Source: Sipunculus nudus (Eukaryota > Annelida > Sipuncula > Golfingiida > Sipunculidae). Taken from it: a stretch of DNA of 64,000 nt. Location of the stretch: positions 18,096,729-18,160,728 of the forward strand of contig CM049314.1 of the NCBI GenBank assembly GCA_026874595.1, given 5' to 3'. Shown here one piece after another: positions 1 to 64,000 of this stretch; the stretch's first letter is position 1; every line of letters begins with the position of its first letter. The translations under genes and the position numbers were made by a program. The notes under the pieces are model-generated. The model ran no database searches and was not told the DNA's origin. It saw only the letters and a list, made by a program, of their open reading frames with translations.

Positions 1-2311
1 TTAACCAAAGATTCCAATTTTTTAACATATATTAAATTTCACATTACAGATAACTTACACCAAGGGGACATTACAGTTAATCCGTGATGGGCAGGACTTC
101 TTGGAATATTATAATTCCCGGACGCAGGCTGACCGGCTAACCTTTTTTCTTCAAGGAAAGCCCTAATTTAAGCCGAGACCTTAAAGGATGGTCTAGATAG
201 GCACCTAGCTTGTCCAGGAATGAAAGGTCACGTCTCCCTTACCCAGATGTCGGGTCTCTGTCTAACACGAACGCGGCTTCGCTTGCATTTCGGCATTCTG
301 GACGTTCAACTCTTCAAGTTTCTTTTTCAGTGCTTTTCTTATTTCCAGCACTCAAGAATAGGAGAACTGCCAAGGATTCAGTTGGACTTCCATTATTTTT
401 ATTTCTGTCCAAAAATGGATTATCCTGTATAGGATGGCTACTAATAATAACACTATTAATGTCTCTCTATCCGTCTGTCTGTCTGTCTCTCTGTCTGTCT
501 CTCTGTCTACTCCTCTTTGACTTTTGAAAATCAGCAAGACCTTATTCATACGTGCTACTGTTTTCCCCATGATAGAGGTTTTTCATCTGATCAGATCGAA
601 ATGTTTCCTGTCTGTCTGCCTAGTAACTGTCCATCTATTTCGCTGTCTTATTTCCGGTAACTTCCGGCAAGCGTTCGACCTCAGGTCGTCTAGTCTGTTT
701 GTCTGTCTGTTTGTTTGTCTGCACTCTCCTGGCCACAATTTTGCCACAATCACCTTGAAACTTTCAGAGATGATGGAGAATTAAATTTCTAGGTGCCCTA
801 TTGTTTTTAGTCAAAATAGGTCAAAGGTCAAGGTCAAGGTCATCAAAACTTCTCAAAACGGTTTTTTCTTCATATCTTTGTGACTAATAGTCGTATCTAC
901 TTCAACAATAGCTCATTTTAATCGTCATTCCAAGGCCTGTCATCTGGTGTGTAGCTGACTCAAATTTGCCGTAACCATGGTAACAAATTTTGGGGGAAAA
1001 GTCATAATATTTGAAAATAAGGGGTCTTATTTTTCTAACTTTGTCAGTTTTAAAGCTAGAGTGATCTAGTTTTTTGCATCAGGTAGCATTCAACTAGTAC
1101 TACAAGATTTTATTACAAGTCTTGCAGTATCTCGTAAAATTTCTCGTGAATAGAGATATTTCGAGATTTCATTCATCTTGCGCCAAAGGCCACATTATTG
1201 CAGGAATCATTTTGAAACTGACATATCATAAGTCCTACACTAGTATCTCGAAATAGTTTTTTCATTTTTTGAATATTGCTGCTAGGGGGCGCTGCATACG
1301 ACCCTCACACACATATCATTACATTGGCCATATCTCTAAAACCCAAAGCCTCAATTACATAAACTATAGCTTATTTTTTTCCCTCTGAGTCTTTTCCATA
1401 AACTGATAATGTCATCTGGTCTCAATCTTGTGTCACTTTGTCAGTGTGTCCGTCTGTTTGTCAGTTGTCCTCAAATTTGGCTGCTTGCTGATTCTTGCGT
1501 CTCGCATATATCATTCTACAGGCCACAGTTTTTAAAGAAGCATTTGAAAACTGATGCATATTATATTTTACAAAAATATCTCAAAATTTATTTTTCATTT
1601 TCCGGATATGGCCGCTAGGTGGCGCTGCACTTGACCCTCACACACATATCATTATATTGACCATATCTCTAAAATCCAAAGCCTCAATTACAGAAACTAT
1701 GGCTTATTTTCTTTCCCTGAGTCTTCTCCATGACCTAGTAATGTCATCTGGTCTCAATCTTGTGTGACTTTGTCAGTGTGTCTGTCTGTTTGTCAGTTGT
1801 CCTCAAATCCGCCTACTTGCTGGTTCTTGCGTCTCATGTATAGCATTCTACAGGCCACAGTTTTTTTCAGGAATCCTTTTAAAACTGGTACATCTTATGT
1901 GTTACACTAATATCTCAAAACAGATTTTTCATTTTCCGGATATAGCCACTAGGGGGCGCTGCACCTTCACCTCCCCAACATATCATGTTTTGGCCATATC
2001 TCCAAAATTATAAACCTTATCTACATAAACTATCGCTAATTTTGCTCTTCTTTACCTTCGGCACTTTTGTTTGGTAATCTGTTATCTCAGATGTGTCAGT
2101 ATGTCTGTCTGTTAGTCTTTTGTGGTCAGCTTTGTCTGCTTCCTCGTTGTTTTGTCTGATATGTCATTTTACAGGCCACAACTTCTCAGCAAACGCTGAG
2201 GGTCATTCAAATAATAGAAAACCCACAATATGTTCTGTCTGCCCATCCGTCTGTCATTTCAACTTCCGGCAAGCGCTCGACCTCTGGTCGTCTAGTTTAT
2301 ATATTACGTAA
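1..2311. repeat. TGTC-rich repeat region with 333-bp tandem repeat
   Basis: No gene is visible here. The stretch has several TGTC/CTGT runs (about 470-510, 690-720, 1440-1470, 1780-1800, 2095-2115) and a GGTCAAGGTCAAGGTCA run near 825. An imperfect tandem repeat of about 333 bp recurs with a landmark reading GCNNCTAGGNGGCGCTGCA at 1278, 1611 and 1945, followed each time by a CATATCTC-AAA block. A 36-bp direct repeat centred on CTTCCGGCAAGCG occurs near 660 and again near 2260. This looks like a decayed mollusc repeat of Helitron/pearl type, but no diagnostic end was found. Confidence 0.6.
1278..1960. repeat. Imperfect 333-bp tandem repeat
   Basis: The landmark CTAGGNGGCGCTGCA recurs at 1278, 1611 and 1945, a spacing of 333 and 334 bp. 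The stretch between landmarks (calls to CACACACATATCATTA, GCCTCAATTACA, TGTCATCTGGTCTCAATC) aligns almost base for base between unit 1 and unit 2. Unit 3 is more diverged and breaks off. Confidence 0.75.
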
Positions 2312-3650
2312 ATGGGTGTAGAAAGTGATGCTTATATTTCGCTTGCAAAATCAATAATTCATCAAATCCAATTTCAGAGTCTGCATCATTTATTATGTTT
2401 ACTTGTTTGTTATGGACATTCGGTCCGATATTATGTTATAAAAAATGTAAAAAGGATCTGCTGTTTAGGGTTTAGGGTTACTCTTCTTACTCTGATGTTC
2501 AGCAAACGATGCCTGTGATCTTTGTGAAAATTCGGCAAAGACAGGGATTGTCCCTTAATGGAAATGGGAAATCACCTATAATTTTAATTAAACTTTGCTT
2601 ACCTGTGAGATAGACCTTTTCACTGATTAATCATGTTTATATATATATATTTTTTTCTGGAATATAGGCTTTTTACCTAATATTTGGTTACACGTACCAT
2701 TGGCAGGTTTAACATATCCGTAAATGATCAGACTAAGTGCAGTCAGTAGTCGGTATCAACTAAACTGAAGCATTTGTAAATCAACATGAACTCACATTTT
2801 TTGCCGACAATGCAAATATTATCTTGACTGTTAACAGTCCCGAATTTTCTCCATACAAACATATAGATGTTTTACAAGGAATATTGGGTACACAAGCAGC
2901 AACCTATAATTTCTTTTAAACCTTGATTATATGTGACATTGACCTTAAAATCGACTAATCATATGCGTATACATAATTTTTTTTCCTTGTTGGCTATGAA
3001 CTCTCCACAGACCTATTATTTGGTGGCAGAGATAATTTTTATTACAGACAAAAGAACCTTGTAGGATTGTCAATTTTTTTTTGCAGATTTTACACATCCG
3101 TTAATGGTCTGACATAGCGCTGCATTTAAAGAATGTGTATATCAAAGTAAACAAGCATTATTTAGGCTTTGAACTGTCATGGATTTACTTTATGAAAATA
3201 ATCAGATATATGGATGACTTGGGCCTTATGAACATATTTTGATTCGATATACCCCGACTTATAAGTAGAGAATAGTCACAAATGCAGTTTAACTCTTGTT
3301 TGCATTGGTCATTTGCTCGAAAAATCACCTCGTTGAGCTTTTTTGGTATAAAATAGAGCTTCTTGCAAATTATAGTTTGACAGATATACTACTCGACAAG
3401 ATGTTTATGTGTAACTGATACTATCAAGCACGTGTTTGTTTTATGTGATAACAAATTACCACGGAGAGAACATCTTTGGTGTCAATCATTACGATTGAAT
3501 AGTATGCAAAATGTACAAAACGTTCAATTCATAAATGTTTTTGTCCCAGAAATCCAACGATGAGACCTTGAGCAAATTGTGTAACCGCCTTTACTTTGTT
3601 CCGATTCTACACTACCATACAGCCACTGGATAGAAAACGCTCTAAAACTA
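2312..3650. repeat. Copy of the 3' flank of lectin gene A
   Basis: Blocks here match, in the same order and orientation, blocks downstream of lectin A. 2330-2380 (GATGCTTATATTTCGCTTGC) pairs with about 9745-9800. 2495-2640 (ATGCCTGTGAT, GGAAATGG, TTGCTTACCT) pairs with 9925-10050. About 3560-3585 (GACCTTGAGCAAATT) pairs with about 10792-10810. No lectin exon was found just upstream, in 1-2311. This is either a dispersed repeat or the tail of a lost lectin duplicate. Confidence 0.55.
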
Positions 3651-4366
3651 AAACCAATAGGTGATTTTGGATTTAATTGTGACAGTTTCTATGCATTAAT
3701 ACAACATTGATTACCAAAATGTTTGATCATCATCCCAGAAAAGTATAAGTTCTTTTATTTCATTTCATAAATTTTTCTTTTTACTCGTGTCTAGGCTTTT
3801 CTTCTGTGCGTACGTGAGAGATTCAGCCATATCAACTGATAGTTGAACAAACAAGGAGGTCCATTGCTTCGGGAAGTCTATTACTACAGTTAGTAAAGGA
3901 GATCGTTGAACAAGTATCTTGAGATGCCTAGAACGTATAAAGAACAGCTTATATTACATTAAAAAAGACCCAATAGTGAATAAGCCCCCGCAGATGTTTA
4001 GAACTATAATAAGTTAGCATATACTCGCTTGTAAAAATTATGAGAGAGATTTATACATCTTATTCGATTTTTATCTTCAGATAAAAGATGACCCGAAAAC
4101 AACACCTGATATGAGAAACCAAAAATTCCTGATAAAAGATTGTGACATTAAGCATTTTCCAATTTTTTATACATTATATATGATAATATAGATTGTAAAC
4201 AATTATTAAAAATTGTTATATATTAATGTTATGATACAAAATATATTTAATAGTATAGTGAATAAATATAACATTATAAATTTATTAATATGAATTATAT
4301 TATGTAGACCTATAAATGTATACGTATGTATATTTTTATCCGCCTCTGCTATCATTAATTATTGGC

Positions 4367-4427
<61 letters not shown>

Positions 4428-5793
4428 TATTATTATTTATATTTTTTTTATTATTATTGTTATTTATGTCAGTATCATTATTTGTATTTGTTTTTCTATT
4501 ATTGTTATTGTTCATATTCATCTATTTCTTCTTCTTCTTCTTCTTTTTATTATTATTATTACTAAATACAGACCTATGATTGAGGACTAGCTTGCTCCAC
4601 TGTTTTTTTTTCAAATAAATGTAGTTTTATCAATCCTTCTAACCTCCGGAATAAATTATAAAAAATAAATGTAAAATTAATCATTAATCATGCTTGATGA
4701 AAATGTATGTTCAAGCCTACGTATGAACATGATCGATGACTTAGTTATGGGACGTTACAAAGCAATATCACCGAAGAATGGGCGTTGCCTAGTTGAGACC
4801 GGGATCATGCCCGCATGAAGCATAAACAGGAAAACGTATTGATCATTTGTAAGTAAAAGTTGTAATAACCGTTTTATTATGTTCCAGCAAGCTCAAACGT
4901 ATTGAATCGGTGTGGTCTGAGCAAAGCTGAACCACAACACGTGAAGCGGGGTCCGCATGTTGTATGTTGTCATGAAGTTGTCTCATGAAGTATTTCGACA
5001 CCAAGTATTTGTCCTTTTAAAGGATAAAACAAGTCTTACCCCGTCTTCAGTATGAAGCGACGATGTCCTAAAACTTACTCGTCATAATGAAATGAGGTTT
5101 TTTTGTGTAAATCGAATCTCATTGATGTAAATAAAGCGGCTGGTCATAATAACATAGGTTACATAATACACGTTCTTATGCGAACCGCTGATGTTTTACA
5201 ATTTTGTTTTGTTTGTGATATAGTTAATCTATTGAAAGGGTCTGGCATAAATTAATAGGATATAAGAACTAATCGGGTAGTAGGATAGGAGTTTTACAAT
5301 GGCGCTGAGCAAAATTATGATTCCAAGTGAAAATAAATTAAAAATCTAAATCGTTCAGTGTCTGAACATTAGATGGCTCTGATGGGGAGCAAAAAATGCA
5401 TTAACGGCAAATAACAATAATATGCCAAGGTTCAGTATTGCTCTTTTGTGGTCAATAGATATGCGCAACATACAAGTGACCTGTGCCTTAGAAAAGGTCA
5501 TTAGGTATACAAAAACATTTCATACCTTCTCCTATTTTCGATTTTGAATCAAACAAAGCCTGAAATTGCTTGATTGTTCGCCTGCTAAGTGATAACAATA
5601 CACTAAATGGGGATCGGACGGTGCAAAAAGGTAAAGTTTCTGCTCTTTAAAATGGAAAATCAATGGAAGAGAGCAACCTGTTTAATATATAGTTTGCAGA
5701 GTATCATGTCGTATAACTGCTGAATACCATTAGGTGAAAAAACATGTAAATTTCCAGAGGCAAACCATCCCACAACAAACTTATATCAACGCG
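3651..5793. other. Non-coding 5' region of lectin gene A
   Basis: No coding exon was recognised. The stretch holds an AAT/TTA microsatellite at 4371-4565 and otherwise AT-rich unique-looking sequence. It should contain the promoter of lectin A. A TATA-like TTTAATATATAG lies near 5679, about 110 bp before the start codon, but no promoter can be fixed from sequence alone. Confidence 0.4.
4371..4565. repeat. AAT/TTA microsatellite, self-complementary
   Basis: A pure (AAT)n run covers about 4371-4427, then an interrupted (TTA)n/(TTC)n tract continues to about 4565. The two halves are complementary and could fold as a hairpin. Open frames here encode only Asn or Tyr runs and are not genes. Confidence 0.95.
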
Positions 5794-5830
5794 ATGAACC
5801 TAGCAATCCTAGTGCTTGTGTTATTTAAAG
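5794..5830 (+). CDS. Lectin A exon 1 (signal peptide)
   Basis: The ATG at 5794 opens MNLAILVLVLFK plus one base of the next codon, followed by the donor GTGAGG at 5831. It was chosen because it is hydrophobic, ends in phase 1 like exon 1 of lectin B, and joins exon 2 in frame. Confidence 0.8.
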
Positions 5831-7880
5831 GTGAGGATAACATTTATGGGTTAAGGTTGCTTTGGAAAATATGACTTTCTATGTTAAATTAATTTTGTTA
5901 ATCTCATGATTGGTGACTGGATTTTACCATACCACTACAACCGCAACGCAGAAAGTAATACCTTACTTATTCTACAGTACAAAGAGAAGAGGCCATTTTA
6001 ATGACACTTCGCAAATGGTTGTTAAAGGTCAGGTTCCATTTCGAACATGGAATGCTGAGGTTTTCAGCAAAAACCAATTGATTCAGTCATGTAAAGAGAA
6101 GGGACTTCTTTCAGAACGCTATACACAGTTCATAACACAGTTCAGTCTAAAGTTAAATCTGTCATATCTTTTATATTTTACCGTTCGTTAAATCTGTTGT
6201 TATTCAAGCAGGAACGGGGGCCCTTAAGGAAAGCCTGATCGACAATATTTACAAAAAGGCGTCAAAAGTGCACGCTTTAGCCGACCGAGCAATCCACATC
6301 TTTCCCGATCATCACCGACACGTTCCTTTGACATTTATGTGTTTATTCCGGTGCAACGAAGACCATACTTGCAGGGCCTTTCACGTGTACACTAACGACA
6401 GCTGTGAGCTGGTTTTGTCACCAGTTCGCGGGTACACCAGAAATAAAGAATCTTCACTGTACGCGAAGGGCGATCCAAGTGAGTCAGTGTTATGTTTTGC
6501 ACACATATTTAAAAATACTCGACATTTTGTAATACATCTGTCAGCAGCCTGTCCCTATACAATGCATTCATATTTCCTTTCAGAGTTGTGCCTCGCTGGA
6601 TTTGGTTATATGTTTGATGCGGGTTCCTTGACAGGCGAAGAACGGCAGCTGCCTTCATGTTATAAATTTATACTGAACGTCAATACTTGGAGCGGTAGCA
6701 AGGATATTTGCCGTAAGCTGGGCGGGGATCTGATCAGTATTGAATCGAAGGAGGAACAGCTGCATATACAACATATAGTTGAAAATAACTCCCATCTGAG
6801 TCTTGAAGAAAAACGTAAGCCCATCAGTATTGTTTCTTAAGTTTGCTTCTTTTGCAGGATTTTATTCATAAATATCTTTTGTTGTCGGTATTTACATGCT
6901 TACACAAAACCCAATGATCAAACCACATATATAAATGACCAATCAAATACTCCACCTATATTTAAAAAACCTACCACAGGCAATCGCAAAAAGACTATTA
7001 TCACTATCATCAAATCAAACAATCTTGCCAAACGCAGTGCCAACCTACAGCACCGCATTCAAGAAAGTGGGATACAAGGAATGCGCCACTTACATCCTCC
7101 AAAACGATGACAGTGAGCTATAACAAGGATAAAGATTGGGTACAACCAACCGTACATCAAAAGTACCCAGACAAAGGCTGGAAAAAAATTCTGAAACTCA
7201 TCCACAAACATTTCCCAAAAAACCCCACAAATTGCATAAAATCTTCAACAAAAACTCCATCAAAATAAGCTACAGTTGCATCAGGAAAATAATGCAAATA
7301 ATAGCAGCAACTAAAAATAGGATCATAACACAAAACGACCGATCCCGAATGCCCCCCCCCCCCCCCCGAAAAAAAGTTGCCCCTAGACAGAAACTGCCTA
7401 GCCACGGACATATTCTATAGAACCAGCATGATAACTGACCAACATACCGCCTGCTACATCAGATTTCCCAGCAGAAATTTCAAAACAAGATACACTAACC
7501 ACAAAAAGTCACTGCGAAATGAACGATACGAAAGTAAAAAGAACTCTATAAATAGCATGAACCTAAAAAGAAATAAGAATAGCCATTTAATCACCTTGGT
7601 AATAATCCAGAAATCTAGCACATTTAAGAGCGCATCGGGGCAATGTAATGTCCGTATTGAGGAAATTTTTCTCTATTTAAGCAACAAAAGCAATATACAA
7701 CGGATAAGTCTGAACAAGCGCAATGAGCTCATTTCGAAATGCCACCAGTCTCAAAGCCACGCAAGCGTGCTAAAAGAAAATAAAAAACAGGAAAAGCCGG
7801 ATGCTTGTGTCAGTTAACAGTTACCTAATCGCGTAAAACTATGAGTAGTAACTCATTGCTTCAACGTGTTCGACACACAG

Positions 7881-7915
<35 letters not shown>

Positions 7916-9168
7916 TATATATATATATTTGTGGGTGTATGAATATATATATACAGTGGAACCCCACAATTACGACCACCCTGGGGACTGAGCAAAGTGG
8001 TCGTAATTTGGGGGTGGTCGTATTTGTGAAACTCTTATCCTGGTCGCATATAACACGCTGATATTTAATGGGTATCAGAGTTTATCTATTGCATATCTTT
8101 AATGTGAATTTTAACAAAATATTTTACTTAGCGGAGGACCCTTATTATGATTTTTTTTGTGTGTAGCTGAACATATTTATTCATGATGAAAATTAATACA
8201 CATGTACACATACGTAGTGACTAATGATGAACAAATAATAACACTAAGGCAATACGATTACAACCTACTGAATGCATATTGAACATAATACGTGGCTGTC
8301 ATATATTTAGCCTTCCGCTTGAGTATATATTGCGTGCACTTGAGCTTTCCCGACGCTAAACTGCTGAGCCATTTGGTGCTGACTTCGCGTGGTGTTGCCG
8401 CCTTGATTAACGCTACTTTATCCTTCAAGGAGAGCTCTTTCAGAGGCATGGTTGCCTAACAGCAAGCAATTTAAATGCAAACTTAACCAGTAGAGAAATA
8501 AACTGACAACGATCTATCAGAAAAGGCAAATTAATGTGAGGGATTTTCCCCCGATGCAAGCTTTATTTATACATTTTACTGACTGCTCAATACTCAGTGT
8601 CAGTAAGGTATGAACACATTTAGGATTAACTAGGTCGTTAATTTTACCAATTAGGATCGAACAATATGTGATGAGTTGAAATATTAAGCCTGCAACCCCA
8701 CACTTAGGGTAGCTGTAATAAAGGTGATCACTGAGGGGCAATTAGCATCTGACCCAAGGTCAGACCGGCTCATTAAGTAATCAGGCCGGTGGTTACCCTC
8801 TTTGATCTATAACCTACACCTCAACGAGTCTCAACGAAGACACCGAGTCGGGAAGATATGCGGGACCAGATTAACACTCGGGTTAAGAAACCTTGTGGCC
8901 CGCTTTGATCTTTCGTTAAGGCGCCTGTGACAAGACGCAGCCATTGACTCGTGACAAATGTTGTTTCAGTACTTCTCGGCGGTGGTCGCATTAGCGGGGT
9001 CGCATTAGCGCTGGGGCCAGGAAATCTGGTCGTAATTCTGAATTCAGGGGTGGTGTAATTTTGAGTCATTTTTAAACATAAATTAACTAAAAAAAAATCG
9101 GGACCAAGCAAAATGATTGTAATTGTGGGGTGGTCGCAATTGTGGGGTGGTCGGAAGGCGGGGTTCCA

Positions 9169-9222
<54 letters not shown>

Positions 9223-9664
9223 CTGTGCGGCTATACATGCAAACCCTCTAAGATTGACTTTACTCTGTAATTGCTTTATATAAATAATGAAAACATGAAT
9301 GAATTGGTTATGATAAATACTAATTTAATAATAAATTTTACAATACAGTTTGTACGAATGCCTTTGTGACCTTATTTTGTTGGTTGTCAGATTGACGTGG
9401 TTATTTAAATAATTTCATTCAGGTCACATCAGTGCAAAAGACCTTGGTTACTGGACCTCAGGATCCGATGCTGAAAGCGAAGGGACATGGGTCTGGACAG
9501 CAACAGGAAATCCAGTAACGTACGCCCACTGGTACTACAACAGTCCAGATAACCGGAATCAGCAGCACTATCTCTGGATCGGGTACATGGCGGACCTTCA
9601 GTGGGATGATTCTTGGGGACATGCTTTCCATTACCCACTCTGTGAAGCCATCGGCTTAATTTAA
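5794..9664 (+). CDS. Lectin gene A: secreted PAN/apple + C-type lectin protein, 258 aa
   Basis: Four exons join at 5794-5830, 6212-6478, 6584-6814 and 9423-9664 with GT-AG introns, all in phase 1, giving 258 codons and a TAA stop. Residues 1-12 are a short hydrophobic signal peptide (MNLAILVLVLF). Residues about 30-95 form a PAN/apple-like module with Cys56, Cys60, Cys66 and Cys77. Residues 103-258 form one C-type lectin domain. It has the CxxGF start, SCYKF, CRKLGGDLISIES, HYLWIGY, QWDD in place of WND, and a terminal LCEA. The EPN/QPD sugar site reads SPD, and the cysteines of the inner disulfide are absent, so sugar specificity cannot be predicted. By family it should be an extracellular carbohydrate-binding or immune lectin; this is inference. 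Lectin B is its paralogue. Confidence 0.88.
6212..6478 (+). CDS. Lectin A exon 2 (PAN/apple-like domain)
   Basis: The acceptor TTCAAGCAG ends at 6211 and the donor GTGAGT starts at 6479. The exon encodes residues 13-101 and contains the cysteine frame FMCLFRCNEDHTCRAF followed by SCELVL, typical of PAN/apple modules. Confidence 0.88.
6584..6814 (+). CDS. Lectin A exon 3 (N-terminal half of lectin domain)
   Basis: The acceptor TTTCCTTTCAG ends at 6583 and the donor GTAAGC starts at 6815. Residues 102-178 include LCLAGFGYMF, LPSCYKF, CRKLGGDLISIES and EEQLHIQHI. This is the fold up to helix 2 of a C-type lectin domain. Confidence 0.9.
6884..7800 (+). pseudogene. Penelope-like element remnant: RT tail plus GIY-YIG endonuclease
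   Basis: Translated pieces follow the C-terminal part of Penelope-like retroelement proteins. First comes YTKPNDQTTYINDQSNTPP (about 6890-6955). A frameshift leads to KNLPQAIAKRLLSLSSNQ with VPTYSTAFKKVGY (6965-7070). Next is HKIFNKNSIKISYSCIRKIM (7235-7300), and finally a GIY-YIG-like stretch with CLATDIFYRT, FKTRYTNHKKSLRNERY and LNKRNELISKC (7380-7745). Several frameshifts and an inserted poly-C tract at 7352-7366 show it is dead. The upstream reverse transcriptase core is missing, consistent with 5' truncation. Family placement comes from recognising these blocks by eye. Confidence 0.7.
7884..7928. repeat. (AT)n microsatellite
   Basis: Nearly pure AT repeat just outside the left end of the Tigger/pogo-like element. 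Together with the tract at 9172-9218 it suggests insertion of the element into an AT microsatellite. Confidence 0.95.
7954..9171. mobile_element. Non-autonomous Tigger/pogo-like (Tc1/mariner superfamily) element, 1218 bp
   Basis: The ends are inverted copies. The left end starts CAGTGGAACCCCACAATTAC and the right end, read inward on the other strand, starts CAGTGGAACCCCGCCTTCCG, both followed by GACCACCCC-type subterminal repeats. A TA dinucleotide flanks each side (7952-7953, 9172-9173), as expected for Tc1/mariner-type insertion. The only coding relic is a helix-turn-helix fragment on the minus strand (8258-8449). The element sits inside lectin A intron 3 within an AT tract. Confidence 0.85.
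8258..8449 (-). pseudogene. Relic of a CENP-B/Tigger-type transposase DNA-binding domain
   Basis: The 63-aa open frame starts MPLKELSLKDKVALIKAAT and continues through KWLSSLASGKLKCTQYILKR. This spacing resembles the N-terminal helix-turn-helix of CENP-B and Tigger/jerky transposases (basic-LSxxxKxxLIKxxE...ILKxKxxY). No catalytic DDE region follows before the right end of the element. It is a truncated relic rather than a host gene. Confidence 0.6.
9172..9218. repeat. (TA)n microsatellite
   Basis: Pure TA tract abutting the right end of the Tigger/pogo-like element. Its first TA is the candidate target-site duplication. Confidence 0.95.
9423..9664 (+). CDS. Lectin A exon 4 (C-terminal half of lectin domain)
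   Basis: The acceptor AATTTCATTCAG ends at 9422 and the stop TAA is at 9662-9664. Residues 179-258 read through GYWTSGSDAESEGTWVW, TYAHWYYNSPDN, HYLWIGYMADLQWDDSWG and YPLCEAIGLI. The calcium/sugar positions are SPD and WDD instead of EPN and WND. Confidence 0.92.
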
Positions 9665-9719
9665 AATGAGATGAGAAGAAGTTAAATTCACTTGTCGAAC
9701 AATGGTTATACTGTTAAAA

Positions 9720-10850
9720 CAATGTCACTCATGTGGTTATAAAAAATGCTTATATTTCTTTTGCAAAACTAATACATCAATCTTACCAATTTTAGAGTTC
9801 ACATATTTAATTGCGTTTAACATCAGTGAGTTTATTGCACTTGTCATGAAAATTCAACCAGAAACTCTGTATAAATGTCATGTAAATAGTGTGTGGTACT
9901 TCGGGTTAATCTTCTGACGCTAAGAAATGATGCCTGTGATTTTGTGCAATTCGACGAGACAAGGAGAGTCCCCATATGGAAATGGAGAGCCACATATAAT
10001 TTTCTTTAAACCTTGCTTACCTTTGACCTTGACCATGGCACTGATTGAAATTATTGTAACATTACTGTTGCTCTTGTTTGGACTCTCAACAGATAAAAAA
10101 TTTGTTATTACACACAAAAATGTTAGATAGGTCCATAAATTATTTGAAAAATTCAGTCATTAGACGGTATACCCTTAATTGAAACATTGTCATGACTTAT
10201 CTTTTAGCAAATAATCCGATATTATTTTATATGGCGTTAGAAGTGATATCTAATGGATCTGATCTTAGCGCTTCATGAACATGATAAATGTTTTGAATAA
10301 CTCGATCAAAATGATTATATAATATTTATCTGATTGTCCACTCCAGTATTTCTCACCATTTGTATTACTTGTTTTATGGAAGTTTTGTATGTATTATTGT
10401 ACTGATCGTTACACAAAGGAAATAAATATAGCCTACTTAATTTATATATTAGTTGACAAAAATTGTTTACCAACAACGAATGATCTGATTTACACGAGGA
10501 AAATTTGAAGGAATGGCATGTAAAGCGTCTGATAGTAGACGTTAATGTTGTTTCATTTTTGTCCAACCTATGGCCCCGGTGGTCTTTGTCCAAAATAACT
10601 ATGGCAGCCAGCTATATTTCATTTTAACACTTGTTTAAACGTTGACCTTGACATTTGCACCTTGGATTAATTAATCATATGACCGGAACCCGCTGTAGGG
10701 AACTTAATTTGAGTTTCCGTATCTGCATTGTGCTGCATATGAGGAAAGCCCTAAAGTGTTTATAGCGAGACAGACTGTGGCATCGGGCTTAGACCTTGAG
10801 CAAATTCGCTACTCCTTTTATATGGGTGTTATTTTATAAAGTCATATCCC
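9720..10850. repeat. 3' flank of lectin A, shared with 2312-3650
   Basis: Downstream of the lectin A stop, blocks at about 9745-9800, 9925-10050 and 10790-10810 resemble 2312-3650 in order and orientation. No clear AATAAA lies within 300 bp of the stop; one occurs near 10421. Confidence 0.5.
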
Positions 10851-13800
10851 CACAAGGATGACCAAAGCGCGCTCACAACTAAAAAAAATAAGAAAACCAG
10901 AGTCAACTCAAACCTGACTTATCGAATAAAACGGTATACTATCTAAAAAGAAAAGCGATATGAAGCAGAACAGGAAACCACGATAAGAGAAACTTTGCTG
11001 ACTTGTTTCTGGCTGCGAATAGATGGTCCCTGTTATACAAACACCTCGGTAAGTAAACCTCATTAATGACGGATAGATTCGAGTTATAAAGCTTGGATTC
11101 CGTATTCGTCTGCTCTGCGATCAAGTGAGAAGAGCTCGGGATCCATGTAAAATGTCTGTTTTTTTTTAAAAGGCCTGAGCAGTTAGAGGAATACATTGTG
11201 AGGTGGTAAGATGGAGAGGTATGTTTTAGACAGAAACAGACAGGCAAACTGTAGGATCTATTCTCTCGGTCACATAGTAGACGCAAAATCACTTAGAACA
11301 TCGTATTGATTGGTTGGAAAATGTTGCAAATGTTGTAGAAGATATATTGAACCGTCGGCTATACTTGTGGCAATGTCTCTTGAAATTTGAATGAGTCAGG
11401 AATGATCACGATCATGCCATGACCTTAACATGACTTCAATACGACTAAACAAATATCACCCATACTTGAGCCACGATATACGTAGAAGGGTAGGAACCTG
11501 GCCACGATGTTGTTGTCGATACACTCGTTCAAATCCAAGACATTTGAGTCCAGGTCCTCGAGGTTGATTCCAAGTCAACCTTCGTTTGGTCAGTGTCCTT
11601 CGAAAACCCTGTCCGAGTCGAACATTATTTTCACTAAAACATGTTTATCTCTACATTTGGAATAATCATTCGTGTTTTATTTTAGTTTTCCTATGTATGT
11701 CCATTCATAGTATCTCCATATATTTATCTATGGAACAGACAGCCTGCATATTATAAAACAATACCTTAAACTAAAGAAACAGACTTTCTACTTTCTTTTT
11801 TGACCTTTTCTTTGTAATATAAATGGGAAAATTAAGATTTCTCTTTATTTATATCATCAGTTGAAACATAAGAGGAAGGATGTACGCTGAGCAAACGATA
11901 TAGATATGTTGTGAAAGTAAATTTGTTTTCGGTTATCCCGACTATACATTTCCTACTTGCCGATTCCAAAATAACACTTGGCCTATCAAGTGTTCCCAAA
12001 CTGACATCAAATTCGAGATACATGTAAACAAATTAACACTAAGTCAGAGTCAAAGTCTGGGAAAAGATGGTCTAAACTTGGATTATCAACACCGCTGAAA
12101 TGCTAACATCATAGTCACGTTGGCAGTAGGGGTACCTACGAATTGTCTATCGTACGTTTTTCGAAAGGATTTGTTATGGTAGGGGTCTTTGATACTTTTT
12201 AGATTTGTTGTCCTCACGACGTTCATCGGCATATGTTGTAAAATGCAAATTAAGGCGGTCATTCTATAATTCTATTTTCTTCAAAATCTCAAGATATAAC
12301 CTTGACAATTGTCAAATATTTTCTTAAGTTTACAAGTTCAAAGGTTCCATTGAAACCATATTATTAACGGTTTACTTCATATTTTAAATTTTTATATGCA
12401 AATCAGGGTCGCCATTGATGAAAATGCTACTGTTTGTAATATCTCAAGAACCAACTATCCATATCTATGGTCTAACAATAAGAGAGGTGATTTCTATTTA
12501 GGGTCTATGTTCGAATAGCAGTTTTTTAAGGTTAAAGTTATACTATAATATTTAAGTTAGCCTGATAATTTAATGCCAACAAACGCATGTATCTGATGAT
12601 ATTATATTCACAAAAGTTAATAATACAAGCTTGCTTTATTTGAAGTTATAATTGTACGAGTTACCAAATAATTAACAAAATTGTTTTTATAATAGCAATA
12701 AGACCTTTCCACATTTCGACTCCAAAATACGATGCCAAGGCAACTCGGCTACGTCCTGCTAGCTTCACATTATAAAAGGTTGCAACTGAAATATGGCAGA
12801 AATTTAGTTTCTTTTAGGAGACCCTTCACTTGTATATTATAAACTATCATACACTTAAGGCATTATTATAAGGGTTTGTTTTAATCTTAAAACCGTGAAA
12901 AACTATTCAGATCATGTTATGGTTGGTTATTTGGGATGATTATCTGGTAACTGTCCTGATTGTCTTTTATCTGTCTTGACCATTAAAACCAAGGATTAAA
13001 TGGAGTGTGATCATATACCATATTTTCAATTCAGCTATTGAATTAACAGGATTTTCATGAATGGTATCATAATGTTTTTGTTTAAAACTAAAATATTAAA
13101 CTAATCGATTTGAACAGAATATTGTTTACCTTGACAGTTTGGTATGTTACAACGCACTAGTCGGGCAGCATCTAAAATTTTGTCAACTTTTATTTTGCAA
13201 CTTTTGTCATCTTAACAACATGAGCACCAGCGTGTCTATCGTGAATTGAAACGTCTAAAGAGAAAGAGTTGATATACTGAAGCAGAATGTTGGCTGAAAA
13301 ACGCTGAATATGGTTTCCCATTGGCAGGCCTAGCTGCATATTTTATTGGAAATTTAGTTATGATACTCTAAAAGGAATTGTTGATATTATTACTACTACA
13401 TTGTACTATTGTACTAATGCTTCAGACTATTATAATAATTATCTTAATAAAAAATACAAATATTTCATTTGCCTAGCTTTTATTGTAAATCCCGTGCGTG
13501 GCAGTGCAGAAATTGATTACACATGTTTTGACTTCTTACCAGTGATCTCTTAAAAATCTGTGCAAACAAACAAAAATTCATTACAAAGCTTATATACTGA
13601 CCTTCGGAATATAGCATACATTTAAACTACACAACGAAGGCCTAGATTCCCTAGTAGAATTCTACGACTGTTGTCAAAATTTTTCAACTTTCGAATATTT
13701 ATATTAATAAAAGAGGGCAAATGAAGCGACAAGAAATGTTTCAAAGCTTTTTGAATATACGTGAGCTACAATTAAGGAAATGTACATGAGTAACTGTATG

Positions 13801-16200
13801 TCACCAAGTGAAACCCAATAACAGGTTGTGTTCTGTCCTGATGTGAAACCCTGATATTTGTACCTAAAGGAAAACTCTATACCTCTAGGGCGTATACTAG
13901 TATAGTTTCTATATTTACAGCAAATCTTCAAGGCAAAACTTTCGGAATGCTCTGCCAGAGTTGATAATGGAACGCACTCTATGTACAGCTAGGGGATATA
14001 AATGACATTGCTTTCGCCTGCATGTTCAGCTCTGCTTTGAGAGCAATACGTTCAGCGGGGAAAATATTGTCGCTTTTTTAGCTTGTATGAAACATGTAAC
14101 TGTGTCAGACTAAAATGTCAAACACCACTGCGTCTGAACACGGCTATGTTATTATTGATTCTGGTAAGTTGTTACATCTGACAAATACACCCGTTCAATA
14201 CATTGTTCAGAACATACCTGCATTAATTCGCACCTATAATGGCTTATCTGATATTAAACGACTCTCTATTCGTTTGAAATAGGTCGTGGTAAACTACTGC
14301 GCCTCTAACCTAAGCGCCGGCTTTATTTACTGCTTAAATGTCACTTGGTTCTATAGACAGACATTTGAACGAATTTTTTAGTAGCAGCTAAAGCATAACA
14401 GAGATTGCTAACGTAAACTCAATTTAATTTGGTGGCTGAAATATTGATTCGGAGTTTCTGTAGGGTTTTAGGTTTGTGTTTTAACTGAAAAGCCTATATT
14501 GATTAGGTTAAAGGAGTTCAAGTTTATCAACTGACGTATTCATTCACATAAACGTAATGAAAGTGTTATAGAACGTTTCGATGCATAGTTATCTATTTCG
14601 AGGATCCCTAACGCGGGTGTCACAAGGGTGATCCGGGTTTTCTATGATCCATTGTACTTTAGTTATGCATTAACTATTCAATGAGCCTAACAATGCAGTA
14701 CGCATTTCAGATTACGTTTTTGTTTATACATTTAATAAAGAATACTATCACCTGTTTCGACCTGGTTTTAGTGCCGGCCTGTTATGAAGATAATATTTAA
14801 AAGAGATGGTGAAGATTAAGTGGTTTGTCAAGCTTAAAGAATCAATAAAAATTATGTAGTAAATAACAAACGATATTTGCATATGTTACAAAGGGAACTC
14901 AAAATAAGGAAACATTACAATCTACGTCAGATTAATAGAAAGAGGAATCCCATTGTGTAATTCAGTAGTGTAGAGACTTCAAACTTGTAATACATCACAT
15001 AATCGGTGTAACGATGATGAAATATCATAATATGTTCTCATGTACTGCAAAAACATTCAAACGCGTACAAATGATAAGATAAACATCTAAGAGACGGGTT
15101 CTGGATTCTTCCTGGAACGCTACACCACGATACATTATTGTTATCTTCGTACAGGATGAATTTATCAATGTTCCGTAAATACCTGAAGATAATATTTAGA
15201 CAAATATGTCTGATATTTACGAGAATTAATGCTCACCTTAGGGAAATTCAAGATGGACTACGATTTTGTGGGATATCCCGTTTTTGTCCCTATAGAGAAT
15301 GTTACATTTCATAAAAAGCTGTGGACGCTGTAACGAACACTTATTACGAATATATTAGTTAAAATATCATTAGTGTTGTTTGTACTCTAGGGTTGGTAAA
15401 AAACTGTTTTTTATACATTACAACTGTAAAAAACTGTTTTTTTTATACATTACAACGTCAGTTACAATAGAAAAACTTGTAAATCACTGTAAAACCTGTT
15501 ATTAATGTAAAAAAATAAAAAAACCTTAAGTTCTTGGTTGTGTTAAACCTGTCGTATATTACGTAGGGTTATAGCATATTGTATATGGTTCATGTCATAT
15601 ATGTAAACAATATTATTTCTTACAAACTGAATGACATATACAGATTCAGCCTAAAATTCACTGTGTAAGGAAATACTTTACAGTGTTCTCAGATGTCCAT
15701 ATCAGTGTTCCATCGTAGTCCGTATCATAGCAAACACTGGTTTAAAACCCTTCTTTGATCCCAGCCTGAATCTAACTTTAGTGTGGATATATTCAAATTT
15801 GAGAATTTCCTGTCAGTTGAAACTGATAAAGCAAGTGCTGCCAGAAAGTCCACTGTTAATTCACAAGCTTGCCACCAAATCACTGTTTAAAGAAAGTTTC
15901 GTTGACAACTGGCCAGGCATTACAGCCAGTAATGCTGTATTATTAATGCTGGCCAGAATCCCTGTTTACATCTGTCACTGGGCTCCTGGTGCTGCAAACT
16001 CACAGTGGTTGACAATAAGTGGCGTACGTCACCCCTGTCCCATGTCCATGAATAAACAAATATGCCCATCAGAAGCATGTAACAGCTGGCACTTCGAAAC
16101 CATGACCCAACAGGAAGTTGTTAATTTGACAACAGTCAGCTCATTACCGTAAACATAATTAGTACATTAGCTCTATGCCTCTGGGATCATGTACTTCTTA
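10851..16200. other. Intergenic stretch between the two lectin genes
   Basis: No recognisable gene, tRNA or complete transposon was found. The longer open frames (10939-11292 minus, 15781-16152 plus) resemble no known family. At 14115-14163 an ATG reads MSNTTASEHGYVIIDS and meets a strong GTAAGT donor, but no matching downstream exon was found. A short direct repeat containing AAAAACTGTTTTTTATACATTACAAC occurs twice at about 15399-15455. Confidence 0.4.
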
Positions 16201-16500
16201 TGACCTTGGTCAATAATGAGGTTTATACGTTGAACCAATGGGCATCACTTAGCAAAAAATCCACATGAATCTAGGTTTTTATAGTTTTTTACACATGGCT
16301 ATTAGAAACTTTTAACATGACATAAGTACATAAGGTCCTTAATGAAGTTTATTTGTTGAACTAATTGGTATCATTTAAGAGAAATTCCACATACATCTAG
16401 GTTTATTTCGTTTTTTTACACATAGGTTATAAAAAACTGTTTTTTATGACATGAGAACCGTTCATAAAGTCATTATTGAGGTTTATGATAAACTCATGAA
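16201..16500. repeat. Imperfect ~130-bp tandem repeat
   Basis: Three diverged units start near 16215, 16341 and 16475. Each has AATGAGGTTTAT, a TTGAAC..ATGGGCATCACTTA block and CACAT-ATCTAGGTTT. They lie about 300-600 bp before the start codon of lectin B. Confidence 0.55.
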
Positions 16501-16554
16501 TATCACTTAAGAGAATTTTTTTTTCATTCATATATTAGCGGCTCAGCGTTTTTC

Positions 16555-16645
16555 TAAATACCAAATCTATAAGTTATCCGCGTTGTCTGAATACCAACTA
16601 TATAGGTTATCTGCGTTGTCTAAATACCAACTCCATAAGTTCATA
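16555..16645. repeat. 33-bp tandem repeat
   Basis: Two full units and most of a third begin at 16555, 16588 and 16621. Each reads TAAATACCAAxTxxATAAGTTAT followed by CCGCGTTGTC. Confidence 0.85.
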
Positions 16646-16816
16646 GAAAAGCCATCGTGGTATATTGATCACACAGGTAGATCACAGACCACGCTTCAAT
16701 AAATTTGGTAATGACAAATATCATACAAAGGTAGATTTCACTATGGAATCATATCAGTTTATCAAGCGAGCTTTTGGGAACCAGTGCACACTTGAATAAA
16801 AGCGACATATCTTGAA

Positions 16817-16856
16817 ATGTTTCTCATGGCCGTAGTAACGATTTCAGGTTTTGTAG
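16817..16856 (+). CDS. Lectin B exon 1 (signal peptide)
   Basis: ATG at 16817 encodes MFLMAVVTISGFV plus one base, followed by the donor GTAAGT. It was preferred over an ATG at 18390 because it is hydrophobic, ends in phase 1 like lectin A exon 1, and leaves an intron of normal length (1596 bp). Confidence 0.65.
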
Positions 16857-19800
16857 GTAAGTGATTTCTAATAAAAATATGATTTTACTACGAAATATCT
16901 AATAAAAACTTATAGGTCATAACATCCATTTTGTTACCAGCCATTACATGCTACATGAACAATTTCAATGTAATTCACTTTCTTGTATTTTTAGAAAAAA
17001 AAATAAGAGGATTATTTAATCCGTACATTATTTTCATATGACGTTTGCCGTTACATGGGGACGTTTAAAGCTTCGATATTTGCTGTGATGTAGTATCAAA
17101 TATAACGTAAAAGTTTCATTGAAGCTGTACAATATATATGTTACGGTGTTATCAAATGTCAGGTGAATGGAAGTTTATAAATAAATGTCCGAACAAAGTC
17201 TGTTGCAAGAAAGATTATTGTTTGGTCTTGACCGCCACTGTTTCCCGAAGCAGGACAAAGGACCACGATACTGATCCTTTACTCTTGTTTAATTTAGGCA
17301 TATTGCAACATATTAAGATTTCCCTTTTATGCACCCCCCCCCCTCGGTCGATGCCATTTCATAACTAAACAGATCCATGCAATGATATTTTCAACGTTTT
17401 TGAAAATGAAGTCATTTAATCCAATGACATGACCGTGACTTTACTATATAGTAATACGCTTTCATTATTGGGATATGGTGCAGTAATTTATAATAAAATT
17501 TGACGAAACGTACTTTGACTAATTTTTTTTTCGTATTACGAATCACTCTTGTCTCTTTATTAATATCGAATAATCATTATTTGTCTTTTCTCAGATTAAG
17601 TCAGATTGGAAATACGGACGTGTTTCATAATATTTACAAGACTTTGTGATATAAGTAGCAAACTTTATTCTATACAAGTAAATATGAAGGAAAAGTGTCA
17701 ATACAAAGTCAAAATGCCACTTTGTCTAAAGAAATAAGTGATGTCTTCTATATGATTTTGGTCAAACATAAAATCTAGCCAACTGACATTGCTCATTTAC
17801 CTGGGAATATTACTAAATGTAAAAAGGTACGTCCTGGAGCTGTCATTAATGTCCGCTGACCATATGTTTATATCAGCCGAGGCCGTGAAGCTATTTGTGC
17901 GTGCTCTTCCTGCCTTGTCATTATCATTATTTACCGCGCAGAAAGAGATGACACCCTCCATACATTTTATGCCGCCATCTGAAATCAATGACATTATGTA
18001 TGTTGACCATATTTATAACGAAAAAGTTGGAATACCACCATATCTATATACACGCTGAGTAATTATTACCGCATTTATTATGTATATTTTTATATTATCA
18101 ATGCAGCCGCCACCATTAATAATACTTACTATAAACTTTTTAAAATATTCTATAAACTTTAGTCCAGGGCTACCTATACGCAAAACAACCTATTGCGATA
18201 TGAAGATGAGTTATTAGTCACGTGGTCTCACCTAATTCAAAAGCGCCTAAAATATTATAATAAAATTGCGAGATTCAATATTAAAACAACTATCGTTATT
18301 TTTAATTTTAATTGAGAAATATGGTTTATTAATTTCTAACACAGGTCTTAGTATATATTTAAAGGTTTATTCCTTTCTTATCTGGAAGTATGCTTGAAGC
18401 TATAAAGACCATAGGTAAGTATGATTTATTATCTTTAAACCTATGATTGCAGGACTTATAAAAGTGAAAGGTTGTACTGTCTACGAAGTTTACAAAGAGA
18501 ACACACAGGTGCGGGCCTCGGCTCAGCTGGCTTCCCGTATAGACGTTTCTCCCCATTGGCAAGTCCCTTTGCCTCTCCAGTGCATCTCTAAGTGCAATGA
18601 CGAAACTTTATGTACGGCATTTCAAATCTCCACCAACGCAACCTGTGACCTCATTCTCTCGACAGTTCAACACGTGACCATCGATGACACTTTCACCTTA
18701 TATAGAAACACCAAATTTAGTTTCAGTAAGTTTATATATAATTCCCAAAAAGACCTATTACTTATTTTAAATATTTTTCTAGTCTATCGTGCACTCTTCA
18801 CTAGTCTGAATAATACAGGGATATACCCATCCAACTTGTATTCTTCGTCAGTTGTATATGTGTTAAACCTAATGTTTTTACCTTAATATCAGTGCAAACG
18901 TTCTGGTTTTATTATAATATATATATATCATATTGAGTAAAATTCCTGTTTTTTTCTAAAATGTGTGATGACAATATGACTTGATTACATGAATCATTGA
19001 TCATTTCCTGAGCAATATCGTTTTCTGCCGATTTTTTTGTGTGATCAGTTACAGATTCGAAGTATATACCATGATGTAATAACTTTTATAAAAATAACTT
19101 GAATATTATGTATGTAAGGATAAATTATGAGATATGGTCACTTGTTGCCTTTTGTCCATATAATCGCCCCGCTTTAAAAATATGTACATGAAAAGACATT
19201 TTAACGCATAATCTTGGAAAAGGGCGGGCTATTTTATTTATAAGTTACCAATTTTATGAAGCCCAATGTATAACATTTTCGCAGAGTGCCCCCAAGGATT
19301 TGATTACATCTTTAATACCGGTACATTGACGCCAAATGGAAATGATCTGCCGTCATGCTATCATTTCTTCTTGGATGGCATGAACTGGGGTCTCAGTCGT
19401 GACCACTGCCGAAGCCTTGGTGCGGATCTGATCAGCTTGGAGACCGCCGAGGAACAACTGCACATACAAAACATCATAGAAAGTGTATCAAATCTGAGAC
19501 TAACAGGTAAATTTTGTTGTATAGAATATGGTGCACATTGGAAAATTTTCCTCAGATTGTTTATTATTATAAACAGGCGCTACATAAATAGACATAGCTC
19601 AGACTTATACACATTAACATAGAGACAATACTATCACGGACAAATAATATACTAACACATGTTCCTTCCATCATCATGCATGTTTTTGAGAACTTTACAA
19701 TACGGGTTGTGATCTCATATCTACATAATCCATAGCGTATGATTTTTCTATCAAATATAAATAGATTCCTTTTAACTGACATTCAGCAGTCACAGATCTC

Positions 19801-21129
19801 CATCTTTCCTTGATTCTCCGCCATAATTTGATAATTTGTGTACACTTCTCTAAGAATTTCCTTTGCTTGATCCTTCTAGAGTTTTCACGAATGAGATGAA
19901 AAGGTGACGTCACATTTTCGTAATTTGCATATTAATTAGAATCGAAAGTAATTAATATAAACACTAACCATATATCAGATCAGCTCAGAACTAGGAGTCG
20001 TCCCGTAAACGCTCTGCGACACACTCCATGGTATAGGGCATACGAGCTTAACTTGAAGAGGTGATCGGGCTTTACGGATGAGGCGGGATCTTCTGAGCAT
20101 TCACTTTTTGCCCATATTCCCGGGTTCCTTCATGCAAAAGTGACCTTACATTTGTGAATATTCCTTGATGCCGCTCAGAATCCACAGAATCTAATCGATT
20201 TTTTCCTTGGCCCCTCTCCGAAATGCCCTGAACATACCATGAGATAACCTTTTTGATTGTGTGAGTTAATAATAATAATAAGAAGAAGAAGAAGAATAAG
20301 AAGAAGAAGACGAACGGATATAACAAATATCTCAACTTATTGATAGCATAATATAGATATGTGACTCATAGCAGTCAAAACATAGAAAAGTACAGTTTTG
20401 TCCCATGGATAAGTCATGTAGAATTTTCAAGACCGGTATTTGTTATTGTTTTGTGTTCGCAATGTATAATATGTCAGCTGAATAACATAATGTCGATAAT
20501 GTCAAATATTCCAAATACCTGTCATAACATTTTGTTAATACACTTAAACTTCTTTCTCTTTATTTGCTAACTATTAACCCGACGGAGTAAATGTGATCCG
20601 GTCTTAAAATTCATTTAGGTTTACTACAGTAGATTAAAAATTAATATGTTTTGTGTATTATATTTTTTTAAGTTAATTCAAAAACAAAAATAATGATATG
20701 CTTTGATTTCTTCTGCTGTTAATCAATATTTTTATTGGCATGTTGATCTCGCGCCATAACATAACATGAATGGGTGGAATGCAAGGAATAGAATATTGTT
20801 TCACAGAAAGGGATATTGACAGACTTTAAGCATTAAATTCTGTCTATTTATCGATTGATTCGCCCATTGACTTCCTTCATCTTATTCAAACAGAAATACC
20901 GGGTGGGGGATACTGGACTTCCGGCTCTGACGCTGATGATGAGGGGAAATGGATTTGGAAAGCGACAGGTGGTCCTCTCACGTACCGGAATTGGATGCTT
21001 TTTAATCCGGACAACCATCAGGGTACCCAGAACTATCTGCGTTTTGGTATATCAGGAAAATATACGTGGGACGACTACTGGTACGGTGGTTATCTAGCTG
21101 CACTTTGCGAGATCATCGCTGTGTTCTGA
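16817..21129 (+). CDS. Lectin gene B: secreted PAN/apple + C-type lectin protein, 256 aa
   Basis: Four exons join at 16817-16856, 18453-18725, 19285-19506 and 20894-21129, all introns in phase 1, giving 256 codons and a TGA stop. The plan is that of lectin A. There is a hydrophobic start (MFLMAVVTISGFVG). A PAN/apple-like module carries Cys57, Cys61, Cys67 and Cys78. One lectin domain runs from KCPQGFDYIF to LCEIIAVF. Diagnostic blocks are LPSCYHFFL, CRSLGADLISLET, NPDN at the EPN position and TWDDYW at the WND position. The inner-disulfide cysteines are missing, as in lectin A, so this loss precedes the duplication. Expected role: extracellular lectin, possibly immune; ligand unknown. The first exon is the least certain part. 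Confidence 0.85.
18453..18725 (+). CDS. Lectin B exon 2 (PAN/apple-like domain)
   Basis: The acceptor ATGATTGCAG ends at 18452 and the donor GTAAGT starts at 18726. Residues 14-104 carry LQCISKCNDETLCTAF and TCDLIL, aligning with the same cysteine frame in lectin A. NAT at residue 75 is a possible N-glycosylation site. Confidence 0.87.
19285..19506 (+). CDS. Lectin B exon 3 (N-terminal half of lectin domain)
   Basis: The acceptor CATTTTCGCAG ends at 19284 and the donor GTAAAT starts at 19507. Residues 105-178 contain CPQGFDYIFNTGTLT, LPSCYHFFLDGMNWG and CRSLGADLISLETAEEQLH, closely matching lectin A exon 3. Confidence 0.9.
20267..20310. repeat. AAT/AAG microsatellite
   Basis: An (AAT)n run passes into an (AAG)n run inside intron 3 of lectin B. 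Confidence 0.9.
20894..21129 (+). CDS. Lectin B exon 4 (C-terminal half of lectin domain)
   Basis: The acceptor TTATTCAAACAG ends at 20893 and the stop TGA is at 21127-21129. Residues 179-256 include GYWTSGSDADDEGKWIW, TYRNWMLFNPDN, NYLRFGISGKYTWDDYW and LCEII. The YWTSGSDA block is shared with lectin A. Confidence 0.92.
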
Positions 21130-23247
21130 AGCTCGGTAATTATTATATGCAATATTGAACAGCTAAAAATATCATGCTTCAAGTAATCATTTGCTTGTAT
21201 ATGGCTAATACTATGCTTTAATGTATTTGATGTTAGAAGCATAACATTAGGTATAACAGAGATGGACTTTTAATAATGCTCTAGGTATATACGATAACGT
21301 ATGTTCAAATATCATATCTTTTTATTATATCAAATTAACCGAAATATATAGATCCTTGGTTATTGGTCGCATCCAAAATGAAAAAATAAAATGATGTGTG
21401 GAGAAAACATAAAAATTGCCGCCTTTTAAACATTAAAAAAAATCACGATGATGTTTAAAGAAATACATAAAATGGCCGCCTTATAAGCAGGCATCTGATA
21501 CATTTATGCATGTTTAACTGAAAATAGTCTTCCAACTTTTCTGACCAAAGACACCTATATTTAGTTATCATAATCAGGACATACTTCAACGTAAACCATC
21601 CCAGTGGTTTGGATGCATCCCAGTGGCTGGGTCGTGTTCCAGTGTAACGGTTTTAAAGATGACTTCGTTTTATTTTTTAACCTCTAACGTAAACATCATA
21701 CCTTCCTTTTTACACATTTAGGTAATATTCACTCATGTTTAACAAAATAAATACCATAAGAACCCTTCACTTATCTCTATACATAAGCACTGGTTGTTCA
21801 TTTATTATTCTGAAAAAAGGCATTTTTTTCCTCATGACACCGTTAATATTATTTCAATAATAACACTAGTGAGTTTCTGTGAATAGGATAAAGGGTTAGC
21901 CATTTCGATTGCAGGTTCATTGCATACTGCCAATGATGTACTCATCAGTCAACCACAGTAAAAAAAGACAAAAACTTGTTAAACAGTTCCTGAGATAAAT
22001 AAAATGCTCCTAGCATGAACGAAAAGGATATATATTTTTAGTCAGTAAGAGGATTTTACGTTAACAGAAGCGACAGGAATGAGGTCAATGTTATTTGGCT
22101 ATCCGAAACAACAAAAGTAAATTTTAACCTAAACAGGTGCATAGTACGTGATCACTATGATTATATATCTCCGGAAATTAAGTAAAAACAGTACATACTT
22201 TCATCATAAACATACGTTTTATTGTGCTGTTTGTACTTTATGAAATTGTAAATATAATTGATGATTAAATGTAAAACTTGCCCAAACAGATGGCAAATAC
22301 GATGTACTTGACAAAATCGCATATATCGTTGGATATATTTGGACAAAACAAAAAAAAAAACACATTTCCATTTCACGTTCTTCATGTCATGTGCAACTAC
22401 ATGGGCCTACTTGTTCTGATACCTTGTAGTGATAATCGTCCTTTTAATGATATCAATTTTTTATCATTCCTAATTATGTCTAATAGCTTTACCAATCTCT
22501 AACTGGTTGAACAAAGGTTAACGCGGACTGGCGTGTATTGAATGTAATGAATAATAGGTGACCTACAATAATCTTACCAGAAACGTTTGAACTTTACCAG
22601 TGAGGTGGTGTTAAAATGCGTCTATGAAATCGCAATGTGGAAAATGTATCCTTTGTGCTGGTTTCAACCCTTCTTCGTGATAAAGCCAGCACTCAACGGG
22701 TCAGCCGCATAGAACATTTGACACTTTTGCAGTGTCCGTGTCACTTAAGGTGCCATAGCTTACAAAATTATTTTTATACGTAATTAGAAGCCAGTGACGA
22801 GCCGAATTTACTCTTAAGGGTTAGTTATATTCTCTTGGACACGCATTGTTCGTCCATGATTCTTGAATGTGACACAGGGATCATGTGTCAATATTTGGTT
22901 GTAAATCTACGGAAGCTCCTGGCCCAGTTCGCATTTTAGGGCAGGTCTGTAACGCGGAATGTTGGTTGAAATATTGCTACCACTAAAAGACCCCAGTAAT
23001 GAATGATAAAAGCTCCTCTTTTATTTGAACATTATTCAAGCCACCATGAAAACTTACACTTATTCATACCGAGATGGTTACAAGCATATCTGGTGTTTAT
23101 TTTTCGCCAATAACCATAAAGAAATAAGCTTTAAACGATTTCTCCCTTACGACTGTTAACCTTTAACCGCAAGTCATTTCCACCAACATGTTTTATGAAT
23201 TAACACCTTCTTGAGTGATATAAACATTTTATGTTATTGACATGTGC

Positions 23248-23249
<2 letters not shown>

Positions 23250-23287
<38 letters not shown>
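23250..23287. repeat. (CT)n microsatellite
   Basis: Pure CT dinucleotide run of 38 bp. Confidence 0.95.
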
Positions 23288-23291
<4 letters not shown>

Positions 23292-25214
23292 GTTAACGTT
23301 TCTAGATTTCTACTAAACTTTCGTAGGTCAAATTAAATATGATGGAAAGTGTATGGTCGAGGACTCGGATGCGTTATTCTTATTATCCATTCATCAAAAT
23401 TGCGTAACCATTGAGAAATCCTCATTTAACTTCGAGATTCATTAAAAATCCTGTAATAGAGCATTCTGGCATGAAAAACATGAGTTTCCGGAATACATGT
23501 TATTGCTGAATGTATCGTGTTTCCTAAATTGCGTGTTGCGATCATTTGCCCATTACATACATATTGCGCTCACGCCACTTTGCCTCGTAAATTCACATAT
23601 CCAATCTTTTCAAACTTTATAAGGGTGTTTCTTAACGTCTTCCTCTTTCATATTTCTTGTCTTTGTTTTGAAAATAAGTTATAAAACAGTTTCTTGCCTG
23701 GATGATTTGCTATAAATTTTGTATTCACCCAAAATGAACTGATACCCATGGTATTGCACATGATCTGGTAGCTAGAGAGTACCCTGAAAAAAAAACATGA
23801 AGATTATAATGCCAAGACCGAAATTCCGCTTGAAGGACACAAGTTCTGTAAAATGATATGTGATTCCATAGAAAATTTACTCGTGGTTATATTTGGAGGG
23901 ATAGTGAATGACATAAGTACATGTATCTCTGCAAATTGTAACTCTTAGCGCTGTGATGCACATATCAATAATAAATTAACCCAATCTGTCATTTTTAATT
24001 TTCGAGGCAAGTTGCAGCTGCAGAGTTAACTCAGTTTGGGTCACAGTATGCCCTCTAGCATTTCGACTCTTACTTTGTATGCCTTTGTATGATTTATCAA
24101 TTTACATCATACAACGTTTTGTGACATTTGCTACATTTTGTGCCGTTGTGTAAAAGTCACCAGTCTGTCCTAACATTTCTTAAATGACATTTACACTTTT
24201 ATTTGGGTTATTTGATCGTGTTCTTTGCCAGAAACACAATAAATTACAATTGAAAAATTCCAACAGTAATGACCGAAAAGGTTTCAGAACCCGATACTGA
24301 TCGTGATGATATAACAATAGTAATTCATTAACATGTTGAACTGATTGTAACTCAAAACAGACTGAAAAAAACGTCTGCCCATGGGACGCTCCTGCAGGCA
24401 TGCCTACACACTCACTGGTAATAACAGAGACGAGGATATCAGATAAATGTACCTAACAGAGGTAATCCATGGGTCTTGTTCTAAAACATCCAAAAATCAA
24501 AGATGAACAATTAAATCCTCCTTGGTGTTCATGGATGGAGTTTTCCCATTTTGTTCGAACCCTATGCGCCCTTCTTCTTATCACCTCAGTTCCCGATAAA
24601 TCTCTTAATTATGATTCATGTTGGTCTCCTCAGGTCACCTGCATGAGTCGTGTTAATATAATTATGATGAAATAATGATCGGTAAATTAATGACCCGTGT
24701 CACGACAAATAAAGCCGTTTATGAAGGGCCTCAATATCCCATATAATGTTTCTATATGTAACTGTTTATGTGAATTACAAAGACTATGTTTTATTTGTAT
24801 CATACAAATGTCTGTATTTTTATATCTTTATTTTACACAGAGGACTCAGGTATAAAAAAACAGGACTCTAGTCTACAAAATGGGGGATGACAGGAAACGT
24901 GAATGCTCTAGCACAATACTAAATATAGGCCAATGAAAAAAACCTGTGTCACTACTTTTCAGGACTGAATCTCAAGAAACAAAATAAACACACTAAATAT
25001 CTTGTATATCCTCTTGTAAAACTAAAGGAACTTATTTTCCCAAGAGGATAATCCAAGGTACACTTTTAATACAACTATAGGAAGTAATTAAAGACATATT
25101 ATATGTATATATATAAATTTAAATTTATTAATAAATAGAAATGTCGGTCACTGAGGGTTGGAATTTTCTGGGTATACCATTCCGGTCTATATACATATAA
25201 CCAACATGGCTATT

Positions 25215-25217
<3 letters not shown>

Positions 25218-25274
<57 letters not shown>
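25218..25274. repeat. (TA)n microsatellite
   Basis: Pure TA dinucleotide run of about 57 bp. Confidence 0.95.
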
Positions 25275-25277
<3 letters not shown>

Positions 25278-26716
25278 GTGTTTCTGCTTATTTTAGCTTT
25301 ATATAATTGTTATACAGCTTAGAGCTTAGGGATATATATGTATATTAATAGCTAATATATTACGATCATTTGTAGTATAGATAATTTAAATATATTCGCA
25401 GTATAGAATGCTCCAGCCAAGGTGAAACAAAAACAGCAAGATAGTTACACTTATGAATGATTTTATCATCTAAACGTTTCAATATACATAGTTTTCATTT
25501 ACAATTGTTCAGTCTATCAAGAATGCCGGAAACACTATAGGTATTATGAAATTCAGATTTATGTTTTAGTGATTTATATTAAAATTATAAAAATATGAGG
25601 CTTACTTGCAAAGATACCGGTACAGTAAGTCAATAAAAACAGTTCTCTTATAAATGTTAAACAGGTGATATTTGCAGAGTTCACTTGACTGGTATCACAA
25701 TGTTCAATTCCATAACAGATGGACTTGTATTTATGTATAGGTGGAATATGAAACCATTAATTCAAATATTGCGTATATTTATCTATGCGTTTTTGTGTAA
25801 TGAAATTATTATTCTTTGTGATTATATCATGAAATACTAGGTTTGCAAAGGTGATCTGTCAATTCCATATAACATTTACCAAAGGACCATAGAACTCGCT
25901 GCCTTTCGTGATAAAGTTAAAAAAAAGTCATTCATAAATAGTATTGGGTTGAGGAAAACATGCTGCAGACACGTCTCCCCTAGTTTCTGATTATCGTGGT
26001 ATCTGCGGCATTTGTCACTCTTAAGCAGCAACAAGTTCTTAAAACTTTCAGACTTTACAACTACAGTTCATATTTAGTTTAGTCTTTGCTTAAATAGGTA
26101 ATAACTTAAGTTTAAAGTTCCGCGATAGTATCTTGTTGCAGCGCGATAATTATCTAGTTCCCATGCGATGAATATTTGAGATGAATCAGGTCAGTGCATG
26201 ACAGAGTGGAACAGTGCGGACTAATGTTGGCTAAAATAATAAATGAATGCAGAGAACACGTACAGGAGGGAATGTTTTATGATGCTGTGCTCCCAACATG
26301 TACCCCCTCAGATTATTTGTGAATGCTTCCCTTGCAGAGGAGCTTCGTATATTATTGTATATCATAGGTAAAACACACACGTTATTTTCATCTTTTGTAA
26401 CATATATATGCTTAAGTGTAATCTTAAAAAAAATTTCACATGGTATAGGGGGATTACGTTTTAGTAAACTCAGTGCTACATGATAGCACATTCTATGATA
26501 ATGAAACTTGACACTACTGTTGTTATGTCATATCGACGTTCAGATATAAAGCTTATTTTTCTTACGGTTTGCCGTAATAGGCACGCCATAGACAACTATG
26601 GATGTTCTTTCGGACACCAAACTAATAACTGTTAACAGGAAACCAGGGAAATTTCAGTTCCATTAACAGAAGAAAGCGGATTTTGTTTCAAGTTTTTAAG
26701 ATATGCCACAATGATC

Positions 26717-28860
26717 CAGAGTTGGGTCCAAAAGTACTCGTACTCATAGTACTCGTACTCATGAGTACTTTTTTGAGTACTCAGTACTCGTACTCGAGTA
26801 CTTTTTAAAAATCACAAAATTACTCGTACTTGTACTCGAGAACTTTGAATGTACTCGGTACTCATATGAGTACTTCATGAGTACTTTTGGGTATTTCATA
26901 ATTTTCTAAATTAACTCTAATCTCAATTTATTATATTTGTGATATTTTATTATAGAATATTATAGTAAGATATATATATATATATATTTAATATATAACA
27001 TATATAATATCATTTATAATAGTACTTAAGGTAATCCATCTATTACTATAACTGAAATTATTACAGCATTGATAACTACTACTATTACGTTACTTCTTTT
27101 ACTAAAACTAACACTTTTATTTAATATAAAATATTTTTTATTATTTTATTATTAATACATTCATCCAATTCATGTTTTTGTGTGTACAGCATTATATATT
27201 TCCAGCAAGATAAGTACATAATGTTCAATAAAACATTAAATAAGCAAATTCATACTGAGTAAAATTTAAGAGAAAAAAATATAATGTTTGAAAGATCCCA
27301 AAATAAAAAAGTTAAGATTTGCCAAAATTCAATAGAAATAAATGTACTCAGAACCTGTTCATCATAACATAAATTCAGCAGTGCTCTAGTGCCTGGGCTA
27401 ATCAAGCTTGAATTAAATTATATATGAAACTAAATGTGAGTGTAGGTTTAGCAGATTTTCAGTGGGAATTGTAGTCTTTGATGAGCTCTGTACACAGTCT
27501 GTGGCACAACTAAGACTCAACTGTTGACTGTCAACTGTTTGACCCATGAAAAGCTGTGACTATCAGACCATACACCCTGTAGCTGCTACAACATAGGCTG
27601 CAGCATCACATTCTACTATCAGTTGACAATAACTTCCTGTGTCTGCTCACAAAGGACTTCTCCAATGTTTTAATGACCAAGCCTACTTAATGAATCAACA
27701 ATGAGAACCAGGGGTTAACCTCAAGCCAAAGCCTTCTGTCCAGTGCCCACTGGACCATGAAAGCACCCAGCATAAACTAATCTCACTACACTGGGCCCTT
27801 CATTGTGCTCTATCAACCTAATCAAACACACACTCAATTCATCAGATGTGTTAGCCTAGGGTTGTAATAGAAAAGTAATAGCTGTTATTCTATTACTAGG
27901 GGTACTATAACCATTACTAGTTCAAATTTCTTTTCTATCAATTGTAATATTACTGTTACTAACTTTGAGAACATGTAATATTCTATTTAAATAACACATT
28001 ACTATCGCCTCATTCCTTGTTGTAATAATCACTGACGCAACTGTTGTTAATACTCATAAATTATTACAGATGATAAATGACATGGTCAGTCTGTCAGATG
28101 TGTTGATTTATACTATTTTCACAAATACCGGTTGTCATTAGATATCTTCATCAGGCTACAGCCACATATTATTCATAAGTTGATATTATATAAATAATAG
28201 CATATGGTTGTTATTATTATTATAATTGTTATCATTGTTATTATTATATGATTACATATTGTTAACATATGGTTATATGTTTATACAATTTCAGTGAGAT
28301 TTCCTTTAACAATATAACTTTTCTTTATTAACTTTTATGTAACTTTTTTATGTTGTAGTTTCTGAACATTCCCACCACTATTTTGAATTTGCATAATAAA
28401 ACATTTAGTAAATTGTTTATCTTGTCCTGGCTAGAAATATATTTTTGAGAACCTACGATACCAGATGTTTCTTCAATGAAAACCGTCCACTTTAATAAGT
28501 TAATGCTTTGATATATTTCAGCTGTATATGGCCTGTTTATATGCCCCAGAGTTTACATATCGCCTGAGTATTTTGATTAAGCATAACACTACATTGTATA
28601 TATTTTTATCCTGTACTGGGTTTTCATTAATAAAAATAATTTTAACTTTCTGAGATTATATTTAATTAAATAACATCATTCAACAAGTTTGGTTACAAAA
28701 AGTACTCATTTAAGTACTCATGAGTACATTTTGAGTACTCGGTGCTCGTACTCGAGAACTTTTGAAAAAAGTTCAAAAGTACTCATCCTTGTACTCGAGT
28801 ACTTTTAAAGTACTCAGTACTCGTACTCGAGTACTTTAAAAGTACTCGGACACAACTCTG
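26717..28860. mobile_element. Non-autonomous hAT transposon, 2144 bp, with perfect 8-bp target duplication
   Basis: The left end reads CAGAGTTGGGTCCAAAAGTA and the right end, on the other strand, reads CAGAGTTGTGTCCGAGTACT. The 8-mer CAATGATC stands directly outside both ends (26709-26716 and 28861-28868). Terminal inverted repeats starting CAG and an 8-bp duplication are hallmarks of the hAT superfamily. Both subterminal regions (26730-26890, 28700-28850) are packed with GTACTCGTACTC/GAGTACTC palindromic motifs, probably transposase-binding sites. The interior is AT-rich and has no transposase frame, so movement would need a helper. Confidence 0.92.
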
Positions 28861-28868
28861 CAATGATC

Positions 28869-31489
28869 CCCTGCTATCGCATTGCATACTAAGAGCAACG
28901 GGGATGATTTGCAGTAAACATTCAGTGGTCATGAATTATTTCTTCTGTTGGAGTAAACAGCTAAACAGATCTTCAATGAAATGGAATATAAACAGTGATT
29001 AAACTATACAACGCATCTGATGTGCCCTGAAGCATTTGAATTATGAAACATTATGTTTGTATTTTAACGATTAATAACGCTGTTGAATTTAGAAATTATA
29101 TTATTTGCGTGATAGGGTAAAGTGATTTTACATAATAAAATATTATATGAGCGCTGGGTTTATGGGGGTCCGACATTTGAAAATATTAAATATTAAGAGG
29201 GTTTTACACATTTAAATATTTTGCTACCGTCAATGATGTTCTGTATATTAAAATAGAATTGTGAGCGAGGGTTTTTGGTTATTCATATTGAAACATTATT
29301 CACCTGCTATGAATCAGGGCGATCTACATATAACAGTATTATTTTAGTACTAGGTTTAAGCACGTTCTAAATCCTATTTGTCTATTTGGAGTTTCTATAC
29401 GAGTAAAAGGTTTTAACATATTAAATTATTATTTGTAATGATAATGTGCATTTTAAAATATCATTGGCCCGTTTTGCCTGTAATTGTCTTGTCATTACCT
29501 TGTTCTAATCAAGAGTGCTACCAATAAATGGACCACTGAGAATACATAAGATGTCTGTATTTCATTTGCTCTAGCAATTGAGCTTGTTGTGGATTTAAGC
29601 AACCCCAAGTACTGGGAATGAATAATGGAGCTCGTTCATCTTTAACAACAGGGTATAGCTGGGGTGGTATTCCGCGATACCTCTCCCGAAAAGGCTCTGA
29701 GTTGGTATGAGCAATGTCATGTGTGAATATATTTATGGGACTATAACAGTGTCACTAAATTAAAAGATGGGTTTCCATTTAGGTAAAAGCTACTGAAACC
29801 GTTCCGATTAAGCAGGTGAAAGGTAACTGTCCATATTGACAGAGTTGAGAAGACACTGATCAACTGGAAATGGAGTTTAAGGTTTGACAAGGGAGCACCT
29901 TGTTTTTGGCTAAGAACAGCTTTATTTAGTGAGGTGATAGTATAAACTGTTAAGTTCAAACATGAACAGGGACGTGGTGAGTTGAACCTGCAGAAAAAGA
30001 ACTTCCACTAAAAAGAGGGATTAATCCTAATCCCGCTGGAAAAACATGAAACATATCCGTCAGAACAAGAATTTTGACTGGAGTTGAAACGCTTGTTTAG
30101 TCATTAACAATGGCCGTGCTGAAAGAGGAAACCTCTACGGGCTTGGTAGAAAGGCCTGTCCAGTGACATGTAAAGATCTCTTATTGGGTGTTATAATAAA
30201 TTGTAAACATTTAAATGGGACATATGACTTCTTGAAATAATTATTCCAACTTCTGGCTTTAAGAAAGTGAAACAAGAATATAAGATATTAGTTTCCATAA
30301 TAAAGGGAATGTCGAAGTTATATTCCGTGTCTTCCATGCCTAAAACAGGAACGATAACTTTAAGGAAAAATGTGGTATTACATGCCCGAAGTATTGATCA
30401 AACATATTAAGTATATCGTTGGGGAACAATTATTTGATAGGGAAAGCAAAGCTATAAAAAAAACTGAAAAACGATCATATACTACACCTATCTCTATTAA
30501 CTGGCCAACTAAATACATCAGTCGTCACATCCTTGAGATTCAATTAATAACAGCTTCAAGTGTTACATGTATGAGGCAAAAAAAAAACCTATCAAACCAA
30601 CTCGGCAGAGTCAATTGAACGAATAAATGACCTGAAAAAAATGGCAAAAGGCCTGATTAAACAACTACGTAAATGTTCAATGTAATTTATCTTTGCCATT
30701 TAAATAAAGCTAAACATTGACCTTTAAATATTTGCATAATTAACTTTTAGCAGCATTGAGATGTCAACAATACTTTTCTTTTACACAGGCCCAAATAAAA
30801 CCAATTAACTGTCTTGACCACTAAACACCAACGCAAAAAAAAAAAAAAAAAAAAAGCGAGTGCATTCATGCAAAAATTGTCCCCTTTAAAAATGACGCAT
30901 ACGCAATGAAGCATTAAGCAAAACATTACCCTTTAGGTGCAACACATATAGATACAAAGCTACCTAACATGCATGTGTGAAACGTCCTGTTATGTTAAAA
31001 CGTAACAATTAAAGTTAATCATGTAACCATTAAATTTTAAAGATGCAAACATTTCAGTGCAACATGCAGCAAATACTTTGCACAACATATGCGATGCATA
31101 TGGTTTTAACGCTGTTCATTTTTTTTTTGTCAACGGGACTTCTGTTCCTGGCGTAATGGGGCCATAATGAGAGTTTCTTTCTTTTATATAAATGGCGCCT
31201 TAAAACACACGTAATGTCACGTGAGGTCGCACCTAGCCCTGATGGGATTCGTCCTGGTGGTTTGCATCCTACCATATAAACAGCGACATTCCTTGGGGAG
31301 ACAGAAAGCTTGTCGTGAATTAATTCTGTGTGAGCGTACTACGTGCATGTTTTCTATGTAAAAAAAACACATAGCACTAACATTGTAGGCTTTCCCCACA
31401 TATAATATAAAACAACACAGGAATTTAAGTTTAACATCACCAAATGGTCCCATCGGCAGTGAACCGACTTTTCTGTGTATTCATGTTCC

Positions 31490-31541
<52 letters not shown>

Positions 31542-31819
31542 CTAACAGGACAAAGAGTTTTTTTGTGTTGTTTTTATGTTTATATTCAATGCAAAGATAT
31601 TTTACCAGGACGCCCAATCAGCATAGTAAGCTGATTTTTTAACAGGGTCCTGGGTACAGTGACCATTTTAGTAGCATACACATATAATATAAAATACACA
31701 TATACTGTAAAAATACACAAAGTAAAAGGCAATTACACAATATAAAAGGCAAATATACTATACTCATACCACGTGGTCTCGACTCGATAAATGTTGCCAC
31801 TACCCCATGGTGAGTTTAC
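28869..31819. other. Intergenic AT-rich region
   Basis: No gene was recognised. It contains a short poly-A run at 30836-30855 and a (TA)n tract at 31493-31540. Open frames at 30370-30618 and 31054-31453 have no recognisable motif. Confidence 0.4.
31493..31540. repeat. (TA)n microsatellite
   Basis: Nearly pure TA run of about 48 bp. Confidence 0.95.
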
Positions 31820-32688
31820 CGAGAATTTTTGAAAATTTTAGCAAATGCAAATTATACTGAATTCTTTTGTTTATAAGGGGTGTTACAAAGGGGGGGGGGG
31901 CACGGGGGCTCAAAAAGCTCAATAATGTAAAGAGGTGTGCCGGGAAAGCCAGTAAACTTTAAACAAAGTTATCGGAAATAAAGGAAGCGATGGATCACGT
32001 CACTCAGTTGAATTTTTGAAAAATTTTAGCAAATGTAAATTATACTTTCTTCTTTTGTTTATATATATATTTATATATTCCGCAAATGGCAAAATTACAA
32101 TATGAATAGTTTGCAAAATAAGCACAGGTCACAGGGACTATCTATATATAGATATATCAATAGATATTTACCAGGGGCGGATACAGGATGTTAAAAAGGG
32201 GTGGGAGGGGCGCACGCGGGCCCGATTATCTCAACAACATGTAAACAAGTGTGCCGGGAATGTCAGTAGACTTTACACATAGCTCTGGGAAATAAAGGGA
32301 TCGATGGGAAATAACAGCCGAAATTCCCACAAATGGCACATTAACAATATAAATAACAATATAAATAGTAATCAAATGTGCCATGAATGTCAGTAGACTT
32401 TATACATTGCTCTGGGAAATAAAGGGAACGATGGGTCACGTCGATCATGTGAATTTTTGAAAATTAAAGCAAATAAAAATTATACTTATTTCTTTTGTTT
32501 AGATATATATATATATACATAGATATATATAAATATATATATATATATATTTATGAATATATATATATATATATATATTCAAACAAGAACATGCACAGAA
32601 ATGACAGCCGAGATTCCCACAAATGGCACAATTACCATATAAATAATTTGTCAATTAAGCACAGGTCACAGGGACTATATATATATAT

Positions 32689-32760
<72 letters not shown>
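31820..32760. repeat. Diverged repeat modules ending in (TA)n tracts
   Basis: The block GAATTTTTGAAAATTTTAGC followed by AAAT..AAATTATACT..TTCTTTTGTTTA recurs near 31820, 32010 and 32450. A second block (GTGCCGGGAA.G.CAGTA.ACTTTA, TCTGGGAAATAAAGG) recurs near 31940, 32250 and 32370. A third (CACAGGTCACAGGGACTAT) occurs near 32121 and 32660. TA tracts close the modules (about 32505-32575 and 32677-32759). It looks like partly duplicated copies of one unidentified element. Confidence 0.6.
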
Positions 32761-32761
<1 letters not shown>

Positions 32762-33439
32762 CATTTTAAAAGCTAAGAGGAAATTCTATTTTACAATTTT
32801 CCATTTTCAAATAAGCAAAAACCAGATTTGATTAACAAATTAAAACAAGCGTATTAGGTATACATTGTATGTGCAATTTGCAATATGTGAAAACAATTTC
32901 ATGATTCAATAAGGAAAAGAATAGTAATGTTATATGAAACGATACATTTCATAAACATAGAAATGTGTAAATGTAATATTTCTCAATGGTTAAACATATG
33001 GCCATGTGAGCTAAAAATTAAATCCCATTAAAGTTTACCCAATATTTCTGATTAATTGAGTGTATCAGTGCTATTCTCTCTGCAAACCAGGTACTGGGAT
33101 GGCCTGATGTAAACAACACCAGACATGGTGGTTGAAAACTTGAATGAGAGCTACAGTCTTTGACCAATTGCTTTCAAATTTCGGATTATAAAAGACAATC
33201 CTTGTGTGCACAAGCTGTGAAAATTAAAGTAACAGTGGTCACAGGTAAAAAAAGTGCCATGGTCAAAGTTTGGCAAAAATTAAGGTACCGATTTTAAATT
33301 TATGCCAATAACTTAGAAAATTAAAAAAAATTCAGTTCTAATATCTGGTATACAATTTAAGCTAAAATAGATATAGTTATATCCTTGAAAAAGATTCTCT
33401 AGCTTCAACCGTTAACATGTAAAGAAAGTAAATATGTAC

Positions 33440-34062
33440 ACTCAAAAAACAGATTGGTTAAATATATAACCAATTTAATTGGTTAAGCCAGTTTTGGTTG
33501 TTTTAACTAAGATATTGTTTATCTTAACCAATGCATTGTTAAAGTACTCACCAAACCAGTTGGTTGTTTTGACCAAGTTTCATTGGTTAACAGAATAAAA
33601 ATACTTTGTGTAGGTTTAACCAATATATTGGTCAATTGATAACCACAATATTGGTTACTTTAGCACACATATATGACCAATTTGGTTGGTTGAGATGATA
33701 TTGGTTGATTTAACCAGCACATTTGTAATTTCAACCAACTTGTAACCAAATTCATTGGTCATTATGACCAATTTTTATTGGTCGAACGTTTGGACGCATA
33801 TATTAAACCAATTTTCTTGGTCGAATTAAACATTGGTTGATTTTATCAACATACTGGTTATTTTACCAACTGATTGGTAAAGCACTGAACAAATCAATTG
33901 GTAAGTTTTAACATAAGAGACAAAAGTGTTCCAAATCAGACACAAGCGATGCAAGCTTCACTGGCTGAGGGGAAAAACGTCTGACTTGTATGTTTCCCCT
34001 CGAAACCCACACCAGAGCAACCCGAAACTGAAGAATGTCATACAAGAAGACTCCCAATCAAT

Positions 34063-34098
<36 letters not shown>

Positions 34099-34410
34099 AT
34101 ATGAAGAAAAAGGGGACTGAAAGTAGCAGTGCACACATAAATGTCGAATATTGAATTGGTTCATGTGACAATGTTTTGGTTGACCTCATCAAATTATTTT
34201 GGTCAAACTGACAATTTTGTTGGTTTAAATGATCAGCTGTGTTGGCTGTTCTGACCAATATATAGGTTGATTTGACAAATACCTGTTGTTTGATTACGAC
34301 CAAAATAAATTGGTTGTTTTAAACAATAAATTGTTTGGACATATTTTGACCAATTAAATTGGTTGGATTCAACCAATTTTTTGGTTGATTCAACCAATTT
34401 TTTTTTAGGA
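33440..34410. repeat. Block dense in TTGGTT/AACCAA, possible inverted-repeat element
   Basis: The hexamers TTGGTT and AACCAA occur more than twenty times in both orientations, often as palindromes such as AACCAATTTGGTTGGTT. The left edge (ACTCAAAAAACAGATTGGTT) and the right edge read inward (TCCTAAAAAAAAATTGGTTG) are alike, suggesting imperfect terminal inverted repeats. A motif-poor segment with a (TA)n tract (33920-34130) interrupts the block. No transposase frame and no clear target duplication was seen. Confidence 0.5.
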
Positions 34411-37120
34411 TATTTCCTGATGTTTTGACAAGGTACATTATTTTCAAGTCCGTAACTTCTAAAACTTACGCAATATTGAGCTAATTTCTAGCCAGTGCAT
34501 AGCAAATATATAGAGGACTAAATATGCCAAACTTTAACGACACAATACTAGCGGTTTTCATAGTGGACAGTCTTGGAGTGAAACAATTGTTTTTTTTACA
34601 GAAAAACTGAGTTTTTTTCCTTATTGTTTTAAAGGAACGAAGTCGCAGTGACCTAATTGTTGGTGTGGTAGGAGAATATAGGCACATCCACAGGGTGAGA
34701 CCAAACGAAATGCTCCTCATATCGAAATGGATGGTAACATAACCACTTGTGAGATCCTTTCTAGTCCAGCCGCTGTCAGGCTACAATGTCGTAAATATGA
34801 ATTTCCGATTTTCTTCTCGTTATTTTAATCTCTGTCTGTCTGTCTCTCTTTCTATTAACAAATACATATTTATATAAATCATCTGGAGAGCATTTAAGCC
34901 GATGTTTTCTTGGGGAGTGTGGACTGATTGCTCAAGGGGACATGTCAAATGGGCCAACGCCTATAGTTTTGCCGCTTTTTCCCCCGAGTGAAGGGGATTT
35001 TTAATATCGAAAAATAGCACTGTAAATCGCAGTTAGGAATTAAATATTAATGGCAATATAAATGATTATTGAATATAGTATATGTTTCTTGACTTTCGTA
35101 CACTACCTATCACGTGCGACAAAGATTCTATTATGACTAAGCATACAAGCATGTCTCCAATAAGTAATGTAACCAGCAGTCAGGTGGTGTGAGGCGCAGT
35201 AATTGACGGCTGTTACGATAGAGATGGGATTTATCCTTTGATTCTGCAAATTAAAATGGAACTAAATCATTTTCAGATGCGTCGATAAGTTTAAATTTAA
35301 AATTGTTTGTACAACGCCAGGTCTTCTTTGTGTTATTGCCTTACACAAATCCTTATTTTAAGATTATCTGGTTCGGTATGGTGATATATTTCGAATGGGA
35401 TGGAGCCTAAAGCAGCATAAGCTTCAATGCAATGGATTGCACTGCAGCTTTCCGTTTGACTGGCGGAGTAATGACACGAGGTAGGCCCATCTAAATGCAT
35501 CCCATGTCCCGTAGCGGTGACTAGCAGTGGGCCAGAAGATAAAATATAATCATTAAGCAAGTGGCGTGCGAGTTTACAAAAGAAATTCGTCTCATGATGG
35601 AGGTCAAAGAATACGTTTTGAAAGTTATTTTTTTGCATACTTTATAACCATTCCATTAAAAGATTATTTACTGTTTGTAAAGATATAAGCCTTTCTGTTT
35701 AGAGAAGTAATGTTTTAGTTTGTTTGATACCTTTACATGAGTGTGTTTTACACACGTTTAACTAGTAACGAAGCCATGATACTATATCTTAAAGAACAGG
35801 AACGGCTCGAAAAATATATGCATAACATGTAAAATTGAAACCGTCTTGAATTATATATGCATTAGTATAATGCGCATCTAAAAGCTTTCTAAAATAAATG
35901 AACAATATGCGCCAATGAATAATGAAAATGATCTCTGAATCGACGCTCAACATGGTCACCGGATCTAAATATGATAATAAATTGTATTCATTAATTACGA
36001 ACTTGTAATTAATTACGAACGAATATGTGAGACACTCACTGATGCATCTCCCATCGAATAAAATCCAATAAATATATAATGAAATATATTTATGTGTAAC
36101 AAATCTAATGAAGATTATTCTGTTGTCACAGGGCTAACAAAGGAAATGGAAAGAATAATGGAACGCCTTTCTAGTGCTTGACAGGAAATAACGAGACAGA
36201 ACGACATTTCAAACAAAACAGGAATACATTAAGTGTATTGACACATTTAATAATAATCTGATATGTTTTCTTAGCTTGGATAAATAAATGAAATTTTATA
36301 AACTCCTATTGCGGATACATAAACATATAATCAATGATGCATATAAAAATAAGAAGCAAGCGATGCTATAGGTATCTGACTGATGTGAAAACAACTTAAT
36401 TCTTGTTCGGCACAGTAATTAGAACGAGACAATATTTTATTATTAATTGCATAGTTCTATGATTATAGAAGTACACAGTTCCGTATAATTGCTGGCAAAA
36501 GCTATGAAGCATGCAAAACACAAGTATAGCAGCAAAATATGTTTCTGTTCAGCAACAGCATATCATTGAATCTATAACCTTATTGCCAGAGTCTAAAATA
36601 AATATGCAATTCATGCAATTTCATTTATGAAAAAATTCAGGTTAGCATGTATATTTCCTCATTACTTTGACAAGAGGACCGTTTTTGCGTAAATCTGCAG
36701 TTTAACATTCGATTTCAGGTTATTTTTTAAACTAATATACCTTTGTTTAGCCCCTTTTTTAAAACTGAAAGATATTTCAGGAAAAAAAGTTTAATTCTAA
36801 AACTGAAAAGAAATAAATACCGTATATTTAATTTTTAGGCCGATATGACAGTAAGGCAATCTCTAGTCGGAAGCTTAAAGTAATATTAATAGTTTTTGAT
36901 TGCCTGATTTATTTTAAAAATTATCCATCTGTCGTTATTCTTGATTTGAATTAGATATATGTATGTTGTCCATTTCCCATTCTTTTTCTACCTGACAGAG
37001 ACTGGTCTTGTTGTGGCTTATCCACATAAATAAATAAATAAAATCCTCAGCAGGCGCATTTTAAGAACAGTTTCTTTTTAGTGGTTCTCCTAGAAAACTT
37101 CCATAAGCCTTGCGTTGTCT
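34411..37120. other. Region downstream of the calpain gene
   Basis: No gene was recognised. On the minus strand an AATAAA (plus-strand TTTATT at 36908-36913) lies about 210 bp past the calpain stop and is a candidate polyadenylation signal. A small CTGTCTGTCTCTC tract is near 34835. Confidence 0.35.
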
Positions 37121-37147
37121 TTACGAATACATAGTCATTGCGATGAA
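37121..37147 (-). CDS. Calpain exon 19 (last, 9 codons)
   Basis: After the acceptor TTTTTTCTTTGCAG it encodes FIAMTMYS and a TAA stop. Classical calpains end in a very similar W-x-x-L-T-M-Y-S. It joins exon 18 in phase 0. It is far too short for ordinary gene finders. Confidence 0.85.
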   Translation of the reverse strand, partial: FIAMTMYS

Positions 37148-38103
37148 CTGCAAAGAAAAAAGATATCATATAATGCAGTTGTTGGATAATCAATCTTAAA
37201 TAAATATTAAATAAACAATATGCATGTGACATCACTTAACTACATTTGAACTACAAAAACATCATCTAATACAAACTATAAAATATAATTCATATATCCA
37301 AAATTATAAATTAGTAATATGCATGTGGTATTAATGGCCTTCAAACAGCAATATTAATCTAATAAAGTACATGTTTATAGTGTAGCTTTCATATATAAAT
37401 ATAAAATTTACAATACACATGTCCTAATACTAATGGAGCCTTGTATGTACAAGCTAATTCAGGACTACCCTAATGCATCGAAACAGATATAATTAGGAAA
37501 TTTGCTGTGAGATATATGTATTTTTTTAATGAAGGAATCCATACTTCCAATATATTAAGAACACGATAACACAAAGTACATAAGGTCCTGTGAGTTTCAT
37601 AAGAACGGGAGAATTCGGTTTTACTTTTCATCTTTACAAATAGAAACACTTAAAATCTCCTAGGGGCAAAACGTACAAATTAAGCTGAAGTATAAAAGAA
37701 TAGATTTGGTACGAACATTTAAATGCCTCAGAAAAAAACATTTTACAAATGTTAAACTAATGTATAAAGTGAATCTGTGTGTGAATCCTCACCTCGTCCA
37801 TGTTGAATGTAGCCTGACCGTCTCCTCCACATTCTTCTTCTTTCAACTTAAAGGTTTCTGTTAACAATACAATATAACTGAATGATACGTCGTTTATCAT
37901 CTGGATTAACCAAACAATAAATCCCTGAAACATGACCACTTTTGGAACAAACTACTAACAAAGATATCCTTCTGCCTGAGTGGTCTTGTCGTGATTTTAT
38001 ACCCTGCCCTTGTAATTTTTTATTATTATTATTATTTTTATTATGATTATTATTATAACTATTATTATTATTATCATTATTATAAATACAATAATAATGA
38101 AGG

Positions 38104-38141
<38 letters not shown>

Positions 38142-41100
38142 TTATTATTATTATTATTATTATTATATTTATTAGCTGTAGTATTATTATAATTAATATA
38201 ATATAGTTGCAGGGTGTTCAGGAAAACTAACTAGATTGGATTATACTGTGTATTCTTTTTAACATTACTTTATATTGACGACATGTAGCCAAGATCAGCC
38301 GGCCCTTATATTTTACATTTGCTTTTGCAATGCGCTCCTACTGTGTGCCAGTGTAACATAAGGAGACAATGTCCAAAAACAAATAAAACTCTACAAGTTT
38401 CGTGTTGCTATTTAAATTCAACATTGTATAATCCTTTCTGCATCAATAATTTCCTTCAAAGACAAAGGTTGGCGTATAATCCTATTCAACTTGAATTACT
38501 GTAACAGGTGACACTGGGAATAAAATACTGAAGGTTATAAACCTCACATTTCCTCCTTATAGAACAAAAGTTCATGTGTGTTTGAAACTAAATGGTTGAG
38601 AGACATTTATGCCATTCAAAAAGAAATGTAAATTATTTTAAAGACTTTGGAGTCAATTGCATAGAGCATGAGGGCGATTTTCCCTGTTTCCATTCCTTGT
38701 TTTACATTTTTACAACATTCGTTGGTTGGATACAATGTGCAGGATCGATACAAATCGGCTGAGCCTTCTGGCATTGGTGTGTATAAACACGCAGATAATT
38801 ATGGAAATAGTAATAATACAATTATTAATACTAATAATTATAATAATGATAATAATTATAAAACTACTTAAAATAATAATGTATCTTATTAAGAAAAACA
38901 TGCATGCTAAAAAATTGCATCCTATAAAACAGTGTTACATTATTTGAACAAAAGTGCTCAGCAAATAGGTAGGTTTAGGTTTAGCTTTGAACTATATCAG
39001 ATTTGAAAAGATTCTCAATGTCTCGGGAAGGTTATTCAAGAGTCTGGGGTAAGTAATGATAAATGCTTCGAGTTGTGACCTATTGACAATAAAAGCACAA
39101 ATGTTAATTTAATAACTAATGGTACAGGTAATAATTTTGTAAAAGGGTTGAGGTAAGGGTAGAACTGACAACATTAATACTGAAAACGAGAACCTGGTTC
39201 AATGAAAAATCAATTTGTGAAATATAAGTTGGTGATACAGTCTACCACTTACCTGTTATTTCTCCCTGGGTTAATTCTATTTTATAACATAAAGGGCTTA
39301 CCGAACATTAGCTTAAGCTTGATGACACAGGAGATAAAATCTTCAAAGCTCACGTGACCATCGCGGTTGCTATAGCGCATCACCATCGCATTGAACGCCG
39401 AATTACTAAGGCGGAGCCCTGTAGTTGAACAAAAAGCAAAAAGGCAGGTTATTTATGTATCTAAAGGCAAACAATCATATACATATATGTATCTAAAGCA
39501 AAAAAAAAAAAAAACACAACATGAGGATATGACATAATTCTTCAAATCAGTGGGTTGAATTGTGTAATAATGTGCATAGTCGTATTATCATCAGTTATTT
39601 GTAGCGCTTGAATGGTAATTTAACCATTTTTTTTATATTCCTCTTCCACTTCTATGGCTATATGACATGTCTTTTGAAGACATGTGGATACAGTGATACA
39701 GTCAACATGTCATTTGTAACTTTGGTTATGACAGTGTATATTAGTGCAACAAATTTCAACGAAGAAAAGGGAAACAAGAATATCGAGAGGAAAAGGACAT
39801 ATTTATTAAACTGAAACAATTAAACGGTAGTAGCTGTTAAACACAAATTATACACATTTTTTATAAATGTTTCTAATGATAATATAACAGGTAAAATAAT
39901 ATCACACTCAAACAGCTTGAAGCAGCAGCACCGATATCAGTACAAACTTGATATCGGTTGAAAAGCTTAAAGGGACTCTCACATGTCGAAGAATTTCCCT
40001 GGGTACAGAATTGGGTGTCGAGGTAGTTCGGTAAACTCCTTGTCCATGATGACTACTACAGAAATGACAAGTATTGTCTTGTCCTCAAGAGAACTCATAT
40101 TAAACTTGACAGCAAGACTGTCAGGTGTTCTAGCAATCCATGACTATCTACACTGAACTCGTTATTGTTCACAGATCGTGCAAGCTCGTGCTATCTCGCA
40201 CTCAACTCGGTACCGATCGTCATGGATTCGGCTGTAGCGGTGGGAAACGGGCACTGTTAGAATGGAACTTATACTCAATCGAACTCAATTACGCAGATAG
40301 CATAGATGTCTTGCCAAGTTCCACAATTCTGTAAAAATCTTGGTACACGGGATAATTCGCAGTTTACCTCGCCACCGTGTGAGAGACCCTTAAGAATATA
40401 GAAAAAGAAAGCAAAAATAAAAGCTCTAAAAGGATTGACTACAACTTAACTAATACCGAATAGGTATATATATCTATGGTGTACAGATTAAAAGGTGCAC
40501 GGTCAAATGGTAGAGTTAATTCTAAAGTAATACACAGTCCTCGTTTCCGTTTCCATTTCCTGGCATTTATTTTGGGATTTTAATAAATTAAGAGGTGTAA
40601 TAAATGTAGATAATGAAGGATATTTTTACACAGAAAAAAAAATTACATGGATCAATAACACAATTTAAAATTTCTTCCCCTAATACTTAGCCGGTCATTA
40701 TCCCATTCATATTTTTGAGATTTTAATACAATAGAGAGTAGCGTCTAATACATGCATACTATACCCAAAAAAAAAAATTATCAATGCCATGTACATAAGA
40801 TTAATTAATTAGAAAGAGTTGTAACTAGCATTATCTTGTTTAAACCCATCTCAGGAAATATCAGACCCCAAAAGGTTTAGATATCTATCTGGCATTTAAA
40901 CAGTCTACCGTGGCTCTTCCTTTTAGTTAATAGCAATGGTAAATATATCATGTGACCAAACATATTCATTTGCGCTGTAAACTAACAAAAAAATTAAAGA
41001 AAGGGATGAGAACAGAGAAGTAGTGAAATGTGTGTTAAATTACTTTGTTTTATCCCAGTCAAAGAACGCACATCTTATCAGGAGATATTTAAAATTAAAA

Positions 41101-44100
41101 TTATCTGTATACCCTTCTCCAAAATATGTAACGAAAAATCTTTAACGTTACATAAAAAGCGGAGAAACCTTGTCGATGTTTATCTCCCCCCCCCCGGCTG
41201 TTAGTCTGTTTGACTGCTAGCACGATTACATACAATGAATAATATATCCCATTTAACTTGTTCTATAACAGCACAGTTTATGCGTGGTTTGTCACAGAAA
41301 CTACCATTGTAAAGCAGGTTTTATTAAATGTAGTCACCCTAGATCATCCCCAGTGACCCGTTTTGCGTATGAAACCCTATGGCACTCAAAATGAATGAAA
41401 CTCTCTAATGTGAGCCAAGTGGTCTTCTTGTTACAAAAATTACATATCCGCTCCGGGTTGATATGATAAAACCATTAAGAATAAAACCCGCAATGTTATG
41501 GAAATAAATCACAGCTGACACCAATGTTTAGGCCCTCTGTCCATGCAATGCATATGTTTGTGATTAAACCTTACTTAATAGGGTTTAAACAGAGCTTGAA
41601 TACATTTCTGAAGGAATTCAGGATATAAAAGAGATAATGTGATATAAAGATTACTGGACAGGGTAGCAAGATACTACACAAAGCAACCAAGGGAGAAAGC
41701 CGAGATGGTTCTAAATACAAAGGAAAATTGCCAGAGAAATTGGGATGGGTCAGCTTATTGAAATGAGCATGCCAGATGAATCAACCCAAGCAAAAGGTAT
41801 CGGGGAAAGGATATGGGGGAATTGGAATCTTTGCGGGGGATAATGTTTTGAAGAAGGTATGGTTGTCAAAGGACATACGTATGAAACTACAAGCTCGGAT
41901 CAGATTCATCTTCGGTGAAAGAATATCTTACAGTTATAAAAAAGAGTTGAAATGATTCATTAATATAATTTACTACTGACTTAAGATAGTACAACCGCAA
42001 ATCAGATACCAACAAATTAGTAATTTTCAAAATTGGGATGTTCCAATGGCTTAGGGAGACTTTTTAGTCGTGCTCAGAGAAACACACCACTTAATACTTT
42101 CTAATATGCACACGAGAGCAAAAAATGTTAGTATTACCGTCTAGGCCGTGTACTCGAGCTGGTAACATAAACGAATAATAGATCAGTCATGTGAAAATAC
42201 AAAGAAAGTAAAACACAGAGACCAACAGGACAGGACATGGTACATGCACTGAAAATGTGGCAGTATATACACACACATATAAATAAATATGACGATTATT
42301 GCTTCATATACTCGAATGCTTCATACATTCCATAAGCTGGAGCGGTGTTACTCCCACATGCAAGCACCAACAAAGCCACGCTTATACTCTATAATGTTGG
42401 GAGTTATTTAAGAGAATGTGCATTGCTAAGTTAAGGCAACATTTTGAGCCAAGCAAATACAGATGTACATATGTTAGTTGGTTGAGGATTGTAGATACAG
42501 CGAGTCGTACTGTGTATTTTGGCTGAAGTCAGTAAAGCGTCAGAACACAGTGGAGATCACCTTGATACCAAGTTATAGATTTTCTGAGATTTATAACAGA
42601 GTTAAGCGTCTGTAGGTGCATTTCATAGCTCTGGATAAATGTTCGTTTATATACTGTTTCAGGTTCTGTACAACCTACCGGCTTTAACGCCATGTCCCCC
42701 TCGTGCTGAGGTGAGAAATTTTCATTAGACAGTTTTATGTTTGATCACATATCTTTAGACATAAAAGCCCATTTGTTGTTAATAGCACATGAAGTATTAA
42801 TGAAATGACTGCCATGCTCAGCGTACAGGCAGAGGTATCCGTGCCAATCCCGACCCTTTCCACAGCTTTTAGGATGATAATTGACATCCAACTTTTTAAT
42901 TTGAAATTCTTTATAAATGCACTGAAGTTAGAAAGACACATTTAATCTTCCACGTTTCCGGGACTTTTCTTTTACTATTATATCTTTATATGTTAATTGG
43001 TGAGATATTTTGCCTGACATAAGTGTAATCTTAGGTCAAAATTCTCCTCGCATTTGTCACTGAGCAGCACCCTTCAGGGTGCAAAACCTCAACTGCTCTT
43101 ACAAGAATAGAAATATAAAACATATAAAACAGGCTTGCATAGTTCGTAATTTTGAAACGCGATACATTAGGCATAAAGACAGACTGAATACTATACTTTA
43201 TCTGTGTTCCAAATTAATGTTTGCGGTCAACATTTATTCCAAATTTCAAATAATCTATTCTTGCTGTACCCTGGGGTCGGCTATTTGTAACTTCCATGCT
43301 TCCATATATGCTTTCTCATATGAAAAATCCATTTTTTTGAGACGACGTGCAAGAATTACGTTGATAGCACTTATAACGCATAAATAAGATAACAAATAGA
43401 AAATGAAAGATCATATTCCAAAAAATAAAAAAAATATCTGAGTTTAGGCTGAGTTAACTTAAATCTGAAGCGTTTTTTTATTGAAAGGAGGGTGAAATTG
43501 AAACGAAAGAACCTACGTTTCTTCTTAGTAAAAGGTACAACAGTGATAGATTATACAATGTGAGAATAACGTAAAATTAAGAGTTTACTGGGTGATAACT
43601 TACCGATTGTATTCAAGGCACGTCGGAGCTCATAACTGTTGAAATGACCGCTTTCATCGGTGTCGAACTGTTTAAACACGGCCTGGACAAAACCATAGAC
43701 AAATTCAATATGTGGCCTTACAGACTACATGTCTTTATTCCATTCAATGAAAAAGGCCTTCCTTGCAAGGTGCCAGTGAATCTTGGGTTTCCATTGTTTC
43801 TAGATCTACAGAGATTGATATAGCTTTCAAATATACTGTCTTATTATTGATTGCCAATATACGCAGGGGTTAAAAACTGATAAAATTACGTAAACTTTTA
43901 TCATATTCCTATGGATACTGATTGATATAAATTATTAAATTTTACATATAAGTTGTATAGTATAAGTATATATGTGTAAAGGTAATATAAATAAGCTGTC
44001 CTTACCTGCCACGTTTCAATATCCTTGTACAGCTCATGGAACTCGTTGATTCCCAGTTTCCCTGTAAAGTCCGCCTGAGGGAGGCTAAGGTCATACATGT

Positions 44101-47100
44101 AGATTTTTTAAAGGTAAATACATGGTACTGGTCAATCCTTGGAAATATGGTGTGAAAAGTCGGAATTTATTGTGTGTAATTAAAAAGGGGAGTCTCAATT
44201 ATATTTTAACTTGTTTCAATTCTAATGAAAAAAGTATTCTCTCTAAAATACTTAGTTACCTTACATAGCTGAACGTAATTCACGCGATTTTTTTGTGTGT
44301 GTGAGAATGCTATTGAAAATAAGATACTGCTTTACTCATGAAACAACCTAACGTGCCTCAATGGAACGAAAAGTGACATTTATTCAAAGATAATGTACAA
44401 CACATCAAATTGTACTGTATCTAGTCACAATAAGATAATCAAACTAAAGGTATAAAATTTGAAATTTATATTCTGATATCCAATTTCACCGTTGCAACCC
44501 AAATTAAAGGAAACCCGATTTACAATTCTACAAAAGTCTTTCAAAAGGATACGTCTCTCATTGATACCATGCTACGGCAAGCTTCTATATTAAAGCCATC
44601 GAACCCGGCGATACCTGAAATTATATCGACAAGCTTCAATATTAAAACCATCGAACCCGGCGATACATAAAATTATATCGACATGCTTCAATCTTAAACC
44701 AATCGAACCCGGCAGTTCCTAAAATTATATCGACAATTATTATCGTGGTGATCAATAAAGTTGTCGTACTTTACATTCCTAAACTTGTGTAAAAGACAAT
44801 GGAACAAGTGACCCAGGGGTCATGATGCTCAGCTTATCTTTGACACTGAGAAATTCTATCAACTATTTATGTTATGATCTGGTAAAAAAGATGTGTTAAG
44901 AAACCTTGCATAATTGGTAGAATGCCTTCTAGAGTTCTCAATATTATTATTATTTTTTTTTTTTTTTTTTTTTGCAGATAGTTCTAAGAATATAGGTTAA
45001 AGTGATATTTAAGGTTTCCAAGATGATTTTACCAGGAACTCCTGGATGCTAAGATAAAGTTTCTATGTCACACTGCTATGACTTGTGATCATGTTGCCTC
45101 ACATAGTCCACAGAATATAGGTCACAGTGACCTTATTTTGGATATCCAAGGAGATATTACAATGACCTCCTTTAACCTTTAGAAAGGAATTTTTAGCTTC
45201 AACATTAAAGTTAAAATATTTTGCTACAGACTTCCTCGGTAATGAAAATGATGTTTTCTACTCGTAGCTCACAGAATATAGGTCACAGTAACATAGTTTA
45301 ATGCTTCTATGGACATTAACCAAGGACCTCCCTGAATGTTAGATTTGATGATTCTAGACAAAATGGATACAATTTATGCTCCGACTGATTCTCTGGGCGC
45401 TCCAAATCATGTTTTCGGCCAGTAGCTTGCAGAATATAGGTCACTATGACCTTATTTAAGGTTTCAAAGGAGCCTTTCCCAAGACCTACTCGGTTGTATA
45501 GTAAGACGTTTCTGGGTCAAATGGATAAAAAATTTGCCCTGTCTAAAATCTGGGTGCTCAAATCATTTTTTTAGCCAGTCGCTCGGAGAATATGGGTCAT
45601 CATGACCTAGTTTCAGGTTTCCAAAACATTTGCCTACAACCTCCCTGGATATTGCTTTTGAAGATATTAAGCTCATGGATACAGTTTGAGCCAGTTTGAC
45701 TTTCAGATCTCACAAATCATGTTTTTTTCTATAATTCGAAGAATTTAGGTCAAGGTGACCTTATTTCATGCTTTCCAGGACATTTGCCCAGGACTTCACT
45801 GAATGTCACATTAGAAGATTATAGCCCGAATGGATACCATTTATGCCCCGTCTTACTGGGTCTCTGAGTGCTCCAAATCATGTTTTTGGCCCATTGCCCG
45901 CATATTATTGCTATATATTGTCTGCAAGCAAAGCCTTTGACCAATGTAAATATGTTGGAAAATGGACAGCAAATAAAAATTTCAGGAGTTATAGGAAACC
46001 TGCCCAGAACCCCAATGGACTTCATAATAGACAGTTCCTAGGAAAATGGATACAATTTGTACCCTGTCTGTCTGGGTGCTCAAAATCATGTTTCTGGTAA
46101 ATAGCTCGTGGAAAAAAGGTCACCATGACCCAATTACCTTTTTTCCAAGGAGAATTGGCAAGGGATACCCTGAATGTCATGTTAGAATAGCCTAGGGCTG
46201 ATGGATACAAATTGGGCTCTGACTGCTTAAAATTATGCTTCCGGCCAGTAGCTTGCAGAATATCGGCCATTATGACCTCATTCTAAAGTTCAAATGTAAT
46301 TTGCCCAGGACCTAGGACTAATACCATCTGACATTGAAGGTACTCATATCATGTTTTTAGCCTGTCACCTGCAGGTTTCCTGTGGGATTAGCCAATATCT
46401 CCCTGAATGTCCCTGGACTGTTCAATAAAAGGTTCAAAGTAAAATATATACAATATGTACCTTGACTGTCTGGATGCTCAAATTAATTTTTTTTGGCTAA
46501 AAGCGCATAGAATATTGCCTTGGCAGCATGACGTAATTTCCGGTTTCCAAAGAGATTTGCCTATAACCTCCCTAGATGTTGCTTTAGAAGATTTTTGTGC
46601 CCATCTGGCATTCAGGGTGCTCAAATGACACCTTTTCCCTGCAGGCTGCAGGATATAGGTCACAGTGATCCAGTTTCATGTTTCCAAGGACATTTGCCTT
46701 GGATCTCCCTGAATCATATGTTTGAATATTCTAGGCCAAATGGATACAATTTGTTCCCCGTCTGTCTGGGTGGTCAAAATATTTATTTCTGCTTAAGTTG
46801 CAAAATAATGGTTACAATGTCCTAATTTTAGGTTTCCAAGTAGATTTGCCTAAACCGCCCAGGAAGTTGCGTTAGAAAATCCTAGCTCTAACAGATACAG
46901 TATTTGCCAGTCTGACATTCAGAGTGCTCAAACTCATGTTTTCGGTCCATTGGTCACAAAATATAGGCCACCATGACCTAATTTCAGGTTTCCAATGAGA
47001 TTTGCCTAGAAACGTCCAGGATATTGTGTTAGAAAATTCTATGCCTGACAGATACGATTTGTCTCCATCTTACATTGAGGGTGTTCATATAACATATTTT

Positions 47101-50100
47101 TCCTATAAGTCACGGAAGATAATTCAAAGTGACCTGATATAAGGTTTCCAAGGACATTTGCTTAGGACCTTCCTAAATGTCACGTTGGAGGATTCTAGGC
47201 CTAATGGATAAAATGTGTGCCCCATCTGACTTTCTGGGTGCTCAAAAACTTGTTTTCGGCTTGTAAGTCACAAAATATAGGCAAACATGACCTGATTTAT
47301 GTTTCCAAGGAGATTTGCATAAACCTCCCAGGAAGTTGCGTTAAAAGATTCTAGGCCTAACAGATACAATTTGTGCCCATCTGACATTCAGGGTCCTCAA
47401 AATGATGTTTTCGGCCTGAAAGTCACAAAATATAGGCCAACATGACATAAATTCAGGTTTCCAAGGAGATTTGCCAAGAAACTCCCAGGAATTTTTGTTA
47501 GAAAATTTTAGGGCAAACAGATACGATTTGTCCCCATCTTACATTCAGGGTGTTTATATGACATCTTAAACGTCACAAAATATAGGTCACTATGACCTAA
47601 TTTAAGGTTTCTAACGAGATTTGCCTCCCTGGATATACAGTAAAAAGTTTCTAGGTCTGAAGGTTACGATTTGTGCCCTATTAACGGACGGACGCCGGAC
47701 AAAGGATGAACGCTATTGCTCAGATGACTTACAGTGTGCTGAGCTAAAAAAAAGACTCTGATGAAACCTATAGTATACTGGGTCAATTATAACTCCAAGA
47801 CTTCATGTAGTTATACTTTTGATCTTTCCATAGAGATCATGGTGGACTCAGTAAAAATTAGGCCCTCCTGCTGACTTCCGTATAAATTTGGCCGCGCCGC
47901 CATCCGCGTGTCCAATAAAACTTCCTGCCTGGGCTACCATATGCAAAGTACACAGAAGCACTGCTGGCGCTATGTTCATACACCCGGCCAAAAAAAAATC
48001 CATATCTAACTATGACACTTTCCACCCTTTGCATAGACCATAAATAAATTACAACGCCGAAACAGACGTGGACTGAGAGAAAAACATTAAAATTTTTAAT
48101 TATAGAGACGGTAAACAACAGAAAAAATTGTTTTTGATTCATTGTAAATAAAGGGTTTTAACTCCGTGGATTATATTCGATAATATCACGGATAATGCAG
48201 ATCTATGACCATAATGAAATAATCGCATAAAAACACAAATATTTATCATATCTTATAAACACAAATCATGGTAGGGTATGAATAAAATATTACAATACAT
48301 ATTTTTCAGATATTTTGGCAATAAAAATGGTCTTCAACTCAAGAATCACTTTCTATCATTAACAAAAATGAAACAGCTGAGAAAGCAAAAGTGTAAGGAA
48401 TTTATATTAAGTTAATATGTGACTTCACTCACTTTCTCCGAAGGCCCCACTGAGGATCTCCAGGAGCTCGTAGGCGTCCAGTTCCCTGTCTGAACCAGCC
48501 TTCTCCCGGAACTCCTCCTCTGTGGCGTTCCTTTTGTCTTCATCTGATTCCACTTCCGGGGCAGGATCATCTTCCTTAAAAACAAATAAATATAATAAAG
48601 AATGATCATTAAATTTTATTTGATTAATTATCATTATTCTTAAATGTTATATGTGTATCTTCTATCTTCTTCTGTCTATCCATATACGGTACTACTAAAA
48701 TTGTTTTTTTTTCTATTTGTCCCAGAAACCCCGCAGAAACAGGCCAAGACAGTGGGCCAGTTTTGCTATCAGCGTCCCTAACCTACAGTTTGCACACCAA
48801 TTCGCACACAATTAAATTCCAGGGAGCATCACATCATAGGTTTGTCGTACAACATCACATCACTCTCCAACTCGCCATTGCTGACCTTGACTTTGGCCTA
48901 CTTCCACAAAAACATAAAAAAAATAGTTTCTTATCGACCACCAGACGTCGCTACCTTACAGGTCTTGGGATTTTGCACCCTACGGGCCTGGGGCGTTCGC
49001 TACCTTACGGGTCTGGTGACACTCTACGCGGCAATATACCCTTCCTCTGCAACGGGAACCACAGGTCCCCATTTACTAGTACTTTATATAAAAATTGAAC
49101 CACTTTGATGTTGGTGGTACTTCCCTACCAGTACAAAAGCTGACAATGTAAATGTAATAGCTGTAATGCCAAAACATAACTAATATATTGAAATTTCCGC
49201 TTTTGTAGAATTTTAGATGAAATTATATGGGCGAAAGTGGTTTTATGCCAGCGCACTGAGTATTGTTTAATATTTAAAATCGTCATACAAGGTTTTCATT
49301 TGATTTAAAATCAGTCGCCAGATGGCGCGTGATCTATTTAATGGTTCACGTGCAGGAGAAATTCTTAAATTTACCATTACTGTATCCCGTTTGTACTCAA
49401 AAAGAAGTACAATAACCAAAATGCCAGAAACACGCATGCACTAACAACAGACCGACCGAAAAATACTGCAGTAAGCTAAGAAAATGTTTTTACATAACAC
49501 AATTTATATTCGTTCTTCTGGACTGAGAAAAAAGTTATACTTGGATTACTCACAGTGGGTCCGGACACTGATGTAGCGTCATCAATCTCTCTGAAATGAA
49601 AATATTGTACGGGTGAGGATTTGGTCCTTGGGCCCTTGTTGAATTAAAAATGTCAGTATTTGAACCAAAACGTATATATGGCACGCATAATGTCATAACT
49701 TGTTGTTATCCTGTTGCATTTTACAGAATACTAGTGACTTCAACGATAAAATTGTTACTTATTTTAAATATTTTATTTCTACACAAATTCTGACATTGAG
49801 TGTCTGTGCTATTTATGTTTATTGGGCAGTGTATACATGTGTGCGTGTTTAGGCGTCGAATTTGAAACAACTTTAAATAACAAACATGAACCCATATAGT
49901 CAAGATTAAATTATTACAACATAGTTTGTACTGTTATATATTATACATTAAATTTATCAACTTGAACAGGTATCTGAACAGAATGTTGAAATTGTTGATT
50001 AAAAACCCGAATAAAATATTTTGTAGACGCACTTGCTTTCTGCCTGCTTTTCTGTGAAAACTCTCAACAAAAAGTCTGCTTCCTCTCCGGGTTCAAAGGT

Positions 50101-51430
50101 CGATGGCACAACGACGTAATTTCCGGGGGCGAGTTTGTGGTGAGAGGAGACCTCTCTCATGTTGATGAAGTTGGGTGAGCGGGCTATACTGCGGTTCTGA
50201 GAGAAGAAGCGTGGCGGCAGATTTCCAGATATATCGTCTTCCAGCTATAAAATTGAAAAACATTATATGAATAGACATATCAGGTTTTACAACAGTCTGT
50301 GGTTTCAATACAGAATAGGAGCATGAATGTATAAAATTATCAACACTGTCACTGAGTATATTGAACAAGTGGCCAATGGGCCATGACGCTCAGCTGAATT
50401 CAAAGAACCTTGAACAATGGGCTAAAATGGTTGACACAGTGCTCTTAATCATGCATTATGCCACTGGATATGTAGGTACTTTAGATATGTAGTTATAGTG
50501 ATCTTATTCTACATCCAGTTGCTTCCATCTGTGCCCATCCGACTAATAATGTGTTACAATCATGTTCTTTCACACAGCTTGCAGAATATAGGTCATAGTG
50601 ACAATATTTCAAGTTTCCAAGAAATTTTTACAGGAACTTCCCTGGATCTTAATTAAAATTCGAAGTTTCTAGGTCCAACTGTTACCAATCATGCAACTAT
50701 GCCCTATAGGATGCTCAAATCATGTTCTTTCACAAAACATGCACAATGTAGGTCACTTTGACCTAATTTCTGGTTTCCAAGGAGATTTGCCTAAGCCTGA
50801 CTGGATGTATAGATAGAAAATTCTGGGTCTTACAGTTACAGTTCGTGCCCTATTAATAGTCAGACTGCTTCATTTGAAGGTCTCAATAAAAGAGAAAAAA
50901 ATGCGTTAACATTTAAAAAAGGTTCATGTGGCGCCACCAGTCGGCAGGAACTAATGAAACACTCCATCTAATACTTATAAAAGGAAGTCGGTCCACCTCC
51001 GTTTGCAATGTTCTCTGTAACCGCGTTAAATTTTTTTTTTGACCTCCATGGGTTTTCAGTTAGAAGTGTTCTAGATCCAATGGTTACGATTTTTGCCCTG
51101 TTAACGGACGGACAGACAGACGGACAGCTAGACAGACAGACGGACAGACAGAAGGACAACGGACAAAGAGTGATCGATGGAGTACGTTCACTTTGCATTC
51201 GGATAATATCATACGGAAATACTCGATAAGAAAGGTTGTAGGGGGATGCTTTGGAGAGAGACCGGTTTTGAAGGGAAGCTATATTTTTAATGTGCACATC
51301 TCTTACTGTTTGCGCTGAAGGTCGATCTATTGGAGGTTTCGGTTATATAAGAACTGTTATTATTATTACCATCGTTAATTTTATTCTTTTTATTATTATC
51401 ATTATAATTATTATTATTATCACTATGAAA

Positions 51431-51468
<38 letters not shown>

Positions 51469-52560
51469 CATCCCAATTTTTAATTATTATTATTTTATTA
51501 TTATTATCATCATCATCAAACAGAATATTAAATTAATATACACTAGAAAAACAGTTATATATAGATTTGAAAAATATCTCAAGTTCTCACCAGAACGAAA
51601 ACACAGAATTATTAAAGACGTAGAGAAAATGACTTCACGATTATTGTAAAGGTGCGGCATCTGACCTGGTAAACCATGTATCCCATAGTGACGTTATCCT
51701 TGCCTTCCGTCCGCATCTTTCTGCGTCCTTTCTGCATCAGTCCGATGATGACCAGCCCCAGTCCGTCCTCATCATCCTCCGCCACCTCGTTAACGGTCAC
51801 CCGGTACTGAGGGTTGGTCCAGAACGTCTCTGTAGATACAGTATAACCTCGCTTAATCGACAAATTTACATACTCCAAGATATAGTCGAATCCACGTGTT
51901 TTCTTTGCTTTTAACATAGGTCTCTCTCTCTCTCTACCAACCACATGTTTCTAATTTTTATAGTAATTTACTCAATGTGGATGAGTATGAATTGCGCATT
52001 GCAGAATTAAGCCGCGCTATTGCTACTTAGCATGTTTTGGTGTTTAACGAATTTAATTATATCTAAACCTGTCATGCCGTGAGTATTTGTGTTAGCCGCT
52101 GAAAGTGTTTCATAAACTGACGGTCAGCAATGCACTATCAGTATAAACTGTCATATATTAGTTATATGGCTTGCCGCTAGGTGGTAGTACTTATCAAGGA
52201 CAGTGCGACTTCGCAATATTGCCAGAGTGGCTTGCAGCTTTTCCTTGCTGTGCATACTTTAAGTTCAGCCACTCCCTGCGATGACGCGGTCCTACATCAA
52301 CTGTATACCTAAATATACCTAAATGCATGCGAGCTAGGGAGAATAGTTAAGAGATTCGCCTGCTGTGACGCGCCAATCTACCCACCTTGTATGTGTTTCT
52401 GTGCGTGTGTGCATGTCTTAGATGGGTAATTTGGACATCAGCCGCTTTGACGTGCTTCTCTACCAACCTTGTTTATGTTTCTGTGCGTGTGTGCATGTCT
52501 TCCATGGGTAGTTTGGACATCCGACGCATTGACGCGCCACTCTACCCACTTTGTATGTCT

Positions 52561-52597
<37 letters not shown>

Positions 52598-55500
52598 CAT
52601 GTTTTACATGGATAATCCGACATCCGCCGCATTAACGCGTCACTCTGCCCATCTTGTATGTGTTTGTGTGTGTGTGTGCATGTCTTACATGGGTAGTTTG
52701 CACATCCGACGCATTGACACGGCACCCTGTCCACCTTGTACGCGTTTGTGTGTGTGTGAACATGTCTTACATGGATAGTCTCGACATCCGCCGCATTGAC
52801 GCGCCACTATATCCACCTTGCATGTGTGTGTGTGTGTCTTACATGGACAGTCTCGACATCCGCCGAAATGACGCGCCACTCTACCCACCTTGCTTGTGTT
52901 TGTGTGTGTGCATGTCTTACATGGATAGTCTGGACATCCGACGCATTGACGCGCCACTCTACCCACCTTGCATGTATGTTTGTGTGAGGGTGTGTCTGTG
53001 TGTGTTAAATGGACAGTCTCGACATCCGCCGCAATGACGCGCCACTCTGCCCACCTTGTATTTTGTGTGTGCGTGCATGTCTTACATGGAGTCTGGACAT
53101 CCGCCACATTGACGCGCCACTCGGCCCACCTTGTATGTGTTTGTGTGTGTGTGTGCATGTCTTACATGGGTTGTTTGTACATCCGACACATTGACGCGCC
53201 ACTCTGCCCACCTTGTATGTGTTTGTGTGTGTGTGTGCATGTCTTACATGGATAGTCTGGACATCGGCCGCATTGACGTGCCACTCTGCCCACCTTGTGT
53301 GTGTTTGTGTGCGTGTGTGCATTCTTACATGGGTAGTTTAGACATCCGAGGCTCTGACGCGACACTCTACCCACCTTGTAAGTGTTTGTGTGAGTGTGTG
53401 CATGTTTTACATGGGTAATTTGGACAGCCGCCGCTTTTACGCACCACCCTGCCCACCTTGTATGTGTTTGTGTGCGTGTGTGCATGTCTTACATGGGTAG
53501 TTGGGACATCCGCCGCTTTATCGGGCCACTTCACTTGCGTGCATTTGTGTCTTACGTGGGTAATGTTGACATCCGTCTACGTTGAGGCGCCACTCTACAC
53601 ACCCTTCATGAGTTCGTGTGCGTGTATGCGTGTTTTACGTCGGTAGTTAGAACACCCATCTGTGCCGGGGCACCATTCTGCCCGTCTTGTGGGTACGTGT
53701 ATTCGTGTATGTGTGGGTGTCTTACGAGGATAGGACAGTGGCTGCGTTGACGCGCCACCCTACCCACCTTGTATGTGTGTGTGTGTTTTTGAATGTGCGT
53801 GTATGTGTATCTTACGAGGATAGTTAGGACATCCACCAGCGTTGACTCGCCTTCTCCAGCTGCCGTTCTCGGCCGTGGACTCCCACCTCTGAATGTCGTC
53901 AGCGACCTCCCCATCGTCTCCGGCGATCAGGGTGTCAGGACCAAGGAAGCAGATCTCCAGACGCTGGAACTCCTTGGTAAAGTCTTCAAATGACATCCTG
54001 AAAGAATTTGTAAACATTATATTCACAAATTCAAATTATAAACTTTCTTGTCGTCATGGATAATGAATCTAATGTATTTAAATTATACGTGAACTATATA
54101 ACTTTACAGGTTTATATATGGACGAGACTATAGAATATAAATGTCATAACCTGAAGAAAATACTCCAGACCTATTTAGATTTTATCCTGTTATCTTTGCG
54201 CGAGCTGGGGTTCGGCATCGGGACATGTTGCTTCGTGGCCACTACAATGCTCCAGCACTTTCGACAAATCAGTTATTTTGCCTTTTATGACTTTAACACG
54301 AACATTGACATTAAGAATACTGTTTCTACGGTATAATGGACACCTGGGTATTTTTGGTACCTGGGACTGAGGTACCTGCAATTTTAAAGTATATGATAAT
54401 TTAACCTGGAAACATAACACTTGTAGGAGAAGGAATCACCTTGTGAATCAAATTTCATGACATTTTCAAGACTTTTACAATATAAAAACATCTTTTTGTA
54501 TAGAAATTAAAAAAAATGAAAATTAATGACTTTTATGATAACCTTGCGCTATAGGGAGCAAGCCTTGCTGTAAGTTAAAATAATGAGGCCTCAGAATCAT
54601 AACATTAGTCATATTTGAATGTTCGATAAAATTGTTGCTATAAGACATAGAGAAGGAATCACCTTGTGAATCAAATTTCGTGACATTTTCAAGACTTTTA
54701 CAATATAAAAACATCTTTTTGTATAGAAATTAAAAAAAATGAAAATTAATGACTTTTATGATAACCTTGCGCTATAGGGAGCTAGCCTTGCTGTAAGTTA
54801 AAATAATGAGGCCTCAGAATCATAACATTAGTCATATTTGAATGTTCGATAAAATTGTTGCTATAAGACATAGACTTGGTGCTATTTTTTTTATTTAAAT
54901 GCAGTATGAAGTCGTATGTTACTTTTCTATGTTAAAACATTTACTTACACCCAGTCCCATATCTCCTCTCCCTGCCAAAGCATTGCTTTATTTTTTTTCT
55001 TTACGTGAAGGTTACCTCTTCTATTTTTCGGCTTAAAAATGTACAATGTGCATCTGCAAAACTCGTCTCGGTTTCGGGATAAAAAACAGGGCCCCAACAC
55101 ATATTTCTCGTTTGAGAGTGAACACGACCATTTGGCACAAGTCTTGAAATTAGGTTTGCCGAGCGTGACTCGCCCTGGGTAGGAGGAACCAACCATGGAT
55201 TATCACCGCTCCTCGGCTAAACTTAACGGTCATCCACTGGCTCTAATATCTGTGCTCTACCCTTATTCCACAGAATCCCTTACCAAGCATCATCTAGGAT
55301 GATGACTGATGTCATTTTGACCCAGAATTGCTTCTAAGGATTTCCCCAAACGTTACTACAAGTGCTGTGGTAATAAAGATAAGGACTTCCTAACACTTTA
55401 TGTTTTTACAATTGTACCTTTGAGAATATTGCCTTACCAGAACTCCCCGTCATGGCTGAACGTCAGACCCATCGACTCCCGCTCCTCTTCAGGAATGAAC

Positions 55501-57174
55501 TGCCATTCCTCTGATCTATAGTACATATAATTGTAAATGTCAACTAAAGCATTAACATTTAACAAATAAAATACATGAAAAATAGTAAAACAGCATCCAA
55601 CTGGTAATTTATAATTGTCATATATTAAACGTAGTGATATTTAATCCATCACTAGTTTACTGATTATGTTACACAATAAGCTTAGTGCACGCTAGAATCA
55701 ATGATTTAACCATGATTCATGGAGATGAATTTTATAAAATGTCAACTGTATGCTATACAACATGCGCTATAACTGTACCTAACAGAATTCAACTAATATC
55801 TTTTAAATTCTGCATGATTTCTTTGCAAAAGGTATAGAATATGTAGAAGGATGAAGGGAAGATCGTGCAAATACTGCAGTGTCTCCATCATACCAGGGGC
55901 ACAGGAAGTATGTCTGTCATCACTTTTGCAAGACATGCTTAATAATATATTTCCAAATACAATACACATTATGATTTGGTCTTTGACCCGCTGATCATCA
56001 CTGTATGTACACGTAATAGGAAATTAAGTGAACATTATGAGAAATGTCGTATGTATGTGTGATTTTCAGTGGTTTCACATTTGCATTAATGAACAAGTGT
56101 GTTGTTAAACCGCTATAGATGCAACAAAAATATAAGAAGATGGTTAATGCATGCGTTTAAATGCATATGTCAGGTCAAATTATATTCATGAGACCGCGAA
56201 TTGCCATAATAAGGAACATTACCTGTCACTCCATGCCCCATTCCATTCGCATTCATTGCCCCAGGGGTTACGACAGCGGACAAGGGGGATTTTTCCCGTC
56301 ACCCTCGGGGTCACCACGTTAACCTGAGATGGGGTTATTATTAGTGCCGGTAACGGGTAAATGCATGCAAAGATGTTAACGCCGAAATTGGAAAGTTTAT
56401 GAAGGAATAGTAGCAAAAGCATAATATTCACACCAAGAAAAAAAGGTACGAGAAAACCGAATTACACCCGATACACTGTGCTTTGTCTACACCATGTGTT
56501 TGTAAAGTAAGTGCTCTTTGTTTTTTTTCAGTTTTAAGGGTTTGTCCACAAGAGGGCGATAGAAAATATTGCGACAATCACCAAACGTGAAAGAATTTAT
56601 TAATTTTCAGCAGGCCTTAATTAAGCGTCCAGTGTATCTCGTGAGAGGGAAGATTTCTTTGAAGCATATTGATGATCTGAAGGACTATTTGAGCATCAGC
56701 ATGTTGCTGTAGAGAGTGTTGCCCCGTAAAAAAAATCCCCAGCCGGGGGTTTTGAACAATGTTGTATGCTGCAGATAAAGCGCTGTGTAAAGAGCGTATC
56801 AAATAAGCTGCAAGTTGAATTGTACGCATTTCAACATATTTGTTCACGCCGTCTGGTGTCACTGTTCATAGGTAATATAACCGGCAGCATATTGACAAAG
56901 CCAAATATGTGATGTCTCTGCTTCCTCTGGAGAGTAACACCGAGCGAACTGAAAATGTCAAACGCATTGAATACTTTTAATACCACTCAGTTGTTGTTTT
57001 CTGCTACTATCCAGTTTCAGTACGGAAATAATTCTGTTCCTTTTATTATCATATTATATCGGGAACCAATCTCTTTATCGACAATATAATTATACAAATA
57101 AAAGGAATAGTTGGTGGTTGGTGGGTATCTAAAATAAATAAGTTCTTGAATTGCGCATATAAGTTTTTGTGTTT

Positions 57175-57209
<35 letters not shown>

Positions 57210-60200
57210 ATATATATATACATATATATTTTCAGCCTATGAAAGATATAAATATTTGTTTTGTTATTTCATTTATGTGAACAAAATCTATACCAATGTT
57301 TTTTTTTATTATTTACGTTACACGGGGGATGGTATAGAAGGGGGCCATTGGTTTAGCATGGTCATTGGTATATAATTTTTACATGACATTTAACTATATT
57401 TATCTGGATATTAGGAAACTTGCATAGGTAAGTAATTGTTAAAACAGGTGATAATACTAAAAGATTATCGATCGGGGTGTAAGAACGTCAATATATTATT
57501 CTGTTGTATATTAGAGTGGTCAGAGGAGTGAAAGCCAGTGATCATGCAAGATACAAACATAAAGTCAGAAATAAGAATTAAGCGTATCACTCAATGAAAC
57601 AAACCAAACTCCTACAACAGTAAACAAACCATACACACACGTGACATGCAAATTAGTGAGAAACTGAAATGAAAAGCAAAACACCATATTAGTTGACTAT
57701 TACAACTACTTATATACAGTGGTGACATCTGGAGGGGGAAAACACTTGACTCAAGACATGGCCTTTTATTCGAAATGTGGTTAAATCTAATGATATTTCA
57801 AATTATTTCGTTTTTGACAGCATGAACGCAAATGTTCTATGATGTCTTACGAAAGCATTGTGATGGTGTGTTTTTCAAATGACCAAGTACTAATATATTC
57901 CAACCAGTATGAGATGACAGCTTATTATGTTTAAATAATCTCAAATCCTTCATTAACATGCGAATTTTTAAACTGATATTCATTATTTTAACAAATAATA
58001 ACCAAAGGCAGATCTTGTGCCTCGTGGTCATAGTAGGATCCACCAGATATCGCCACTTCCAAAGCCACAAATAGAATGACGTCCGACGAGCCACAGGTCA
58101 TGCAGTTTACTCCAGCGGGGCGGGCACAGTGGCGCCACCTACTTACTTATCGCTCCACGGTCCGTTCCACTCGCACTCGTTGCCCCACGGATTACGACAT
58201 CTGACCAAGGACAGTTCTCCCTGAAAACTCGGCACGTCCACCTCCACCTCACAGAAAATTATTACCATAACACTATCATTATGCAGTCAGAAATGGTGCC
58301 GTTATATTGCATAATATCATTTAATGCCTCAGGCCACACAGAAAAATAGTTATTCCAGGTTTCATCGGGGATGAAAATTATGTAAATTGTTTGTTTTGTG
58401 TAGTTTGTAATAGACGAAGTCCATTCAAAGGCAGGAATTAAGTCAGAGAGTAAATTCTGAAGTGTGTATATACATTGGTTATTAATTCAAGTATATGACA
58501 TTGTATAAAAAAGATTAAATAACATTACTTTGGATATTCTGAATCATTGTTACAACAAGTCGGTATACGTGTAGGGTAAAGATACATCAATACCCAGAAC
58601 GAGGCTGTACTGCCACATGACTTACCAGTCTGACGTCAGTCACTGTGTAGGCATGTCCGATGACCAGTCCATTGTCCAACTGTGCTTCTAGTTGATCCGG
58701 TGAAGCCTAGAATAAATTAATGTTTCCATATAAACTTGATTCATAGGAGTAGGACGCTATAACTGGACAATGTGTGATAAAAAGTGAAAAAGATTACACT
58801 TAACTTAAGCAGTATTTAAAATATTCTCCAACAATCAATAATGACCCGTCAATGCCGATCATGCAAGGTGTGATACACACGGTGTATAATGCAGACAAAC
58901 GAACGAACAAACAGGAAGAAAAAGGGTATTTCTATATACATACATGTACATTTATAGATATTGTCATTCAGCTGTCTATATTTAACATAAGCTTTGGCCT
59001 AAATTTAGTATATGGTTGGAATTGATTTTTTTTTGTAACTGGGACCGCTCTTTGTTAAATTAAAGGATATAAGTTACAATATCATCATTTATATTAAATA
59101 TTTAATATTGGTCTAATTCTAGAAGATAAGAATAATATAATTAAACAGTTTTTTTATTGTATTTGTTAAAACAATATCAGCTTATTTAATGTAATATAAC
59201 CACGAAATCATTTGCAGTATATTTGTGAAAACCATAATTAATAAAAAAAAAGACTTACGTCAATGGAACAGCCCATGAGAGAGAACCTTTTCCTGGCTTT
59301 CAGCATGTGAGGCAGCAGATCTTCTGGGGTTTCGTCTCTCAGCACGAAGCGCTCCACCACGCCCCCGGTAAAGTCCACCATGGCTTCACTCGTCAGTCCC
59401 CCACTCAGGTTCTCATAGCAACCGTACATCCTGGCGAGAAAAAATCATACCCAAGTACAGGAAGCGATTTTTTTAAAAGATATAGACACGCCGTTCATAC
59501 TGTCGCAGCGCCATGACTCTCTCGCCGTTGATGAAATGTTGTAACAACTGCTGCTGCAAGTTTGATAATTAAAAGCATTGGTTTCACATTAATTCATACA
59601 TAACATTTATCTAATGAACAATCTATACAATGCCTACAAGAGGAAACATGCAACATGGACAGTGGCTTTATTCGGAAAACAGCTGTAACACTAATTGTAC
59701 ACTCACATGTACCATTGCATTCACATACGAGGGTGTCGGAGATTTTTCCGTTCTAATGCAGTATATACACAAATAGATTTCCTTTCACTTCTGACATTAC
59801 AGCTCTTTACAAGATGTGTTCTAATCAGAAATAAGGGTCACTCTATCTTAGTATGTTCCACGAGAGGGAAACAAAGATTTTATAACGTGATTGGTTTTTA
59901 GGAATCGAAAGACTCAAACCTATGTAATAACATGTATTCTGGACACCTTGGTGAGGGGTAACCGGGGGTAATGTCGACTATATCATAGCTTACTTGGCAT
60001 ACGCCTTCTCGACCAGGGCTGTCCAGAACTCGTTGGTTGAGTCTGAGTGCATGTAGATGAGCTTGCCGTTACTACACGGGAGACGGTCGTCAATCAGTAC
60101 CTCCACCCAGCGACCGAACTGCCAGAAGTTGAACTTAAACATACCTGTAACACACATATACAGCGCATTTGATAGTTTTATTCCTTGCCTGCATCTGAAA

Positions 60201-63200
60201 GGGATGATAACAGGAATACTTCTCAGGTATTAATGTTCATGTCACAAGGCGTGGCACGTCGTCACGATGAACTGGCTTACTCCAGCCCTCTATATTAGGA
60301 TTTCGTTCTATCTTACTGGAATATATTGAAGAAAAGACAACCGGCACCGACATGGATGTGTTTGAAATATGAACCTATTATCAGAATGGGAGACTTGGTA
60401 CTGCTTCAAAAGTATTGATTACACAGGTTTCTCATTATGCATGGCAGGCGCACTTCCAAATTTGCTTTAATTTTGTCCCAAGCTGGTTCGGTACATTTGA
60501 CTTATAATTTAAAAGAGCACGACATTACTAGATTCTTGTCCTACCAGAGTCCGTGGCATATACATGGCAGTCATATATATTATTATAAAAGGTCCTACCT
60601 GGTTAACATGATTTTATAAGGAAAATTTTCTTGAGTAAAGGACAGTCGTAGAGTGAATCCAAAGAGGTCTTGGTTTATTATTTACCCTAATACGAGTTAA
60701 TAAACCGTTTAAATGTTTATATTCTATAATTCTTCTGTGTATCCTTATGGAAGGATGAATGGCTTGTGAAGTGGGGAAGTTATGGTCACACCACTGGAAA
60801 CACAACTATGGTTCAAGACCCATTACGGTATGAACGAATAACCAACGATTAAACCGATTAAAACTTAAAAGCCAGTATGGTGCTGATAAACCATTTCCAT
60901 ACCACCATAAAAATAAATGTAACCCACAGCACAAGTATATAATTCAGGCGGTGAAATGCACAGTATGTACCCACTTCGCCGTGTAGTACTGTGCGCATTA
61001 TTTTACTATGTGCTCCATGTTAGCATATCAACTGAACGCCTTTTGACACAGTAACCTACTCGTAACTACAGCATTATCAAATGTGCCCATTCACCTACCT
61101 TCTGAAAAAGAGTTTATGTGTTTTCTGGCTCCCTCTCTGTGTATATTAATGATCTAAGGGTTTTATACAGTTCTTAAAAAGGCCTTTGGGAAGGATGTAT
61201 GAACATGTGTGTCATCAACATGTTTGTTAACAAAGAAATGTTGACGGGTAAACATGTAATCTAAGGTAGTAGGTTGCATATATGCGTAGGTAGGATTTGT
61301 TGAATTTGTTTAATTTTGGCTGGTCCCCAATTATTATAAACACATTGATATAAACAAACAAGCAGCCTTGTCTATTTTTATGGTCTATTTTCATAAAAGC
61401 TCCATATAGGTGATTGGGCCCCTTTAAACCTGCCTTACCGCAGTAATCCTCTGAGAAGCTCTGGTTGGGAACAACCCGGTGAAGAAGCCTCTCATTCTGT
61501 GACAGTGCTGCAACAGCCGCCAGGAACCAGCAGTCACCTACAAGCAGATAGGAAGTTCATTTATTCTTCACGATGTTCAGTCCTGTACTGCCCATGAAAA
61601 CACGACATTCCGATTGAACCGATAAGGATTACTGTTGTACTTGTATTAGAGAGGCAAAACTAGTGTGTCCGAATATAATTTACTGTAAATAACAAATTAC
61701 TCCCATATTGACAGTTTTGTATGTTGTATACTGTATCCATTTCACCAATTACTACAATGAATGAATGATTATTAGGATTATTAAGATAGATTATTAAGAC
61801 TTAATAAGATAACAGTATTAACTTTGCCAGTGGGTTTTTGATTTTCAGCTTTTTTAAGTCAGTCTTCTGTAGGTCGTGTGAAACACGTGAATTAGACGAC
61901 GTTAGAAAAAAAAAGACAACATTTATTTTAGGCAAAACATTTTCGTCAGTGTTAGATAAATCGCAGACAAAACGTTGTACCTCAATTCGCATGAACTTTT
62001 TGGAAGTTCGATTGTACAATCATCAAACTTACCTAAAACACCTTGGTTCACATCTAGCCGACTGGCGCCATCTGTAAACATTTGGGGATCATCTGCTATT
62101 TCCTAAAGAACAAAATACCAATGATGTTTGATATTGGGCAAATCAAAACATGTTTTCATGTGAGGCGTTCCCATGCACCCCATGTATGACTAACTCGAAT
62201 GGAGGATTTTAAGATGGGGAGGTGTCTTATATAGCGAGGCGTCGTAAGGAGCGTTTTTTTTTAAAGGGGGGGGGGGGGGCGCTGGAGGTTTATGATGTAG
62301 AAATAGTTTATGCTGTAATGTTGCAGTCTGGTGTTGCTTCGGTCCTGTTTTCGACATTAACCGTTAATTTTCCTATTCCCGAGAGTTTATTGTTCAGTTT
62401 AAGGGACGCGCCCCCTGCAACCCCCCCCCCCCCCTTTCCGCTGCAACGTGACTGTTCGATCAAAGTCAAACATTCTTTAGCGTAAATATTGTGTCAGTGA
62501 GCCCACATTATCTGAGCTCGTCAACACTTGAATGGTACGAAATAAAAAGATAGTATGGTAATAGCTAATGTGTTGCCGACTAGGATTTTACATGGATTTG
62601 TTATGATAATTACATAATAGGATCCTCCCCGGTCCCTGTCTCAGTCTCAACACTTTCAGTGGAAATCGTGTACGTACTTTATGTGTAAACCTGCTGGCCG
62701 ACACACACATGCACACACCCTCACAAAAACATACAAACAGACAAAGATGAAAACAACCTTCCCGAGAGAAATTATTTGCAGACTCCGTGTAAATATCGGG
62801 TATGTAACGGATCATTGTCGTTATCTGGCTCAACTGGCAACTACATCATTATGCCACCGAGAAAAGAATAAATTTCTAATCTCCTAGCCTACAAGAGTCC
62901 GGGGCGTATGGCAATCTTGGTTTGTATTTTTAGAACAACCTACATTGTTACCTACATGGTCACACTATTTTTATATGAGAGGCAAACGTAGAGTGAATCT
63001 AAATAGGTTGAGTTTATCATTTACCGTAAAATAGGGAAAATAAAACAATCGAATGCTTATATTTTATAACTGTGTCGTGTATACCTATTGAAACAGGAAT
63101 GGATTTTAAAGGTAGGCAATTATCATCACACCTCGTCATTATGCCACCGAGAAGAGAATTACACTTACATGAGGTCTCAGCCATTCAATATCTGGGTAGA

Positions 63201-63450
63201 TAGACGGTGGATTTGTATGGAAGAGGGAGCTGTCAGCCGCAGGGAAGTCTGGGTCTTCCCATAGTGCACCAGACTCTGCACACTCCTGCTTTATTTCGTC
63301 ATAAGTCCTGGCTTGAGACTTCCGATTGCTGTACGCAGGTCGCCTGGTGTCGCCTCGGCCCGTGTCAGAAATGGTGGACGAGAGGTCATCGAGTTCACGT
63401 ATAAAACGAGACCCCCATCCTTTGAAATAACGACGGAATCCAAACGGCAT
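37121..63450 (-). CDS. Classical EF-hand calpain (calcium-dependent cysteine protease), 729 aa, 19 coding exons
   Basis: The nineteen exons, in transcript order and with matching phases throughout, are 63450-63169, 62102-62033, 61537-61439, 60144-59994, 59430-59259, 58706-58626, 58247-58147 (or its alternative 56323-56223), 55515-55438, 53997-53816, 51829-51666, 50244-50033, 49590-49554, 48574-48433, 44614-44553, 44074-44006, 43682-43604, 39418-39302, 37857-37793 and 37147-37121. They total 2190 nt including TAA. The protease core holds the catalytic triad Cys120 (GDCWFLAA), His276 (GHAYTVT) and Asn304 (RNPWG). A C2-like domain follows ([21 protein letters not shown]), then a linker and a penta-EF-hand domain with canonical loops [12 protein letters not shown] and [12 protein letters not shown]. 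It ends MTMYS, as classical calpains do. It acts in the cytosol by limited calcium-triggered proteolysis. The vertebrate orthologue cannot be assigned by eye. Confidence 0.93.
37793..37857 (-). CDS. Calpain exon 18 (EF-hand 5)
   Basis: The acceptor GTTAACAG precedes it and the donor GTGAGG follows. It encodes [20 protein letters not shown] and DE. The EF-5 loop is degenerate, as in other calpains, where it serves dimerisation. Reading through the donor would give a stop 12 codons later. Confidence 0.88.
37991..38206. repeat. TTA/AAT microsatellite in calpain intron 17
   Basis: A (TTA)n tract at about 38020-38090 and an (AAT)n then (TTA)n tract at 38105-38170 form a self-complementary low-complexity block. 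Confidence 0.9.
38805..38885. repeat. Degenerate AAT-rich tract
   Basis: Interrupted AATAATTATAAT-type repeat in calpain intron 17. Confidence 0.75.
39302..39418 (-). CDS. Calpain exon 17 (EF-hand 4)
   Basis: The acceptor TTCAACTACAG precedes it and the donor GTAAG follows. It encodes [28 protein letters not shown] and [12 protein letters not shown], the fourth EF-hand with a degenerate loop (Tyr at the first calcium position, Asp at the last). Confidence 0.92.
39419..43603. other. Calpain intron 16 (4.2 kb)
   Basis: Apart from the MITE candidate at 39971-40389, the intron shows only AT-rich sequence, a poly-A run near 39500-39513 and a C-run near 41187-41195. No exon was recognised. Confidence 0.5.
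39971..40389. mobile_element. MITE candidate, 419 bp, flanked by TTAA
   Basis: The left end reads AGGGACTCTCACATGTCGA. The right end read inward is GGGTCTCTCACACGGTGGC. They share GGG(A/T)CTCTCACA as a short terminal inverted repeat. TTAA stands on both sides (39967-39970 and 40390-40393), the piggyBac-type target. It lies in calpain intron 16. Copy number elsewhere is unknown, so this rests on structure only. Confidence 0.5.
43604..43682 (-). CDS. Calpain exon 16 (EF-hand 3)
   Basis: The acceptor GGTTTTGTCCAG precedes it and the donor GTAAGT follows. It encodes [20 protein letters not shown] and RALNTI. The loop [12 protein letters not shown] is a canonical calcium-binding EF-hand. Confidence 0.94.
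44006..44074 (-). CDS. Calpain exon 15 (EF-hand 2, second half)
   Basis: The acceptor TAGCCTCCCTCAG precedes it and the donor GTAAGG follows. It encodes [20 protein letters not shown] and TWQ. With the last residue of exon 14 it forms the canonical loop [12 protein letters not shown]. Confidence 0.94.
44553..44614 (-). CDS. Calpain exon 14 (EF-hand 2, entering helix)
   Basis: This 62-nt exon runs from the acceptor ATATAATTTCAG to the donor GTATCC and encodes [20 protein letters not shown] and D. CRSMV is the conserved helix of classical calpains (SCRSMVNLMD). Both phases fit exons 13 and 15, which do not fit each other without it. Its 5' junction is triplicated (see 44581-44736). Confidence 0.85.
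44581..44736. repeat. 52-bp tandem triplication of the exon 14 acceptor junction
   Basis: Units start at 44581, 44633 and 44685. In transcript sense each holds about 17 bp of intron end (TCGATATAATTTCAG) and 35 bp of exon start (GTATCGCCGGGTTCGATGG...GAAGC). The unit nearest the exon is the working junction. In the middle unit the AG has become AT. The outer unit keeps an AG, but splicing there would meet an in-frame TAA. Confidence 0.92.
44801..47750 (+). mobile_element. Pearl-like bivalve element with expanded ~158-bp core array
   Basis: The left end carries AACAAGTGACCCAGGGGTCA followed by TGATGCTCAGCT. About seventeen diverged core units follow, spaced 143-166 bp where measured. Each has AGAATATAGGTCAC.(A/G)TGACCT, TTTCCAAGGAGATTTGCC, a CTCCCTGGATGTT block and GATACAATTTGTGCCC. 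The right end has TTAACGGACGGACGCCGGAC, then GATGAACGCTATTGCTCAG and GTGCTGAGCTAAA. Left flank, tandem core, ACGG microsatellite and right flank is the published plan of pearl elements in bivalves. It fills calpain intron 13. No open frame is present, so it is non-autonomous. Confidence 0.72.
44945..44974. repeat. Poly-T tract
   Basis: Interrupted then pure T run of about 30 bp inside the left part of the pearl-like element. Confidence 0.9.
48433..48574 (-). CDS. Calpain exon 13 (acidic linker and EF-hand 1)
   Basis: An acceptor ending TTTTTAAG precedes it and the donor GTGAGT follows. It encodes an acidic stretch [14 protein letters not shown], then the start of the penta-EF-hand domain [20 protein letters not shown] and EILSGAFGE. 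The first EF loop is atypical, as in classical calpains. Confidence 0.93.
49554..49590 (-). CDS. Calpain exon 12 (37-nt linker exon)
   Basis: The acceptor TTCATTTCAG precedes it and the donor GTGAGT follows. It encodes [13 protein letters not shown], a flexible acidic linker between the C2-like and EF-hand domains. Its phases (2 in, 0 out) match exons 11 and 13. Confidence 0.85.
50033..50244 (-). CDS. Calpain exon 11 (end of C2-like domain)
   Basis: The acceptor CAATTTTATAG precedes it and the donor GTGCGT follows. It encodes [40 protein letters not shown] and [18 protein letters not shown]. The closing FLLRVFTEK is a strong calpain signature. Confidence 0.94.
50362..51190 (+). mobile_element. 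Second, short pearl-like element
   Basis: It has the same plan as 44801-47750 but few core units. It starts TTGAACAAGTGGCC..GGGCCATGACGCTCAGCTGA, has core units with GCAGAATATAGGTCATAGTG and TTTCCAAGGAGATTTGCC, and ends in a longer ACGG/ACAG microsatellite (51106-51157) and GTGATCGATGGAGTACG. It lies in calpain intron 10, same orientation as the first copy. Confidence 0.7.
51355..51525. repeat. TTA-rich microsatellite in calpain intron 10
   Basis: Interrupted (TTA)n tract with its purest part at 51434-51468. Confidence 0.9.
51666..51829 (-). CDS. Calpain exon 10 (C2-like domain)
   Basis: The acceptor ACTGTATCTACAG precedes it and the donor GTCAG follows. It encodes [13 protein letters not shown], an acidic loop [10 protein letters not shown], and [17 protein letters not shown] with GYMVYQ. 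FWTNPQ and LMQK are conserved in the calpain C2-like (CBSW) domain, whose acidic loop takes part in calcium activation. Confidence 0.95.
52360..53815. repeat. Minisatellite (~80-bp units) made of the calpain exon 9 / intron 9 donor junction
   Basis: About seventeen units of roughly 72-104 bp. On the plus strand each reads (T)CTTACATGGATAGT then GGACATCCGCCGCATTGACG, CGCCACTCT.CCCACCTTG and a TG-rich tract. The same order occurs at the true exon 9 end: CTTACGAGGATAGTTAGGAC, ATCCACCAGCGTTGACTCGCC. So each unit is a copy of the last ~37 nt of exon 9, its GTAAG donor and ~40 bp of intron. The unit nearest the exon (53721) shares CTTACGAGGATAG exactly. Open frames crossing the array (Cys/Val or Thr/His-rich) are artefacts. 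Confidence 0.9.
53816..53997 (-). CDS. Calpain exon 9 (protease core to C2-like boundary)
   Basis: The acceptor AATTCTTTCAG precedes it and the donor GTAAGA follows. It encodes [20 protein letters not shown], then [20 protein letters not shown] and NYP. SFEDF, GSWRR and AGGC..YP are conserved calpain blocks. The unusual run WRRRVN fits the family, so the exon is ancestral and the neighbouring minisatellite derives from it. Confidence 0.95.
54428..54873. repeat. Near-perfect 223-bp tandem duplication
   Basis: Copy 1 is 54428-54650 and copy 2 is 54651-54873. By eye they differ at about two positions (CATGACA/CGTGACA and GAGCAAG/GAGCTAG). It lies in calpain intron 8 and must be recent, or kept alike by exchange. 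Confidence 0.95.
55438..55515 (-). CDS. Calpain exon 8 (end of protease core)
   Basis: The acceptor ATGTACTATAG precedes it and the donor GTAAGG follows. It encodes [20 protein letters not shown] and HDGEF. The block S-x-E-W is the usual continuation of RNPWG...WSD in calpains. It accepts either version of exon 7, both of which end in phase 2. Confidence 0.94.
56223..56323 (-). CDS. Calpain alternative exon 7b (catalytic Asn)
   Basis: The acceptor ACCCCATCTCAG precedes it and the donor GTAATG follows. It is 101 nt, phase 0 in and 2 out, exactly as exon 7a. It encodes [13 protein letters not shown] then [20 protein letters not shown]. The catalytic Asn and following block are intact, while the first 13 residues differ from 7a at 9 positions. 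Joined after 7a it meets TGA at the fifth codon, so the two must be mutually exclusive. It is a duplicated, apparently functional exon. Confidence 0.88.
57175..57229. repeat. (TA)n microsatellite between exons 7a and 7b
   Basis: Nearly pure TA tract in the 1.8-kb intron separating the two alternative exons. Confidence 0.9.
58147..58247 (-). CDS. Calpain exon 7a (catalytic Asn)
   Basis: The acceptor ATTTTCTGTGAG precedes it and the donor GTAAGT follows. It is 101 nt and encodes [13 protein letters not shown] then [20 protein letters not shown]. It supplies Asn304 of the catalytic triad. It shares 23 of 34 residues with exon 7b, 19 of them in the last 21. Confidence 0.93.
58626..58706 (-). CDS. 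Calpain exon 6 (catalytic His)
   Basis: The acceptor TTATTCTAG precedes it and the donor GTAAG follows. It encodes [20 protein letters not shown] and TVTDVRL. GHAYTVT contains the catalytic His276. Twenty-seven codons, phase 0 at both ends. Confidence 0.95.
59259..59430 (-). CDS. Calpain exon 5 (protease core)
   Basis: The acceptor TTTCTCGCCAG precedes it and the donor GTAAGT follows. It encodes [38 protein letters not shown] and a helix ending SLMGCSID. [14 protein letters not shown] is highly conserved in calpains. Confidence 0.96.
59994..60144 (-). CDS. Calpain exon 4 (protease core)
   Basis: The acceptor TGTGTTACAG precedes it and the donor GTAAGC follows. It encodes [40 protein letters not shown] and [24 protein letters not shown] and [12 protein letters not shown] are diagnostic. 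Confidence 0.96.
60549..60800. repeat. Diverged intronic repeat, copy 1
   Basis: Shares ordered blocks with 62890-63135: AGAGTCCG.GGC.TAT, GTAGAGTGAATC, TTTAT.ATTTACC.TAA and TTATATT.TATAA, followed by a run of related sequence. Lies in calpain intron 3. Confidence 0.55.
61439..61537 (-). CDS. Calpain exon 3 (catalytic Cys)
   Basis: The acceptor ATCTGCTTGTAG precedes it and the donor GTAAGG follows. It encodes [20 protein letters not shown] and [13 protein letters not shown]. Cys120 is the active-site nucleophile. Confidence 0.96.
62033..62102 (-). CDS. Calpain exon 2 (protease core, before the catalytic Cys)
   Basis: The acceptor TTCTTTAG precedes it and the donor GTAAGT follows. It encodes [20 protein letters not shown] and GVL. 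The pattern F.DGASR.D..QG.LGDCW is conserved in calpains. Phase 0 in, 1 out. Confidence 0.94.
62890..63135. repeat. Diverged intronic repeat, copy 2
   Basis: Counterpart of 60549-60800 in calpain intron 1. It is bracketed by two copies of CATTATGCCACCGAGAA.AG (about 62847 and 63136), which could be a long target duplication or part of the repeat. Confidence 0.5.
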
Positions 63451-63486
63451 GACTCAGCGGTTATCGTGACGCTCTACGGGTAGAAG
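63169..63486 (-). CDS. Calpain exon 1 (first coding exon, with 36 nt of 5' UTR)
   Basis: An acceptor (GTATTTTGCAG) ends just before 63486, so at least one non-coding exon lies further upstream. The ATG at 63450 opens 94 codons: a basic-aromatic N-terminus [20 protein letters not shown], a variable stretch, then [31 protein letters not shown] and IEWLRPH before the donor GTAAGT. The last part is the conserved entry to the protease core (L..D..FPA...S). Confidence 0.92.
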
Positions 63487-63628
63487 CTGCAAAATACAAT
63501 GGATGTATGGAAGTAAATATTAAAACTCACACAAACTTATACAACGTAATAAACTATTATGAAAAAATATGTACAAAGAAATCGCCTCTAACAATGTTTA
63601 AGTACATGTGATAATTCTTCCAGCCTGC

Positions 63629-63631
<3 letters not shown>

Positions 63632-63690
<59 letters not shown>
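63632..63690. repeat. (TA)n microsatellite
   Basis: Pure TA run of about 59 bp upstream of the first coding exon of calpain. Confidence 0.95.
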
Positions 63691-63693
<3 letters not shown>

Positions 63694-64000
63694 TATTTAT
63701 TGAAGAAACTGAAACAAAACATAACATTAATATTGATAAAAGTAAATGTATATGTGTGTGACTGCAAAAATTGAATTGGTTTATATTTTTTTTGTGAAAC
63801 CGAATTGTCAACAGTAAGTGTAGTTGATATTTAGTAACCCCTATTCATCATGCTTAGCATTTTACTCAGTTTCTGCTCGGACAGATACCAGTGAGAATAA
63901 TCGCCAGGATTTTATCATGTCAGGAAGCCTCCTACAGCACAGGGTCAGCCAGAGGGATCACGCTTTGTTTGGGGTGGGGTTACTATCCTCGGCAAATTGG
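63691..64000. other. Upstream of the calpain coding region
   Basis: No feature could be fixed. The predicted non-coding first exon of calpain may lie here or beyond the window. Confidence 0.3.

Follow-up and report, generated by a model that had tools for sequence, protein, structure and literature searches.

A Putative Pair of Mutually Exclusive Exons Carrying the Catalytic Asparagine in a Classical Calpain Gene

INTRODUCTION

Exons 4a and 4b of OGDH are mutually exclusive. They are duplicated exons that serve as alternatives in a Ca-regulated enzyme, and the segment that they exchange includes the Ca-binding motif DADLD, according to the available part of the source (PMC9177970). In mammalian CAPN3, exon 6 (IS1) can be skipped, and in the mouse the splicing of this exon has been linked to the levels of Rbfox1 (available sections of PMC3536703). 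AplCCal1 of Aplysia has inserts a, b, and c between C2L and PEF as well as an alternative start (PMC5650170, in its available part); the phrase "mutually exclusive" does not appear in that text.

Here, we describe a calpain gene with two versions of the exon that carries the catalytic Asn, designated 7a and 7b. AplCCal1, a molluscan classical calpain, is similar in that it also has alternative transcripts, but the available part of its description mentions neither an insert between the catalytic His and Asn nor a duplicated exon pair (PMC5650170). CAPN3 is similar in that splicing acts on a part encoded within the calpain; however, as far as the available sections go, IS1 is a skipped cassette (PMC3536703), whereas here an exon with a catalytic residue would be exchanged for another. 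OGDH shares the use of duplicated exons as alternatives in a Ca-regulated enzyme, but it belongs to another protein family and, in the part of the account available, swaps its Ca motif (PMC9177970), whereas the calpain keeps the aligned Ca-site residues. The initial annotation of this DNA knew of no calpain arranged in this way. That statement holds for the open-access literature matches listed, and its scope stops there: among those matches, most of them judged by title or by the start of the abstract, none described a calpain whose catalytic exon is duplicated and used alternatively, and motif strings were not found in open-access papers. The mechanism is of a known kind; its location in a calpain is apparently new.

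RESULTS

The host gene is a predicted classical calpain

The window, meaning the whole stretch of 64,000 nucleotides (nt) that was analyzed, is C9:18096729-18160728 of the 1.43-Gb host genome. Sixteen exons, with 7a counted as the seventh, run from 63450 to 43604 on the minus strand and give one open frame when joined. These exons, the alternative exon 7b, and the intron between the two are as follows.

63169..63450, minus strand: exon 1, with the ATG at 63450; calpain N terminus and start of PC1
62033..62102, minus strand: exon 2
61439..61537, minus strand: exon 3, with the catalytic Cys (GDCWFLA)
59994..60144, minus strand: exon 4
59259..59430, minus strand: exon 5
58626..58706, minus strand: exon 6, with the catalytic His (GHAY)
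58147..58247, minus strand: exon 7a, an acidic stretch of 13 residues, then 20 residues including the catalytic Asn
56324..58146, minus strand: intron between 7a and 7b, 1823 nt
56223..56323, minus strand: exon 7b, a basic stretch of 13 residues, then 20 residues including the catalytic Asn
55438..55515, minus strand: exon 8
53816..53997, minus strand: exon 9, end of PC2 and link to CBSW
51666..51829, minus strand: exon 10, CBSW (Calpain_III)
50033..50244, minus strand: exon 11, CBSW (Calpain_III)
49554..49590, minus strand: exon 12, linker
48433..48574, minus strand: exon 13, start of the penta-EF-hand domain
44553..44614, minus strand: exon 14, EF-hand
44006..44074, minus strand: exon 15, EF-hand
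43604..43682, minus strand: exon 16, EF-hand
39300..39428, minus strand: further EF-hand-like piece of 38 residues near 39353, with approximate borders, from one motif match

Judged by its sequence, the gene is a classical calpain (peptidase family C2) that is nearly complete within the window; its last exon was not located there. The Peptidase_C2 core (PF00648, cut-off 23.8 bits) scores 398.3 bits in the 7a form and 399.0 bits in the 7b form, and the CBSW domain, or domain III (PF01067, cut-off 21), scores 156.7 bits. Exons 13 to 16 resemble calpain PEF domains by sequence match. Alignment to solved calpains gives a complete Cys-His-Asn triad, with GDCWFLA in exon 3, GHAY in exon 6, and RNPWG in both 7a and 7b. 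The solved sequences matched were calpains 1, 2, 3, 5, 8, and 9; the two forms match the same 19 solved calpain sequences, and calpain-5 is the best solved match when only the segment around exon 7 is compared.

The two exons differ between the catalytic His and Asn

The triad of calpain-1 is Cys115, His272, and Asn296 (available parts of PMC4057710 and PMC10380737), and Glu302 and Asp309 are among the ligands of its second Ca site (PMC4057710, available part). In the alignment to solved calpains, His lies in exon 6, and Asn, Glu, and Asp lie in the end of exon 7 that both copies share. The residues aligned with Asn296, Glu302, and Asp309 are present in both 7a and 7b, as are the motifs RNPWG and EW.G.WSD, and the swapped residues fall between the catalytic His and Asn. 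As the initial annotation had proposed, the alignment keeps the catalytic Asn and exchanges the part between His and Asn. On this alignment, the swap affects an adjacent stretch and not the catalytic machinery; the triad and the aligned Ca-site Glu and Asp are identical. The His-to-Asn stretch is presumably a surface hairpin, as we assume from papain-like folds.

A recount of the two peptides agreed with the earlier numbers: the last 21 residues, with the junction residue counted, are identical at 19 of 21 positions, and the first 13 differ at 9. The net charge of these first 13 residues is −3 in 7a and +2 in 7b. The copies have two V, one P, and one G of this stretch in common, residues that may preserve its fold.

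Frame permits exactly one of the two exons

Exons 7a and 7b are each 101 nt long, enter in phase 0, leave in phase 2, have GT-AG splice sites, and have open frames; the coordinates and all these properties are as initially annotated. Joining exons in silico bore out the frame logic as well. The 6-7a-7b-8 join reads K-L-T-W-stop after 7a, so that TGA is the fifth codon when the junction codon is counted, and the 6-8 join, with both exons skipped, loses the frame. Since including both or neither breaks the frame, exactly one of the two is usable.

The splice sites had been called good, and this is true of the 7a donor; on a small matrix built from the other exons of the calpain gene, the 7b donor and both acceptors are middling, and none of the four sites lies outside the range of the other exons. 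The 7a acceptor ends in GAG, and the 7b donor is GTAATG.

At the DNA level, 7a and 7b are identical at 68 of 101 positions (33 differences), and their 60-nt flanks are unlike (18/60 identical upstream and 10/60 downstream). The protein of the 7a form finds 7b by tblastn with an E value of 4e-13 in the window, and the 7a peptide finds it with an E value of 1.3e-10 in the 1.43-Gb host genome; because of these values, 7b is not a chance match. There was no third copy of exon 7 in the window or among the genome-wide matches listed at the locus. A larger local duplication that took in exon 6 or 8 was ruled out, as no remnant of either was found between 7a and 8.

The shared end of both exons has been under purifying selection

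Between 7a and 7b, the last 20 codons show 15 base differences, with 11 codons changed synonymously and 1 changed in its amino acid. These data were compared with a dead-copy simulation in which one copy received only synonymous changes and the other was free from the start. Each run started from 7a or 7b at random, used substitutions only with a kappa of 2, and continued until the observed number of differences was reached. The simulated mean was 8.9 amino-acid-changing codons in the last 20, and 1 or fewer occurred in 0 of 20,000 runs. Death of one copy since birth is therefore rejected, as no run was as low as the observed 1 replacement against 11 synonymous changes. The changes in these 20 codons thus indicate that both copies were long kept working. 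The possibility that 7b is a dead duplicate had been raised at the outset; the changes argue against death since birth and are compatible with recent death. In 33% of the simulated dead copies, which underwent substitutions only, the frame was still open, so a lack of stops in itself says little.

For the complete exon, dN and dS are 0.25 and about 3 (saturated), respectively, which means that the duplication is old. The first 13 codons have 9 replacement changes and 1 synonymous change (dN, 0.75; dS, 0.43), and the dN/dS counts gave no signal of purifying selection there. Purifying selection is supported for the last 20 codons of both copies only, and the first 13 residues have either diversified or else been held loosely.

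Other calpain loci scanned in the host genome have one exon 7

When the 7a and 7b peptides were each searched against the host genome, exon-7 matches were found at at least 13 places in at least 12 calpain loci, two of them at the present locus, and among the 12 calpain loci listed only the present one had two. Sixteen calpain regions were taken from the genome, and the interval from exon 6 to exon 8 was scanned in 11 of them; L025 (exons 7 and 8 not found), L035 (exon 8 unplaced), L036 (exon 6 unplaced), and L037 and L038 (exon-7 match absent from the printed matches) were left out of the scan. No second exon 7 was found in the 11 paralogous intervals, each of which has one RNPWG exon. Among gene-strand tblastn matches in the 16 regions, the lone second exon-7-like match is a weak one in L027 (E, 0.12 to 0.23); it lacks RNPWG and lies upstream of exon 5. 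L005 gave weak pieces with E values of 0.07 (with stops inside) and 0.67.

In a tree of the protease core, made from the 14 of 17 sequences that had more than 100 placed residues, L024 and L025, the nearest relatives and on the same contig as the present gene, form a clade with it (support, 100). Among the closest paralogues in this genome, L024, L023, and L026 are without the pair and have one exon 7 each. The net charge of the exon-7 start, counted in these three single-exon loci, is +3 in L023, −1 in L024, and −4 in L026. Each of these genes therefore has one type, basic in L023 and acidic in L024 and L026, and the present gene has both. In a tree of exon 7 with 10 sequences (L030, L032, L034, and L035 omitted) and supports of 5 to 68, 7a is nearer L024 and 7b is nearer L023 with a support of 18.

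L025, at C9:4.03 Mb, has a stop in exon 5, and neither exon 7 nor exon 8 was found in the 10 kb examined; it is probably a pseudogene of the present gene's clade. In another calpain gene, L033 (C4:47.74 Mb), three copies of the start of exon 8 lie at 5059-5348 with a spacing of 106 nt, and only the last copy gives a full-exon match. The single locus given by the search of genome contigs, L001, was rejected as an eight-residue chance match on a bacterial contig with 65.5% G+C. The search of viral contigs found no relative.

How one exon might be chosen

The 1823-nt intron between 7a and 7b is longer than a simple steric block on joining the two would allow, and there are no U12-type sites at exons 6, 7a, 7b, and 8. 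Given ordinary U2-type sites and an intron of this length, exclusivity is not imposed by size or by a mismatch of spliceosomes. We found no excess of competing RNA pairing over shuffles among six pairs of pieces from intron 6, the 7a-7b intron, and the 7b-8 intron; each pair was compared with 15 or 25 shuffles, of which 4 to 22 equaled or exceeded it in stability. This test uses whole-piece energy with a TA repeat left out, and says nothing about single short helices. The introns contain inverted repeats of 20 to 25 nt with 80 to 85% identity, which mean little because the duplexes do not beat the shuffles.

Two candidate sites for a splicing factor flank the exons.

58099..58104, minus strand: candidate TGCATG, 43 nt downstream of 7a
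56364..56369, minus strand: candidate TGCATG, 46 nt upstream of 7b

We take TGCATG to be an Rbfox-type motif. The post hoc probability of two or more TGCATG in the four 100-nt flanks by chance is 0.013 to 0.025. The motif is within 100 nt of only 1 of the 15 other exons (exon 2) and within 100 nt downstream of the exon-7 match in none of 12 paralogous regions; it is 33 nt upstream of that match in one paralogous region, L032. By the Rbfox rule, a downstream site promotes an exon and an upstream site represses it. A factor of this type could favor 7a, which has the downstream site, over 7b, which has the upstream one. We infer that the simplest account of exclusivity combines loss of frame and decay with an exon-favoring factor: mRNAs with both exons or neither would lose the frame and then decay, and a tissue splicing factor, for which Rbfox is a mere candidate, would tip the choice to one exon.

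Repeats and other features of the window

The window also contains several repeats within the calpain gene. A tandem duplication of 223 bp with 99% matches is present in intron 8 (54427-54874). Intron 9 has a minisatellite at 52366-53530 (TRF; period of about 82, 14 copies), with a unit similar to the 3′ end of exon 9 together with its donor; 10 occurrences of GTAAGACA between 53725 and 52688 form a row of decoy exon ends. At 44578-44736, each of about three copies of a 52-bp tandem repeat spans the start of exon 14 and the preceding bases, so that extra acceptor-like copies lie just upstream. Intron 14 begins with GTATCCTTT (44544-44552), and ACCTTAGC comes just ahead of its acceptor, both as in U12-type introns; the donor of this intron scores far below the gene's other donors.

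Two stretches on the plus strand are C-type-lectin-like: 6268-6840, with a weak Lectin_C match of 23.0 bits (cut-off, 22.6), and 19266-19622, by eye, which gave no Pfam match at an E value of 0.001. An Rfam search of the window gave no match.

DISCUSSION

Exons 7a and 7b are probably a mutually exclusive pair in a predicted classical penta-EF-hand calpain gene. This predicted arrangement is well supported by the anatomy of the exons and by selection on their shared end. Each mRNA would join exon 6 to exon 8 through either 7a or 7b, and with either of them the protein would have the catalytic Asn, the RNPWG Trp, and the Glu and Asp aligned with the Ca ligands of domain II. The forms would differ in how the His-bearing strand is joined to the Asn-bearing strand, by an acidic stretch in 7a and a basic one in 7b.

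Some explanations concern the fate and use of the copies. We consider it unlikely that one exon died recently, that is, that it was long used and is no longer spliced in the present species. Tests of selection average over time and so leave room for such a loss, which would also suit the GAG of the 7a acceptor, the GTAATG of the 7b donor, the middling scores of both acceptors, and the frequency with which dead copies stayed open in the simulation. However, neither copy has lost its reading frame or a splice site, the four sites have scores in the span seen for the remaining exons of the gene, and each copy retains RNPWG, EW.G.WSD, and the residues aligned with the Ca site. Very improbable, in our estimation, is a frame-breaking switch in which regulated inclusion of 7a and 7b together lowers calpain output via mRNA decay and no second enzyme is made. 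Co-inclusion does produce the early stop, and the 1823-nt intron has ordinary sites, but a poison exon need not hold a catalytic segment, whereas here there are 11 synonymous changes against 1 replacement.

Other explanations concern the origin of the second copy. Gene conversion or insertion, and not tandem duplication, may have brought it in from a different calpain gene, so that the types of two paralogues were joined in one gene. The stretch of 7a is like that of L024 (VDIPGEGKLP) and that of 7b is like that of L023 (VEIKTSRKQGKIP), and the two are apart in the exon-7 tree with the support of 18 given above; yet 34 residues are too few to resolve such an origin, and 12 residues common to 7a and 7b are complete in neither L023 nor L024. 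We judge this origin to be improbable, and it would not alter the splicing interpretation. An assembly error, in which exons from two haplotypes or two loci were misjoined, is a general risk with nothing specific in its favor, and we regard it as extremely unlikely: the exons are 1.8 kb apart on a 79.8-Mb contig, in a window free of any N in which exons 1 to 6 and 8 each occur once, and a difference of 33 in 101 bases is far above allelic.

If 7a and 7b are indeed mutually exclusive exons, one gene probably yields two proteases that differ briefly beside the active site, a prediction drawn from the sequence. Swapping the presumed surface hairpin would alter contact with another protein or the ease of Ca-driven closure of the core, and not the chemistry. 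More tentatively, and as a possibility that we would not call likely, the choice by splicing between two proteases with oppositely charged His-Asn stretches may act as a switch of Ca threshold, partner, or substrate while leaving the catalytic residues unchanged.

If both forms are made, the isoforms would differ only at 9 of the 13 His-Asn residues and at two residues further on. The gene would then offer a clean natural test of the role of this stretch in Ca sensitivity and in the choice of partners and substrates, and the exon for a catalytic residue of a protease would join the known sites of mutually exclusive splicing.
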